A DNA stretch of 54,313 nt, taken from contig DAIDJG010000031.1 in NCBI GenBank assembly GCA_027451445.1, forward strand, positions 1 to 54,313. Reading direction: 5' to 3'. A program made the position numbers and the translations under genes. The notes below the pieces were generated by a model. The model was not told the DNA's origin. It worked only from the letters and a program-made list of their open reading frames with translations, and made no database searches. Source of the stretch: Singulisphaera sp. Its GTDB lineage: Bacteria > Planctomycetota > Planctomycetia > Isosphaerales > Isosphaeraceae. This document shows, in pieces, positions 1-54,313 of this stretch (position 1 is its first letter; the number at the start of each line of letters is the position of its first letter).

Positions 1-3000
1 ATCGATGAAACGAGCGAAACGTTCATCTGGTCGGCGCACACCGAAAACATGGGTTTCAGCGCCGTGAACTGGCTGGAGAAATCGGGCGAGATCCTCTACC
101 TGTCGGAGCGGGACGGCTGGCGCCATATGTATCTCATCGACCCCGCCACGGGGCAGATCAAGAACGCGATCACGTCGGGCGAGTACGTCGTCCGCGGGAT
201 CGATCGCATTGATGAGGAGAAGCGGCAAGTCTGGTTCCGCGCATGCGGCAGGAATTCGGGCGAGGATCCGTACTTCCTTCATGAATACCGTGTGAATTTC
301 GACGGCACCGGGCTGGTTGCCCTGACGGAAGGAAACGGCAGCCATACGGTACAGTTCTCCCCAGACCGCCGTTATCTGATCGACACGTACAGCCGGGTCG
401 ACCTGGCGCCGGTAAACACACTGCGCCGGAGCGACGATGGTTCGCTCGTTTGCAAACTCGAAGAGGCGGACATCTCCGCGCTCAAGGCCAACGGCTGGGA
501 AGCGCCTGAGGTGTTTACGGCCAAGGGGCGGGACGCCAAGACGGACATCTGGGGGATCATTTGCCGGCCTCGCCAGTTTGATCGATCGAAGAAATACCCC
601 GTGATCGAGCAAATCTACGCGGGCCCGCACGGCTCCTTCGTGCCGAAGACATTCAGCCCCACGCGGCGGTTCACGTCGTTGACGGAACTTGGCTTCATCG
701 TCGCGCAGGTCGACGGGATGGGTACGGCGAATCGCTCGAAGGCGTTCCATGACGTCTGCTGGCACAACATCAAGGACGCCGGTTTTCCGGACCGAATCCT
801 CTGGCACCAGGCGATTGCCAGGAAGTATCCGTCGTACGATATCACTCGCGTTGGGATTACCGGCACCTCGGCCGGCGGTCAGAACTCGACGGGGGGAGTG
901 CTCTTTCACCCCGAGTTTTACAAGGTCGCGGTTTCGGCGTGCGGGTGTCACGACAACCGGATGGACAAGGCGTCGTGGAACGAGCAGTGGATGGGATATC
1001 CCGTTGGGCCGTGGTACGCGGAATCGTCGAACATCGACAACGCGCACAGGCTGCGCGGAAAGCTGCTGCTGATTGTCGGCGAGATGGACACGAACGTCCC
1101 GCCCGAGTCGACGTACCGGCTGGCTGATGCCCTGATCAAGGCGGGGAAGGACTTCGACCTCCTGGTCGTTCCCAACGCGGGTCATGGCATGGGGGGTGCC
1201 TACGGCCAGCGCAGGATGCAGGACTTCTTCGTCCGGCACTTGCTCGGCACCGAGCCGCCCGATCGCAACGGCGATCCCACGCGCGATCGCTCGGTTGTCC
1301 GAACCGAGGACGTGAAAGGGGAGCCAAAGCCGCCCGAAGCGTCGCTGGACCTCGACGACCTGAACGCGGACCGCAGCGAGTTGCGTGGTGTCATCGAACG
1401 GTACGTCGCGGACCTTGGAAGCCTCCGGCGCTCCGGACCGCCCGCCGCGTCGCCCGAGCGCGATGAACGGATGCGGCGGTTCTCGCAAGCATGGCTCGAC
1501 CAGCTCGAAAGGCTCGACTTCGACGCCTTGGGACTCGACGGCCGCGTGGACTATCTGCTCTTCAAGAACCACCTTAACCACGATGTCCACCAGCTCGATC
1601 AACGGCTTCGTGAGCGAGCCGATGCCGCATCCTTCGTTCCCTTTGCGCAGACGATCCTCGAACTCGACCGCGCACGGCGCGACGTGGAGCCGACCGACTG
1701 GTCGAAGGCGGCCGAAACGCTGACGCGGCTGACGAAGGAGACGGCTGAAGCGAAGCGAACCCTCGAGGAGCGATCGAAATCCAAGGACCCAGTGAAACGC
1801 GCGATCGCCGTCCGGGCCATCGCGACCGCCGATGAGCTGAGTAACACACTTCAGGGCTGGTACCGCTTCTACGATGGCTACGACCCACTCTTCACGTGGT
1901 GGACCCAGGAGCCCTACAAGGCCGCCGACGAAGCACTCCGCAGCTACACCACCCTGCTTCGCGAGCGTCTGGGTGTTCGGTCCATGCCGTCCGAAGAGGG
2001 TGGCGGCCGGCGCCGCGGAGGAGGACGTGAGGATGTTCCGCCCCCGGCCGCACGCGAAGGCGGCAAGGACATCGTGGGCAACCCCATCGGGAGCGACGCC
2101 CTGAAGCGTGAGCTGGCCGCAGAGATGATCCCCTACTCGGCGGAGGAGCTGGTCAAGCTTGCCGAGGTCGAACTCGCCTGGTGCGAAGCCGAGATGAAGA
2201 AAGCCGCGCGCGAAATGGGCTGCGGCGACGACTGGCGCGCGGCCCTGGAGCGTGTGAAGTCTCACTACGTCGAGCCCGGTAAACAACCCAAGTTGATCCG
2301 CGACCTGGCCGTCGAGGCCATCGAGTACCTCGACAAGAACGATCTCGTGACCATCCCGCCGCTCTGCCGGGAGTCGTGGCGGATCGGCATGATGTCGCCC
2401 GAGCGACAGCTTGTAAACCCGTTTTTCACAGGCGGAGAGACGATCAGCGTCTCATACCCCACGAGCGGCATGCCGCACGACGCCAAGCTGATGAGCATGC
2501 GGGGCAATAATATCCACTTCTCGCGCGCGACGGTGCATCACGAGATCATCCCCGGGCACCACCTGCAAGGTTATATGAGCGCACGTTACAAGACCTATCG
2601 CGACCTCTTCCAGACCCCCTTCAGCGTCGAAGGCTGGGCCCTGTACTGGGAGCTCTTGCTCTGGGACCGCGGCTTCGCCCGTTCGCCCGAGGATCGCGTC
2701 GGAATGCTCTTCTGGCGCATGCACCGCTGCGCCCGCATCATCTTTTCACTCGGTTTCCACCTCGAGAAGATGACGCCGCAGCAGTGCATCGATTTTCTCG
2801 TCGATCGTGTGGGCCACGAACGCGACAATGCCACGGCAGAGGTGCGCCGGTCGTTCGCGACAAATTATGGACCGCTCTATCAGGCGGCGTACCTACTCGG
2901 CGGACTTCAACTCCGGGCGCTTCACAAGGAGCTTGTGGAGTCGGGCAAGATGGCTGAGCGAGCCTTCCATGATGCGGTTTTGAAGGAGAATCGTATTCCG

Positions 3001-3096
3001 ATTGAAATGGTGCGGGTTCTCTTGCGGAAGGAAAAGCCGAGTCGGGATTACGCGACGCGTTGGAAGTTTTACGGCGAGGTTCCGGGTCGTGAGTGA
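1..3096 (+). CDS. S9 prolyl-oligopeptidase-like domain fused to DUF885 domain (5' end cut by window)
   Basis: The frame is open from base 1, so the gene begins upstream of the window; 1031 codons are visible. Residues 1 to about 410 are the end of a DPP-IV-type beta-propeller plus an S9 alpha/beta hydrolase. The nucleophile motif is GTSAGG (Ser at visible residue 290), with Asp in GEMDTN (363) and His in NAGHGMGG (395), so the catalytic triad looks complete. After a polar linker (about 410-450), residues 450-1025 match the DUF885 family, with the hallmark [11 protein letters not shown] at about 846-856, a probable metal-binding site. Both halves are predicted peptidases. S9 enzymes cleave short peptides, commonly after proline or Ala/Pro; the DUF885 substrate is unknown. 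No stop or frame change separates the halves, so this reads as a genuine two-enzyme fusion. The signal peptide, if any, lies outside the window. Confidence 0.85.
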
Positions 3097-3160
3097 GAGG
3101 GGCTTCAAACTTTACAGCGGTTTCGAATGAGTTACACATCGTCGAGAGTTGCAAGTAAGG

Positions 3161-3260
3161 GGGGTCGGACCGCCCGCCAGGGCGGGAGGCCCACCGGGGT
3201 TGCGCGGTCGCGCTGACCGGTGGGCCTCGCGCCGCTGCGCGGCGTTCCGACCCACCCTAC
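3161..3260. repeat. Palindromic intergenic repeat (family with 35444-35545)
   Basis: The segment between two convergent genes folds on itself. GAGGCCCACCGG (3186-3197) pairs perfectly with CCGGTGGGCCTC (3217-3228), and GGGTCGGA (3162-3169) pairs with TCCGACCC (3246-3253). Its right edge, read on the minus strand as TAGGGTGGGTCGGAAC..., matches positions 35444-35464 at 20 of 21 bases, so it is a dispersed element. Its position between two 3' ends would suit a bidirectional terminator; that role is inferred. Confidence 0.7.
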
Positions 3261-3277
3261 GGATTTAGATATCGCGA

Positions 3278-6200
3278 TCATGGCGCGAGGTCATGGACCG
3301 TGTTGTGAATGACCCCTTCGACCTTTTCGCCGTCCACGCCGCGCTTCAGTGAATACCGGACCTCCATGCACCAAGCGGGCTGGATCCCGGGAATCTCGAG
3401 AAAAACCGTAAGGCCGTCATCCGAAAGCCGAACGTCCGACACTTTCAAAACGCGTTCATTCTCGTGCGGAGAACCATAATCGCTCGTTCTCCGCAAGGAC
3501 CATGTCTTGACCGCGTATCGGCTCACGTCGTGCGCCGTCTGCGGATCGAGCCGATCGCTGAACGTCAGCTCCAACCCTTCCTTCTGCGCATGCAGGGCGA
3601 CCGGCATCCCGAGCGGTTTCCCGGTGTAACGAATGCGGTAGAATCCCCCCGGCTTCCTCGCGTCGCCGGCCCAGGCGTACATGCCGCATGTGTAAAGCTG
3701 ACCGTCCGTCGGGTGGAACCTCCCGCGCATGATTCCCGTCGGCAAGGCGGGGAGCGGAAACGGCGTCATCCCGCCTTGAATCTGCCCGTTGACGGTCTCA
3801 TGCAGGACGAGAAACACCTTCCCTTGCCCGTACGACAGATTCAGCAGCGCCCCTTGCAACGGCTTCCAGCGCGGGCTATCGACCCACAGGAGTTCGCCCG
3901 GTGAGCGGTCCATCTTGGAGGAGATCCAGGCGAGCGGCTTTTCCATCGCGCTGTCGGACGTATCCGTCACGTCGTGATAGCCGAACATGTTGCCGTAGAA
4001 ACCGCCCGGCTTCACAAGATTGATCCGGTTCTCGGGGGTCCAGTGCCCTTGCTGATCGGTAACGAAGAAGGTGCCATCGGGATTCAAACAAACCCCGTTG
4101 GCGGCGCGAAAGCCCTGGGCAACGATGTCGGTCCGCAAGCCGTCCTTGCTAACCTTTAAGAGCGTGCCGTGGTGTGGGACGACCGCCGGCAACGCGTGCC
4201 GGGCCGACTTCGCGTAGTAGAAGTTTCCCTCCGCGTCCGTCTGCAAGCCCATCGCGAACTCGTGGAAGTGTTCGGTGACCTGGTGGTCGCTGTTGAAGTT
4301 CTCCACGAAGTCGATTTCGCCATCGCCGTTGAGATCATTCAGGATCGCGAGCTGGTCGCGGCACGTGACATAGATGCGTCCGTCGACGAGCTTCACGCCG
4401 AGCGGCTGGAACAACCCGGATGCGATTCGCTTCCAGGTCAGGGTCGCCTCCTTCGAAGATGAGCCGTCGGCGGGGAGACCATTCAAACCTGAGACGAGCC
4501 AGATATCCCCATCCCAGGACGAGACCACGGCGCGATCACTGCCTGGCTCGAAGTCGAAACCCGTCAGCCGGATCTGGGCGAGCCATGGATTGGTGTCCGG
4601 TGGGGTGAGTTCATCGACCGCGAAGGGACCGGAATCGCGTCCGATCGTTGGACGGGTCACGATCGGCTGCGGCCAGCGCATCGGACCGCCGTGCGTAAGC
4701 GTTGCAAGGTCGCGAGCAGGGTCGTCGATCCGCATCGTTCGAGGCAATTCCCGCGCTGCCGCCGTATTCTCGGCTCGACCTGTCCAGAGCGTGAACCTTA
4801 GCGGTTGTTCGCCTTTCGGGATTCGAAAGCGAAGGTTGCCGTCGCCCGGAGTCAGCCACTTACTCCCCTCGAGCGTTGGCGACACCCCTGCCACCAACAC
4901 CGCGGTTTGCTCCGGCTTCGCCGACGTGCCGCGCTGGACTGTGCCGTCGTGTCCCTTTCCGCTGATGTCGGCCACTCGGTTGGCTTCGACCTTTGCCATA
5001 CGCCAGCGGGCAGTGAATCCCTCGGCCGGCTCACCTTCCGTCGCAATTTTGGCAATCGCGCCGTCCGAGAGTGCGCGCTGATAGAACCTCACGTCATCCA
5101 ACTGACCATCGAAGTGGCTCTTCGCTTCGGGAAAGTTGGGCGCCGCAAATCCGATCCGAACCAAATGTCCAGCCTCTTCACCCTTGGGCCGGAGTGGCTT
5201 ACGTCCATCGAGGCGACCATCGATGTAGAGCCGGAACAGCCCCGGCGCGTGCTCCCACGTCACGGCAACATCATGCCAGCGGCCATCATGGATTTGTTGC
5301 CGTGATTGAACGACGCCCACCCAGCCGATGTCGAAGCAGAGGCGGCCGTCTCGAATGAAAAAGGCTTTGCCATCGGGTTTCCAAGCGTCGGCCGGCGGAA
5401 GCTTGGAAAAGATCGTGCCGCCGCTCCGTGTGTTGACGCGTGCGGAGATCGTGAAATCGGCATGGGTCAGATCGAAGCCCTCCGGCCTGGCAACATCGAG
5501 AAAAGTCTTGCCGTCAAACGCAAAGGGCGCAGGGTGCCCTGCCCCGCGTTGGCCGGCACTGAGAACTGCCAGGGACGAAGCCGATCCGTCGGGTGCGGCG
5601 ACCAGAGTCAGTTGCGAGGAGCCGGCGGGGTGACGCGCGACCTGGAGGATCAGATCTCGCGGTCTTGGTCCAAGGTTGAACGTGCGCGTGAACACGCGCG
5701 AAGATCCCCCCGCGGCGACGCCTGGCGATTCGAGAATCTCGGTCGAGCCTACCGTGTAAGCAATGATCTCAAGCGGCCCATGGTGATAGAGCCCCTTGTA
5801 ATGGGCCCACGCCCGGGGCAACGGGCCATAGGCTTTGCCGTCGCGACCTCGCACCCGGCGGTCGTCGTCGAAGCGACCGGTCTCGGGGTCGGCCCAGCCG
5901 GGGCCGGACGGATTGGCCAGCATCACGTCGCCGACGATGTGGGGATGCACTTGATGCCGGCCGTTGAAGGCGATGCTCTCCCAGTCAATGAACTTGTCGC
6001 CGACCCAGTTCGCCGCCACGCGGAGGGTGTCGTGATCGAAGACTGTCCAGGCATGACCACGAGAGACTCCACCCGGACCAAGATCGAGCCGGACGGCGAT
6101 CCCTTTGTACGCGAAGTTCGAGCCGTCGTTGCCGACTTCATAAGTCCCGGTCAGGCTCGGGCCGTAGTCCATCGTGACCCAGGGCTCGATCACCCTCGGC

Positions 6201-7219
6201 TCAGGACCGGCGGTGTCCCCCTTGGGGAGGCGCGCGAGGTACGACGCGTCGACGACGGCGTACTGCGTGTTGTTGTACGGCTTGAGGTAGGCCTCACGAA
6301 TGTAATGAATCACGTCGTACTTCTGACGCGGAACCATCCAGGTCTGTGGGGCCATCATGCCGTGGCCTCGCGTGAGGGTCTGGTACATCGCGTAAGGATC
6401 AAAGCCGTTCTTGAACTGGCCCGACGCAAACCGGAGCGAGGTCGGGAGCGATCCGAGCTGCTCGCGAGTGCCGTGGCAATTCGCGCACGACAGGCTGTAA
6501 ATGGCCTCGCCACGTTGGAGACTCTTACGGTCGAGCTTTGAGATCAAGCCCGCGTGATCGACGTGCGCCTCGTACTCGGGGAGGACAAGAGCGAGCTGCG
6601 CGGGGTCGGGCTGCAAGGCGACAGCTCGCGAGGGGCCGCCGTCGCGGATCTCAATCAGATAGCGGATGAGGTCGAGGAAGTCCTGACGGTGGGTGAGCTG
6701 ATTAACCTGTCCGACGGGCATCAGCGAGGTGGAGTCCACTTTGCGGTCGTCAATGGTCGCCTTCGCGACGGTCACGACCCGTCCTTCCGCAGATGCATCG
6801 CGGAGCGATATCCGGTCGGCGGTCTCGTCGGTCACGAAGCCCGTGATCGTCTTTCCGTCCTCGGTGAGAATGGTCGTCGTCTCAAAGCCTTTACGGATCG
6901 ACCTGGAAGGGACGAGAACCGATTCGACGAGAAACGCATCGCTAACCTCCTTGCCGAGTTTCGCGAGGTTCGGCCCGAGAGCCGTCTTGGAATCCTCGTC
7001 GGCAACCGAGTGGCAACGCGCACACGCGAGCTGGGCCTGGTGAAAGAGCAAGGCCCCGTGGCGAGCATCGCCCGCTTCCCGGGCTGCCCTGGCCAGCGCT
7101 TCCGGTGACTCGGCGCTGAGTGCACTCTCCAACGTTTGCCCCTGCGCCCGCGGCGCAGCCAGAAGCATGCATGCAGCCATGACCAGGACGATTCGTTTCC
7201 ACTCGCGTCGAGACAGCAT
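3278..7219 (-). CDS. Secreted two-heme c-type cytochrome mosaic with LamG-like and beta-propeller domains
   Basis: A 1313-aa protein. The frame extends 31 codons further to a TTG, but the ATG at 7217-7219 has a GAAGG ribosome site about 8 bases upstream and starts a clean signal peptide (RREWKRIVLVMAACMLLAA), so it is preferred. Heme motif CARCH lies at about 66-70 and CANCH at about 245-249. Between them is the GxxLxxxGKxxSDxxLxESxxxPSxxIxxGF pattern of planctomycete cytochromes. A LamG/concanavalin-like domain spans about 567-712 (WHDVAVTWE, DDVRFYQRAL), followed by a sorbosone-dehydrogenase-like beta-propeller (about 900-1180, with NGVCLNPDGTFFVTDQQG). Such mosaics are probably periplasmic or surface oxidoreductases tied to sugar degradation; the substrate cannot be read from the sequence. 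It stands alone, divergent from the giant surface-protein gene. Confidence 0.85.
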   Translation of the reverse strand: MLSRREWKRIVLVMAACMLLAAPRAQGQTLESALSAESPEALARAAREAGDARHGALLFHQAQLACARCHSVADEDSKTALGPNLAKLGKEVSDAFLVESVLVPSRSIRKGFETTTILTEDGKTITGFVTDETADRISLRDASAEGRVVTVAKATIDDRKVDSTSLMPVGQVNQLTHRQDFLDLIRYLIEIRDGGPSRAVALQPDPAQLALVLPEYEAHVDHAGLISKLDRKSLQRGEAIYSLSCANCHGTREQLGSLPTSLRFASGQFKNGFDPYAMYQTLTRGHGMMAPQTWMVPRQKYDVIHYIREAYLKPYNNTQYAVVDASYLARLPKGDTAGPEPRVIEPWVTMDYGPSLTGTYEVGNDGSNFAYKGIAVRLDLGPGGVSRGHAWTVFDHDTLRVAANWVGDKFIDWESIAFNGRHQVHPHIVGDVMLANPSGPGWADPETGRFDDDRRVRGRDGKAYGPLPRAWAHYKGLYHHGPLEIIAYTVGSTEILESPGVAAGGSSRVFTRTFNLGPRPRDLILQVARHPAGSSQLTLVAAPDGSASSLAVLSAGQRGAGHPAPFAFDGKTFLDVARPEGFDLTHADFTISARVNTRSGGTIFSKLPPADAWKPDGKAFFIRDGRLCFDIGWVGVVQSRQQIHDGRWHDVAVTWEHAPGLFRLYIDGRLDGRKPLRPKGEEAGHLVRIGFAAPNFPEAKSHFDGQLDDVRFYQRALSDGAIAKIATEGEPAEGFTARWRMAKVEANRVADISGKGHDGTVQRGTSAKPEQTAVLVAGVSPTLEGSKWLTPGDGNLRFRIPKGEQPLRFTLWTGRAENTAAARELPRTMRIDDPARDLATLTHGGPMRWPQPIVTRPTIGRDSGPFAVDELTPPDTNPWLAQIRLTGFDFEPGSDRAVVSSWDGDIWLVSGLNGLPADGSSSKEATLTWKRIASGLFQPLGVKLVDGRIYVTCRDQLAILNDLNGDGEIDFVENFNSDHQVTEHFHEFAMGLQTDAEGNFYYAKSARHALPAVVPHHGTLLKVSKDGLRTDIVAQGFRAANGVCLNPDGTFFVTDQQGHWTPENRINLVKPGGFYGNMFGYHDVTDTSDSAMEKPLAWISSKMDRSPGELLWVDSPRWKPLQGALLNLSYGQGKVFLVLHETVNGQIQGGMTPFPLPALPTGIMRGRFHPTDGQLYTCGMYAWAGDARKPGGFYRIRYTGKPLGMPVALHAQKEGLELTFSDRLDPQTAHDVSRYAVKTWSLRRTSDYGSPHENERVLKVSDVRLSDDGLTVFLEIPGIQPAWCMEVRYSLKRGVDGEKVEGVIHNTVHDLAP

Positions 7220-7858
7220 TCGGAATGCCTTCAAAAAGAGAAGGAACGTGAACGTGCGAAACGCCAGCCGTGCGGTTAAGGCGGAATCACCATCCTTGAT
7301 GACCTTCGACAAGCCGTCAAGGCTCCTGGCCCCAACGAATAACCGCTGACCGAGAGCGAACGGGCCCCTATTTTGGCGTTTCGTCCGATCCCTGGCGCAC
7401 GAGCCGAGCGCGGTCGAGGGGCAGACACGGGTTTTGATGGCGGACGAGTCGCCTCCGAACTACTTAACAGGCAGGGCAAGTCGGCAGGGATCCGGTGTAC
7501 GGATTGCTACAATGCCTCCTTGACGAACATTTGACAGTTGGGCAAAACGGTCGGGTTCGAGTGGTGATACAAATTGCGCTCATAATGACATGAAGTGGCG
7601 CATATTCGCGGCTGAAAAAAAGAGCCGTACACGCTTTTTTCACTTGCCCGGTTCCGCGACCCTTGGTATTTGATGTTTATCACACAGACTGTTTCTGAAA
7701 CGGCCTCCGAACTCCTACGACTTCGAGAGGCTGGGGGGCGCTCGGTCGACAACGACTGTCGGCCAGAGCGAGGCTACTGCTCCGCGCCCTGAGTGTTTCG
7801 CGCATCGTGAGCGGTAGACTGACGATCGACATCACCGATTCACCCCCCGAGGTGCAAC
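7220..7858. other. Divergent intergenic region
   Basis: No gene is seen in these 639 bases between two divergently transcribed secreted-protein genes, so promoters for both should lie here. The stretch at about 7555-7700 is AT-rich for this genome and contains A-tract/T-tract arms (around 7612-7640) that could form an imperfect hairpin, plus TTGACA at 7531-7536 without a convincing -10 at standard spacing. No promoter can be assigned firmly. Confidence 0.5.
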
Positions 7859-10800
7859 GTGGTACCACACGCCCAGAGCAGCGCGCGCCGTCACAAGCTC
7901 CGAACCGCCCGGCGGTCGACCCATACGAAGCTCGTTGCCGAGCACCTGGAAGTCCGGCTGACGCCGGCGACGGGGTCGATCAGCGGCGTGGCCTATAACG
8001 ACCTGAACGCCAACGGAGTCCAGGATGCGAGCGAGCCAGGCATCGCGGGCCAGACGGTCTTCATCGACCTCCACCAGGACGGCACGCTCGACCCCGGTGA
8101 CCCAACCACGACCACGGCGAGCGACGGCTCGTACCAGTTCACGGGCTTGCAACCCGGCACCTATCTGGTGTCCCAGGTCCTCCCCTCCGGTTGGCACCAG
8201 ACGACGCCCAAACCCACGCTCGAACGGGCCGTGTCGGTGATCGCCTCCGCCCCCTATACGTTCACCTTCGCAAATTTCGCCAGCACCACGGATCAGACGA
8301 TCCCGGCCTACACGGAAAACGGCTTCGTTTTCAACACCACGGCACAGCCCACGTCGCAGTTCACGATCTATGGCAGCTCCGATAGCACGCGTTACGCCGG
8401 TGAACCTGCCCTCTCCGCCGAGTGGTCCCCGAGCACCATCAGCTTGATGCGCTCTGACGGTACGCCGTTCACGCTCGACGCGATGGACCTCTCGACGATC
8501 TGGAGCAGCGTCTATACCGTGACCGTGACCTTCACCGGGCACCTCGCGGGTGGCGGAACGGTCACGCAGGCCTTTAACATCGGTAGCCAGCTCGGGTTCC
8601 ATCACGTCACGTTCAATGGTTTTACGAACGTCCAGTACGTCACCTGGAACTCTACGGGCTACAACGACTATCACCAGTTCACGAACGTGACGGTGGAGAC
8701 CGGCGGACCGCTTAACGTTTCTGGAGTGAACTTCGGCAGCGTCAACACCGGCGCCGATGCGCCTCCGTCGGGGGCGAGTCCAACCTACATCGTGAATGAA
8801 AACTCTCCCCTGACCGTCGCCAACACGGGGGCCCTCACGAATGCGTTCGACCCCGACAAGGATCCGCTCAGCGCCATTCTGGTGTCCGGGCCCGCGAACG
8901 GGACGCTGACGCTCAGTCCCCTCGGTCCATTCACCTACACGCCGAACGCCAACTTCTACGGCACCGATTCGTTCCAGTACGAGGTCAGTGATGGGACCGA
9001 GCTCAGCGCGCCGGCAACCGTGACGATCAATGTCCAGAAGGTCGAGTACGCTCCCACCGCCGTCGCCGACACGTACAGCGTGACCAAGTCCACGCCATTG
9101 ACCGTCAGCGCGGCGGCGGGCGTGCTCGCCAACGACAGTGACGTGAATGGCGACCCCTTGACGGCGATCCTCGAAAATAACCCTGCTCACGGCTCACTCA
9201 AGTTGAACGCCGACGGCTCGTTCACGTACACGCCGTTTGGGGTCTACCTCGGCCCTGATACCTTCGAGTACAAGGCGAGCAATGGGACGCTCAGTAGCAA
9301 CGTCGTCGTCGTCACACTCAATGTCACGGGTCCGGACGATCCACCCGTGGCAAACAACCACAGCTATACCGTCGCCGAGAACACCGTCTTGCAGTCGAAC
9401 GCGCCTGGCGTACTGTTTGGCGACAGCGATCCGAACGGACAGCCGATCACGGCGGTCCTGATTTCCGGACCCTCCAACGGAACGCTTCAGCTCAACGCCA
9501 ACGGCTCGTACACCTACACGCCGAACGCCAACTTTTACGGCACCGACTCGTTCCAGTACACCGACAACGACGGCCAGCTCAACGGGAACACCGCCACGGT
9601 AACGATCACGGTGGATTCCCCGCCGGTGGCCGTTCCCGAGAGCTTTTCCACGACCGAGGACGTTCCGCTGACCGTTGCAGCGCCTGGCGTTCTCGCCAAT
9701 GACACGCAGGCTGCCGGCAACCCGCTCACCGCGGACCTCTGGACACTGCCAGCGCACGGCACCATTAAGTGGAATGGCGACGGCTCATTCGTCTACACGC
9801 CCAATCTCCACTACTACGGCACCGACTCGTTCCAGTACCTCGCCTCGGACGGCAAGCTCGATAGCGCCGTCGTGACGGACACGGTCAACATCGCGTTCGT
9901 GAACTACCCGCCCGTGGCGAACAATGACCAGTACACGATGAATGAGGGAACGTCCCTCACCACGGTAGCGGCGGTCACGTCGCTGAATATCCAGAGCCAG
10001 CAGGGAGACTACATCGGCGGCGGCCAGAACTACAGCTACGGGGCAAACGACGGGACGTACACGGTCACCCGAAACTATTCCAACGGCGTCTCGATTCGTT
10101 TCGTGCCTAACGTTAACCCGATCGACTCGTGGCAAATCGACTTCGCCGGCCCCAACAATGCCCTGTTGACCCCGGGAACATACGACAACGCAGTGCGCTA
10201 TCCGTTCCAGTCGGGTGGAGAGCCGGGCCTCTCCGTGTCGTACTACGACCGTGGCAGTAACACGCTCACAGGGCAGTTCACGATCTACCAGGCGACCTAC
10301 GATGCCAGCGGGAACGTGATCAGCTTCAACGCTTCGTTCCTCATGCACAACGAGGGGTTGCCACCGGCGCTTTCGGGCCAGATCGAGTACAACGCTTTTG
10401 CCGGGCAGACCGGCGTGCTTTTCAACGACACCGACATCGAGCACGACCCCCTCACGGCCCAGCTCGTCACGGGTCCGTCGAACGGATCACTGACTTTCAA
10501 TTCGGATGGCACGTTCACGTACACACCGAGCCCCTTGTTCTACGGGACCGACAGTTTCACCTACCAGGCGAACGACGGCACAAGCCTCGGAAACGTTGCC
10601 ACCGCGACGATCACGGTGGCTCACGTCAACCATCCCCCAACCGCCGTGATCGACAACTACGCGGTGGGTGAAAACCAAACGCTTTCCGTCGCAGGACCGG
10701 GCGTGCTGGCCAATGACACGGACCTCGACAACGACCCACTCACCGCAGTCCTTGTCGCGGGTCCGACCAACGGGAGCCTCACGCTCAATTCCGACGGATC

Positions 10801-13462
10801 GTTCGCGTACACGCCCAACGCAGGTTTTGTCGGTACGGACACGTTCCAGTATGAAGGCAACGACGGGCAGGCCAACAGCAACGTTGTCACCGATACGATC
10901 ACCGTGGACGCGCCGGCGATCGCGGCAAATGCGACTGTGGCGGTCGCCGCAAACACGCCCGCGGCGATAACTCTGTCGGCAAGCGACCCGGAAAACAGCC
11001 CGCTCACATACACCGTGGTCGCCGGTCCGAGCCACGGTACGCTCAGCGGCACCGGGGCTAACCTGACGTATACGCCCGACAGCGACTATGTCGGCTCCGA
11101 TACGTTCACGTTCCAGGCGAACGACGGCGTGTCGGATAGCAACGTGGCGACAGTGACCCTTGGTGTTGTCGGGACTCCGACGATCGCCTGGGCGAGCCCC
11201 GCGGATATCACTTACGGCACAGCGCTCGGCGCCGCCCAGCTCGATGCATCCGCGACATTCGGTGGACTCAACGTCCCGGGCACCTTCGTTTACACGCCCG
11301 CAGCCGGCACGGTCCTCAGCGCGGGAGCGAACCAGCCGTTGTCGGTCACCTTTACGCCAGACGACACCACGGACTACAACTCCGTGACGGCGTCGACAAC
11401 CATCAATGTGCTGAAGGCCTCGCCCTCGCTGACATGGGCAAACCCGGCGGACATCACCTACGGCACGGCGCTGAGTTCGACGCAGCTCGACGCCACAGCC
11501 TCGGTGCCGGGGACGATCTCGTACACGCCCGCGGCGGGTACAGTGCTTGGCGCGGGCCAGGGCCAAACCCTCTCAGCGACCTTCACGCCCACCGATACGA
11601 CGGATTACAACACCGTCACGGGCACGGCGACCATTAATGTCCTCAAGGCCAACCCGACGCTGGTCTGGGGCGACGGCACGCACTTCCAGATTACTTACGG
11701 AACACCGTTGAGCGCGGCGCAGCTCGACGCGTCCGCATCCTTCGGTGGCGCTCCCCTCGCGGGCACGTTCACGTACGTGCCGGCGGCGGGCACGATCCTG
11801 AACGCTGGCGTTGGACAGATCCTGTCGACCCGTTTCAAGCCAACCGATTCGGCCGACTTCAATGACGCATCGGCCTCCGCATTGATCGATGTGGCCCAGG
11901 CGACGCCGACGTTTGATTCCCTGGCTGCACCCACGATCGTGTACGGAACGACGACTCACGTCTCGGGCCACATCGCTGCGGGCACGCTTGTCCCGACGGG
12001 CATGGTGAAAATCACCATCGGGAACCAGACCGCGGGCGCCGAGATCGACCCTTCGACCGGCGACTTTGCCGCCGACGTGGCCACGGCGAATCTGGGCGCT
12101 TCGTCCACGCCCTATACGATCACCTACAGTTACGCGGGCAGTACCAACTTCACCGCCGTCAGTGCGACGACCGGCTTGACCGTCAACAAGGCCAACCAGA
12201 CCATTTCCTGGAGCAACCCGGCCGCGATTACGTACGGCACTCCTTTGAGCAGCACGCAGCTCGATGCCACGGTTTCGGTATCCGGTCCGGATCAAACGAC
12301 CGGCGCGCTGACGTACTCGCCGGCGGCGGGTACCGTTCTCTCGGCAGGGCCGAATCAGACGTTGACCGTCACCGCCGCAGCCACCGCCAACTACAACGCG
12401 GCGACTCGGACGGTCACCATCAGCGTGGCGCCCGCCACGCCGGTGATCACCTGGGCGAGCCCCGCGGGCATCACGTACGGCACCGCGCTCAGCAGCACCC
12501 AGCTCGATGCGACCGCCTCCGTGCCCGGTACGTTCAGCTATTCGCCGGCGGCGGGTACGGTTCTCACAGCGGGCCAGGGTCAGGTCCTCACAGTCACATT
12601 TACGCCCACCGACTCCACGGACTACTCGACGGTCAGCGCCTCGACGACGATCGACGTCGCGAAGGCCCATCTCACCGTCACCGCAAACAACGCGGACATG
12701 GGTCACGGCGACCCGGTACCGACGTTGACGGCCTCAATCAGCGGATTCGTCAACGGCGATACCTCTCAGGCTGTGAGCGGTTCGGCTGCCTTGAGCACGA
12801 CGGCCACAAGCACGAGCGCGGCGGGTACCTACCCGATCACGGCCTCGATCGGCACGCTCTCCGCAGCCAACTACGACTTCGCATTCGTCCCCGGCACGCT
12901 GACCGTGCACCCCAAGGTGCTCGACATTCGCGTTCACTGGGGAACGCAGACCATGTCGCTGCTCGGCCTGACGCGCGACCTGCCGTTCATCAACATCAAC
13001 GCCGTTGACGTCCTGTTCAGCGATGACGTTACGGTCGGTAAGAGTGACCTGTCCCTGTCGAGCACCACGGGCAGAGCCTACACGTTCAGTGGGTTCAGCT
13101 ATAATGCGACCCAGCACGACGCGACCTGGACCTTGCCCACGGCCCTGGGGATCGACCAACTGCTCCTGGCGCTCGATTCCAATTTCGGTGCGAACGTCAA
13201 TCCTTCAATCTCCGTCTGGAATAACAACCCCCTTTCGTTCACCGTGCTCCCCGGTGACTTCAACGGAGACCGGCAGGTCACCAGGGCCGATTGGCAGGGG
13301 GTCCAGGCGGACGTGGGGATGAACGTCGTGTGGGCGGATCTGGATGGCAACGGCGTCGTGAACCGACAGGATGTGAACGACGCGAAAAGCCTTGTTGGCA
13401 CGAGCATTACGGGCGGCAGCACCAGCCACAAGCACAGCCACGGGAACGGTCACGGGAACTGA
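7859..13462 (+). CDS. Giant modular surface/extracellular protein with cadherin-like, MBG-like and dockerin-like repeats
   Basis: 1867 aa; the GTG start is preceded by GAGG about 6 bases away. There is no classical signal peptide. Residues 30-37 read LEVRLTPA within an Arg/Lys-rich N-terminus, a pattern common at the start of planctomycete exported proteins. Then come an SdrD B-like domain (about 39-115, GVAYNDLNANGVQD) interrupted by or followed by a jelly-roll-like segment (about 130-295), and seven cadherin-like units (about 300-1100; each with DxDP/NDxD, GxLxxxxxGxFxYTPN, GTDSFxY). The fifth unit is split by a ~145-residue insert containing GDYIGGGQ. Five YGTxLSxxQLDA repeats, an Ig-like Big domain and an MBG-like domain (about 1100-1690) follow. 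Near the C-terminus are two EF-hand/dockerin-like loops (DFNGDRQVTRADW at 1800, DLDGNGVVNRQDV at about 1829) and a His/Gly-rich tail. Likely an adhesin or cell-surface scaffold. Confidence 0.85.
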   Translation: MVPHAQSSARRHKLRTARRSTHTKLVAEHLEVRLTPATGSISGVAYNDLNANGVQDASEPGIAGQTVFIDLHQDGTLDPGDPTTTTASDGSYQFTGLQPGTYLVSQVLPSGWHQTTPKPTLERAVSVIASAPYTFTFANFASTTDQTIPAYTENGFVFNTTAQPTSQFTIYGSSDSTRYAGEPALSAEWSPSTISLMRSDGTPFTLDAMDLSTIWSSVYTVTVTFTGHLAGGGTVTQAFNIGSQLGFHHVTFNGFTNVQYVTWNSTGYNDYHQFTNVTVETGGPLNVSGVNFGSVNTGADAPPSGASPTYIVNENSPLTVANTGALTNAFDPDKDPLSAILVSGPANGTLTLSPLGPFTYTPNANFYGTDSFQYEVSDGTELSAPATVTINVQKVEYAPTAVADTYSVTKSTPLTVSAAAGVLANDSDVNGDPLTAILENNPAHGSLKLNADGSFTYTPFGVYLGPDTFEYKASNGTLSSNVVVVTLNVTGPDDPPVANNHSYTVAENTVLQSNAPGVLFGDSDPNGQPITAVLISGPSNGTLQLNANGSYTYTPNANFYGTDSFQYTDNDGQLNGNTATVTITVDSPPVAVPESFSTTEDVPLTVAAPGVLANDTQAAGNPLTADLWTLPAHGTIKWNGDGSFVYTPNLHYYGTDSFQYLASDGKLDSAVVTDTVNIAFVNYPPVANNDQYTMNEGTSLTTVAAVTSLNIQSQQGDYIGGGQNYSYGANDGTYTVTRNYSNGVSIRFVPNVNPIDSWQIDFAGPNNALLTPGTYDNAVRYPFQSGGEPGLSVSYYDRGSNTLTGQFTIYQATYDASGNVISFNASFLMHNEGLPPALSGQIEYNAFAGQTGVLFNDTDIEHDPLTAQLVTGPSNGSLTFNSDGTFTYTPSPLFYGTDSFTYQANDGTSLGNVATATITVAHVNHPPTAVIDNYAVGENQTLSVAGPGVLANDTDLDNDPLTAVLVAGPTNGSLTLNSDGSFAYTPNAGFVGTDTFQYEGNDGQANSNVVTDTITVDAPAIAANATVAVAANTPAAITLSASDPENSPLTYTVVAGPSHGTLSGTGANLTYTPDSDYVGSDTFTFQANDGVSDSNVATVTLGVVGTPTIAWASPADITYGTALGAAQLDASATFGGLNVPGTFVYTPAAGTVLSAGANQPLSVTFTPDDTTDYNSVTASTTINVLKASPSLTWANPADITYGTALSSTQLDATASVPGTISYTPAAGTVLGAGQGQTLSATFTPTDTTDYNTVTGTATINVLKANPTLVWGDGTHFQITYGTPLSAAQLDASASFGGAPLAGTFTYVPAAGTILNAGVGQILSTRFKPTDSADFNDASASALIDVAQATPTFDSLAAPTIVYGTTTHVSGHIAAGTLVPTGMVKITIGNQTAGAEIDPSTGDFAADVATANLGASSTPYTITYSYAGSTNFTAVSATTGLTVNKANQTISWSNPAAITYGTPLSSTQLDATVSVSGPDQTTGALTYSPAAGTVLSAGPNQTLTVTAAATANYNAATRTVTISVAPATPVITWASPAGITYGTALSSTQLDATASVPGTFSYSPAAGTVLTAGQGQVLTVTFTPTDSTDYSTVSASTTIDVAKAHLTVTANNADMGHGDPVPTLTASISGFVNGDTSQAVSGSAALSTTATSTSAAGTYPITASIGTLSAANYDFAFVPGTLTVHPKVLDIRVHWGTQTMSLLGLTRDLPFININAVDVLFSDDVTVGKSDLSLSSTTGRAYTFSGFSYNATQHDATWTLPTALGIDQLLLALDSNFGANVNPSISVWNNNPLSFTVLPGDFNGDRQVTRADWQGVQADVGMNVVWADLDGNGVVNRQDVNDAKSLVGTSITGGSTSHKHSHGNGHGN

Positions 13463-13992
13463 CCAGCGCTACGCTTCGATCGACAAGGCGCTGGCTGCGA
13501 GTGAGATCGGGCTCTTCCCGGCCGTCCTTCCAGCGAAGGCGGCCGGAAACCCGAGACCCCATCCATCCAGCGTCGGCCTGGTCGTCGCCGCCACGAGATG
13601 ATCGTGGTTCGCCAACTAGGGAAAACAACGAATCTCGCACCCGCAGCGCGTCACGATCCGCTCGAGAGTCATCAAGAAGCCCGCGTCGATCGTCGTCGTC
13701 AAGTACGGCATTTTGGCGGCTGTTTCGCCGCTTCATGATGCGATCGATCAAATCGTCGAATTCGATCCACAGGCGCTGCGGCATGGGTGCAGGATCGGGC
13801 GGACCATGCGGGGCTGTCGATTTAAGAGTGCGAAAACGCGAGTCCAGATGTGGCGCAGTGACCGAGATCGCCGATCTCGCTCCGTCTCCACACCCCGACC
13901 GTCGAACGGGATCCGTGCGAATCAGGTTGGCAAACGACCCGCGTCTTCCCAGCGCGGGTTTCTCGGTACACAGCGTGGTATCGATCGGGTAA
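13463..13992. other. Non-coding region downstream of the surface-protein gene
   Basis: I see no credible gene. Open frames here on both strands are low-complexity Arg/Ser-rich translations without family resemblance or ribosome sites. It separates two convergent genes together with the palindromic repeat that follows. Confidence 0.5.
13518..13546 (+). terminator. Candidate hairpin 3' of the surface-protein gene
   Basis: CCGGCCGTCCTTC (13518-13530) pairs with GAAGGCGGCCGG (13535-13546) around a 4-base loop with one bulged base. It lies 56 bases after the stop codon. There is no U-tract, so an intrinsic terminator is only possible. Confidence 0.25.
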
Positions 13993-14107
13993 GAGTCTGT
14001 CCCACAAGTCCCGGGAGCGTGGAAACTGGGGACTGGCACCGTCCGAAGACGGCCGGAGCCACTCTTCATTTTCCCGCCTCACGCACTATTGGGAGAGACT
14101 CTGAGAC
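13993..14107. repeat. Palindromic intergenic repeat (family with 28986-29190)
   Basis: The outer arms are GAGTCTGTCCC at the left and GGGAGAGACTCTGAG at the right. The interior holds GGAAACTGGGGACTGGCACC and GTCCGAAGACGGCCGGAGCC. Both the CACTATTGGG...GACTCTGAG edge and the GGGGACTGGC / GTCCGAAGAC core recur, inverted, in the element at 28986-29190. It lies between the 3' ends of two convergent genes. Confidence 0.7.
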
Positions 14108-14176
14108 GCACCCAGACGGAGAACGCTGCGCTCGCTATAGAGAGCGATCACCGTCGCATGCGGAACGCACAAAGGT

Positions 14177-15388
14177 CTATTGCGTTTGGGCAGCACGATC
14201 TGGGCCAGAGGCTTCGATGCCGTCGGTTGTCTCGCCGATCAGCGCCTCGAGGTTCATGCGACACGCCGCAACCTTTGGATGATCGGGTTCGATGAACTGG
14301 ACGAACATCTCCAACGCGCGCTGATAGAGCGACTCAGCGTCGCTTCGTCGTCCCTGATGAGCAAGGAGGACGGCGAGGTTGTGTTGAGTCAGGGCGATGT
14401 CGGGGTGCGCGGGCCCGAGGAGCCGTTCCTTGATCGCCAACGCACGCCGCAGGGCGTCCTCGGCCGGCGCCAGATCGCCGCGTGCCTGAAGGAGGACACC
14501 AAGGTTATTCAGGTTCACGGCGATCTCGTAATGCTCGGGGCCGTACGCTCGCTCGAAGACGGCGAGCGCCTGCCGATAGAGCTCCTCGGCCTCGTCCAGC
14601 CGGCCCAATTCGGCGACGATAGCCGCCAGGGCGGCACGATCGGCGGCGACGTCCGGGTGGTCGGCCCCGAGGAATTGCTCGCGGATGACGACCGCCCGGC
14701 GCGCGAAGGGCTCCGCGCGCCGATAACGCCCACGCGCGTGCTCCAGACCGCCGAGGTTATGGTAGATCGTCGCGAGGTCCGAACGGTCGGCGCCGCTCCC
14801 GTGCGACATGATTCGAAGAGCGCGACGAAGCAACGGCCTCGCCTCGGCGAACCGACCCTGGTATTTGTGCAACACCGCGAGCTGATTGAGAATTGAACCG
14901 ACCTCCAGACCGCGCGGTCCGTAGGCAGCCTCGGCAAGCGCCAGCGCCCTGCGCAAGAGTGGCTCAGCCTCATCGTAACGGCCGCGCATCCGGCGGACGG
15001 TCCCCACATTGCCGAGCGATTCGATGTGTAGCCGGACCAGGTCCGGATGGTTGCAATCGACGGCGTCCATGATCCGGACCGACCGCGAGAAGAGGTCGTC
15101 GGCATGGGCGTATTCCGATGTCTCCAGCGCAATCGTGGCGAGGGAATTCGTGATCGCGGCGACGTCCGGCTGATCCGGACCGACGGCACGCTCCATGAGT
15201 CGTAACGCGTGCCGGCAGGCGGCGCGTGCCCGATCACGCTTCCCCTGCGCATGTAGACCGATCGCCCGATCGTGCAGGGCGGCGGCGCGGTCGGCCAAGT
15301 TGTCAGGCGGAACTGCCAATGCGGAATGTACGAAGTTTGTGTTAGTCATCGCGTCGGTCGGCCCTGCGACATGGTCCTCGGCAGTCAT
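14177..15388 (-). CDS. Tetratricopeptide-repeat protein (kinesin-light-chain type)
   Basis: 403 aa with no signal peptide or membrane segment. About seven 42-residue TPR units of the kinesin-light-chain type run from residue ~30 to 385 (for example ALAxxERAYGPEHYEIAVNLNNLGVLLQARG and ALAIKERLLGPAHPDIALTQHNLAVLLAHQG). Such repeats make protein-protein scaffolds. The gene begins only 39 bases after the stop of the repeat-peptide gene, on the same strand, so it is probably co-transcribed with it. It could be a cytoplasmic partner or chaperone for the peptide or an adaptor for the exporter; this is inference from position only. The ATG at 15386-15388 is used; a second ATG 13 codons in lacks a better ribosome site. 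Its 3' end faces a palindromic repeat. Confidence 0.8.
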   Translation of the reverse strand: MTAEDHVAGPTDAMTNTNFVHSALAVPPDNLADRAAALHDRAIGLHAQGKRDRARAACRHALRLMERAVGPDQPDVAAITNSLATIALETSEYAHADDLFSRSVRIMDAVDCNHPDLVRLHIESLGNVGTVRRMRGRYDEAEPLLRRALALAEAAYGPRGLEVGSILNQLAVLHKYQGRFAEARPLLRRALRIMSHGSGADRSDLATIYHNLGGLEHARGRYRRAEPFARRAVVIREQFLGADHPDVAADRAALAAIVAELGRLDEAEELYRQALAVFERAYGPEHYEIAVNLNNLGVLLQARGDLAPAEDALRRALAIKERLLGPAHPDIALTQHNLAVLLAHQGRRSDAESLYQRALEMFVQFIEPDHPKVAACRMNLEALIGETTDGIEASGPDRAAQTQ

Positions 15389-15427
15389 CGGCGACTCAAC
15401 CTGCGCATAATACCGTGCGATACTCGG

Positions 15428-15829
15428 TTACTCGCTGTCGTCGAGGGCGAGCAGGCGATCGGTCCCGGGCGGCTTACGGCTCGACGCCCCATTGGTGACC
15501 AAATCGTTGGGCCCACCAGCCCTGATCGCCAAGCGAACTTCGCTCCGGGCCTCGTTGTGATTCATGCTCAACGCCCCGAGCCCGCCGCCGGCCTTGATGC
15601 CGGTGTGGACCTTCAGGCCGCCCTGCGCCTCGTTGTGATTGGTACCAGCGGAATGAAGTCCGCCACCCTTGATACCGCTCTGGACCTTCAGGCCGCTCTG
15701 GGCCTCGTTGTGGTTTGACAATGTGAGCCCACCAGCCTTGACTCCGCTCTTGACCTTCAGGCCGCCCTGGGCCTCGTTGTGGTTCATCATCTTGAGCCCA
15801 CCGGCCTTGATGCCGCTCTTGACCTTCAT
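15428..15829 (-). CDS. Repeat-peptide precursor candidate (KSGIKAGG/NHNEA repeats)
   Basis: 133 aa; an excellent ribosome site GAGGAG lies 7 bases before the ATG. The protein has four near-identical units starting at residues 1, 24, 47 and 72, each with K-V-x-S/T-G-I/V-K-A/G-G-G, a variable 3-7 residue stretch, then N-H-N-E-A (16-20, 39-43, 64-68, 90-94). A fifth, degenerate unit (VRLAIRAGG) and a charged tail follow. Every unit contains Gly-Gly after K/R-A/G, and units 1 and 3 also end in A-Q-G-G. There is no Cys, signal peptide or membrane segment. It lies 382 bases downstream of a C39-ABC/ABC/HlyD export operon, which makes it the likely cargo. I recall similar short KVKxxVKAGG...NHNE proteins in other bacteria but know no named function. 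It could instead be a self-assembling or structural repeat protein. Confidence 0.75.
   Translation of the reverse strand: MKVKSGIKAGGLKMMNHNEAQGGLKVKSGVKAGGLTLSNHNEAQSGLKVQSGIKGGGLHSAGTNHNEAQGGLKVHTGIKAGGGLGALSMNHNEARSEVRLAIRAGGPNDLVTNGASSRKPPGTDRLLALDDSE
15539..15829 (-). repeat. Four tandem ~69-78 bp coding repeats
   Basis: The DNA of the four units is strongly similar (for example CTGGGCCTCGTTGTGGTT on the plus strand recurs with few changes), with some third-base differences in the NHNEA codons such as AAC/AAT and GCC/GCG. This indicates tandem duplication followed by protein-level conservation. The variable parts are the 3-7 codons between Gly-Gly-Leu and Asn-His-Asn. Confidence 0.85.
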
Positions 15830-16211
15830 CGAAGAACTCCTCGATCCAGTGGTACAGGGTAACCCCAGGCCGAGATCGAGCGGGTGCTCATCGGAGATCT
15901 CGGCAGAAACGAGCGCGAGTCGCCGGTGTGTCGGAGTGACCGAGGGGGGGATTCACAGGAGGCTTCGCGTTGAGAGAACAACGGGCGCGGACACCTCGAC
16001 GCGAACATAACAACAATCCCGAGTCGCTATGCTCCTCGTCGACGTCGGCCGAGGGTGCGGTCGGTGCAGGGCCGGGAAGTTGTTTCGCGCTTCGGTAATT
16101 CGTTCCGTGCATCTTGTTAATGTCCATCGCGGCGATTCCTGTGACATGATCGCGGCAGCCGGCCGTTCCGGGAGCCGGCTTGCAATCATAAGAGGTTTCA
16201 GCCGTTGACTT
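15830..16211. other. Intergenic region upstream of the repeat-peptide gene
   Basis: 382 bases separate the second ABC gene from the peptide gene, whereas the exporter genes overlap one another. The gap suggests a separate promoter or processing site for the peptide gene. It holds the 29-base element at 16119-16147. A 79-codon frame (15888-16127, minus) has a plausible AGGA site but an Arg/Pro-rich, unconvincing protein, and is not called. Confidence 0.5.
16119..16147 (-). promoter_or_regulatory. Shared upstream element, copy A
   Basis: On the plus strand the element begins AATGTCCATCGC, continues with GCGATT and ends TGTGACAT. It matches 22634-22662 at 25 of 29 bases. Copy A lies about 290 bases upstream of the repeat-peptide start; copy B lies about 400 bases upstream of the HlyD-type gene. 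Same orientation relative to both genes. A regulatory role is inferred from position and conservation. Confidence 0.35.
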
Positions 16212-18347
16212 TCAGGGATGCGCCACAACGATCAGAGTGGAGGCTCGCTCCAGGACGTACGCGAGCGCGTCGCTGAGCGTCTGGGGGTCGAGTGCGGCGA
16301 AGCTTTCGTCGAGGATGACGAGGTCGGCCTCTTGCAGGAGTGCACGGGCGAGGAAGACCCGGCTCCGCTCGCCGTGGCTGAGCTGCCATCCGGTCTCGCC
16401 GACGACCTGCATCAGCCCGGCCGGCATCCGGTCGAGGAGTGGCCCAAGGCTCAGGTTGCGACAGACCCGTTCGGCCTCCTCGATGTCCGCGAGCGAGGGG
16501 GGCCAGGCGCGGCCCATCAGGAGGTTGAAGGCGAGCGGGCCCATGAGGATGTGGTTCTCGTGGAACTGAGGCGCCAGCGCGACTCGTCGTCGCCATGTCG
16601 CACTTCCCAGTGTTCGCCGGTCGAGCCCGTCCCAGAGGAGCAGGCCCGACTCCGGAACCCGTAGGCCCGCCAGCACCGCGGCCAGGGTCGATTTGCCGCC
16701 GCCCGACCGGCCTTGAAGCAGGATGCGCTCCCCATCGTTGACACCGAGCGAAGCGCGGTCGAGGACAGGCGCGTGATCGTCGCCATGGCGATAGACGAGC
16801 GTGCGCGCGTCGAGCCGAGGACGATCGACCGCGTGCGTGTTCTCAAACGGGGGCATACTGGCGAAGTCGGGCGAGCCGGACGGCTCCGTGCGCTGCGCGG
16901 CCGTCCAGAGCGTTCTAACGCGTCGCCACGCGATCACGGCAGCCGCCGTTTTCTCCAGAGACTCCGCCAGCGCCCGCAGCGCCCGGTAGGCCAGCAGCAC
17001 CCCGCCGAGCCCCACAGCCAGCCCTTCGGCCGAAGCATCGCCGCGGACGAACCCCGGTACGAGACCGAACAGCCCCACGAGCAGCCAGCCTCGCGGCGAC
17101 AGGACGTGAAGGCCCGCGCCCAGAATATCGAGCGTGCGGGAAGGGTGGAGGTAACGCTCCAACGCACATTCCTCGTCGTCGTGCCGTGCGTCATGTGGTT
17201 CCTGGGCCAGCCGGGTCCGATGACCCACCATTCGCTCGACCAGGTCGTTGGTCATCGCGATCCTCTGCTCGGTCCAATCGGCCCGCGCGCGGAAGTATCG
17301 CACACCCAGTGCGAACGTCGCCGCCACCGTGGCCGCCAGCAGCCCGACGTGCGGCCAGCCTCCAGCACCGAAAGCCAGTACCGGAACGGCCAGGGCAAGC
17401 TCCAGCGCAGCCGCCAGCCCGAGGTAACCGCCCGAGAGCCCCATGAGCTCGATCGCCTCTGACTCCAGAACCTGTCCATAAAATTGACCGATCCCGGCTC
17501 GCCGCACTTCATCTTGTCCCAGCGCCAGGACCCCGGCCAGGAGCCGGCGCTTGAGCAGCGAGCCTACGCGGACTGCGAACCCTCCGGCCGTCGCACTGAC
17601 CATCAGCCGGCAGAGGGCGGTCGAGACAATCAGGAACACCCATGCCGCCAGCCAGCCGGCATCGATCCGGCCTGTCGTCGTCATCCCTCCAAGGAGCCAC
17701 CAGGAGCCGATCCAGAACGCGGAGCCAAGGGCCTGTGCGGCGACAAGATTCATGAGCAGTCGTGGCAGTTCAGATTCGCGTGCTTGGGCCAGCACATGCG
17801 AGCCGGCGGGCGGCCGAAGGAGCCAGACGTTCCCCACGCGTGCCTCAACCAGGAACTGGTCCAGAAGCGCGCTGCGGACACGCGCTCGACGCCGGCGTGG
17901 CACGCCTGTTTCGGCCAAAACCCGGTCGACTTCCTTGGCGACCGACTCCTCGACGCCAAGGCACAGGACCGACCGCACGTCTGCGATCGCGACTCGGACC
18001 ACGGCGTGGTCGGGTGTCAGGATGCGAAGGGACTTTGTGCGTCCGTCGAGGATCGCCAGGAACCGCGGGCCGGTCGCGCCGCCGAGCCGGGCTATGGCCG
18101 GTCCGGCGCGTTCGACGAGGCCGCGGACATCGGGATACGGGCAATCGACGGCCTCGGCCTCACAGCCGAGCCAATGGGCGGCCTGCGCGATCCAGCGGTC
18201 GAGCGACTCCGGGCTTTGGAACACCTGCCCGGGCGGCCGTGGGTAGTTCGAGGCTGTAAGCGGCAAATGGGATCGTCGCGCAAGGGCATCGAGCGCCTCG
18301 CCGAGGCGGGCGGCCGGCCAGCTCAGATCAACAAGCGAGTCGCTCAT
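16212..18347 (-). CDS. NHLM-type second ABC exporter (permease/ATPase, no peptidase)
   Basis: 711 aa. The ATG at 18345-18347 overlaps the previous stop as ATGA and has GGGAAG upstream; a GTG six codons earlier is less likely. The N-terminal ~190 residues are a soluble domain without C39 motifs, as in NHLM ABC2 proteins. A transmembrane region follows (about 200-470: MNLVAAQALGSAFWIGSWWLL, AAWVFLIVSTALC, LAAALELALAVPVLAF and others), then the ATPase: Walker A GRSGGGKST (K552), signature LSHGERSR (variant of LSGGQ), Walker B LVILDES and H-loop VVAHP. The protein stops right after the H-loop His-Pro, shorter at the C-terminus than typical ABC ATPases. It presumably forms a heteromeric exporter with the C39-ABC protein. 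Confidence 0.85.
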   Translation of the reverse strand: MSDSLVDLSWPAARLGEALDALARRSHLPLTASNYPRPPGQVFQSPESLDRWIAQAAHWLGCEAEAVDCPYPDVRGLVERAGPAIARLGGATGPRFLAILDGRTKSLRILTPDHAVVRVAIADVRSVLCLGVEESVAKEVDRVLAETGVPRRRRARVRSALLDQFLVEARVGNVWLLRPPAGSHVLAQARESELPRLLMNLVAAQALGSAFWIGSWWLLGGMTTTGRIDAGWLAAWVFLIVSTALCRLMVSATAGGFAVRVGSLLKRRLLAGVLALGQDEVRRAGIGQFYGQVLESEAIELMGLSGGYLGLAAALELALAVPVLAFGAGGWPHVGLLAATVAATFALGVRYFRARADWTEQRIAMTNDLVERMVGHRTRLAQEPHDARHDDEECALERYLHPSRTLDILGAGLHVLSPRGWLLVGLFGLVPGFVRGDASAEGLAVGLGGVLLAYRALRALAESLEKTAAAVIAWRRVRTLWTAAQRTEPSGSPDFASMPPFENTHAVDRPRLDARTLVYRHGDDHAPVLDRASLGVNDGERILLQGRSGGGKSTLAAVLAGLRVPESGLLLWDGLDRRTLGSATWRRRVALAPQFHENHILMGPLAFNLLMGRAWPPSLADIEEAERVCRNLSLGPLLDRMPAGLMQVVGETGWQLSHGERSRVFLARALLQEADLVILDESFAALDPQTLSDALAYVLERASTLIVVAHP

Positions 18348-21049
18348 GTCCGCTTCCCTTCGCACACAATGCGGCCCTCCTCCACGAACAATCGCGACCA
18401 GGCCGGTCCGGACCAGAGTTGCTCGCGGACGACGGCCTCTGCCGCAAGCAGCGTGTGATAGCGCGACGCAGCGTCGAAGGCCAGATGGGCCGGGGCTCCG
18501 TCCTCCACGACCTGGCCATCCTCGACGACCAGAACCCGGTCGAACGAGGTCGTCTCGGCAACGTCATGGGTCACGCAAAGTAGCGTGACCCCCCGGAATC
18601 GCTCTCGCGCCTGCCCCAGCAGCCGGGAACGATCGTCACGATCAAGGCCGCGGAATGGCTCGTCGAGGACGACCAGCCGCGGCCTGGAGCGCATCCATGC
18701 GCGCCCGAGGCGGACCCGCTGCCCCTCTCCACCGGAAAGCAGGCCGCCCCCTTCGCCGAGGACCGTCTGGAGTCCTTCGGGCAACCGGCCGAGAACGCGG
18801 AACAGGTCGACGCCGGGCACCGTCTCGCTCAATCGTAACGGCTCATCTCGGCGTGTCCCGTACCGGAGGTTGTCCAGCAACGAGCGGTTCCAGATCTGGA
18901 TTTCCGGATCGACCCAGGCCGTCTGCGCGCGCAGCCCGTCGAGCCGGGTCGCATCCAGACGCGCGCCATCGACCAGGACCCGACCGGCCGCCGGCTGGTG
19001 CCAGCCGAGCAATACCCCCACCAGGGTCGACTTCCCTGCCCCCGACGGACCGACGACCGCCACGTGGCTTCCTGCATCGATCTTCAGCGTCACGTCCCGC
19101 AGGATCGTGTGGCCGCCGGCGCGGACGCCGACCGATTCGAATTCGATCGTCACGCCTCCAACCGCCGCGTCGCCGCTGGAATGTTCGGGCGCGGACTTGG
19201 GGTCGCGCTCGGGTTGTTCCTCGGCGGCCCCGAGCGGCTCGAGAAGGCGAAGCATCGTGTTCCGATGGAGAGGATATTGCCGGACCAGGAGGGCCATTTC
19301 TTCGCCGAGCAGCGGCACATTCAGCGCCCAGTACGCAAGCAGAAGCGTGCCGCCGGCTTCCGCCGCCCGACCGGCATCGAGCAAGATCAGAGCAGCGGCG
19401 AAGCCAAACCCGAGGGCCGACTGCAGGGCCTCGCTGGCGAGCGCGCCGCGCACAAAGCGGCGGCTAGCTCGAGCCCACTCGACGAGTAGGCCCTCGTGCT
19501 CGCGCCGAACGGCCCCTTCGGCGGCGTGGGCGCGGATCGCGACGAGACCGAGGAGGGCGTCCAGATAGAATCGACCGAGCGCACCCGCATGCGTCCGCAC
19601 CCGCAAGTCGAGCGCCTGGAGCCAGAGGTTGCAACCGAGCGGTACGGCAACCGCCAGACCTGCGGCCAGGGCGGCGACGGGCGCAATCCGCGGATCGATC
19701 CACGCGAGCGCGAACCCCGTCGCCGCGAGCGAAAGCGCCGCCCGCACAGCCTGGCCGACGAGCGTTGGGAAAACGCGGAGCTGATGAATCTTGTGACTTC
19801 GATCCGTCATGTCCGAGATTGGCCGGCTGTGGAAGTAGCGGTCCGCGAGTCGGGGAATCCGTGCGCTGAACGCAGCGCGAAACGAGATCTCGAGCTTCCG
19901 GCCGAGCCAGAGGAGGCCATTCGCGACGCCGAATTCGGCCAGAAGCAGGAGGCCGACAACCCCCGTCATCGCGGCCGACGCGGCGAGCCTTTGCTGGACG
20001 AGTTGCAGATCACGGCCCACGCCCAGCGCCGATCGGAACAGCAACGCTTCGAACACAGTCCCTCCGGCGATGAGGGCGAGACCCAGCACGAGTGCGACCA
20101 AGAGCCCAGCCAGGGCAAGCGGGCCGGAACCCTGTGTAACGAACACCCAGGGCCGGAGCCGCCGAGTCGCCGGCGCGGCGAGCGCTGAAGCCAGCTCTGG
20201 TCCAATCGCCGCGCGGTCGACGGGCTTCCATCCTGCGGTCGATGAGGGTCGGACGCGTACGAGGACCGCACCTCGCACCGAGACACACGCCTCGCCTGCT
20301 GGGCCGGGAGCAGCAGGCAGGATCGCGCGAAAACGATCGGGAATGGCATCCCTCTCACCGCTCTCGGACCTGGCCAGGAGCGACCGTACGAGCCGCCCCG
20401 CCTCGCGGCCGCGGTGAACGCCGCGTGCGCGGACCAGCGCCTCGACGAGCCGTGTCGTTGCATCGAGTGTCGCGAGCCGCTGCCAGTCTGGGTCGGCGGC
20501 CGCCTCATTGATCAGTGCGGCGGCCGAACGTCCGACGCCCAGTGCGCGAAGGCGGGCACCGAGCGGGTGGAGGAACTCGTCGCTCACCGCCCAGGCGTGC
20601 CAGGCGTCGGCCGGAAACGTGGACGAATGAGCGTAGGCTTCGTCGATAAGCCGCCGCCCCGACAGCCAGCGCCGTCCCTCGGCCGGGTCCATGACCTGCA
20701 CCAGCGGCCCGTGACGGCGCCACGCTAGCACGAAATGCGTGAAGCCGTTCGGGAGCCGCATCACCAGGATACTCGGGAGCGCCCCGGCCTCTTCGAAAAG
20801 CAAGTGGTCAATGGGCACCATGACCTGCTCGGCCGCGAGGCCAAGGCGGCAGGCCACGGATTCCAGAACATCGATCGATGTGCCATCCACGTCGGTCTGA
20901 CACACCTCTCGGAGCCGACCGTAGTCGATCGGAATGCCGAAACCTTCAAGGAGGCTCTTCAGCACGGCAGGACCGCAGTCCATCTCCGACGTCTGGACGA
21001 CCTCGGGAACCAGCCAGCTCCAGCTCGATCGTTTGGCTCCCGCTCTCAT
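18344..21049 (-). CDS. C39 peptidase-containing ABC exporter (NHLM ABC1-like)
   Basis: 901 aa. Residues 1-150 are a C39 bacteriocin-processing peptidase: Cys25 in QTSEMDCGPAVLKSL, His105 in GFTHFVLAW and Asp121 in VMDPAEG form the expected triad, so it should cut after Gly-Gly leaders. Residues about 170-330 are an extra soluble stretch not expected in the ~710-aa family. Transmembrane segments follow (about 345-620, e.g. GPLALAGLLVALVLGLALIA). The C-terminal ATPase has Walker A GPSGAGKST, signature LSGGEGQR, Walker B RLVVLDEP and H-loop VTHD, all intact. Start and stop codons overlap those of both neighbours as ATGA, so translation is probably coupled. It is predicted to process and export the repeat peptide encoded downstream. 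Confidence 0.9.
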   Translation of the reverse strand: MRAGAKRSSWSWLVPEVVQTSEMDCGPAVLKSLLEGFGIPIDYGRLREVCQTDVDGTSIDVLESVACRLGLAAEQVMVPIDHLLFEEAGALPSILVMRLPNGFTHFVLAWRRHGPLVQVMDPAEGRRWLSGRRLIDEAYAHSSTFPADAWHAWAVSDEFLHPLGARLRALGVGRSAAALINEAAADPDWQRLATLDATTRLVEALVRARGVHRGREAGRLVRSLLARSESGERDAIPDRFRAILPAAPGPAGEACVSVRGAVLVRVRPSSTAGWKPVDRAAIGPELASALAAPATRRLRPWVFVTQGSGPLALAGLLVALVLGLALIAGGTVFEALLFRSALGVGRDLQLVQQRLAASAAMTGVVGLLLLAEFGVANGLLWLGRKLEISFRAAFSARIPRLADRYFHSRPISDMTDRSHKIHQLRVFPTLVGQAVRAALSLAATGFALAWIDPRIAPVAALAAGLAVAVPLGCNLWLQALDLRVRTHAGALGRFYLDALLGLVAIRAHAAEGAVRREHEGLLVEWARASRRFVRGALASEALQSALGFGFAAALILLDAGRAAEAGGTLLLAYWALNVPLLGEEMALLVRQYPLHRNTMLRLLEPLGAAEEQPERDPKSAPEHSSGDAAVGGVTIEFESVGVRAGGHTILRDVTLKIDAGSHVAVVGPSGAGKSTLVGVLLGWHQPAAGRVLVDGARLDATRLDGLRAQTAWVDPEIQIWNRSLLDNLRYGTRRDEPLRLSETVPGVDLFRVLGRLPEGLQTVLGEGGGLLSGGEGQRVRLGRAWMRSRPRLVVLDEPFRGLDRDDRSRLLGQARERFRGVTLLCVTHDVAETTSFDRVLVVEDGQVVEDGAPAHLAFDAASRYHTLLAAEAVVREQLWSGPAWSRLFVEEGRIVCEGKRT

Positions 21050-22230
21050 CGGCTGGAATCCTGGGGCGACATCACCATCCCACGTCGCGCCGAAAGGTAG
21101 TGCCCGGCCGAGCGGAGCACCAGGGTCGCCGGTGATACTCGCTCCACCTCGACCTCGGCGGTGCCCGGCAAGCCGTGCGTAATGGGAATGGGAGACCGGG
21201 GATCCGGGATCAGAATCAGCTCGACCCGGATTAGCCCGGAATTGGGCTCGTTGCCCACGTGATCGACCTGCGCCTGCACGGGTCCATATTGCGTCCAGGG
21301 AAACCCCTGGAGTCGAAGCCTGGCGCGCTGGGACGTGTGAATACGGCCGAGCGCGGCGACGGGGAACAACGCCACCGCGCGCGCTTCACCATGAGGCACA
21401 ATCGAGGCGACCGTCTCTCCCACGCGAACGACCGCGCCGACCCGGAGCGTCGGGGCCACGGCACCCACACAGCCCGAGATGGGCGCGCGGACGTAGCGTC
21501 GGGTGACCGCATGTTCGAGCCGTCGAATGATCGCCGACTCGGTCGCAATCTCACTGGCGAGCCGAACTGCATCCACCTCGAAGGCTGCGATTCGTGCGCG
21601 GTGGTCGGTGGCTTCGGCCTCGAGCTCGCGCTCGAGCCGCTCCGGAGCAAGATGGGTGCTTTTCACCAAGGCACGGAGTGCCTCGGCTTCGGCTCGTGCC
21701 CGCGCGTACTCATCTCGCGAAGTCGCGGCACGCGCTCGGAGTCGCTCCAGTGCATCGAGCTGGAGTTCCGAGTACTTCGATCGTGCCTCGGATTCTTCGA
21801 CCGCCGCCCTGGCCTCCTGGATCGCGACATGTCGTGCGGCTCGATGCCGCGAAGCGGCCTCATTCTCAGCCGCGATTCGCGCACGCTGGGCGACGAGTTC
21901 GGCCGTGAGACCATCGTGCGTCGCCCTATGCTCGCTAAGCGCCAACCGCTCGTCCTCGGAATCGAGGACAAGGACGATCTCGTCTTTTTGAACATCGCGC
22001 CCGATGGATAGGTTCGTCACGGTGACGCGGCCGTCGAGCTGAACCGAAACGGGATGAGCCGCCGATTCGACCTCGAGCCGCGCATTTTCGGTCACTTCAT
22101 ACACGCGAACGGGAACAGCAAAGAACCAGGCGGTCCAGACGGTTACGAGCAGCCCGACTACGAGCAGCATACCTCGTCGCGGAGCGTCCGACTCGAGCGA
22201 TCGCAAGGTCCGAGAGAACGTCGCGGGCAT
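21046..22230 (-). CDS. HlyD-type membrane fusion/adaptor protein of the exporter
   Basis: 394 aa from the ATG at 22228-22230, which has AGG about 8 bases upstream; longer starts (ATG 22263, GTG 22314) are possible. One membrane segment (about 21-41, MLLVVGLLVTVWTAWFFAVPV) follows a short basic N-terminus. A lipoyl-like half-motif (VTVTNLSIGRDVQKDEIVLVLDS), a long Ala/Glu/Arg-rich coiled coil (about 105-255) and the second half (YVRAPISGCVGAVAPTLRVG) then complete an HlyD/AcrA architecture. It would bridge the two ABC exporters to the outer envelope. It is the first gene of the exporter operon and overlaps the C39-ABC gene by 4 bases. The trio HlyD + C39-ABC + ABC is the NHLM export set. Confidence 0.85.
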   Translation of the reverse strand: MPATFSRTLRSLESDAPRRGMLLVVGLLVTVWTAWFFAVPVRVYEVTENARLEVESAAHPVSVQLDGRVTVTNLSIGRDVQKDEIVLVLDSEDERLALSEHRATHDGLTAELVAQRARIAAENEAASRHRAARHVAIQEARAAVEESEARSKYSELQLDALERLRARAATSRDEYARARAEAEALRALVKSTHLAPERLERELEAEATDHRARIAAFEVDAVRLASEIATESAIIRRLEHAVTRRYVRAPISGCVGAVAPTLRVGAVVRVGETVASIVPHGEARAVALFPVAALGRIHTSQRARLRLQGFPWTQYGPVQAQVDHVGNEPNSGLIRVELILIPDPRSPIPITHGLPGTAEVEVERVSPATLVLRSAGHYLSARRGMVMSPQDSSR

Positions 22231-22633
22231 CGATTGACCTGGCTTCAGAAATGCCGTCGCCATCGTCGGCGCCGGGCGATCAGTCCAGAGTCGCCCGTGG
22301 GCGGCTCCTCGCACGACAGAACGGCGGCCGCGACGGCGGGCAAGGACGACTGCACCGGTCCATGCGTCCGCAGCGGCGCGATGGAAGTCTCCTGCTCACC
22401 GATCGGTTTGTGGAACCACGGTGCATGGGTGCCACGGGACCTGAAGTCGAGTCTGGGCATGAGGTCGGTCACGTGACGGCTGGACAACGGGCCATTACGC
22501 GTCTGGAAGGTCGACCGCGTTCCGGCATCGTCACCTGCCGCCGCACTCTCCCCGCCATCGATCGCTCGATCCCTGTCGGATTGTCGACGTGGGCAAAAAC
22601 CGATGCCTCGGCTCGCTCGGCCCCTACCAGTTG

Positions 22634-22662
22634 AATGTCCGTCGCAGCGATTTGTGTGACAT
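22634..22662 (-). promoter_or_regulatory. Shared upstream element, copy B
   Basis: Begins AATGTCCGTCGC and ends TGTGACAT on the plus strand; 25 of 29 bases match copy A at 16119-16147. The flanking TACCAGTTGA-(A)TGTCCG at 22625-22641 also recurs, with one base missing, upstream of the kinase gene (28001-28016). Confidence 0.35.
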
Positions 22663-22773
22663 CAGCCGCGTTACTTTGTGCGAGAACCTCGGTGCAGCGT
22701 TCTCGAACGATTGTAGCGGTACCGCGAGACGAGGCACCTTGCGGACCACAACAGGCCGAAGGCGAGATCGCGA

Positions 22774-22813
22774 CTAATAATTAACAATATAACAGCATGC
22801 CTTATTCAATCGG
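22774..22813 (-). promoter_or_regulatory. AT-rich candidate promoter of the exporter operon
   Basis: About forty bases rich in A/T (including TAATAATTAACAATATAACA on the plus strand) in an otherwise GC-rich region. Read on the minus strand it includes TTGAAT followed by TATATTGTTAATTATTAG. Spacing does not fit a standard sigma-70 pair exactly, so only a general promoter or UP-element role is suggested. Confidence 0.25.
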
Positions 22814-22822
22814 CCGAGAGGA

Positions 22823-25800
22823 TCATGGCACGGCTCGCTCCGGCGGTCCGTCCGCGTGTACGTGGCCGTCGTCGGCTTCGCCTCGCGCGGCGAGACGGTC
22901 GGCCTCCTCACGCAGCAGTTGGAGCTCCACAATCTGGCGCCACGTCGGAATGTAGCGTCTCATTGCCTTGCGCTCCATAAACGTGAATATATAATTATCA
23001 GATCGGCGGCGCATCATATCGATGCTCAGCCGTTCCCACGGCGCACTCATTCCTCCGAGCACGGTCGGGTGGGACGGGTCCGTGGTTGCCTGATCGAGCC
23101 AGCGAGCGGCCTTGGCACGCCAGGCGGCTGCGACTGTCGTGTGATTCCGCTTCGCTTCGATGAGGGCGAGCAGCAGCCACTGGCGCGGGGTACCATCGTC
23201 GCGCTCGGGACTGATATCAGCGGCCTTGAGTGTGGGCCTGACCGCCTGACCCGACACGTTGTCAGGAAGCCGGCTGGCTTGCGCATAGGCGGCGAACGCG
23301 ATGCGGACCGACTGGTGGGCGGCATCATATTGACCCGCGCGGTACTGCGCGATCGCCAGGGCGCTCATGAAATCCGAGTCCGATGCGAAGTACTTGGCGG
23401 GATGCTCCAAAAGCGTCAACAATCGCGCAGGGTCATCCTGACCATCGGGCCGGAGTGTGACGACCTGGACGATCGGGACCGAGGTCGTGACCGGCGTTTT
23501 GCGGTTTAACACCGCGAGCAGTCCAGCACAGGTGGCTCGATAGGCGTCGCGGTCGCCGAGCCGAGCCTGGAGCGCGGCGCAGCAGAGTCCTACCTCCAAA
23601 GGGGCGGGTTTGTGGTCGTGAACAATCTTTAAGTCGGCGGCGGCTGCCCAGCGGCCGAGTTCGGCCTCGGCGTTGGCCCGGCGTTTTCGGAGCTCCGGGT
23701 CTTCCGGGGCAGACGAGATGAGCGCGTCGAGATGGACGAGCGCCGCGAACGAATCGCCCGACGTTTCCGATTCGTCGGCGATGCGGCGATGCCAGTCGTG
23801 GGCTGACTCAGCCGGGTGCGCAGGCAACTCAGGTTCGCGTCCGTGAAGCGCGGTCCAATCTCGCTCCAGGACCTCGGCCGGAACCCCATCGGCCGCGCCA
23901 TCGGGTCCAACTTGATGCCCTGAAAGCACCCGAGCGAGCCCCGCGAGCGAACTGGACGGAGTTCGCTTTGGGGACAGGTCCCACTGCTCCAATGTGTCAG
24001 AGATCGTAGTAACCGCGAGATGCATTGAGTCGCATGGCACCAGGCGTTCGACACCTGCCGAGATTGTTACGGGCGGCCCGAGGGGTAATCCCGTCACCGC
24101 CTCCCAGATGTGAATCTCGTGTGCCGACGACGTGAAGGCCAGCCGCCCGTCGGCACTGAGTCCCAGGGCAGGTCGAAGTCCGATGCCTTGGTCCGCGAGC
24201 GCTTTCTTCCAGTCAGGCACGATTTCCGTCAAGGGCGGGCCCACGGGGACGCCCGTGGCGACGTCCCAGACCTGGGCTGCACCCTGAGCTGGCTGGGAGA
24301 TCAAGCGTTTGCCATCGGCGCTGAGCGCAATCAGGACGTCCTCGTCGCGCATGATGAGAGGCCCGTCACTCCACGCTTCACCGCGTTCGGCGTCGCGCCG
24401 GTGAACGGCCGCGTCCCCAACGCTGATGAGCACGACCCGCCCGTCCGGCGCAAAGGCACCGCAGGGGGGCATGCACCGGCCAGCAACCGTCCACCCGGAC
24501 AGCGGTGCGCTGCGGCTCGGAGGCTCGGTCGAGGTCACCGGTGGACCAATGGTCGTGCCCTGGGCCGTGTCCCAAAGTTGGCCATACCCGTCCTGGATCG
24601 TCAGAAGGCGTCGGCCATCCGGGCTGAACGTCGCGAGAAGTACGATTCGCTTGGGGTCGAGCGGCAGCGGCTTGCCGCGATTGGTGATGAGGTCCCAAAG
24701 CCAGACGGCGGAGGGATAGCGGCGGTCGACCCCGACCACGGTAGCGGCGTATCGACCGCCCGGGGCGAGGGCAACGAAAGCGACCGTCTCCGCTTGTTTC
24801 AAGCTCACACTCACCGGTGGTTCGGCGCGGAGATCCCAGGTCAAGACCGGAGTGTTCTTCGCCGTCGGGCGCGCGGCCAGCACGGCGATCAGCCGCTTCC
24901 CGTCGTTGCTCAATGCGGCGTCCCGTGTGCTGAGGCCGGGGCCAAGAGGGACTGCGGGCCCCTCGGGGCCCCCGTCCGAACATCGCACCACCCGCAGGCT
25001 TCTTTGCTCGACTGTCTTGCTTTTCACGCGAACTGACTGCGACTCTTCGCGGACGACGAACCGTCCATCGGGCGTACACCACCGCCCCTCGATGGAGCGG
25101 CCTCGGCCGGGTGGCGGGCCGGTCAGATCCCAGGCGCGCGACTCCAGCTTTCGCACATTGGGCGAACGTCCGGCAGTGACCAGCATGCGGCCGTCCGGGC
25201 TAAACCGCATCAGTGTAACGGCCCCCGCCTGGCGCAGGAGGGGAGTGCGCGGTTTCAGGGTATGCGAGTCCCAGACCCGGGCCGCTCCGGCGCTCAGGGT
25301 AGCGAACCATCGGCCGTCGGGGCTGAAGGCAACCGCTTGAGCCATCCCGTGCAGTGGGACCGTGTTGTCCGGCGGAGTTGCCTTCGCGAGGTTCCAGAGC
25401 CGCGCTTCGGCCGTCCCTCCGGTCACCAGCCGGCGACCATCGGGACTGAATGCCGCGACGAGTACGCGGCCGAGTGGACCATCGCCGTGACTCAATGGTC
25501 CGAGTGTCAGCTTGCCGGTCGCGACATCCCAGACTCGTGCGGAGCCGAAACGGGCGCCGCTGCTGGAATTGGTCACCGTCGCCAGCCGTGTCCCGTCGGG
25601 GCTGAACACACTCTGCGTCACGGCGGTCGGATGCGCCAGCGGTGGCGTCTTCGGCCGTCCCGAGTCGGCATCGAAAACCTGAACGAAGTACTCGAGCGAT
25701 ACCAGATCCGCCCGGTAGGAGAGTACCGCGGCCAGGAGTCGGCCATCGTCCGAATACCGGATCTGGTAGACCTGCATTCCTTTTCGGTTCGCGAGTGCGA

Positions 25801-27973
25801 TCGGCATCTCCGGCCCGGCTTCACGTCCCGTCGATAGCTCCCACGTCCGCAGCAGTCCCTCCTTCGCCGAAGTCGCCACCCGATTCCCGTCGGGGCGAAA
25901 GTCCAGGTAGTCGAGCCAGCCGTCGATCGTCATTAACGGCCCTGCAGGACGGTTCCGAACCACATCCCAGGCCTGAAGCTCGGTCGTCATCGCCTTGGTG
26001 ACGTCGTCCCGACGGTTCACGGAGCGCACGGCCGTTCGGCCATCGCGGCTGAGATGAACACTGCCAGCGGGCTGGGGCAGATCTACGTGCGATTCAGCGA
26101 CGTGGCCTGTGAGAGGATCGAAGACCGCGACCCGGTCCCCCGCCAGGCAGATCAAGCGCTGATCATCGCGAGCAAAGACTGCGGATTCCTTGGGATTCAG
26201 GGGCATCCAGCTCAGATGGACCAACCGGGGAAGTTCCCGCAGGGTCGCGCTGACGCGCATCCGGTGGAGCGGTTCGCGTTCGGTATGATCAGCGTCGAGA
26301 GCCAGGGCCTCAGCGTACCAGGGGAGTGTCGCAAGCCAGTCTCCCTCGGCACGTGGCACGTTGCCGTTGCTGATCAGGTGATTGACGAGTCGCTGCCGGC
26401 TTTCAGCCGACTTGGCCTCGGCCACACTGCGTTGAAACTCGGCGTCGCCCCGGGCGGTTTTCTCCGCCCGGGCGATTTTCCTTTCGCGCGTCGCCTGCTC
26501 GCGAAACTTCAGCGCGGCCCAGGTCGATCCACTCGCGGCGCTGAGCAGTGCTACGGCAAGTGATGCGGCCAGGGCGGCGATTGCGGGGTTACGGCGACAC
26601 CAACGCCAGGCGCGTTCGGCACGTCCAACCGACCGCGCAACGATCGGCTCGCCACGGAGCCAGCGTCCCAGGTCCTCGGCCAGAGCCAGCGCGCTGGGAT
26701 ACCGCCGTCGCGCATCTTTTTGCAGGCATCTGAGACAGATTGTCTCCAGGTCGCGAGCAACGGAGGGATTCAGGTCGCGCGGACCCACCGGCTCGCGCTC
26801 CAACACCTGGAGGAGCGTATCCATCGTGCTCGCTGCCTGGAACGGCGGACGGCCCGTCAACAGGCAGTACAGGACCGCTCCCAGAGAATAAACGTCCGCC
26901 GCAGTGCCGACGGCGCGGGTGTCGCCGGCCGCTTGTTCCGGCGGCATGTAACTCGGAGTCCCCATCACGGCGCCACTTGCGGTGAGTCCGTCATCCGACT
27001 CGATCTGCTTCGCAAGGCCGAAGTCGGTCACTTTCGGCCGTCCACCCTTGTCCAGCAGTACGTTTTGCGGCTTGAGGTCACGATGGATGACCCCTCGGTC
27101 GTGAGCGTACTGAATTGCCTCAGCGATCTCGCGCGTGAGCGTCGCGGCTTCGCGCGCCGGTAACGGGCCGGCGGCGACCTTCTGGGCCAGGCTCTGACCC
27201 TCGATGAATCCCATCGAGAAGTAATGCTGGTCTTCGTGCGTGCCGATCTCGTAGATGGGTACGATCCCGGGATGATCAAGGCTCGCCGCAGCGGCCGCTT
27301 CCAGGTAGAACCGCTTAACGTCTGTCTCAGAGGCAAATTGCCCGGACAGGATCATTTTCAGCGCCACTGTGCGATTGAGATTCCGCTGACGGGCAAGATA
27401 CACCACGCCCATTCCGCCGCGTGCCAGTTCGCGCACCAGTTCATAATCGCCGAAATAGCGGATATTGGCAGCCGTCGTGTCTGATTGTTCGGCCGTGTTG
27501 AGATCGACCGTGGCCTCCGCATCGAAAGTGTGATGGTGTGCGAGCGTCTCAGTTTCCGCGGGCGTCGACCGTGTCGCGGGGCTCAGCGTTGCCATCTCGG
27601 TCTGCGGCACGTCCACGCGCGCCGCGGGCGGCAGTGTCGGGGTTTCGCCCATCGGTTCGACGGAGTCCGAGTGACGCGGCTGCGCAAACTCAGCGAACGC
27701 TGCGGTAATCGCACGTTCGTAGGCTGGGAATCGGGCCAGGTACTCAGCGGCCGAAGGACGCTCGCCGACGACGGCGCGCAATTCTCTTTCCAGCGCCACG
27801 AGCTCGATAAGCAAAACCTCTCGGTCAGTCTCAGGCAGCGCATCGAGATGGTCTTCAATGCGCACCGCACGCCCAGCACGCCACCCATCTTCGAAGGAAC
27901 GGCAAACTTCCTCGACGCGCCGCGCCCCTGCGGCATCAAGGTCGGCGAACGGGCTCGGTCCGGCGACATTCAT
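22823..27973 (-). CDS. Transmembrane Ser/Thr protein kinase with WD40-type repeat sensor
   Basis: 1716 aa; GGGAGGG lies 7 bases before the ATG. Residues 15-95 are a helical planctomycete-type kinase leader. The kinase domain spans about 175-440 with P-loop ARGGMGVVY, Lys206 in [12 protein letters not shown] (297-304), DFG (317-319) and APE-like MPPEQ, so it should be active. One membrane segment (about 464-487, [17 protein letters not shown]) is followed by a coiled coil, about twelve WD40-like units (repeated [16 protein letters not shown], WDxATG) and a C-terminal TPR-like region from about 1450. The sensor half would face the other side of the membrane. Its neighbour upstream is an ECF sigma factor, the usual planctomycete pairing, so it may control that sigma factor; this is inferred from gene order. 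Confidence 0.9.
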
Positions 27974-27997
27974 GATTCAACCCTCCCAGCACGGTTC

Positions 27998-28016
27998 CCA
28001 TACCAGTTGATGTCCG
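27998..28016 (-). promoter_or_regulatory. Kinase upstream segment related to element B
   Basis: CCATACCAGTTGATGTCCG on the plus strand differs from 22623-22641 by a few bases (one deletion). It lies 25-43 bases before the kinase start codon. The match is short and could be chance. Confidence 0.2.
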
Positions 28017-28180
28017 ACAACGTCGCCGAGATGCCATGCAACCGATTGGGGCGTTCCGCGAACGCTCAGTTCCGCGCCCAACGCGACCCGTAAGGATTTC
28101 CTTTCCAGCACCGGGAATCCATCACTAGACGATGATCCGATTCGGCAATCGTTTCTCGAGTGTTGGTCCTCCCTCGTCCT

Positions 28181-28795
28181 TCAATCATCGGTTTGGGACA
28201 AATCCTGCTCGGACCACAGCTTGCGAATCAAATCGAGCCGTCGCGCAACCGTTCGGCGGGCGCAGCCGTGACGCGTTGCGATCTCTTCGCAGGTGTAACC
28301 CTCCAGTCGCCAGATCGCGACTTCTCGGAGAAGAGTGTCATCGAGGCAGTCGAGCAGACGTTCGAGCTCGTCGGCGGCCCGCGCTCTCAATTCGGGGCTT
28401 GCGTGCGGGCCGACGAGACTGTCGAGCTGCAAGCTTGCCAGGTCAGACTCTCGGAGCACTCGGCCGCCTCCGCCACGCTTCAGTCGCAGCTCGCGCCGCC
28501 TCTGAGCGCGGACCTTACGCACGGTGATCATCGCCAGAAGGCGCCAAAGCGCCTCGCGGCCGTTGACCTCGTCAAACTGTCCGTTCTCCGCCCCGGCGCA
28601 GAAGCTCTCGAACGCGCTCAGGACCGCATCCTCCTCATCGGCCGCCGCCAGCCCCGGTGTCCCCGGTTGAATGGAGGCACGGGCCAATCCAAGCATTCTG
28701 GAGAAAAAACGATCCCAGAGTGGCCCAGCGGCGGCACGGTCGCCGGCCTTCAAACTCTCAAGCCAGCGCGTAATCGAACCCTCTTCGTCGAGCAT
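28181..28795 (-). CDS. ECF-family sigma factor
   Basis: 204 aa from the ATG at 28793-28795, which has AGGGGGAG directly upstream. The frame continues 42 codons further but that extension is basic and not sigma-like. Region 2 is seen in EEDAVLSAFESFC and LWRLLAMITVRKVRAQ, and region 4 in the helix-turn-helix LREVAIWRLEGYTCEEIATRHGCARRTVARRL, near the C-terminus. The layout fits the planctomycete ECF group linked to Ser/Thr kinases. About 207 bases separate it from the kinase gene on the same strand. It probably directs core RNA polymerase to a small regulon that could include the downstream genes; no anti-sigma factor is seen. Confidence 0.85.
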   Translation of the reverse strand: MLDEEGSITRWLESLKAGDRAAAGPLWDRFFSRMLGLARASIQPGTPGLAAADEEDAVLSAFESFCAGAENGQFDEVNGREALWRLLAMITVRKVRAQRRRELRLKRGGGGRVLRESDLASLQLDSLVGPHASPELRARAADELERLLDCLDDTLLREVAIWRLEGYTCEEIATRHGCARRTVARRLDLIRKLWSEQDLSQTDD

Positions 28796-29895
28796 GTCTC
28801 CCCCTGGTGGGCAGCCTGTAGCGATACCGGGGGGGGGAAAGCGGAAGGGAAATATCACATCGAACAAACGCTTGGACAAGCGGTTGAGCATAAAGCGCAA
28901 TCGGGTGCCAAGCAAGCGCAATTCGAGGCTTCACTCGTTGAGACTGTTTAGCCATAATTCGCAAACCCTTGGCCATCTATCGTTCCAGAGTTTCGTTAAC
29001 TCTGAGAGTCTGCCCCAATAGTGCGAGAGGCGTGGAAATGGGGACTGGCTCCGGACGTCTTCGGACGGTGCCTGTCCCCATTTCCACGCCTCTCGCTCCG
29101 CCGGAAAAGGGGGGACAGGCACCTCGAAGACTCGGAGCCAGTCCCCCCTTTTCCGGCTCCGCTTCGCTTCCGGGACAGACTCTGAGACAAGCAAGTCGTT
29201 GAGTGTCAACAATTTCAGAGTTTCAGAGTAATTTCAAAATACTGTTCTGCTCTCTTATCCTCCATAGCGGCCCCGGCTGGGAGTCAATCGCTGGATGAGG
29301 ATCCGCGCGGGTTGGGGAGAGGTCCGGCCGCGTGCATCCCTTATCTGTCGATCGAAATCCAGCGTACTGCGTGAACGGCCGCATTCTTCGCCCCTTCTCA
29401 AGAATTCCCGCCGCAATTCATGCCTCCGAACCGCAGCGCATCGCACGGTTGCACTTCGTCCTCTACCCTAATATGATCCGATCAATTCGTTAATTCTTCA
29501 CGTCATCATACCACGAAAATGCTGTCAGCCTAAGAGTTTACAGAATCCGTAGCTGAGCCGTCTTTCGCTAAAAATGTTCCAGGAACTGGCCGGGCACTGA
29601 GCTCGGATTTACCGAGTGGGCGAGGGCGTCGAAGGGGTGACGCGTACCATGGTTATCAAGAAGCGTGGCGACCCCGTTTCGGGAGGGCGGCATCCGTGCC
29701 TACAATGAGACCCGATCGCCCCACCGCCGCGCGAATTGCGGTTCTCGAGCCGCTCAACGCGGTGTTGTTCGACGATCGACCATCACCCTAGCTCTTGGTG
29801 CGTCGCAATCCGTGGTTCGTTCCTTCCCCGACGGTTCTACGATACGCTGCCGCGACGTAACGGAGGAGCGACCATTCTGGTTTCGGAAACCTCGC
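28796..29895. other. Intergenic region with palindromic repeat
   Basis: 1.1 kb between divergent genes. No convincing gene was found. It contains the compound palindrome at 28986-29190 and a comparatively AT-rich stretch (about 29455-29580) that may hold the promoter of the ATPase/HNH unit. The ATPase frame stays open upstream to a GTG at 29665, but the translation of 29665-29895 does not look like protein. Confidence 0.5.
28986..29190. repeat. Compound palindromic repeat (three hairpins)
   Basis: Three nested or adjacent perfect stems: CAGAGTT/AACTCTG (28986-28992 and 28998-29004), a 23-base stem starting GCGAGAGGCGTGG (29023-29045 with 29074-29096), and a 16-base stem CCGGAAAAGGGGGGAC (29101-29116 with 29141-29156). 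The outer edges GAGTCTGCCCC and GGGACAGACTCTGAG are also near-complementary. Parts recur at 13993-14107. It is a REP/MITE-like structure with no coding capacity. Confidence 0.8.
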
Positions 29896-31329
29896 GTGTT
29901 CATCTCATCGCTCATCATCAACAACCTGCGCTGTTTCGATCGGGCCGCTCTGGAATTCCAGTATCCCGGCCGCTCAGATGAAATCGCTGGCGGTCCGGAC
30001 GTCGGAAAGGGCCTGTTGCGTCCCAACGTCAACCTGCTCCTGGGCGACAATGGGTCGGGTAAGACATCGATCCTGCGCGCGATCGCGCTGGCGGTGCTTG
30101 CACCAATCGTCGAGGGGGCCGGTTATGTTCCGTACCGCTTGGTGCGCCGGACGGCCAAGAGCCAGGCGGCTCGCGCGAAGATCGAGGGCCGGGTTCTCCT
30201 CCACGGGCAGGATCTCGATACCAGGGTCGATGTCGAGCCAACCGTTTCGTCGAAGCCCCTCGTAACCGAGATTCTCCGCATCCACGACGTGGAGAAAGTC
30301 CAGGCGAGGCGCCTTCGTGGCGAACCCTGGCCGCGGATGTACGACAACAGCTCTCCGGCGTTTCTCGTCGTGGGATATGGTGCCAGCCGGCGTGTCGAGG
30401 CGGACAAGACGTTCGACAGCAGCGCGCGGAGCAAGAGCCGGTTGCTCCGTTACGACCGTGTCGCTGGGCTCTTCGAGGAGGGCATGACGCTTACGCCCCT
30501 CGGCGCCTGGCTCCCCGATCTGGAATCGAACAACAAGGGCCGCTACACCCAGGTACTGCACCTGATCAATCGTCTGCTCCCCGAGGAGTGCCGCTTCGAG
30601 GGTGAACGCCAAGGGTCGGAGTACCTCTTCCGGTTCCGCGGCTCGCCCGTCACCTTCCCCGCCCTGTCCGACGGCTACCGGGCCTACATCGGCTGGATCG
30701 CCGACCTCTTGTATCATATCTGCATGGGCTGCCCGTCGGGAGTGAAGCTGGTCGAGAACCGCGGCATCGTCCTGGTGGACGAGATCGACTTGCACCTGCA
30801 CCCGGAGTGGCAGCGCAGAGTGATCCCCGATCTCTCGGCGGCCCTGCCGAACCTCCAGTTCGTCGTCACGTCGCACAGCCCGCTCGTCGCCGGCACGCTC
30901 CAGGCGCCGAACATCATCCTGATGGACCAGGCCCCAAGCGGCGCAACCGTGGCCCGACGCCTCGACGAGCGAGTGCACGGCCTGAGCGCCGAACAGATCC
31001 TCCTCAGCTCCTATTTCGGCCTGAAGTCGACCCGCGATCAAGAAGCCGTCAACGATCTGATCGCGCTTTCGAAGCGCGTGCGCAATAACGATCCCGACGC
31101 TGCGATCGCCTTCCTGCGCCGGCTCTCCGGCCACCAGGACGACAACGACGTAGCCCCGGCGGAGCAACCTCAGGAGCAGACGAGCGAGCGAAAGATCCCA
31201 CGGTCCCGTCCCGCTCCTGCTAGCAGGCCATCCAGCCGCCCCCAGCCCGGCGAAAAACCCGCGCCCCGCCCCACCGCCTCAGCGAAGAAGCCGGCGCGCC
31301 GCAAGCCGAAGTCAGGGCCCAAAGCATGA
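29896..31329 (+). CDS. P-loop ATPase of a two-gene defence-like unit (PtuA/OLD-type AAA)
   Basis: 477 aa if it starts at GTG 29896, where the family core begins (FISSLIINNLRCFD); an upstream GTG at 29665 would add 77 unlikely residues. Walker A is LLLGDNGSGKTS (50-57), Walker B GIVLVDEIDLHLHPEW (Asp295-Glu296), and the switch region VTSHSPLVAG follows. This is the compact SMC/ABC-type ATPase seen in OLD, PtuA and retron-associated effectors. It has no TOPRIM domain. The C-terminal ~50 residues are a Pro/Arg/Lys-rich, probably disordered tail. The stop overlaps the ATG of the HNH gene by ATGA. By analogy with Septu it would gate the nuclease upon phage infection; this is inferred, not shown. 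Confidence 0.75.
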   Translation: MFISSLIINNLRCFDRAALEFQYPGRSDEIAGGPDVGKGLLRPNVNLLLGDNGSGKTSILRAIALAVLAPIVEGAGYVPYRLVRRTAKSQAARAKIEGRVLLHGQDLDTRVDVEPTVSSKPLVTEILRIHDVEKVQARRLRGEPWPRMYDNSSPAFLVVGYGASRRVEADKTFDSSARSKSRLLRYDRVAGLFEEGMTLTPLGAWLPDLESNNKGRYTQVLHLINRLLPEECRFEGERQGSEYLFRFRGSPVTFPALSDGYRAYIGWIADLLYHICMGCPSGVKLVENRGIVLVDEIDLHLHPEWQRRVIPDLSAALPNLQFVVTSHSPLVAGTLQAPNIILMDQAPSGATVARRLDERVHGLSAEQILLSSYFGLKSTRDQEAVNDLIALSKRVRNNDPDAAIAFLRRLSGHQDDNDVAPAEQPQEQTSERKIPRSRPAPASRPSSRPQPGEKPAPRPTASAKKPARRKPKSGPKA

Positions 31330-32258
31330 TCCGCTACGAGATCACCCGCGCCGATCTGGAGGCCCAGATCGAAGCCGAGTCGCCCGGCTGGCTCGCCAAG
31401 GCGGCCAAACGGACGGCTGCCTGCCGCAAGAAGAAGGCGTTCGACGGCGGCGAGTCGATCTGGAGCGACATCAAGCCGGTCTATATGAGGCTCCAACATA
31501 ACAAGTGCGCCTATTGCGAGCGCAAGCTCGAAGGCGAACCCTACGGTCGCGTCGAACACGACGTTGAGCACTACCGCCCGAAGAATGGCGTCAAAGCCTG
31601 GCCCGACGACCGCATCAAGGCCGAACGCAAGATCGACTACGAATTCCCGACCGGACGGGACTGGGACCAGGGTTACTATCTGCTGGCCTTCCAGCCGACC
31701 AACTACATCACCGCTTGCAAGTCATGCAACACGCCCCTGAAGGCCAACTACTTCCCCATTGCCGGCACGCGGCGCGGTCCTCAAGCCGACGATCCGGCCC
31801 GCCTCGCGTCCGAACACCCCTACTTGCTCTATCCTCTCGGCAACCTTGACGACGACCCCGAGGATGTCCTCACTGACGACGACCCCGAGGATGTCCTCAC
31901 TTTCGACGGAATTGTGCCCAAACCCGTGAAGCGATCTGGTGACAACCGCCGCCGGGCCGTCGTCACGATCGACTTCTTCGAGCTCGACACCCGCGAGGAG
32001 TTGCTTCGCGGCCGTGCTGAGGCGATCTGGGCGTTGAAGTTCGCCCTGATCGTCGCGGAGTCCGACCTCTCCCCGACCGACAAAACTTTGGCGGAACGCA
32101 CCATCGCCCGCCTTCAATCGGACCAGCGCCCACACACCAATTGCGTTCGTTCCTTCCTGCGCATCTACCGCCAGGATCACCCCCGCGCCGAAAAGCTGTT
32201 CCAGGCCGCGATGGACTACCTGGAGAGCCTTGACGCCCCCCTCGGAACCCTCCGCTGA
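31326..32258 (+). CDS. HNH endonuclease partner (PtuB/TIGR02646-like)
   Basis: 310 aa. The HNH fold is visible as a zinc-knuckle CAYC (61-64), then VEHDVEHYRPK (76-86, with candidate catalytic His78/His82 and the RPK signature) and CKSCN with a later Lys (131-139). This arrangement fits HNH nucleases paired with PtuA-like ATPases and retron-associated TIGR02646 proteins. The remaining C-terminal half is helical with no recognised domain. Translation is coupled to the ATPase gene through ATGA. A perfect 27-base tandem duplication at 31848-31901 repeats DDDPEDVLT in a loop after the HNH core. The pair probably nicks or degrades nucleic acid when triggered. Confidence 0.75.
   Translation: MIRYEITRADLEAQIEAESPGWLAKAAKRTAACRKKKAFDGGESIWSDIKPVYMRLQHNKCAYCERKLEGEPYGRVEHDVEHYRPKNGVKAWPDDRIKAERKIDYEFPTGRDWDQGYYLLAFQPTNYITACKSCNTPLKANYFPIAGTRRGPQADDPARLASEHPYLLYPLGNLDDDPEDVLTDDDPEDVLTFDGIVPKPVKRSGDNRRRAVVTIDFFELDTREELLRGRAEAIWALKFALIVAESDLSPTDKTLAERTIARLQSDQRPHTNCVRSFLRIYRQDHPRAEKLFQAAMDYLESLDAPLGTLR
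31848..31901 (+). repeat. Perfect 27-bp tandem duplication inside the HNH gene
   Basis: GACGACGACCCCGAGGATGT... occurs twice head to tail (31848-31874 and 31875-31901) without a difference. It keeps the frame and doubles DDDPEDVLT. Identity at every third base points to a recent slippage event. Confidence 0.9.
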
Positions 32259-32326
32259 ACCAACAGCCAACGGGGAGGTGAGCGAGCGTGCGATCCACCA
32301 CGCTTTTCACCGGCCGAAACATCCAG

Positions 32327-32344
32327 CACGGCCACGGAGCCGTG
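32327..32344. terminator. Small hairpin between convergent genes
   Basis: CACGGC (32327-32332) and GCCGTG (32339-32344) flank a 6-base loop between the HNH stop and the cytochrome stop. There is no U-tract, so it is a weak terminator candidate. Confidence 0.25.
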
Positions 32345-32372
32345 TGGAGTTCGGCCATAGGCTTCACGAATT

Positions 32373-35357
32373 TCAATCATTCAGCGGCTGCGAGCTCCGC
32401 AAGTACGCAAAAAGGTCGCGCACCTGCTGCTCGGTAAACCCCTTGAGCAACCCCTCGGGCATCAGCGACTTCTTTTGCGGCGCCATCTCCTCGATCTCGT
32501 CCTGACGCACGGTCACGTTCTGCCCATCCGCGCCGCGGAGGACAACGATCTGGTTGTCTTTCTCCACGATCGTACCGATCAACAGACGTCCGTCCTTCGT
32601 GGCGACGGCGACTGTCTCAAACCCCTCGCGCAGCTCAGCGCTCGGGTTGACGATGTTGAGAAGCATCGTGTTGACGTCGGTCCGCTGATAGGTTGTGAGG
32701 TCCGGGCCGACCTGGCCCCCTTGCTCGAAGAACTTGTGGCATTTGGCACACGTGTTCAGAAAGAGCTTCTTGCCGGCATAGGGACTGCCGTTGCCGCCTC
32801 GGAAGGCGCCTTCCAGTTTGTCGATCTCGGCCTTCATCTCGGCCGTCGTGGCACCTTCGACGCTGCCCCAATGCTTGGCGACAAGCCCGGCGATCCGCTC
32901 GTCCCGGTGCGCTGTGAGCTGACGCACCACGTCGAGAGGAACCGAGGTCCGGTCGATCCTGCCTTGATCGACGGCCTCCAGCAGCAGCAACGCCCACGTC
33001 TTGCGGCTTGCCAGTAGGCTAAGGGCCGTCGTGCGGGCATCGTCGCTGAACTTGCCGTAAAGGTCGACGACCGTCGTGCCGATCCGGGCGTTGTTGTACG
33101 GCTGCAACGCTGTGAGCGTGGCCAATCGCAAGCCGTCGTCGCGGGTCGCGCTCAAGATCTTGAGCAGGATCGGCACACAGCGCGGTTGGTTTACCTGGCC
33201 GAAAATGGTCACGTATTGCAACCGCTCGCTGCCGTCCGCCCCGTCGTTGGCGACGACCGCGAGGGCTTTCTCGACGGCTTCGGGCTTCCCCTGGCGCAGA
33301 CCAAGCGGGACGGAGTCGCCGCCGAACCTGGCCAACGCTTCGGCGAGCTCGGTGGGGAGGCCGCCGAGTTTTCGACCTTGATAGGCCTCCTCAAAGCCGC
33401 GCATCAAGGCCTTCGCCCCGTCGGAATTGGGTGCCTGCCGCAACAACCGGGCGCACACCAGCAGATCTTTGCGGGCGCCGGTCTGCGCGAAGCGCCGCAT
33501 CAGGCGGTGGAGAAGATGAGTTTTGACGAGCGGCTCTTGCCAGAGCGCCGGGTCTTCGAAGAGCTTGACGACCTGTTCGCGATCCGAGTCACACCACGAC
33601 TCGAACGCCCACCAGACGAGCAACGGCTGATAGATGTCGCCCGAGTCCTCGTCGCGACCCGCAAGCCGTTGCACGATCGGCAAGCCATCGGAGGCGGGCA
33701 GCCGACGCGCCGAGCAGGCGAGCTGCACGCGCACCTCGACGTTCCGTTCGGTCCCCGCCATGTTGGCCAGCCGCTTGGCGACAGTGGCCGAAACCTGCTT
33801 CGTATCGCCGAGCAAGCGTACGGTCCAGAGCCGGACGAACGGGTCCGAGTGATTCAAGGTCTGCAACGCGACGGCGTCGTTGAAACCGCCGCAAAGGTTT
33901 AAGCCCCACAGGGCCTCCAGCGCGTCTTGTCCCTGAGACGAGTCAATTTGCTTGAGCAGCAGGGGGATCGCCGCGCGATCCTTGCGGATCGCCAAAAGCC
34001 TGAGTGCCTCCCGGCGCTGCCATTTGTTGGGCTGCCGTAGCTGCTCGACCAGCTCCGGAGTCGTGGCTTTGCCCAGATCGAACGGCTTCACCCCGGGCGC
34101 TGAGCCCCTGCCTCGCAGTCGGTAAATGCGGCCATTGGTGTTGTCGATCTTCCCTTCGTGATGGCGGAGGTGGGCGATCTGAATCTCGTACATGTCGGCC
34201 ACGTAAACCGCGCCGTCGGGTCCCACCGTGATGAAGATGGGCCGGAACCAGGGATCGCTGGACGTGATCGGTTTGTCGATATCCTTGGTCTGGTACGACG
34301 AACGATCCGGCAACAGCTCGCTCGCGACGACATGGCTACCCAACGGGTGAACCGCGATCAGGTTCCCTCGATAACGCTCGGGCAGCGCAACCCCTTCATA
34401 GCGGACGAAGTCGTGCGTGAAGCGGGGCACGCTCCCGTGCTTCATGGCCTGGAAGTAGCCGAACGTGTAGGGGTTGGAGAGCGAGCCGTGCTTGCCAAAT
34501 CCCTTCTGGAAGTAGCCCCCCTGCACGTAGTGGAAGCCACGCGTGTCGCCGCCGTTGTGCCCCGAGTAGACGCGTCCCTTGGCGTCGATCTCGACTCCGA
34601 AGGCGTTGCCGCCCCCTTCGGCGTAGATTTCATACTTGCGCGTTTCGGGATGATAGCGCCAGATGAGCTGGCCGAGCGAATGAACGGCCGGTTCGTTTAC
34701 CCCGTAGTGCTTGATGTGCCCGCTGACGGTGCTCCCCTGCGCGGCGTAGAGCCAGCCGTCGGGTCCCCATTGCAGACTGTTGGCGTTGGAATGCGTGTCT
34801 TCCATGCCGAACCCTTCGAGATGGATCTCGGGGTCGCCGTCCGGGACGTCGTCGTGGTTCTTGTCAGGATAGAAAAGCAAGTAGGGCGGGTTGAGCACCC
34901 AGACCCCATCCTTCCCCTGCGCGAATGACGTGGCGATGTTGAGTCCGTCCAGAAACGTCTTGTGTTTATCAAACACGCCGTCGCCGTCGGTGTCCTCGTG
35001 AATCGTGATCTTGTCGAGACCTTTCGCACCATGCGGCGGCGGTTCGGGCACCTTGTCGTAGGTGGCGCGAAGGAATTTGTCTTCGCTGAGAATCTTCAGG
35101 CCGGCGGGGAACGGATACTGCCGGTATTGCATCACCCACATGCGCCCGCGCTCGTCGAAGCTGATGAAGAGCGGCTGGGCCACCAGCGGCTCCGAGAGGA
35201 CTTGATCCAGTGCGAGATCGTCGGGCACCGTGAGCGCCTTCAAACCGTCTGCCGGACTCTTCGCCGGTGGCGGCGCGGGGGCTGGCTTGGGGTCGGCCGC
35301 AAGGGAGACAGAAAAGCCGACTAACAGAGCGGCCAGGGCCGCGAGGATGGTCCGCAT
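32373..35357 (-). CDS. PVC-type c-type cytochrome with beta-propeller and HEAT repeats
   Basis: 994 aa from the ATG at 35355-35357, chosen because AAGAGG lies 8 bases upstream and the residues that follow form a signal peptide (MRTILAALAALLVGFSVSLAA). The frame is open 81 codons further upstream through a palindromic repeat. Residues about 40-430 are the PVC-type propeller (DDLALDQVLSEPLVAQPLFISFDERGRMWV). HEAT-like helices fill about 440-830. The C-terminus holds heme motif CAKCH (870-874) and the family ending GPDLTTYQRTDVNTMLLNIV...GRLLIGTI...LMPEGLL. These proteins are abundant in planctomycetes and are thought to act in extracytoplasmic oxidation of sugars; the exact substrate is unknown. 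It runs in the same direction as the secreted copper-type protein gene upstream. Confidence 0.9.
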   Translation of the reverse strand: MRTILAALAALLVGFSVSLAADPKPAPAPPPAKSPADGLKALTVPDDLALDQVLSEPLVAQPLFISFDERGRMWVMQYRQYPFPAGLKILSEDKFLRATYDKVPEPPPHGAKGLDKITIHEDTDGDGVFDKHKTFLDGLNIATSFAQGKDGVWVLNPPYLLFYPDKNHDDVPDGDPEIHLEGFGMEDTHSNANSLQWGPDGWLYAAQGSTVSGHIKHYGVNEPAVHSLGQLIWRYHPETRKYEIYAEGGGNAFGVEIDAKGRVYSGHNGGDTRGFHYVQGGYFQKGFGKHGSLSNPYTFGYFQAMKHGSVPRFTHDFVRYEGVALPERYRGNLIAVHPLGSHVVASELLPDRSSYQTKDIDKPITSSDPWFRPIFITVGPDGAVYVADMYEIQIAHLRHHEGKIDNTNGRIYRLRGRGSAPGVKPFDLGKATTPELVEQLRQPNKWQRREALRLLAIRKDRAAIPLLLKQIDSSQGQDALEALWGLNLCGGFNDAVALQTLNHSDPFVRLWTVRLLGDTKQVSATVAKRLANMAGTERNVEVRVQLACSARRLPASDGLPIVQRLAGRDEDSGDIYQPLLVWWAFESWCDSDREQVVKLFEDPALWQEPLVKTHLLHRLMRRFAQTGARKDLLVCARLLRQAPNSDGAKALMRGFEEAYQGRKLGGLPTELAEALARFGGDSVPLGLRQGKPEAVEKALAVVANDGADGSERLQYVTIFGQVNQPRCVPILLKILSATRDDGLRLATLTALQPYNNARIGTTVVDLYGKFSDDARTTALSLLASRKTWALLLLEAVDQGRIDRTSVPLDVVRQLTAHRDERIAGLVAKHWGSVEGATTAEMKAEIDKLEGAFRGGNGSPYAGKKLFLNTCAKCHKFFEQGGQVGPDLTTYQRTDVNTMLLNIVNPSAELREGFETVAVATKDGRLLIGTIVEKDNQIVVLRGADGQNVTVRQDEIEEMAPQKKSLMPEGLLKGFTEQQVRDLFAYLRSSQPLND

Positions 35358-35443
35358 GGAGATTGCCTCTTCGGTGGGACGTAGCGGGGAGGCCAAAGCG
35401 GGTGGGGCCGGGGCCATTATAATCGTGAGCCGCCGGACTGTGG

Positions 35444-35545
35444 TAGGGTGGGTCGGAACACCGCGAAGCGGCCCAAGGCTCATCGTCGTAGCCTGCGCTG
35501 TCGGTCGGCCTCCTCGCCCGGTCGGGTCGCTCCGACACCACCCGG
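35444..35545. repeat. Palindromic intergenic repeat (family with 3161-3260)
   Basis: TAGGGTGGGTCGGAACACCGC at 35444-35464 matches the minus strand of 3239-3259 at 20 of 21 bases. The right side, TCCGACACCACCC, is a partial complement of the left arm. It falls between the two minus-strand genes and could attenuate readthrough. Confidence 0.65.
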
Positions 35546-35586
35546 CGTTCCGCTCCTGATCGTGGTCAAACCGACGGTCATCAGCG

Positions 35587-36462
35587 CTACTCGTTCTCAA
35601 ACTTAAGATCGCCCACGTCGGTGACCTCGTCCGCCTTCACTTGCACGACCGTCCCCCGCGCCTCGCCCGCCGTCACATACCCCGCTCGCTCGTGCCACAC
35701 CACCAGACGCTGCATCCCTGCAGGAACGCCCCGAATCTCAAACGAGCCGTCAGCATTCGTCCGTGCAAAAAACGGGTGATCGAACACGCGAATCACCCCT
35801 TGCATCCAAAAGTGCATATCGCAACGAACCAGGATAGGCTGTTTTTCCGCCACAAGACGCACGCTCAACTGTCCCAGAGGCGCCATCACCTGATTGAAGC
35901 CGCCGTTTGTGAATGGGATGAGGTGGATGTTGTGAAACGCGCGGTCGCTCGAGGTGAAGACCAGCCGTTGGCCTTCGTGGAGCGCGGTGACGCGGGGAAC
36001 GAATTCGCAGTTCTCCTGGTCGACGATGACTTCCGAGGCTTGCTTGAGGAGGGTCTGCTCGGCCTTGGGGTTCGTTCCCTTGGGGTTCGCGAGGTAAGCG
36101 ATGCCGTTCTTGATCCCTTTTGTCCTGGGATCGATCACGAGCGAGTCGTCGACGATGGCCAGGCCTCGGGCGCAGACCTCGGGGTCGCGCTCGGCGCGTC
36201 CTTCGGCCTGGAGAACCTGGGGCTTCGGGAGTTCCGCATGATCCCAGACCAGACGGCCTCGAATGGCGCCGAAACGGTTTCCCTTAGCGGGCTCGGCAGC
36301 TTGGCTGGGGGCAGTGTCCCGCCCCGTCGTCTGCTTGCCGGTTCCGGTATCCGTTTGATCCGCGGCGCGAGCGGGAAGTAAACGAAGTATCGCATGCGAC
36401 GATCCGAGCGCCACCAGCACGATTCCCAGTGCTCCCATCCCCTGGAGAATGCGTCTTTGCAT
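35587..36462 (-). CDS. Secreted cupredoxin-like protein with carboxypeptidase-regulatory-like C-terminus
   Basis: 291 aa from the ATG at 36460-36462, preceded by GCGAGGTG; a longer frame to 36495 lacks a site. A signal peptide (ILQGMGALGIVLVALGSSHA) is followed by a Thr/Gly/Gln-rich linker. The core (about 55-230) contains FHNIH (His177, His180) and RCDMHFWM (Cys214, His217, Met220). The spacing C-x2-H-x2-M is that of the amicyanin copper loop, so a type-1 copper site is plausible. Residues about 230-288 (GSFEIRGVPAGMQRLVVWHE) resemble a carboxypeptidase regulatory-like beta-sandwich. It would work outside the cytoplasm, perhaps as an electron-transfer partner of neighbouring c-type cytochromes; that link is inferred from proximity. 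Confidence 0.65.
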   Translation of the reverse strand: MQRRILQGMGALGIVLVALGSSHAILRLLPARAADQTDTGTGKQTTGRDTAPSQAAEPAKGNRFGAIRGRLVWDHAELPKPQVLQAEGRAERDPEVCARGLAIVDDSLVIDPRTKGIKNGIAYLANPKGTNPKAEQTLLKQASEVIVDQENCEFVPRVTALHEGQRLVFTSSDRAFHNIHLIPFTNGGFNQVMAPLGQLSVRLVAEKQPILVRCDMHFWMQGVIRVFDHPFFARTNADGSFEIRGVPAGMQRLVVWHERAGYVTAGEARGTVVQVKADEVTDVGDLKFENE

Positions 36463-36888
36463 GATCACCTCGCCAGAGCACTCGTCTCGTTTCATGGCGC
36501 TGTACCGAACCGTTCTTCAAATGAGCGGCACGAACATTCCTGTCTGATTGAGCGTATCACGAAGGCGGAGGCGCGGACCAGTCCGACGCTGGGACGCAGG
36601 CAGATCCGCGCCGCGCAGCAACGGTTTCGCGTAAGGTCTTCGGTGAGGGCGGGGGTTGATTGCAGCTTTCCGTCTTCATCGTGTGGCTTTCCATCAAAAT
36701 GTTTTCGAGGAGGGTTGCCTCCACGCACCTGCGGTGATACCGTCTTAACCTTGCCGCTCCCTCCGGATTGAGGGCCATTGGGCCAACTTCGTTTGCCGGA
36801 TCGCGAACTCTCGCTGCATCGCCTGCCCGGAACAGGATTGAATTCGCAAACGTGCGACGAAGCCGTTTTCCGAATCGCTGTAGCCGCC
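36463..36888. other. Divergent intergenic region
   Basis: 426 bases between the secreted copper-type protein gene and the histidine kinase gene. No gene or clear promoter could be assigned. The kinase frame is open from a TTG at 36778, but that extension lacks domain character. Confidence 0.45.
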
Positions 36889-39800
36889 ATGAAGCCCGAA
36901 GCCACCACCGACAGCCGTCACTCTCGCGCCGCGCGCCCGTTGGGTGTGAATGTGCTTTCATCCTCCCCTGAAACATTCTCCGTGCGGATGACCCGGCTCG
37001 CTCGCAGACTCATGCGAGCCCCCACAGCCGAGCTGGTCGTTGACTTTGAGAACAGGCAGGATAGGCGGGATGGACTCGGGTTTCCTCACACGAGCCACGC
37101 GCGTCGAGCCCTTCTCAACAACGCCTTATTGCGCGTTGGTATCGATAGCACCGAATCCCTTGTGATCGCCGACAGCCGCGCTCACACGGACGTTACCGAG
37201 TGTGCGGCCCTCGCCCACACAGGGGTGATGGCATGTCTTGGCACAACGTTGGCCGACGAGTCGGGGCATGTGCTGGGACGGCTCTTCATCTGGGACCAAG
37301 TTCCCCGCGATTGGAATCACGACGACCTCGATTCGCTTCGGGATCTGGGCGCGTGGGTGGTTGCCGAAGCGGCGGTCCAGCGGGACCGCGCGGAGCGAAT
37401 GCGGACGGAAGAGCGATTACGCGAAAGCGACGCACGGTTCCGGACGTTCATGGAACACCTTCCCGCAGTCGCGTTTATCAAGGACGACGAAGGGCGCTAC
37501 GTCTGGGGCAATCCAGCCTGGGCCCGTCAGCATCCGGAGTGTCCGGACGGCCCGCTCGGTAAAACGGATGCCGAGCTCTGGCCGGAAGAAACGGCGCAGC
37601 AGTTCCGCGCGAGCGATCGCGCCGCTCTGTCCGCCGGTCAGACCGTCGAGATGGCGGAATCGTCGGCCGCGGCACAAGGGAGCCCGTTAGTTCACTGGCT
37701 GACCTTGAAGTTTCCCGTGACGAGCCACACCGGCACCCCGCAGATTGGCGGGATCGTGATCGACGTGACGGCCCTCAAGGACGCTGAGGATGCGTTGCAG
37801 GCGGCGCGCCGAGAAATCGAGGCGAGCGAGCATCGCTATCACTCCCTGGCCGAGGCGATTCCACAGATCGTTTGGACCGCGAAACCGGACGGCACAACCG
37901 ATTACTGCAACCGTCAATGGGCTGAATACACCGGGCTGGACGTGACGACGGCCCTCGGACGGGGTTGGTTGCAAGCGATCCATCCCGACGACCGAGCGGG
38001 CGCGGTGCGGGCGTGGGAAACCGCCCAGGCCACTGGGGCGGGCTACGAGTTCGAGAACCGCGTTCGGCGGGCTGACGACACCTATCGCTGGCACCTCACT
38101 CGGGCGGTGCCGATACGCGGCCATTCCGAGCGCGTGATCGCGTGGTTCGGCACCTCAACCGATATCGACGACCGCAAACGGGCCGAACTGACTCAGACGT
38201 TCCTGGCGGAGGCGGGGCGGACGTTGGCATCGTCGCTCGACTTCGAAAAAACGCTTGACAGCGTCGCGCGTTTGGTGGTCCCGCACCTGGCGGATTGGTG
38301 CATCATCGACATGGCCGACGAGGGAGGCGTGCTCCGCCGGTTCTCGATCGCGCACACCGACCCCGCACGCGTGGCTCAAGCCTGGGATTTCAGCGAGCGC
38401 TACCCAACCAACATGAACGCGACGTGCGGCCCCGCTGCCGTCTTCCGATCGGGGCGGTCCCTGTTGCTCCACGAGGTCGCCGAAGCCCAACTGGCAGCCT
38501 ACGCCCAGGACGACGTTCACCTGGCATTCCTGCACGAGCTGCAATTCCGATCGGTCATGTGTGTGCCGTTACTGGCGCGAGGGCGGGCGCTAGGCACGAT
38601 GACCTTGCTGACGGCTGAGTCCGGCCGGCGGTTCGGACCGTCGGATCTGGAAATCGCCGAGGAACTTACCGCTTTCGCCGCGTTGGCGGTCGACAACGCC
38701 CGGCTCTATCGTGACGCCCAGGCCGCCCTGCGGTCGAAGCACGAGGCCCTGCGCCTGATCGACACCCTCTTTGACAATGCACCCGTCGGTCTCGCATTCC
38801 TCGATCGCGACCTGCGCTATTTGAGGATCAACCGCGCTCTGGCCGACATCAACGGTGTGGCTCCTGAAGATCACATCGGTAAAACGATGGAGGACCTCTT
38901 GCCGGCACCCCTGTACGGCAAGCTCCGGCCGATGCTGCAACGGGTGTTGCAGACGGGCGAGACGGCCAGGGACCTGGAGCTCCACGGTGAAACGAACGCC
39001 GACCCCGGCGTGAGCCACGATTGGCTCATCCGTCACTATGCCGTCCGCGACGCGGATGGTTCGATCATCGGCACCGGCGCCGTCGTGCTCGACATCACCG
39101 ACCGAAAAACGGACGAAAGAGAACTACAGGCTGCAAAAGAAGCGGCAGAGTCGGCGAACCGAGCCAAGGATCGGTTCCTTGCCATTCTCAGCCACGAGCT
39201 GCGCACGCCGTTAACCCCCGTGCTAGCGGCCGTTTCCGCCCCGCTCGGACATCTCACTGACCATGAGCTGCGCGCCGAGCTCGAGATGATCCGACGGAAC
39301 ATCACGCTCGAGGCAAGGCTCATCGAAGACCTGCTCGACCTTTCTCGGATCGAACACGGCCAGCTCCGGCTCAATCTCGAGCCGATCGATGTTAATGATG
39401 CGATTCGTCAGGCCGTGGCCGTTTGTCGCGACGAGATTCTCGTCAGCGGGTTGCAGGTCTCCTTGGAGCTGGAAGCCGAGGAACATTACGCGATTGCGGA
39501 CCACGCGCGGGTCATACAGATCGCCTGGAACCTGGTCCACAACGCCGCCAAGTTTACGCAGCCCGGCGCCTTGCTGACGGTCCGTACTCGCAACAGCATG
39601 ACACAGGTCGGCGATCGCGAACGGATGACGCTGATCGCCGAGTTTTCGGACAACGGTCCCGGCATCGATCCGGACGTGCTGCCGCGAATTTTCGAAGCGT
39701 TCGAACGCGGTCCGGCGGGACACGGCAATCGGCAGGGAGGCCTGGGTCTCGGGCTCGCCATCTGCCGCAACCTGGCCGAGGCGCAGGGCGGCCGCTTGAC

Positions 39801-40278
39801 CGTGAATTGTCCCGGTCGAGACCTGGGGACAACGTTCCTGCTCGAGCTGGCGACGACCCCCGCGCCGTCTCCGAAGCCGGCCGCTGTCCCGAGCGTCGTC
39901 GCGTCGGACCAGCCGCGTCCCGTCAAAGTCCTTCTTGTGGAAGATAATGAGGACACGCTCCGGTACCTTTACCTGGTGATGCGCCAGCGCGGGTACGCCG
40001 TGCGTACCGCATCCGACCTCTCCTCGGCCCGGCGACAGGCGGCCTCGAGCGATTTCGACCTGTTGATCAGCGACATTGAGCTGCCGGACGGGACAGGCCT
40101 CGAGCTGATGCGTGAGTTGGCCGTTCGCGGCATTCCCGGTATTGCCATGAGCGGTTACGGGTCCGAGGACGACGTCCGGCAGAGTCGCGACGCCGGCTTC
40201 GCAGCCCACCTGACCAAGCCGATCGACTCCGGGCGACTCCAGGAGACGATGCTCCGTCTCACCGCCAACGTCTCGTAA
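36889..40278 (+). CDS. Hybrid sensor histidine kinase (GAF/PAS array, HisKA, HATPase, receiver)
   Basis: 1129 aa from ATG 36889; the start is uncertain because no strong ribosome site is seen. Order: a GAF-like N-terminus (about 30-165), PAS (about 185-315), PAS/PAC (about 325-440, with TDYCNRQWAEYTGLD and RWHLTRAVPIRG), GAF (about 455-610), PAS (about 635-745), HisKA with His769 in AILSHELRTPLTP, HATPase (N-box NLVHNAAKF, G1 DNGPGID, G2 GGLGLGLAICR) and a receiver with Asp1062 in LLISDIELPDG and the conserved Lys in LTKPID. All catalytic residues are present. There are no obvious membrane segments, so it is probably a soluble cytoplasmic sensor. No separate response regulator lies nearby. 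Confidence 0.9.
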   Translation: MKPEATTDSRHSRAARPLGVNVLSSSPETFSVRMTRLARRLMRAPTAELVVDFENRQDRRDGLGFPHTSHARRALLNNALLRVGIDSTESLVIADSRAHTDVTECAALAHTGVMACLGTTLADESGHVLGRLFIWDQVPRDWNHDDLDSLRDLGAWVVAEAAVQRDRAERMRTEERLRESDARFRTFMEHLPAVAFIKDDEGRYVWGNPAWARQHPECPDGPLGKTDAELWPEETAQQFRASDRAALSAGQTVEMAESSAAAQGSPLVHWLTLKFPVTSHTGTPQIGGIVIDVTALKDAEDALQAARREIEASEHRYHSLAEAIPQIVWTAKPDGTTDYCNRQWAEYTGLDVTTALGRGWLQAIHPDDRAGAVRAWETAQATGAGYEFENRVRRADDTYRWHLTRAVPIRGHSERVIAWFGTSTDIDDRKRAELTQTFLAEAGRTLASSLDFEKTLDSVARLVVPHLADWCIIDMADEGGVLRRFSIAHTDPARVAQAWDFSERYPTNMNATCGPAAVFRSGRSLLLHEVAEAQLAAYAQDDVHLAFLHELQFRSVMCVPLLARGRALGTMTLLTAESGRRFGPSDLEIAEELTAFAALAVDNARLYRDAQAALRSKHEALRLIDTLFDNAPVGLAFLDRDLRYLRINRALADINGVAPEDHIGKTMEDLLPAPLYGKLRPMLQRVLQTGETARDLELHGETNADPGVSHDWLIRHYAVRDADGSIIGTGAVVLDITDRKTDERELQAAKEAAESANRAKDRFLAILSHELRTPLTPVLAAVSAPLGHLTDHELRAELEMIRRNITLEARLIEDLLDLSRIEHGQLRLNLEPIDVNDAIRQAVAVCRDEILVSGLQVSLELEAEEHYAIADHARVIQIAWNLVHNAAKFTQPGALLTVRTRNSMTQVGDRERMTLIAEFSDNGPGIDPDVLPRIFEAFERGPAGHGNRQGGLGLGLAICRNLAEAQGGRLTVNCPGRDLGTTFLLELATTPAPSPKPAAVPSVVASDQPRPVKVLLVEDNEDTLRYLYLVMRQRGYAVRTASDLSSARRQAASSDFDLLISDIELPDGTGLELMRELAVRGIPGIAMSGYGSEDDVRQSRDAGFAAHLTKPIDSGRLQETMLRLTANVS

Positions 40279-40345
40279 CGCGGCCGGTCCTGGGGCTTGG
40301 GTGGGAACAACTTCTACAAGTTACCGGAGAGTCATTCGTGGATTT

Positions 40346-40504
40346 GGGAGGGCGAGGCTCCGTCCGATCCAGCTTTGATCCCGCGGCGAGTCTTCGAGTC
40401 GTGGGATCACCGCGAGCAGACACCGGGTTACCACACGCGATGTTCCAATGACTCGAAGACTCGTCATAGGAACAGGGCTGGCTCGGACGGAGCCTCGCCC
40501 TCCC
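40346..40504. repeat. MITE-like palindromic element with 22-bp perfect terminal inverted repeats
   Basis: The left arm (40346-40367, starting GGGAGGGCGAGGCTCC) and right arm (40483-40504) are perfect reverse complements over 22 bases. Inside, CGAGTCTTCGAGTC (40387-40400) pairs with GACTCGAAGACTCG (40450-40463). No transposase is encoded. It lies just after the histidine kinase stop and before the DUF4166 gene. Confidence 0.85.
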
Positions 40505-40563
40505 GACGTCTTCGTCCCCGCAAAAAGTTTGGGCCTGGCTCCGCGTCAGCTCTTGCGAGATCC

Positions 40564-41097
40564 ATGAGCGTCTCTCGACTCCTCTACAGCCGCCTGCTCG
40601 GCGACCAATTTGACTCGCTGCCCGAGGCGCTTCGGCGCTTTCACGCCGCACCAGAGGGGAGTCGCGCTACGGGTGTGCTGCGCGTCGTGCGAGCCCAAGG
40701 AAGGCTGCGGAGTGCGCTGGCCAGCCTGCTGGGATTGCCTGCATCGGGAGACGCTGTGCCGACCGAGCTCAGAGTCTCCGTCGAGGGAAACCGCGAACGT
40801 TGGACGAGGCGTTTTCAAGGCCGACCGATTGAAACGGTTCAGTGGGATTGGCACAACCTCTTGCTGGAGCGCTCGGGGCCTTTTTCGTTCTCATGCGCGT
40901 TACGCTTGGAAGGTTCGCGTTTGCATTATGAATTCCGGCGGGCCTGGTTCTACGCGTTTCCATTGCCGCAATGGCTGGCTCCCTGTGTCGTGAGCCACGT
41001 CGATGGCCGTGACAAGGGCTGGGACCTGTACGTTCAGATCAACGCCCCGTTCCTGGGGGAAATCGTGCGGTACGAAGGAGCCATGGCGCCCGTATGA
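40564..41097 (+). CDS. DUF4166-domain protein
   Basis: 177 aa from ATG 40564. The whole length matches the DUF4166 pattern: SLYxRLLGDxFDxLPEALRRFH at the start, GVLRVVRAQGRLRSALASLLGLP, and WTRRFQGR, GPFSFSCALRLEG, LHYEFRRAWFYAFPLPQWLAP and IVRYEG towards the end. The function of this domain is unknown. It often occurs fused to saccharopine-dehydrogenase-like proteins; here it is a separate gene whose stop overlaps the next start by ATGA, so the two products probably act together. The frame is open 89 codons upstream through the palindromic element, but that part is not protein-like. Confidence 0.8.
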   Translation: MSVSRLLYSRLLGDQFDSLPEALRRFHAAPEGSRATGVLRVVRAQGRLRSALASLLGLPASGDAVPTELRVSVEGNRERWTRRFQGRPIETVQWDWHNLLLERSGPFSFSCALRLEGSRLHYEFRRAWFYAFPLPQWLAPCVVSHVDGRDKGWDLYVQINAPFLGEIVRYEGAMAPV

Positions 41098-42206
41098 CGA
41101 CGCCGGTGCGTATCGTGACTGTGCTGGGCGGTTACGGGATCTTTGGCGGACGCGTCGCCGAGGCGCTGGCGCACGACCCGCGTTGCCGGGTCCGCGTGGT
41201 AGGGCGAAACCGGAAGGTCGGCCGGACCTTCGCGCAGCGGATCGGGGCGGAATTCCAGGAGTGCACCCTGGAGGATCGGGAATCGCTCCGCGCGGCCATC
41301 GCCGATTCGTTCCTTGTCATCCATGCGGCCGGTCCGTTCCAACGTACGGATTACCGCGTCGCTGAGCTTTGCCTGGAGCAAGGTGCGCATTACGCTGACC
41401 TGGCGGATGCGCGCGATTTTGTCGCGGGCATTGGCGTTCTCGATGAACGCGCGCGGCAGCGTGGGCTGCTCGTCACATCCGGTGTCAGCTCGACGCCCGC
41501 CATCACCTCGGCGCTGATCCAGGAGCTGACCCCGGCTTTCGCGAAGATCGACACGATTCACACCGCGCTCAGCCCAGGGAACCAGAACCCGCGCGGGGCG
41601 TCGACGATCGGCGCCGTGCTGAGCTACCTCGGGCGAACGATTCGCGTCTGGCGCAACGGCCGGTGGGAGGAACGGCCGGGCTGGGGTGATGTGCAGCGGC
41701 TGGAGTTCCCGCCGCCGGTCGGGCGGCGCAGGGTGCATAACTGCGAGGTGCCGGAGTTGGAGCTCTTCCCCGCGCTCTTCAAGGCGGACACCGTCCGTTT
41801 CTCTGCAGGGCTGGAACTTGACCTGCTAAACTATTTGCTCTCGCTCTGCGCGCTGCCCTGTCGTTGGTTCGGGCTCGATTTGATGAGCCGCGCAGGGTTC
41901 TTTCTCAAGGCGTCGCTGATGCTGTTCCCGTTCGGCACGACGAACGGCTCGCTCGCGATCTGGGTGCGGGGACGAGCTCACTCGGGGAAGACGATCGAGC
42001 GGCGCATCGCGATCGTGACCGACTACGACGGCCCGGCCACGCCGAGCTCGGCGGCGGTCGTCCTGGCGCGGAAACTCCTGGAGGCCGGCCCTCCTCGTGC
42101 AGGTGCCCTCCCCTGCATCGGGCTCTTGGCGCTCGACGAGCTCCTGGCTCACCTGGAGCCGCTCGGAGTTTGGTGTGCGCGGGGCGACGAATTGGGATGG
42201 CGCTGA
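41094..42206 (+). CDS. Saccharopine-dehydrogenase-like NAD(P)-binding oxidoreductase
   Basis: 370 aa. The N-terminal Rossmann motif is VLGGYGIFGGRVAEAL (10-25), followed by VRVVGRN at the second strand and VIHAAGPFQ typical of saccharopine-dehydrogenase-like NADP-binding proteins. A middle hydrophobic stretch (FSAGLELDLLNYLLSLCALPC) may contact membrane or lipid. Homologous proteins are annotated as oxidoreductases or trans-acting enoyl reductases; the substrate cannot be told here. It is translationally coupled to the DUF4166 gene. The 3' end converges on the TIGR02270 gene with a 25-base gap. Confidence 0.8.
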   Translation: MTTPVRIVTVLGGYGIFGGRVAEALAHDPRCRVRVVGRNRKVGRTFAQRIGAEFQECTLEDRESLRAAIADSFLVIHAAGPFQRTDYRVAELCLEQGAHYADLADARDFVAGIGVLDERARQRGLLVTSGVSSTPAITSALIQELTPAFAKIDTIHTALSPGNQNPRGASTIGAVLSYLGRTIRVWRNGRWEERPGWGDVQRLEFPPPVGRRRVHNCEVPELELFPALFKADTVRFSAGLELDLLNYLLSLCALPCRWFGLDLMSRAGFFLKASLMLFPFGTTNGSLAIWVRGRAHSGKTIERRIAIVTDYDGPATPSSAAVVLARKLLEAGPPRAGALPCIGLLALDELLAHLEPLGVWCARGDELGWR

Positions 42207-42231
42207 TCATTCGACGCGGTGCGCACCTCGC

Positions 42232-43488
42232 CTACTTCAAGAGAGCGAGCTGGCGAGAGGCCGGGGCACGGACCTCGAACAAGGGCTTGCCCGGTTGGAG
42301 CAGCGCGAGCTCGAGCGCCGCGGCGTGTCGTTGCCTTTGGTAGCCTTTGCGAAGGGCTTTCTGAAGCGACTCCGCCGTGATCGGCGTGCCGAGCAGGTGG
42401 CGTGTATCCTTCGCGAAACGATCGCGGTGCGTGCTCCACCATTTGCGGACGAGCTCGGGGTCGGGCCAGGAGAGGTTATCGTCGGGATCCATGGCAACGT
42501 TCTCGTCCTCCGGATCCTCAGTAGGGCCAGACTCGAAGCCCTCGGGCTTCTCGCCTGCGAGCTTGTCGTAAGCAATATGGGCGCCTGTGATCAGGCTAAA
42601 CGCCTCGCCGGCGATCCGAGCCAGTGGTGGGGACTTCATCTGTTCAATCAGCCAGGGGATGGCTCCCGGGTCACCGAGTGCACCTGTGGCAGCAATTGTG
42701 GCGCGCTGCCGTTTCGGATCCTGGACCATGGTTCTGTGCCAGGCCCGTGCGTCCGGAAGCGGCAGTTTCCGCATGACCGTCGCCGCGGCGCGCTCGGCGA
42801 AGGGGCCAGCCGCCTCTGCGATCGCCTGGAGGGCGACGATCGCGTCGCGGTGACCGGTCAGCAAAACGATCGACCAGGCGGCCCAGAAACGGCGCGGGAG
42901 TTCCTTGGACTTGATGTTGGCACGAACGGTGAGGTGATGATCAACCAATCCGAGCTCCCCGGTCGCACGCAGGGCACGGGTTGCGAGGAGTGGATCTTCC
43001 GAGGCGAATGCCTCCAACAGCGCAGGTCCGGGATTCTTGCGATGGAGTGCTGACGCTGCGATTCCAACTCGCCGATAGTTCGAGTCGTCAGCAGCTAGCA
43101 GTGATTTTATGGGCAATGCGGCGCGTTCAATCGATAGCCAGTTCAGAGCCGCGATGAGGCCTCGCGCGCCTTCCGGCTTGGCGGTGCCGGCCTGGAGTAT
43201 CTCCGTGACTCGATCGGCAGAATCGCTCTCGAACGCAACGACTGCGGCGGCGAATACCTCGCCGGGCTGGCCTTTCTTCGCTTGGTCTCTAAGGACGTCC
43301 CAGCCCGCATCACCGGCAACCCGAAGACCGTCGAGGTGGGCTTCGACCCGATTATCGAGCCGCGCGAGGTCGGCAAGCAAGTAATGCGGCGATGAAGTCG
43401 CGACAGCGCGTAGAAGCCAGAGAAACGCGGCCTCCTCGGCGTGCTGTTCAACGATTTCGACGATCGGCTTGTTCACGGAGAATATCAC
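42232..43488 (-). CDS. TIGR02270-family HEAT-like protein (T6SS-associated)
   Basis: 418 aa from a GTG start. The protein is built of helical HEAT-like repeats (for example DPLLATRALRATGELGLVDH, AIPWLIEQMKSPPLARIAGEAFSLITGA), and the ending WPDPELVRKWWxxHRDRF...LLGTPIT...LQKALRKGYQRQR...ALELALLQP is the pattern I associate with the TIGR02270 family. Members are frequently found in type VI secretion loci, but their role is not established; a scaffold or effector-handling function is possible. It is the last gene of the VgrG operon, 20 bases after the preceding stop. Confidence 0.7.
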   Translation of the reverse strand: MIFSVNKPIVEIVEQHAEEAAFLWLLRAVATSSPHYLLADLARLDNRVEAHLDGLRVAGDAGWDVLRDQAKKGQPGEVFAAAVVAFESDSADRVTEILQAGTAKPEGARGLIAALNWLSIERAALPIKSLLAADDSNYRRVGIAASALHRKNPGPALLEAFASEDPLLATRALRATGELGLVDHHLTVRANIKSKELPRRFWAAWSIVLLTGHRDAIVALQAIAEAAGPFAERAAATVMRKLPLPDARAWHRTMVQDPKRQRATIAATGALGDPGAIPWLIEQMKSPPLARIAGEAFSLITGAHIAYDKLAGEKPEGFESGPTEDPEDENVAMDPDDNLSWPDPELVRKWWSTHRDRFAKDTRHLLGTPITAESLQKALRKGYQRQRHAAALELALLQPGKPLFEVRAPASRQLALLK

Positions 43489-43508
43489 GATCCAATCAGG
43501 GATCCGGT

Positions 43509-44357
43509 TCAGTCCCGAATGCGCCGTCCGAAAAAATAGCGTGCGCCATCCTCGTACTCCGCGACTTGAGGGCTCTCGAGGAACTCTTCGAGCACGTTGG
43601 CAGCGGCGAGTGGTTGGAGCTCACGATCGCGAAAGAATTCACGGCAGTCGATGCCGGTTGCCGCCTGGAACTTGTGCCGCAGGCGAAGGAACCGTGCATG
43701 CTCGAGATAGAAATCCTCGTTCGTGGTGTCCTTGACCCGAGCGAGCATATTGGAAGCCAATGCGACCACCCCAAATCGTTGGCCGGCCCACACCGGCGTT
43801 GTATCGCCGCCGCACGTCGCGGCGAGTTCTGCCACCCGCTCGTCGACCGCCTGCCGATAAGTCTCGGCCGGGATGTCGAGGTCGTCGGGAATGAATCGGT
43901 CGGGCTCTGGTTCGAGCACTGCCGAGATGAAACTGCAAATCAGGTCGCGGGATCGTCGGTCGGCACAGCGCACCCATGCCGCGGCCATGTACGGAACCAA
44001 CCACAAGACCCCGGCGAACATCGCCGCCCGACAGGCGTCCGCTCGGAACTCGTCGTCGGGTGTGTCGAGTATGTACGACGCAAGGGCGGTCAGAGCCAGT
44101 TTGTCACCAGCATCACCGACCAGATCCAAACAGCCCCGGACGAACATGGGTGAGACTTGATAATTGATCAAACCGAGCAGATCTGGCAGTCGCCGGCGCT
44201 CACCCACCTTGGCCTGCTCGAGTGCGGCCACGAGGAGTCGCCAGTGCTCCGCGACACCGCGGGTATCGGGCGAAGACTCGTTGCCGGCATAAGCATATCC
44301 AAGTCCAGTGTCACTGAAGGTGCCGTGCAGGAAGAACGGGATGGGATCCGCAGGCAT
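43509..44357 (-). CDS. Unrecognised protein downstream of the DUF4150 effector candidate; possible immunity protein
   Basis: 282 aa from ATG 44355-44357. A TTG at 44418-44420 overlapping the upstream stop would add 21 residues. I do not recognise the family. It is acidic, largely helical, without a signal peptide, and has features such as FFLHGTFSDTGLGYAYAGNESS at the start and DCREFFRDRELQPLAAANVLEEFL near the end. It sits directly after the gene for a DUF4150 protein with a non-conserved C-terminal domain, the place where T6SS immunity genes usually lie. Immunity is therefore the leading guess; an adaptor is an alternative. Confidence 0.6.
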   Translation of the reverse strand: MPADPIPFFLHGTFSDTGLGYAYAGNESSPDTRGVAEHWRLLVAALEQAKVGERRRLPDLLGLINYQVSPMFVRGCLDLVGDAGDKLALTALASYILDTPDDEFRADACRAAMFAGVLWLVPYMAAAWVRCADRRSRDLICSFISAVLEPEPDRFIPDDLDIPAETYRQAVDERVAELAATCGGDTTPVWAGQRFGVVALASNMLARVKDTTNEDFYLEHARFLRLRHKFQAATGIDCREFFRDRELQPLAAANVLEEFLESPQVAEYEDGARYFFGRRIRD

Positions 44358-44416
44358 GGCAGTCTCGCAGCCTATTCGGGATTCCGGAACGCGTCTGCCG
44401 CGATCCCCGATCGCAA

Positions 44417-45337
44417 TCAAGCGTTTCTAAAGTAGTTCGCGCGGCGATCTTGGATCGCGCTCAATCGGGTTTCCTTGTCCTTGCAATCGGCCCCCGTCGG
44501 GGCCAGGTTACCGTCTCCAGTCGGGCACCCGCCAGCCGCCTTCGGGACTCGGTGTGCCACAGCCCCGGATCCATCGGGAGGCGAGCCCGCGGGTAGTCCC
44601 ATCTTCGCCTTGTACTCTGAGCGGTAGCCGTCCCAAGACGTTTCGATCGCATCCTTCTCTCTCTTTGTCGCAGGGTAGTATTTGTTGCACTTTTTGTCAT
44701 CCCCAGGAAGGAGGTGTTTACACTTCGGATCGGTCTTGAGCTTCCGCAAAAAAGACGCGTCGGAGGGATTCAGGCTACCGTCCGCCGTTCCGTAGAACTC
44801 GGCTTCAGAGAGCGGTTCCTGGCCGTACTGCTGGGCCTTGGTGTGGGCCTCGCCTCCGCAACACGTGCACTTCGTTCCCTTGTTCTTCGGGCCGTCGTCG
44901 ACCGCCAAATCGTCTTGGTCCGGCATTGGCGGTGTGCTCGGGGGACCGCTGGCGCAGTTCGAGCCAGTCAGGTCGAGGTTTCGATCGACGTTCGCCCCCT
45001 CAAACTGCACGTCCATCGACCAGGCGGCAAAGTAAGTCTTACCGGTGATTACATGAGTAACCACACTCGCCCCAAGCCCGTTAGTGGCCGCCTCGTCACC
45101 GAGCGGAGAGGTTGCATAGAACGATTGGTCCTTGAGCATCACCTCCTGTCCGCCGATCATGACTGTCTTGCTGCCGTTCTGCATGTCCTTGGAGAAGGAC
45201 GTGTTCGGGTACGGTATCGGCACCGGGCCGGCTGGCGGGGACGGAGGGCTCAGGCAAACATCCGGGAATGCCGCGATCACCTTACTGTCGCCCGCCTTGC
45301 AGGCGATGGCGTTGCTGTTGGCGAACACGGTACTCAT
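44417..45337 (-). CDS. DUF4150 (PAAR-like) protein with candidate C-terminal toxin domain
   Basis: 306 aa; excellent GGAGGTGAG site 2 bases before the ATG. Residues 1-125 are DUF4150 (FPDVCLSPPSPPAGPVPIPYPNT, GxxxVMIGGQEVMLKDQSFY, GDEAATNGLGASVVTHVITGKTYF), a PAAR-like tip for VgrG. A Pro-rich linker (about 131-140) and a Cys cluster (CTCC, 157-160) lead to a ~140-residue C-terminal domain. It has paired Cys (206/217) and AHRVPKAAGG...GNLAP (261-280), which resembles a His-Me-finger or HNH-like nuclease core; this assignment is tentative. Its start overlaps the stop of the ketosynthase-like gene by ATGA. Fits a specialised T6SS effector with the gene downstream as immunity. Confidence 0.75.
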   Translation of the reverse strand: MSTVFANSNAIACKAGDSKVIAAFPDVCLSPPSPPAGPVPIPYPNTSFSKDMQNGSKTVMIGGQEVMLKDQSFYATSPLGDEAATNGLGASVVTHVITGKTYFAAWSMDVQFEGANVDRNLDLTGSNCASGPPSTPPMPDQDDLAVDDGPKNKGTKCTCCGGEAHTKAQQYGQEPLSEAEFYGTADGSLNPSDASFLRKLKTDPKCKHLLPGDDKKCNKYYPATKREKDAIETSWDGYRSEYKAKMGLPAGSPPDGSGAVAHRVPKAAGGCPTGDGNLAPTGADCKDKETRLSAIQDRRANYFRNA

Positions 45338-46350
45338 CGCTCACCTCCATCGACGACCGCGACCGCCCGCGATCCTGCAGCCGATCCAGCGAACAGCATC
45401 ACTCGGGGCCCGGGCGCATACCCCTTCGCGATCGCCTCCCGCGCCACCACCAGCCCCACCAAAGCGGCCGCCGCACCGGAGTCGCCGATCGACTGGGCCG
45501 GGTGCCAGATTGGTTGTTCCTCCCGCCGCTGAAGCATCACACGGGATTGCACGAGCGACAACTCCTTGAACGCGTACTGCTCGCCGGCCACGTCCGACAC
45601 CCGAAACGCGACCTCGTGCATCCCGAATCCAGCCTCCTCCAGCGACTGTCGCGCCGCCTTCGCCATCCCGAGGCCAAGGAGCGGTTCCTCGGTCTTCACG
45701 GAGGCTTTCTCCTCGGCAAACCCCAGTCCCCGCACCTGGACCGGCTGCCCCTCAGTCGCGGCCGCCGTTATCAGCACGGCTGCCCCGGCTTCGCCGGGGA
45801 TCACCCCGTCTGAATTCTCCGTCGTCTTCAGCCGGTCGTGCCGGTCCAGCCACAGCAGCGAAGGCGCGTTCACGAACGAGTCCGCGGCGCACGCCACACA
45901 AGCCTTCACCCTCCCCGACTGCAACAACTCCCGTGCCGCCCGCAGCCCTTCGACCCCAGCCGTGTGTCCGGTCGCGAACACTCGACTCGCCGTGTGAAAC
46001 CGAAGGCCAAGCCGATCCTGAATCAGCCCAACCACGCGGTCCGCGAGTACGCCCGCCCCACCGGGCCGATCAGGCTCGGCCAGCCCAATCAGCAGCGGCA
46101 CCTGCGCGGTCGCGGCGATCGTCGCTCGGCCGAGGAGATCGCGGAGTGCAAGCTCCAGCAGCCGAAGCACTCGGTCCTCGCGCTTCAGATTCGAGCCCAG
46201 ATCCGGAACGATTCCCCCGACAATTGGCTCGCCCTGGTTGTCGAGGTAGGACAGGTCAGTAAACCCGCTGATGTTTGCCCGTAACGCGGCGCACGCCGAT
46301 GGGGCGTCGAGCCCGACCGCACAGACAAGCCCGCTCGCGACGACGAACAT
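45334..46350 (-). CDS. Ketosynthase/thiolase-fold protein, catalytically degenerate, T6SS-associated
   Basis: 338 aa. The fold is recognisable: N-terminal VVASGLVCAVGLDAPSACAALRA, then GRVKACVACAADSF corresponding to the GGxD/S region of ketosynthases, and SIGDSGAAAALVGLVVARE in place of the GHTLGAAG region. The position of the catalytic Cys reads FATGHTAGVEGL, without Cys, and the two active-site His motifs are not evident, so condensing activity is unlikely. Proteins of this kind occur beside DUF2169 and DUF4150 genes in T6SS clusters, probably as structural or loading factors. It is 9 bases from DUF2169 and overlaps DUF4150. Confidence 0.75.
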   Translation of the reverse strand: MFVVASGLVCAVGLDAPSACAALRANISGFTDLSYLDNQGEPIVGGIVPDLGSNLKREDRVLRLLELALRDLLGRATIAATAQVPLLIGLAEPDRPGGAGVLADRVVGLIQDRLGLRFHTASRVFATGHTAGVEGLRAARELLQSGRVKACVACAADSFVNAPSLLWLDRHDRLKTTENSDGVIPGEAGAAVLITAAATEGQPVQVRGLGFAEEKASVKTEEPLLGLGMAKAARQSLEEAGFGMHEVAFRVSDVAGEQYAFKELSLVQSRVMLQRREEQPIWHPAQSIGDSGAAAALVGLVVAREAIAKGYAPGPRVMLFAGSAAGSRAVAVVDGGER

Positions 46351-46359
46351 ACGGTCGGC

Positions 46360-47484
46360 TCACTTCCCAGGTTTACGAGGAAAAGGTCCGCCGTGTTCCC
46401 GATTCCAGACGGCCAGCTCTTCGAGCGATCGAAAGCGCCGTTTCCCGCCCGGCGATCCGACGGCGACGGGTTTGGACTGATCGCCGATGAGCACTTCGCG
46501 CAACGCATTCAGCTTCCGACCCAAAACGGCGCTTGTACGCCAGACCACCATCACGCGATTCTGGTCGGGCTCAACAATCAGAGTATCCAGCTTCGGTGTC
46601 GCGGGAACGTCGCGATCACGAAAACGGAAAACGATCGGAACCTCCATGCGCGGCACGCGACATTCAAACGTTCCTTCGGCGCTCATGTTCGTGCAACGCA
46701 CGACTTCGTCCCCTTGCAGGAACGGCATCTGCTGGTCGGCGGGTGCGCTGAGAAAGTATTGCTCGTCGAAATCGTGCGGCAGAAAGGGGAACCGCTCTTC
46801 ACGCCAGCGTTCATCGTAGGTCCCGGCATACGTGAGCCGCGGCTGCCAGTTTCTCGCCGTAGCGCCGAACCCGATGGGTGCGATCGTGTCTGACCAACCG
46901 CGCATCGGCTGTCGCGGGTGTTCCAGGTTCGGTAACGGTTGCCCTTCGATGGTTGCCGGGTCGGGATTCTTGTGATAACCAACCCCCACCATGTTTCGCA
47001 ATTCCCAGCCGTGCCGCTTGGGGTTGGCGTCGGTCTGGTCCGAGCCTCCGAAAGCGCGCTCGTAAATTAACGGCATGGTCACGAAGGGGACCGGTTCCGA
47101 GGGAGCAAAGCCGAGGCGACCCCTCTCCCAACGGCGGTCACCGACGACTTGAATTTCCTTTCGCGCCGAATCGATCTCGAGCGCAACCCGAATCGCCTTG
47201 ATAGGTTTGCCCTGCGGCGCGAACGCCAGGCCGTTGACGATTATATCCGTACGGGGCTTGAACGCGGCGAATTCGCATTCGTATTTCAAGCTCGAGGAGG
47301 CAGGGTCGCCGTAGTGGACGTCGGTCGGAACCAATGGTTCCTGTTTTTCCGCAGGGGTCGGCTCGCCGCCCTGCCCGATCGAGAACGTTCCCTTCACCAC
47401 GACGACGCAGTGGTCGCGTCCGTCCTTGTCCGCGGCGACGGTCAGACCCGCCTCCATTCCCGTTGTATTGCTGTGAATCTGCAT
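46360..47484 (-). CDS. DUF2169 T6SS accessory (effector-loading) protein
   Basis: 374 aa; GAGG lies 7 bases before the ATG. Hallmarks of DUF2169 are present: VVVKGTFSI near the N-terminus, DIIVNGLAFAP, VVGDRRWERG, MPLIYERAFGGSD, NMVGVGYHKNP, LPNLEHPRQP, PIGFGATARNWQPR, and YFLSAPADQQ. The family is linked to DUF4150/PAAR effectors as adaptor or chaperone for mounting on VgrG. In this operon it stands between DUF6484 (9-base gap) and the ketosynthase-like gene (9-base gap), the usual order. Confidence 0.9.
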   Translation of the reverse strand: MQIHSNTTGMEAGLTVAADKDGRDHCVVVVKGTFSIGQGGEPTPAEKQEPLVPTDVHYGDPASSSLKYECEFAAFKPRTDIIVNGLAFAPQGKPIKAIRVALEIDSARKEIQVVGDRRWERGRLGFAPSEPVPFVTMPLIYERAFGGSDQTDANPKRHGWELRNMVGVGYHKNPDPATIEGQPLPNLEHPRQPMRGWSDTIAPIGFGATARNWQPRLTYAGTYDERWREERFPFLPHDFDEQYFLSAPADQQMPFLQGDEVVRCTNMSAEGTFECRVPRMEVPIVFRFRDRDVPATPKLDTLIVEPDQNRVMVVWRTSAVLGRKLNALREVLIGDQSKPVAVGSPGGKRRFRSLEELAVWNREHGGPFPRKPGK

Positions 47485-47493
47485 CCGACGGCC

Positions 47494-48108
47494 TCAGTTG
47501 ATCTGAACCGAACCGCCCTTGATGCGATTGACTCCGGAAGAACGGCTCAGGAGATACGTGCCTCGGATCAAAACCTTGCCGGCCCGCGTAAGCGTGATGC
47601 TCGCTTCGCCACAGCGCAGCACGATCTCCTTCTCGGCTGAAAACACGAGCTGTTCGTCATCGACCTTGGCTTCAGGAAGCGCAGCGGGCCGTTCCGGTTC
47701 CGTGGGTTGCCAGACGATGCCCAGAACGATCGGCAAGCGAGCATCGCCTCCCTCAAACCCCAGCACCACATCGTGGCCGAGACGGTCGGGGCCGAGAGGA
47801 ACGGTGGTCCGCGAGGCCAAGGGAGAGCCCGACGTATTCAAGGGATGATCGACCAGCGGGACACCCGCTTCGGTCAAGCCCACGAACTTGCCGATGACCA
47901 CCTCCCCTGGCGCAGGGCGCTGAGTTGCGCTGGGTGCGCGGCGGGAACTACGCTTCTTCGGCGCGACTTTCAACTCAGTCACCAGAACCTCGTCCGTGCG
48001 CAGGCGCTCGGGGTCTGAGGAGACCGGAAGGTCAGCCACCGAAAGCTCGTGCTCGCTAAGGTCCGTCGGAGGTGGGACCGATGTCATTCCACGCAAGGGA
48101 GCGCTCAT
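47494..48108 (-). CDS. DUF6484-type T6SS accessory protein
   Basis: 204 aa. The N-terminal ~65 residues are polar and low-complexity. From about 68 the protein shows GEVVIGKFVGLTEAGVPLVDHP, GHDVVLGFEGGDARLPIVLGIVW and CGEASITLTRAGKVLIRGTYLLSRSSGVNRIKGGSVQIN, the DUF6484 pattern. The C-terminal strand-rich part resembles the VgrG beta-helix, so it may pack on the spike. It lies 20 bases downstream of vgrG. Confidence 0.8.
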   Translation of the reverse strand: MSAPLRGMTSVPPPTDLSEHELSVADLPVSSDPERLRTDEVLVTELKVAPKKRSSRRAPSATQRPAPGEVVIGKFVGLTEAGVPLVDHPLNTSGSPLASRTTVPLGPDRLGHDVVLGFEGGDARLPIVLGIVWQPTEPERPAALPEAKVDDEQLVFSAEKEIVLRCGEASITLTRAGKVLIRGTYLLSRSSGVNRIKGGSVQIN

Positions 48109-48128
48109 CGCGTTCTGGGACCTCTCCG

Positions 48129-50309
48129 CTAATTTTGAAGGATCTTCTGGCCCTTCAACGTCATGTTCTTGTCCGCCTTGCCCACGATCTCGCCCGATCC
48201 CTGGATCGTGATGTCCTTCCCTTGGATCGTAATCGTGCCGTCCTTCTGCATCGTTATGCTGGCTTGACCCGTCGTCAGCGTGATCGAGTCAGTGGCCGTG
48301 ATCGACAGCGTCTTGCCGACCGTGAGCGAATCCGCGTTGGTGATGTTCACCGAGCGGCCGCCGCTGATCGTCACGCCTTCATCCTTCGCCACGCTCTCGG
48401 TGCGTCCACCGTTGATCGTGATATTCTCATCCTTGGCGACCGTCTCCGTGCGTCCGCCATTGATCGTGATATTCTCATCCTTGGCGACCGTCTCGGTACG
48501 TCCACCGTTGATCGTGATATTCTCGTCCTTGGCGACCGTCTCCGTCCGGCCACCATTGATGGTGATGTTTTCGTTCTTCTGGACGGTCTCCGTACGATTG
48601 CCGTTGATCGTGATCTTCTCATCCTTATCGACGGTCTCGGTCCGGTTGCCGTGGATCGTAATGGTCTCGTTGTTGTCCACCGTCTCCGTGCGATCGTGCT
48701 TGACGTGGGTCGTCTCGTCGTGGTCGATGTTCTTCGTTCGATCGTGGCCGACCCAGTGCGACTCGTCATGTTCAACTTCGATCGTCTGATCTTTTTCGGC
48801 GTGGATGAAGACCTGCTCCGAGCCCTTCTTGTCCTCGAAGCGGATTTCGTTGAAGTTCGCCGGACTGCCCCCCTTGCTGCTCCTAGACTTGATGCCGCTT
48901 TGCGTGGCGTTGGCCGGCAAGTCGTAGGGAGGCATTTGCTCCGCGTTGTACACGCGGCCGGTGATCAACGGGCGGTCGGGGTCTCCTTCGAGGAAGTCGA
49001 CAACCACTTCCTGACCAATCCGGGGATGTGAGACCAGACCCCAGTTCTTGCCGGCCCAGTTCTCGGCCACCCGAATCCAGCACGAGCTGCTCTCGTTCTT
49101 CTTCCCTACCCGGTCCCAGAAGAATTGGACCTTCACCCGGGCGTATTTGTCGACGTAGATCTCCTCTCCCGACGGTCCCGTCACGACTGCGGTCTGAGGT
49201 CCCTGGACAAACGGCTTGGGCGTGACGCGAGGCGGGCGATAGGCGACCGAGTCCGGGATGCACGTGAACGTGTTGGAATACTCAGCCTCGTCGGTGCTGC
49301 TGCCGTAACTCGTGTCGCTCGCGTGGTGCTGAATCGCGGTCACCACGTAGCCACCCTTCTCCGCGGCGACCTCGTGCTCAACAAGCGAGAACTTACCGCC
49401 GGGCGTGAAGGTGCAGCACTCGCTGGCTCCGCTCACCACGTTGTAGGGCGCCTCTTCTTCCTCCATCCGGATCTTGGTGATCGCGTCCCCCGCCCCTTTG
49501 ACCTGATACTCGCCCGGGTAGTCGTAGAGCTCGAACTTGCTCATCCCTTTGAGCGTAAGCTTTGTGGGGTTCGAGGTCATGAGGCTCGTGCTGGGTGTCT
49601 CGAAGTTATAGTCAGTGCGCGACCAGAGGCCGGATCGATATTCGTATTGGTGCTCCCAGACGTTGACGCTGTTCGGTCCCGCCCCCTCGCCTGGCGAGTA
49701 CTCAACCTTGCTCTCGCCGCAGGTGGTATACGCACTACTGGCGTCAGCGAGGACGAGCACGTGCTTATCTTTCTCGTGCCGGAAGTAATAGAAGATCCCT
49801 TCGTGCTCCATGAGGCGGGATACGAAGTTGAACGCGGTTTCCCGGTACTGGACGCAGTATTCCCAGGCGTTGTACGAGCCCTTGAGCTTCGATTCGAAGT
49901 ACGTCGGGCCCGAGAAGCCCAGGCGGTTGAAAACATCCTCGATGATGTCGGGCGTTTTCTTGCCTTGATAAATCCGGCAGTCGGCCGAGCGAGTCAGGAA
50001 CCAGAACCAGGGGACAACCTCCGCCCGGTAGAGCCGAAGGTTCTGCAGGCTCCGCCCGCCCGCAACAAAGCGATTGACGATGCCGTGAAAATAGCGCGGT
50101 TCCTGGTCGATATGGGCGACGCTCCAACCGACGGGCATGCCGACGATCGCGTTCGGATCGATGACGTCCTTCTCGGAGGCCATCTCGAGCTGAAAGCTGT
50201 AGAGGCGGGACAATGACTCCCGCCCCGTGAACGCGTTGAGCAGCAGAACGTCAGCGCCCAGAGGGGTCGTCAGTGAAAGGGATCGTTTGGCTTGAGTATA
50301 AGAAGACAT
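48129..50309 (-). CDS. vgrG: T6SS spike protein VgrG (TssI)
   Basis: 726 aa; AAAGG about 6 bases before the ATG. Residues 1-370 are the gp27-like half (LLLNAFTGRESLSRLYSFQLEM, YRAEVVPWFWFLTRSADCRIYQ, SRLMEHEGIFYYFRHE, YDYPGEY). The gp5 OB fold follows (about 385-470: VVTGPSGEEIYVDKYARVKVQFFWDR, WAGKNWGLVSHPRIGQEVVVDFLEGDPDRP). Then comes EIRFEDKKGSEQVFIHAEKD and a needle of seven to eight 16-residue repeats (NGGRTETVAKDENITI) ending in ASITMQKDGTITIQGKDI. No C-terminal enzymatic extension is seen, so it is a structural spike and the toxin is likely carried by the DUF4150 protein. It is the first gene of the minus-strand operon, divergent from tssA. Confidence 0.95.
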   Translation of the reverse strand: MSSYTQAKRSLSLTTPLGADVLLLNAFTGRESLSRLYSFQLEMASEKDVIDPNAIVGMPVGWSVAHIDQEPRYFHGIVNRFVAGGRSLQNLRLYRAEVVPWFWFLTRSADCRIYQGKKTPDIIEDVFNRLGFSGPTYFESKLKGSYNAWEYCVQYRETAFNFVSRLMEHEGIFYYFRHEKDKHVLVLADASSAYTTCGESKVEYSPGEGAGPNSVNVWEHQYEYRSGLWSRTDYNFETPSTSLMTSNPTKLTLKGMSKFELYDYPGEYQVKGAGDAITKIRMEEEEAPYNVVSGASECCTFTPGGKFSLVEHEVAAEKGGYVVTAIQHHASDTSYGSSTDEAEYSNTFTCIPDSVAYRPPRVTPKPFVQGPQTAVVTGPSGEEIYVDKYARVKVQFFWDRVGKKNESSSCWIRVAENWAGKNWGLVSHPRIGQEVVVDFLEGDPDRPLITGRVYNAEQMPPYDLPANATQSGIKSRSSKGGSPANFNEIRFEDKKGSEQVFIHAEKDQTIEVEHDESHWVGHDRTKNIDHDETTHVKHDRTETVDNNETITIHGNRTETVDKDEKITINGNRTETVQKNENITINGGRTETVAKDENITINGGRTETVAKDENITINGGRTETVAKDENITINGGRTESVAKDEGVTISGGRSVNITNADSLTVGKTLSITATDSITLTTGQASITMQKDGTITIQGKDITIQGSGEIVGKADKNMTLKGQKILQN
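48361..48704 (-). repeat. 48-bp tandem repeats encoding the VgrG needle
   Basis: About seven 48-base units encode NGGRTETVAKDENITI and variants. The middle three are almost identical in DNA (for example TTGATCGTGATATTCTC plus GTCCTTGGCGACCGTCTC), the outer ones more diverged. The period of 16 residues would add regular turns to the triple-stranded beta-helix, so copy number sets needle length. Confidence 0.9.
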
Positions 50310-51059
50310 AGTCGCCTTTAGATGCTATGCCACTTTCGGTTCTAGGATTGGCGTCGCCCAAATGGGTTCTCTGAAGACCTGATCCATGCGGATTCGAAGC
50401 GCGGATCCGCGGGGCGTCTCATAAGCCGAGGTTGTATATACCGCGGCCGAAGAGCACGGGCAAGGGTTTGGACGGCCGTGCTCGAGACGCGAACTCCCGC
50501 AGTGGCGACGCCCCGGCAAGGGTTCTGTGCCCACTTCGTCCGCTCTCCAATCATCACCTACGGCGAAGCAACCAATTCGTGTCGCGGGTCCAGCCATGAA
50601 CCCTTCAGCGTAGCGAGCGCTCGACACAAGCGTGCTTGCATCACCGCGTTGGCTCAAATGACTCGGATGGCGAGGGTTTGCCGGTGGATCGAGCCGAGCG
50701 TCACAAGTCGCGCGAATGTGACGTAAGGTGATGCCTGGACCAAAGACCGGTCTGGAGCGATTCTCTCACGCGTCACGTCTTCAACTCGGTGAAACCGCCG
50801 CGCAGACGCGGTTCCATTGGCGCGGTCAGGGACGAAAACGAGTTTCAATCGAAACCGTGCACCGAGGACTACGGAAAGTTCTTTCGTCCGCGAGGAAATC
50901 AGGGCTGCCGCTGTCTGGCGACGGCCGATTTTGGACATTATCCTTGTAGAGTGGTGGTGCGGGACAGTATCCTGGTTAAAGTATATCATCCACTGAACTA
51001 TTCATGGTGCGCGTTCGCCTGCGAAGGTCGCGTGGATGCGGCAGATCCTCGGAGTGGTG
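50310..51059. other. Divergent intergenic region between the two T6SS operons
   Basis: 750 bases with no credible gene. Promoters of both operons should lie here. A weak sigma-70-like pair TTGTAG (50944-50949) and TATCCT (50968-50973, 18-base spacing) points towards tssA, about 85 bases before its start, next to an AT-rich tract (50978-50990). A perfect GCGGATCCGC palindrome lies near 50401-50412. Confidence 0.4.
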
Positions 51060-52211
51060 ATGTCTTCGCCCGACATTCTCGATATCCCGAAACTGATTGA
51101 GCCGATCCCCGGGGCGAAGCCGACGGGCGAAGATCTGCGGTTGGACCCTTCGCCGAACTCGTCTTACCAGGCCGTCAAGCAGGCGCGCAACGCCGCACGC
51201 GTTGCCGAACGCCAGCTTTTGACTCCGCCCGCAGAAGGCGAAGAGGTGAAGCTGCCGGAGTGGCGGCCGGTCCTGAACGCGGGTGTGAAGGTCCTGCGCG
51301 AGCAGTCGAAGGATCTCGAGGTCACGGCATATGTGATCGAAGCCCTGCTCCGACTCCATGGATTTGACGGTCTGCACCACGGGTTTCAACTCGCGCGCGA
51401 GTTGGTGGAGCGATTCTGGGACAACCTTTACCCCACGCCCGATGAAGATGGGGTCGCCACGCGGGTCGCTCCCCTGGTCGGGTTGAACGGCGATGAGGCG
51501 GAGGGTACGCTCATCCTGCCGATGAGCCGGGTCGATCTCACCGACCCTCAGAGCATGGAACGCCTGACTCTGGTTCACTACCAGGAGGCGGTCGCCTTTG
51601 AGAAGATCAGCGACCCCAAGGTCAAGGAAAAGCGAACCAAGGAGGGAGCACTGACGCTTCAGGCGTTTCAGAAGGCCGTGGCGGAGACGCCGCCGCAGTT
51701 CTACGTCAAGCTCGTCGCCGACCTTCAGCAATGCCAGAAAGAATACGCGGCGCTCGGCAAAGCGCTCGCGGAGCGCTGCGGCAATTACTCGGTGCCTTCG
51801 TCGGCCATTCGCGCCGCGCTCGAGAAGATGCTCGATACCGTCAACGAAATCGCGCGGGGCAAGCTGCCGAGCCCCGCGGTCAAAAGCGAGCCAGCTGCTG
51901 CACGCGCTACGGCGCCGGCGCCCGGAGCGGAACCCGCCGCATCGAACGGTGTGACGGTCGACGCCGCCGGAGCAATTCGGAGCCGCGAAGAAGCCTTCAG
52001 AACGCTCCTCAAGGTGGCCGAATATTTTCGCGCGGCCGAGCCGCATTCCGTGGTTTCCTATTCCCTCGAACAGATCGTAGGCTGGGGTCGAATGCCGTTG
52101 CCCGACCTCCTGGCCGAGTTGCTTCCCGACGATGCCGCGCGTAAGGGTTTCTTCAAGATGGTGGGCATCCGGGGACCAGAGCCGCCGCCCAAGGAAGCAC
52201 CCAAGAAATAA
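51060..52211 (+). CDS. tssA: T6SS protein TssA (ImpA N-terminal domain)
   Basis: 383 aa from ATG 51060, chosen because GGAG lies 5 bases upstream; an ATG eight codons earlier has no site. The N-terminal half has the ImpA pattern: IEPIPGAKPTGEDLRLDP, WRPVLNAGVKVLREQSKDLEVTAYVIEALLRLHGFDGL and FWDNLYPTPDEDG. A Pro/Ala-rich linker (about 280-305) precedes a C-terminal helical domain ending with RTLLKVAEYFRAAEPHSVVSYSLEQIVGWGRMPLPDLLAELLPDDA. TssA caps or organises the sheath during assembly in the cytoplasm. It starts the plus-strand operon, 85 bases before tssB. Confidence 0.9.
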   Translation: MSSPDILDIPKLIEPIPGAKPTGEDLRLDPSPNSSYQAVKQARNAARVAERQLLTPPAEGEEVKLPEWRPVLNAGVKVLREQSKDLEVTAYVIEALLRLHGFDGLHHGFQLARELVERFWDNLYPTPDEDGVATRVAPLVGLNGDEAEGTLILPMSRVDLTDPQSMERLTLVHYQEAVAFEKISDPKVKEKRTKEGALTLQAFQKAVAETPPQFYVKLVADLQQCQKEYAALGKALAERCGNYSVPSSAIRAALEKMLDTVNEIARGKLPSPAVKSEPAAARATAPAPGAEPAASNGVTVDAAGAIRSREEAFRTLLKVAEYFRAAEPHSVVSYSLEQIVGWGRMPLPDLLAELLPDDAARKGFFKMVGIRGPEPPPKEAPKK

Positions 52212-52296
52212 CCTCGTTCTCCATACCGGTTCTGGGAACCGGCAGTCTCGCACGACCGTTTCTCCAGGTCGCACCTGGGAAGGGAGCTGAATCCCA

Positions 52297-52833
52297 ATGT
52301 CATCGATTCACGATAGGCTAGGACGTGTACGTCCCCCCCGCGTGCACATCAGGTACGATGTGGAGATCGGCGGGGCGATGGTGAAGAAGGAGCTGCCGTT
52401 CGTGGTCGGAGTGCTCGGCGACTTTTCGGGTCAACCGAGCAAGGACGGCAAACCCGTGGAGCTGAAGCCGCTCAAGGATCGCAAGTTCATTCAGATCGAT
52501 CGCGATAACTTCAACGAGATCATGGAGAAAATGACTCCGGGGGTGAGCTTCCGCGTGGAGAACACCCTCAAGAAGGACGGTACCGAGTTCCCCGTCCAGT
52601 TGGAGATGAAGTCGATCGAAGACTTCGACCCCGGCCGAGTGGTCGAGCAGGTGCCGGCCTTGAAGTCGCTGCTGGAGACCCGTAACAAACTGCGCGACCT
52701 GCTGACGAAAGTCGACCGTTCGGAAGATCTGGAGCGAATCCTCGAGCAAGTGCTTCAGAATACCGAACAACTCAAGAAACTTAACACGGAGCTCGGCACC
52801 GGCGCCGCAGCGGGAGGAGCAGATCCATCATGA
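52297..52833 (+). CDS. tssB: T6SS contractile sheath small subunit TssB
   Basis: 178 aa. The family pattern is complete: [44 protein letters not shown] near the start, [18 protein letters not shown], and [31 protein letters not shown], followed by a helical tail. TssB pairs with TssC to form the contractile sheath. GGAAGGGAG lies 8 to 16 bases before the ATG. The stop overlaps the tssC start by ATGA, so sheath subunits are translationally coupled. Confidence 0.95.
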
Positions 52834-54313
52834 GCACCGGCGAACAAGCCCCAGCAGCGGCTGGCGCAGCGGCCGAAGCCCAGGAAGTCTCCCTGGACGA
52901 CATCATCAAGGCGACGAAACAGACGGAGCGTTCGCGCGCTGAAGACCTGATGAGGACCTTGACCGAAGAGGCCCTCAAAGGGACCGTCACCTTCAACAAG
53001 AACATCAGCGCGACCATCAATAAGGCGATCGACGATATCGACGCCGCCCTGTCCGAACAGCTCGCGGCGATTCTGCATAATCCCAAGTTCCAGGAGCTCG
53101 AAGGACACTGGCGCGGGCTGCACTACCTGGTCATGAACTCCGAGACCAGCTCCCAGCTCAAGCTCAAGGTGCTCAACGTCTCGAAGAAAGAGCTCTTCAA
53201 GGATGTCGACAAGGCCGTCGAGTTCGACCAGAGTCAGATCTTCAAAAAGCTCTATGAGAATGAATTCGGCAGCCCCGGCGGCGAACCCTACGGAGCGCTC
53301 ATCGGCGACTACGAGTTCACGAATCACCCCGACGACGTCAACCTGCTGAGCAAGATGTCGAACGTCGCCGCCGCTTCGTTCTGTCCGTTCGTGTCAGCGG
53401 CGTCGCCCAAACTGTTCGCCTTCGACGAGTGGACCGAGCTGCCGAAGATTCGCGACCTCGAGAAAATCTTCGAGTCGGTCGAATACACGGCCTGGAAGTC
53501 GTATCGCGACTCCGAGGACTCACGGTTCGTGACCCTGGCCTTGCCTCGCGTCCTGTCGCGACTCCCTTACGGGGCCAATACGAAACCGATCGACGAGTTC
53601 GGCTTCGAGGAGGTCCCGCTGGAGAAGACCGGCAAGGCGAAGCCCGTTCCGCACGAACACTACGCCTGGATGAACGCCGCGTACGTGCTCGGCACCAAAA
53701 TGACCGATGCCTTCGCCAAGTACGGCTTCTGCACGGCCATCCGCGGCGCCGAAGGGGGCGGCAAGGTCGAAGGGCTGCCCGCGCACATCTTCATGAGTGA
53801 CGACGGCGATCCCGACCTGAAGTGCCCCACCGAAATCGGGATCACCGATCGCCGGGAGAACGAACTGAGCAAGCTCGGGTTCCTGCCCCTTTGCCACTAC
53901 AAGAACACCGACTACGCGGTGTTCTTCGGTGGCCAGACGACCCAGAAGCCGAAGAAGTACAACACCGCGGACGCGACCGACAACGCCGCGATCTCGGCGC
54001 GTTTGCCTTACATCATGGCCACATCGCGCTTCGCGCACTACCTCAAGGTCATGGCCCGCGACAAGATCGGCTCGTTCATGGAGGCCGAGGACTGCGAGGT
54101 TTGGCTCAACAAGTGGATTCGCGACTACGTCAACGCCAGCACCAACGCGGGACAGGAAACGAAGGCCAAGTACCCGCTGCGAGAGGCGAGGGTCGAAGTC
54201 AAGAAAATCCCGGGCAAGCCCGGCTCCTACAACGCCGTCGCTTACCTGCGGCCCTGGTTGCAGTTCGAAGAGCTGACGGCGTCGCTACGTCTGGTGGCCG
54301 AGATTCCCAAGGC
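52830..54313 (+). CDS. tssC: T6SS contractile sheath large subunit TssC (3' end cut by window)
   Basis: 494 complete codons are visible and the frame is open at the window end. An Ala/Glu-rich N-terminus is followed by [35 protein letters not shown], then the TssC hallmarks [112 protein letters not shown] and [29 protein letters not shown]. The last residues, [10 protein letters not shown], are close to the usual C-terminus, so only a few codons are probably missing. GGGAGGAG inside tssB serves as ribosome site. Confidence 0.95.

Follow-up and report, generated by a model that had tools for sequence, protein, structure and literature searches.

Several described export systems resemble the locus studied here. 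In the NHLM trio (TIGR03794/03796/03797), an HlyD-type adaptor, an ABC transporter with an N-terminal C39 peptidase and a second ABC protein without peptidase are encoded together and are taken to export double-glycine precursors (Haft et al. 2010, cited in PMC3140520). For the PCAT/AMS transporters PCAT1, LahT and ComA it is known that the C39 domain reads hydrophobic residues at positions -4, -7 and -12 on a helical leader (PMC10885120), while a C39-ABC exporter from a graspetide cluster was reported to cut after a GG motif (PMC13039773). Thiovarsolins and the fungal repeat proteins processed by Kex2, in turn, carry several copies of the product in tandem on one precursor. The window, i.e. 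the whole analyzed stretch of 54,313 nucleotides from a Singulisphaera sp. which we take to be a soil-type bacterium, shares features with each of these systems and differs from all of them.

The exporter of the window is encoded by three genes on the reverse strand, the strand that also carries the repeat gene described below. The HlyD-family adaptor (21046..22230; PF13437, HlyD_3, 1.5e-10) has orthologues of 29-42% identity at exporter loci and was taken to start at the ATG at 22230 instead of the GTG at 22314 given by the mechanical open reading frame. It is followed by a C39 peptidase-ABC exporter of 901 amino acids (18344..21049; PF03412, Peptidase_C39, 3.7e-17, together with PF00005, ABC_tran) and by a second ABC permease/ATPase comprising ABC_tran alone (16212..18347; PF00005, 3.6e-20), for which the ATG at 18347 was preferred to the mechanical start GTG at 18365. 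Both junctions are successive ATGA overlaps with the sequences CCGATGAGAG and GACATGAGCG; together with the Pfam domains they bear out the coupled trio proposed in the first-pass annotation. The orthologues of the second ABC protein (35-49% identity) lie directly 3' of the C39-ABC gene in 19 loci. The claim of an intact Cys25/His105/Asp121 triad was likewise confirmed: the C39 domain of the window contains Q19, C25, H105 and D121, the three catalytic residues are kept in 17 of 17 alignable C39-ABC orthologues, and Q19 in 16 of 17, the exception being L151 with a Gly. The GC content of the operon (62-69%) is little different from its surroundings, and scans for promoters and terminators gave results no better than shuffled sequences. 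With a C39-ABC tree that is mostly unresolved, neither a transfer into the planctomycete nor a co-divergence can be argued.

The gene set of HlyD, C39-ABC and ABC without peptidase is common to the window, the NHLM trio and the cyanobacterial bacteriocin clusters. To this extent the earlier description as NHLM-type export holds, since the same three genes stand in one operon, but the assignment to the family does not: all scores lie far below the respective cut-offs, with 168 against 853 bits for the C39-ABC protein (TIGR03796), 95 against 709 bits for the ABC protein (TIGR03797) and 29 against 156 bits for HlyD (TIGR03794). By these membership tests the window system is not NHLM. Its presumed cargo also differs, comprising no nitrile-hydratase-like or Nif11-like leader and consisting of short tandem units instead of one long leader and one core. 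In its make-up the C39-ABC protein agrees with the PCATs: catalytic Cys, His and Asp and the oxyanion Gln are all found in a C39 domain fused to an ABC transporter; the nearest solved C39 structure is that of PCAT1.

The repeat gene (15428..15829, reverse strand), seen as an open reading frame, by TRF and by the unit profile, encodes a tandem-repeat protein of 133 amino acids without Cys. At the DNA level TRF determined a period of 69 with 3.4 copies and 81% matches, and at the protein level the unit profile gave four matches of 52-59 bits, each corresponding to a unit of about 23 residues of the form K-x-G-G...NHNEA. Copy 1 (MKVKSGIKAGGLKMMNHNEAQ) spans 15767..15829, copy 2 15698..15766, copy 3 15623..15697 and copy 4 15545..15622, all on the reverse strand. 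The four to five copies counted at first are accordingly four full copies and a degenerate fifth one (VRLAIRAGG, 15544-15470, same strand), in which R-A-G-G is retained but NHNEA is lost. The gene does follow the trio on the same strand, as had been described, but it is not coupled to it, being located 382 nt downstream with a ribosome-binding site of its own (GAGGAG). No Pfam or NCBIfam family scored above its cut-off for the 133-aa protein, in agreement with the initial finding of a protein without NHLP or Nif11 leader.

Relatives were sought with the degenerate DNA pattern K-[AG]-G-G-x(2-10)-N-H-N-[EQ]-[AT] in 84,980 species genomes, which resulted in 32 stretches. Translation revealed true family members in 7 genomes, 5 of Acidobacteria and 2 of Myxococcales, a lower bound since the pattern allows AAG only as lysine codon and restricts the residue following E/Q. 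Of the 32 stretches about 18 proved to be single, non-repeated coincidences, and so did the 18 matches obtained in viral contigs. The unit profile found no relative beyond the source genome in 392 genomes of Planctomycetota; a marginal match (L013) lies inside a larger unrelated gene and is due to chance, and the best of the weak full-protein matches among 99 relatives (L004 in G010, 5e-5) turned out to be a CRISPR-like repeat array. At E<=1e-5 the profile gave nothing beyond the centre genome of each sample in 297 Acidobacteriota and 141 Myxococcota. A tblastn search of plasmids showed no match with E<0.01 and two matches at E 5-8, and a search of the literature for the motif as text retrieved nothing relevant. 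Since the profile found no further genome of Acidobacteriota or Myxococcota, the repeat family is rare and scattered.

Where the family occurs, its size varies widely. One acidobacterial genome (G463) has over a dozen such genes with no fewer than 91 units between them, the longest arrays comprise 13-14 copies with uniform units of 20-21 aa, and single-unit relatives of 22-28 aa exist as well (MKTKTTLKAGG/IKQNHNQTAVRVAQ and MKVETDVKAGG...NHNETIVG). Across 125 units the consensus is [LM]-x-[VI]-[KR]-[ST]-x-V-K-A-G-G-x(3-4)-N-H-N-[QE]. The NHN[QE] part is near invariant, with a within-gene pN/pS of 0.01 compared to 0.32 for the leader half, although both ratios are biased downwards by the selection of the units by motif. 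Copies within genes differ chiefly at synonymous sites, and this high synonymous divergence shows that they did not arise by recent duplication.

The first-pass annotation had suggested the repeat protein as the substrate of the exporter and proposed a search for KxGG...NHNEA proteins beside C39-ABC/HlyD genes in other genomes. This check was positive in four genomes of two further phyla. An orthologous full-length C39-ABC protein (E<1e-200) occurs in 6 of the 7 repeat-bearing genomes, and in 4 of those 6 the repeat gene adjoins the HlyD/C39-ABC/ABC trio: L138/G467 and L124/G466 in Acidobacteria, L125/G464 and L126/G462 in Myxococcales. Compared to the window proteins, the identity in these four loci amounts to 48-52% for C39-ABC and 37-42% for HlyD. 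The repeat genes of G463 and G465 lie away from the exporter, and the assembly of G461 has repeat genes and no exporter. Among repeat-negative genomes a C39-ABC orthologue (E<1e-100) was found in 5 of 295 Acidobacteriota (Fisher 1.9e-6 versus repeat-bearing genomes) and in 7 of 140 Myxococcota (Fisher 0.004); these tests take species as independent, and the p-values are indicative only. None of 147 planctomycete relatives contains an orthologue. Since the same pairing of repeat and exporter is found in two other phyla, the 133-aa protein is very probably the cargo of the adjoining pump.

A comparison of the units with canonical double-glycine leaders showed clear differences. While the hydrophobic positions of the helical PCAT/AMS leaders are -4, -7 and -12, position -4 of the 125 units is Lys in 86% and position -7 is Ser or Thr in 98%. 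The hydrophobic residues alternate instead at -5, -9 and -11, and 123 of the 125 units fit this alternating pattern. G was found at -2 in 100% and G or A at -1 in 99% of the units, which is to be read with the selection of the units by this motif in mind. The canonical leader E[IL]xx[IV]xG[GA] with hydrophobic -4/-7 was present in none of the 125 units, in either its strict or its relaxed form. Because the residues at -4 and -7 break the helical pattern and the hydrophobic residues alternate, it is likely that the C39 domain binds the element in an extended, strand-like mode.

Further indications for the function of the K-x-G-G half came from sister exporters. A 12-position profile of the LKVKSxVKAGG half was built from NHN repeats only and applied to the small open reading frames at 15 exporter loci without an NHN-repeat gene beside the exporter. 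Eight small open reading frames reached at least 10 bits, distributed over 6 of the 15 loci and differing in the sequence after the element; the controls, 326 kb of unrelated loci and reversed exporter DNA, gave no match. The matches comprise two copies of ...GGLKINTNVKAGGVVISD beside hlyD in L141, MKVKTKVKAGLAPTCGCG... in L144, two peptides in L148, repeats of LRVRSAVRAGGSYNH in L146, and microviridin precursors of Myxococcota in L149 and L151. The latter two (L149 16190-16372; L151 11825-12040) score 44.8 and 52.8 bits with NF033738 (cut-off 26), stand at exporters of the same clade and carry the element as VKTDVKAGA and VRTGVKAGA, respectively, before the core, where it follows the leader helix at the point of leader removal. 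The protein encoded beside the precursor of L151 has an MvdD pre-ATP-grasp domain and is closest to MvdD, though it stays below the cut-off of this family (339 versus 475 bits). In L142, L143, L145, L147, L150 and L152 no such peptide was found within the stretch examined at the exporter. As the element recurs in other small peptides at exporters of the clade and is absent from the controls, its most plausible role is that of leader tail and cleavage site for this exporter clade, with NHN[QE] as one of several cargoes. Together with the adjacency across phyla, this strengthens the assignment of the repeat protein as probable cargo. The element is thus shared with microviridin precursors, from which the NHN repeat proteins differ by the lack of a PFFARFL helix and of a TxKYPSD core; the NHN loci that were scanned had no ATP-grasp gene nearby.

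The gene that follows the repeat gene after 39 nt encodes a TPR protein (14177..15388, reverse strand; TPR_12, 2.8e-75), which is a conserved partner. Homologues adjoin the repeat gene in L124, L125, L126, L127 and L138. This pairing of TPR and repeat gene holds for the four exporter-linked genomes, the window and G461; only G461 does not have the two on the same strand. Directly upstream of hlyD, a Ser/Thr protein kinase with WD40 repeats is encoded (22823..27973, reverse strand; PF00069, 3.4e-50), a probable regulator. Homologous kinases adjoin exporter or repeat genes at several other loci, and the repeat genes of G463 (L129, L131, L130 and others) lie mostly beside kinase-TPR genes, often with a gene for an ECF sigma factor. 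In two Myxococcales loci a sigma-54 activator adjoins the TPR gene instead. Since kinases are abundant (at least 99 in each of two genomes counted) and the modules of G463 are maybe duplicates, the association of the kinase with repeat and exporter genes is suggestive only. LanM, YcaO, radical SAM and ATP-grasp proteins were absent among the scanned window proteins and the scanned flanks of L138 and L124-L127.

Two other gene groups of the window may be mentioned. Divergently from the repeat-protein and TPR genes lies the gene of a surface-type protein of 1867 aa (7859-13462), which carries Big_9/cadherin-like repeats and an SdrD_B domain. At the other end (42232-54313) lies a type VI secretion cluster with VgrG (48129-50309; TIGR03361, 651 bits), a Tox-PAAR-like protein (44417-45337), DUF2169, DUF6484, TssB and TssC; a 48-bp tandem repeat is located inside vgrG at 48379-48695.

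Taken as a whole, the data are probably best explained by a polyprotein-like precursor that serves as cognate cargo to the exporter next to it and carries an exporter element in each unit. Several observations weigh against this model: the element is without the hydrophobic -4/-7/-12 pattern of helical C39 leaders, six sister exporter loci gave no such peptide in the stretch examined, the repeat genes of G463 and G465 stand apart from the exporter, G461 has none in its assembly, and no modifying enzyme appeared around the scanned NHN loci. An alternative would be a protein secreted nearly whole that forms a beta-solenoid or curli-like fibre, in which the K/T/V alternation would be that of beta strands and just an N-terminal piece would be removed. 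AlphaFold2 models the window protein, with low confidence, as strand-turn-strand rungs (pLDDT 65, pTM 0.56) and the 13-copy homologue L130 as a regular solenoid with 20-residue rungs (pLDDT 80, pTM 0.72). For the window model Foldseek ranked two functional amyloids highest, FapC and CsgA, and the best match of the L130 model is a Pontibacter curli subunit (E 0.0035). The existence of long uniform arrays of 13-14 copies with units of 20-21 aa would also suit a fibre. Against this, no Foldseek match reached E<0.001, the top TM-scores were about 0.4 or lower, and unit length varies within one gene. Neither the one-unit members of 22-28 aa nor the element-bearing microviridin precursors need a solenoid, and the predicted solenoid even runs into the non-repetitive C-terminus of the protein. 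For meaningless perfect repeats, AlphaFold2 is documented (PMC11795689) to return beta-solenoids that are confident but unrealistic. Because of this known tendency, the models are kept as a rival explanation and not as evidence for an amyloid, and we regard the fibre as unlikely.

A second alternative would be that the exporter serves another precursor, while the repeat protein stays inside the cell and partners the TPR protein or the kinase. A candidate for such a precursor is found in the same genome on contig C451, where a TOMM cluster (L157 10512-15377) comprises a precursor with a true NHLP leader (82 bits, cut-off 50.9) and a Cys/Gly-rich core together with YcaO/SagD and SagB genes. An intracellular role could likewise fit the TPR genes, which accompany all exporter-linked NHN loci, and the kinase genes present at most G463 loci. 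However, the link between repeat and exporter recurs across three phyla, further small peptides at the same exporters carry the K-x-G-G element at the place expected of a C39 site, and the leader of the C451 peptide ends differently (ELSPVAG), so that this explanation appears improbable, more so than the fibre. A leader-type precursor for the exporter elsewhere in the genome had been named beforehand as an argument against the cargo assignment; this objection holds by half, since a leader-type precursor does exist, but it sits on a TOMM contig on which no HlyD/ABC homologue was found. The window exporter might serve the C451 peptide too, which tempers the cargo assignment without overturning it. 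That a functionless 69-bp tandem duplication came to lie beside the exporter fortuitously can practically be dismissed: tandem DNA repeats are common and the window holds another one inside vgrG, but homologous repeats occur at the same exporter in other phyla, and the conserved blocks of the window copies diverge synonymously and not in amino acids (pooled pS 0.43, pN 0.075).

For the preferred explanation, a cognate polyprotein-like precursor, the following course can be proposed on the basis of the sequences. Each unit of about 20-23 residues would comprise the exporter element [LM]-x-[VI]-[KR]-[ST]-x-V-K-A-G-G and the cargo x(3-4)-N-H-N-[QE]-[AGST]. In the cytoplasm the precursor is probably bound by a TPR protein dedicated to it. 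The C39 domain most likely reads the element as an extended, beta-like stretch and cleaves behind Gly-Gly, and the pump would move the peptide to the periplasm and then out of the cell through HlyD. Expression is probably controlled by the Ser/Thr kinase, in relatives together with the ECF sigma factor. Whether excision would take place at every copy or at the first one only is about evenly balanced. Accordingly, a cut after KAGG and the release of x3-4-NHN[QE] peptides are predicted, which may act as signals or antagonistic peptides. Compared to thiovarsolins and Kex2-processed proteins, each copy here carries its own Gly-Gly exporter element, and processing is presumed to be done by the exporter.

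The window system adds a variant to the C39-exported peptides, and we found no description of such packaging of the cargo. More tentatively, and with somewhat less confidence than would favor it outright, it can be proposed that the repeat proteins represent a class of secreted polyproteins across phyla, in which the exporter excises and exports many copies of NHN[QE] via a non-helical C39 site in each copy, assisted by a TPR protein specific to the system and by a kinase/ECF switch. If this is true, the C39 exporters would include a leader signature that departs from the helical -4/-7/-12 rule, which could be used to mine peptides overlooked for want of NHLP, Nif11 or double-glycine signatures, and in this family bacteria would have an equivalent of the eukaryotic hormone and pheromone precursors that hold multiple copies.
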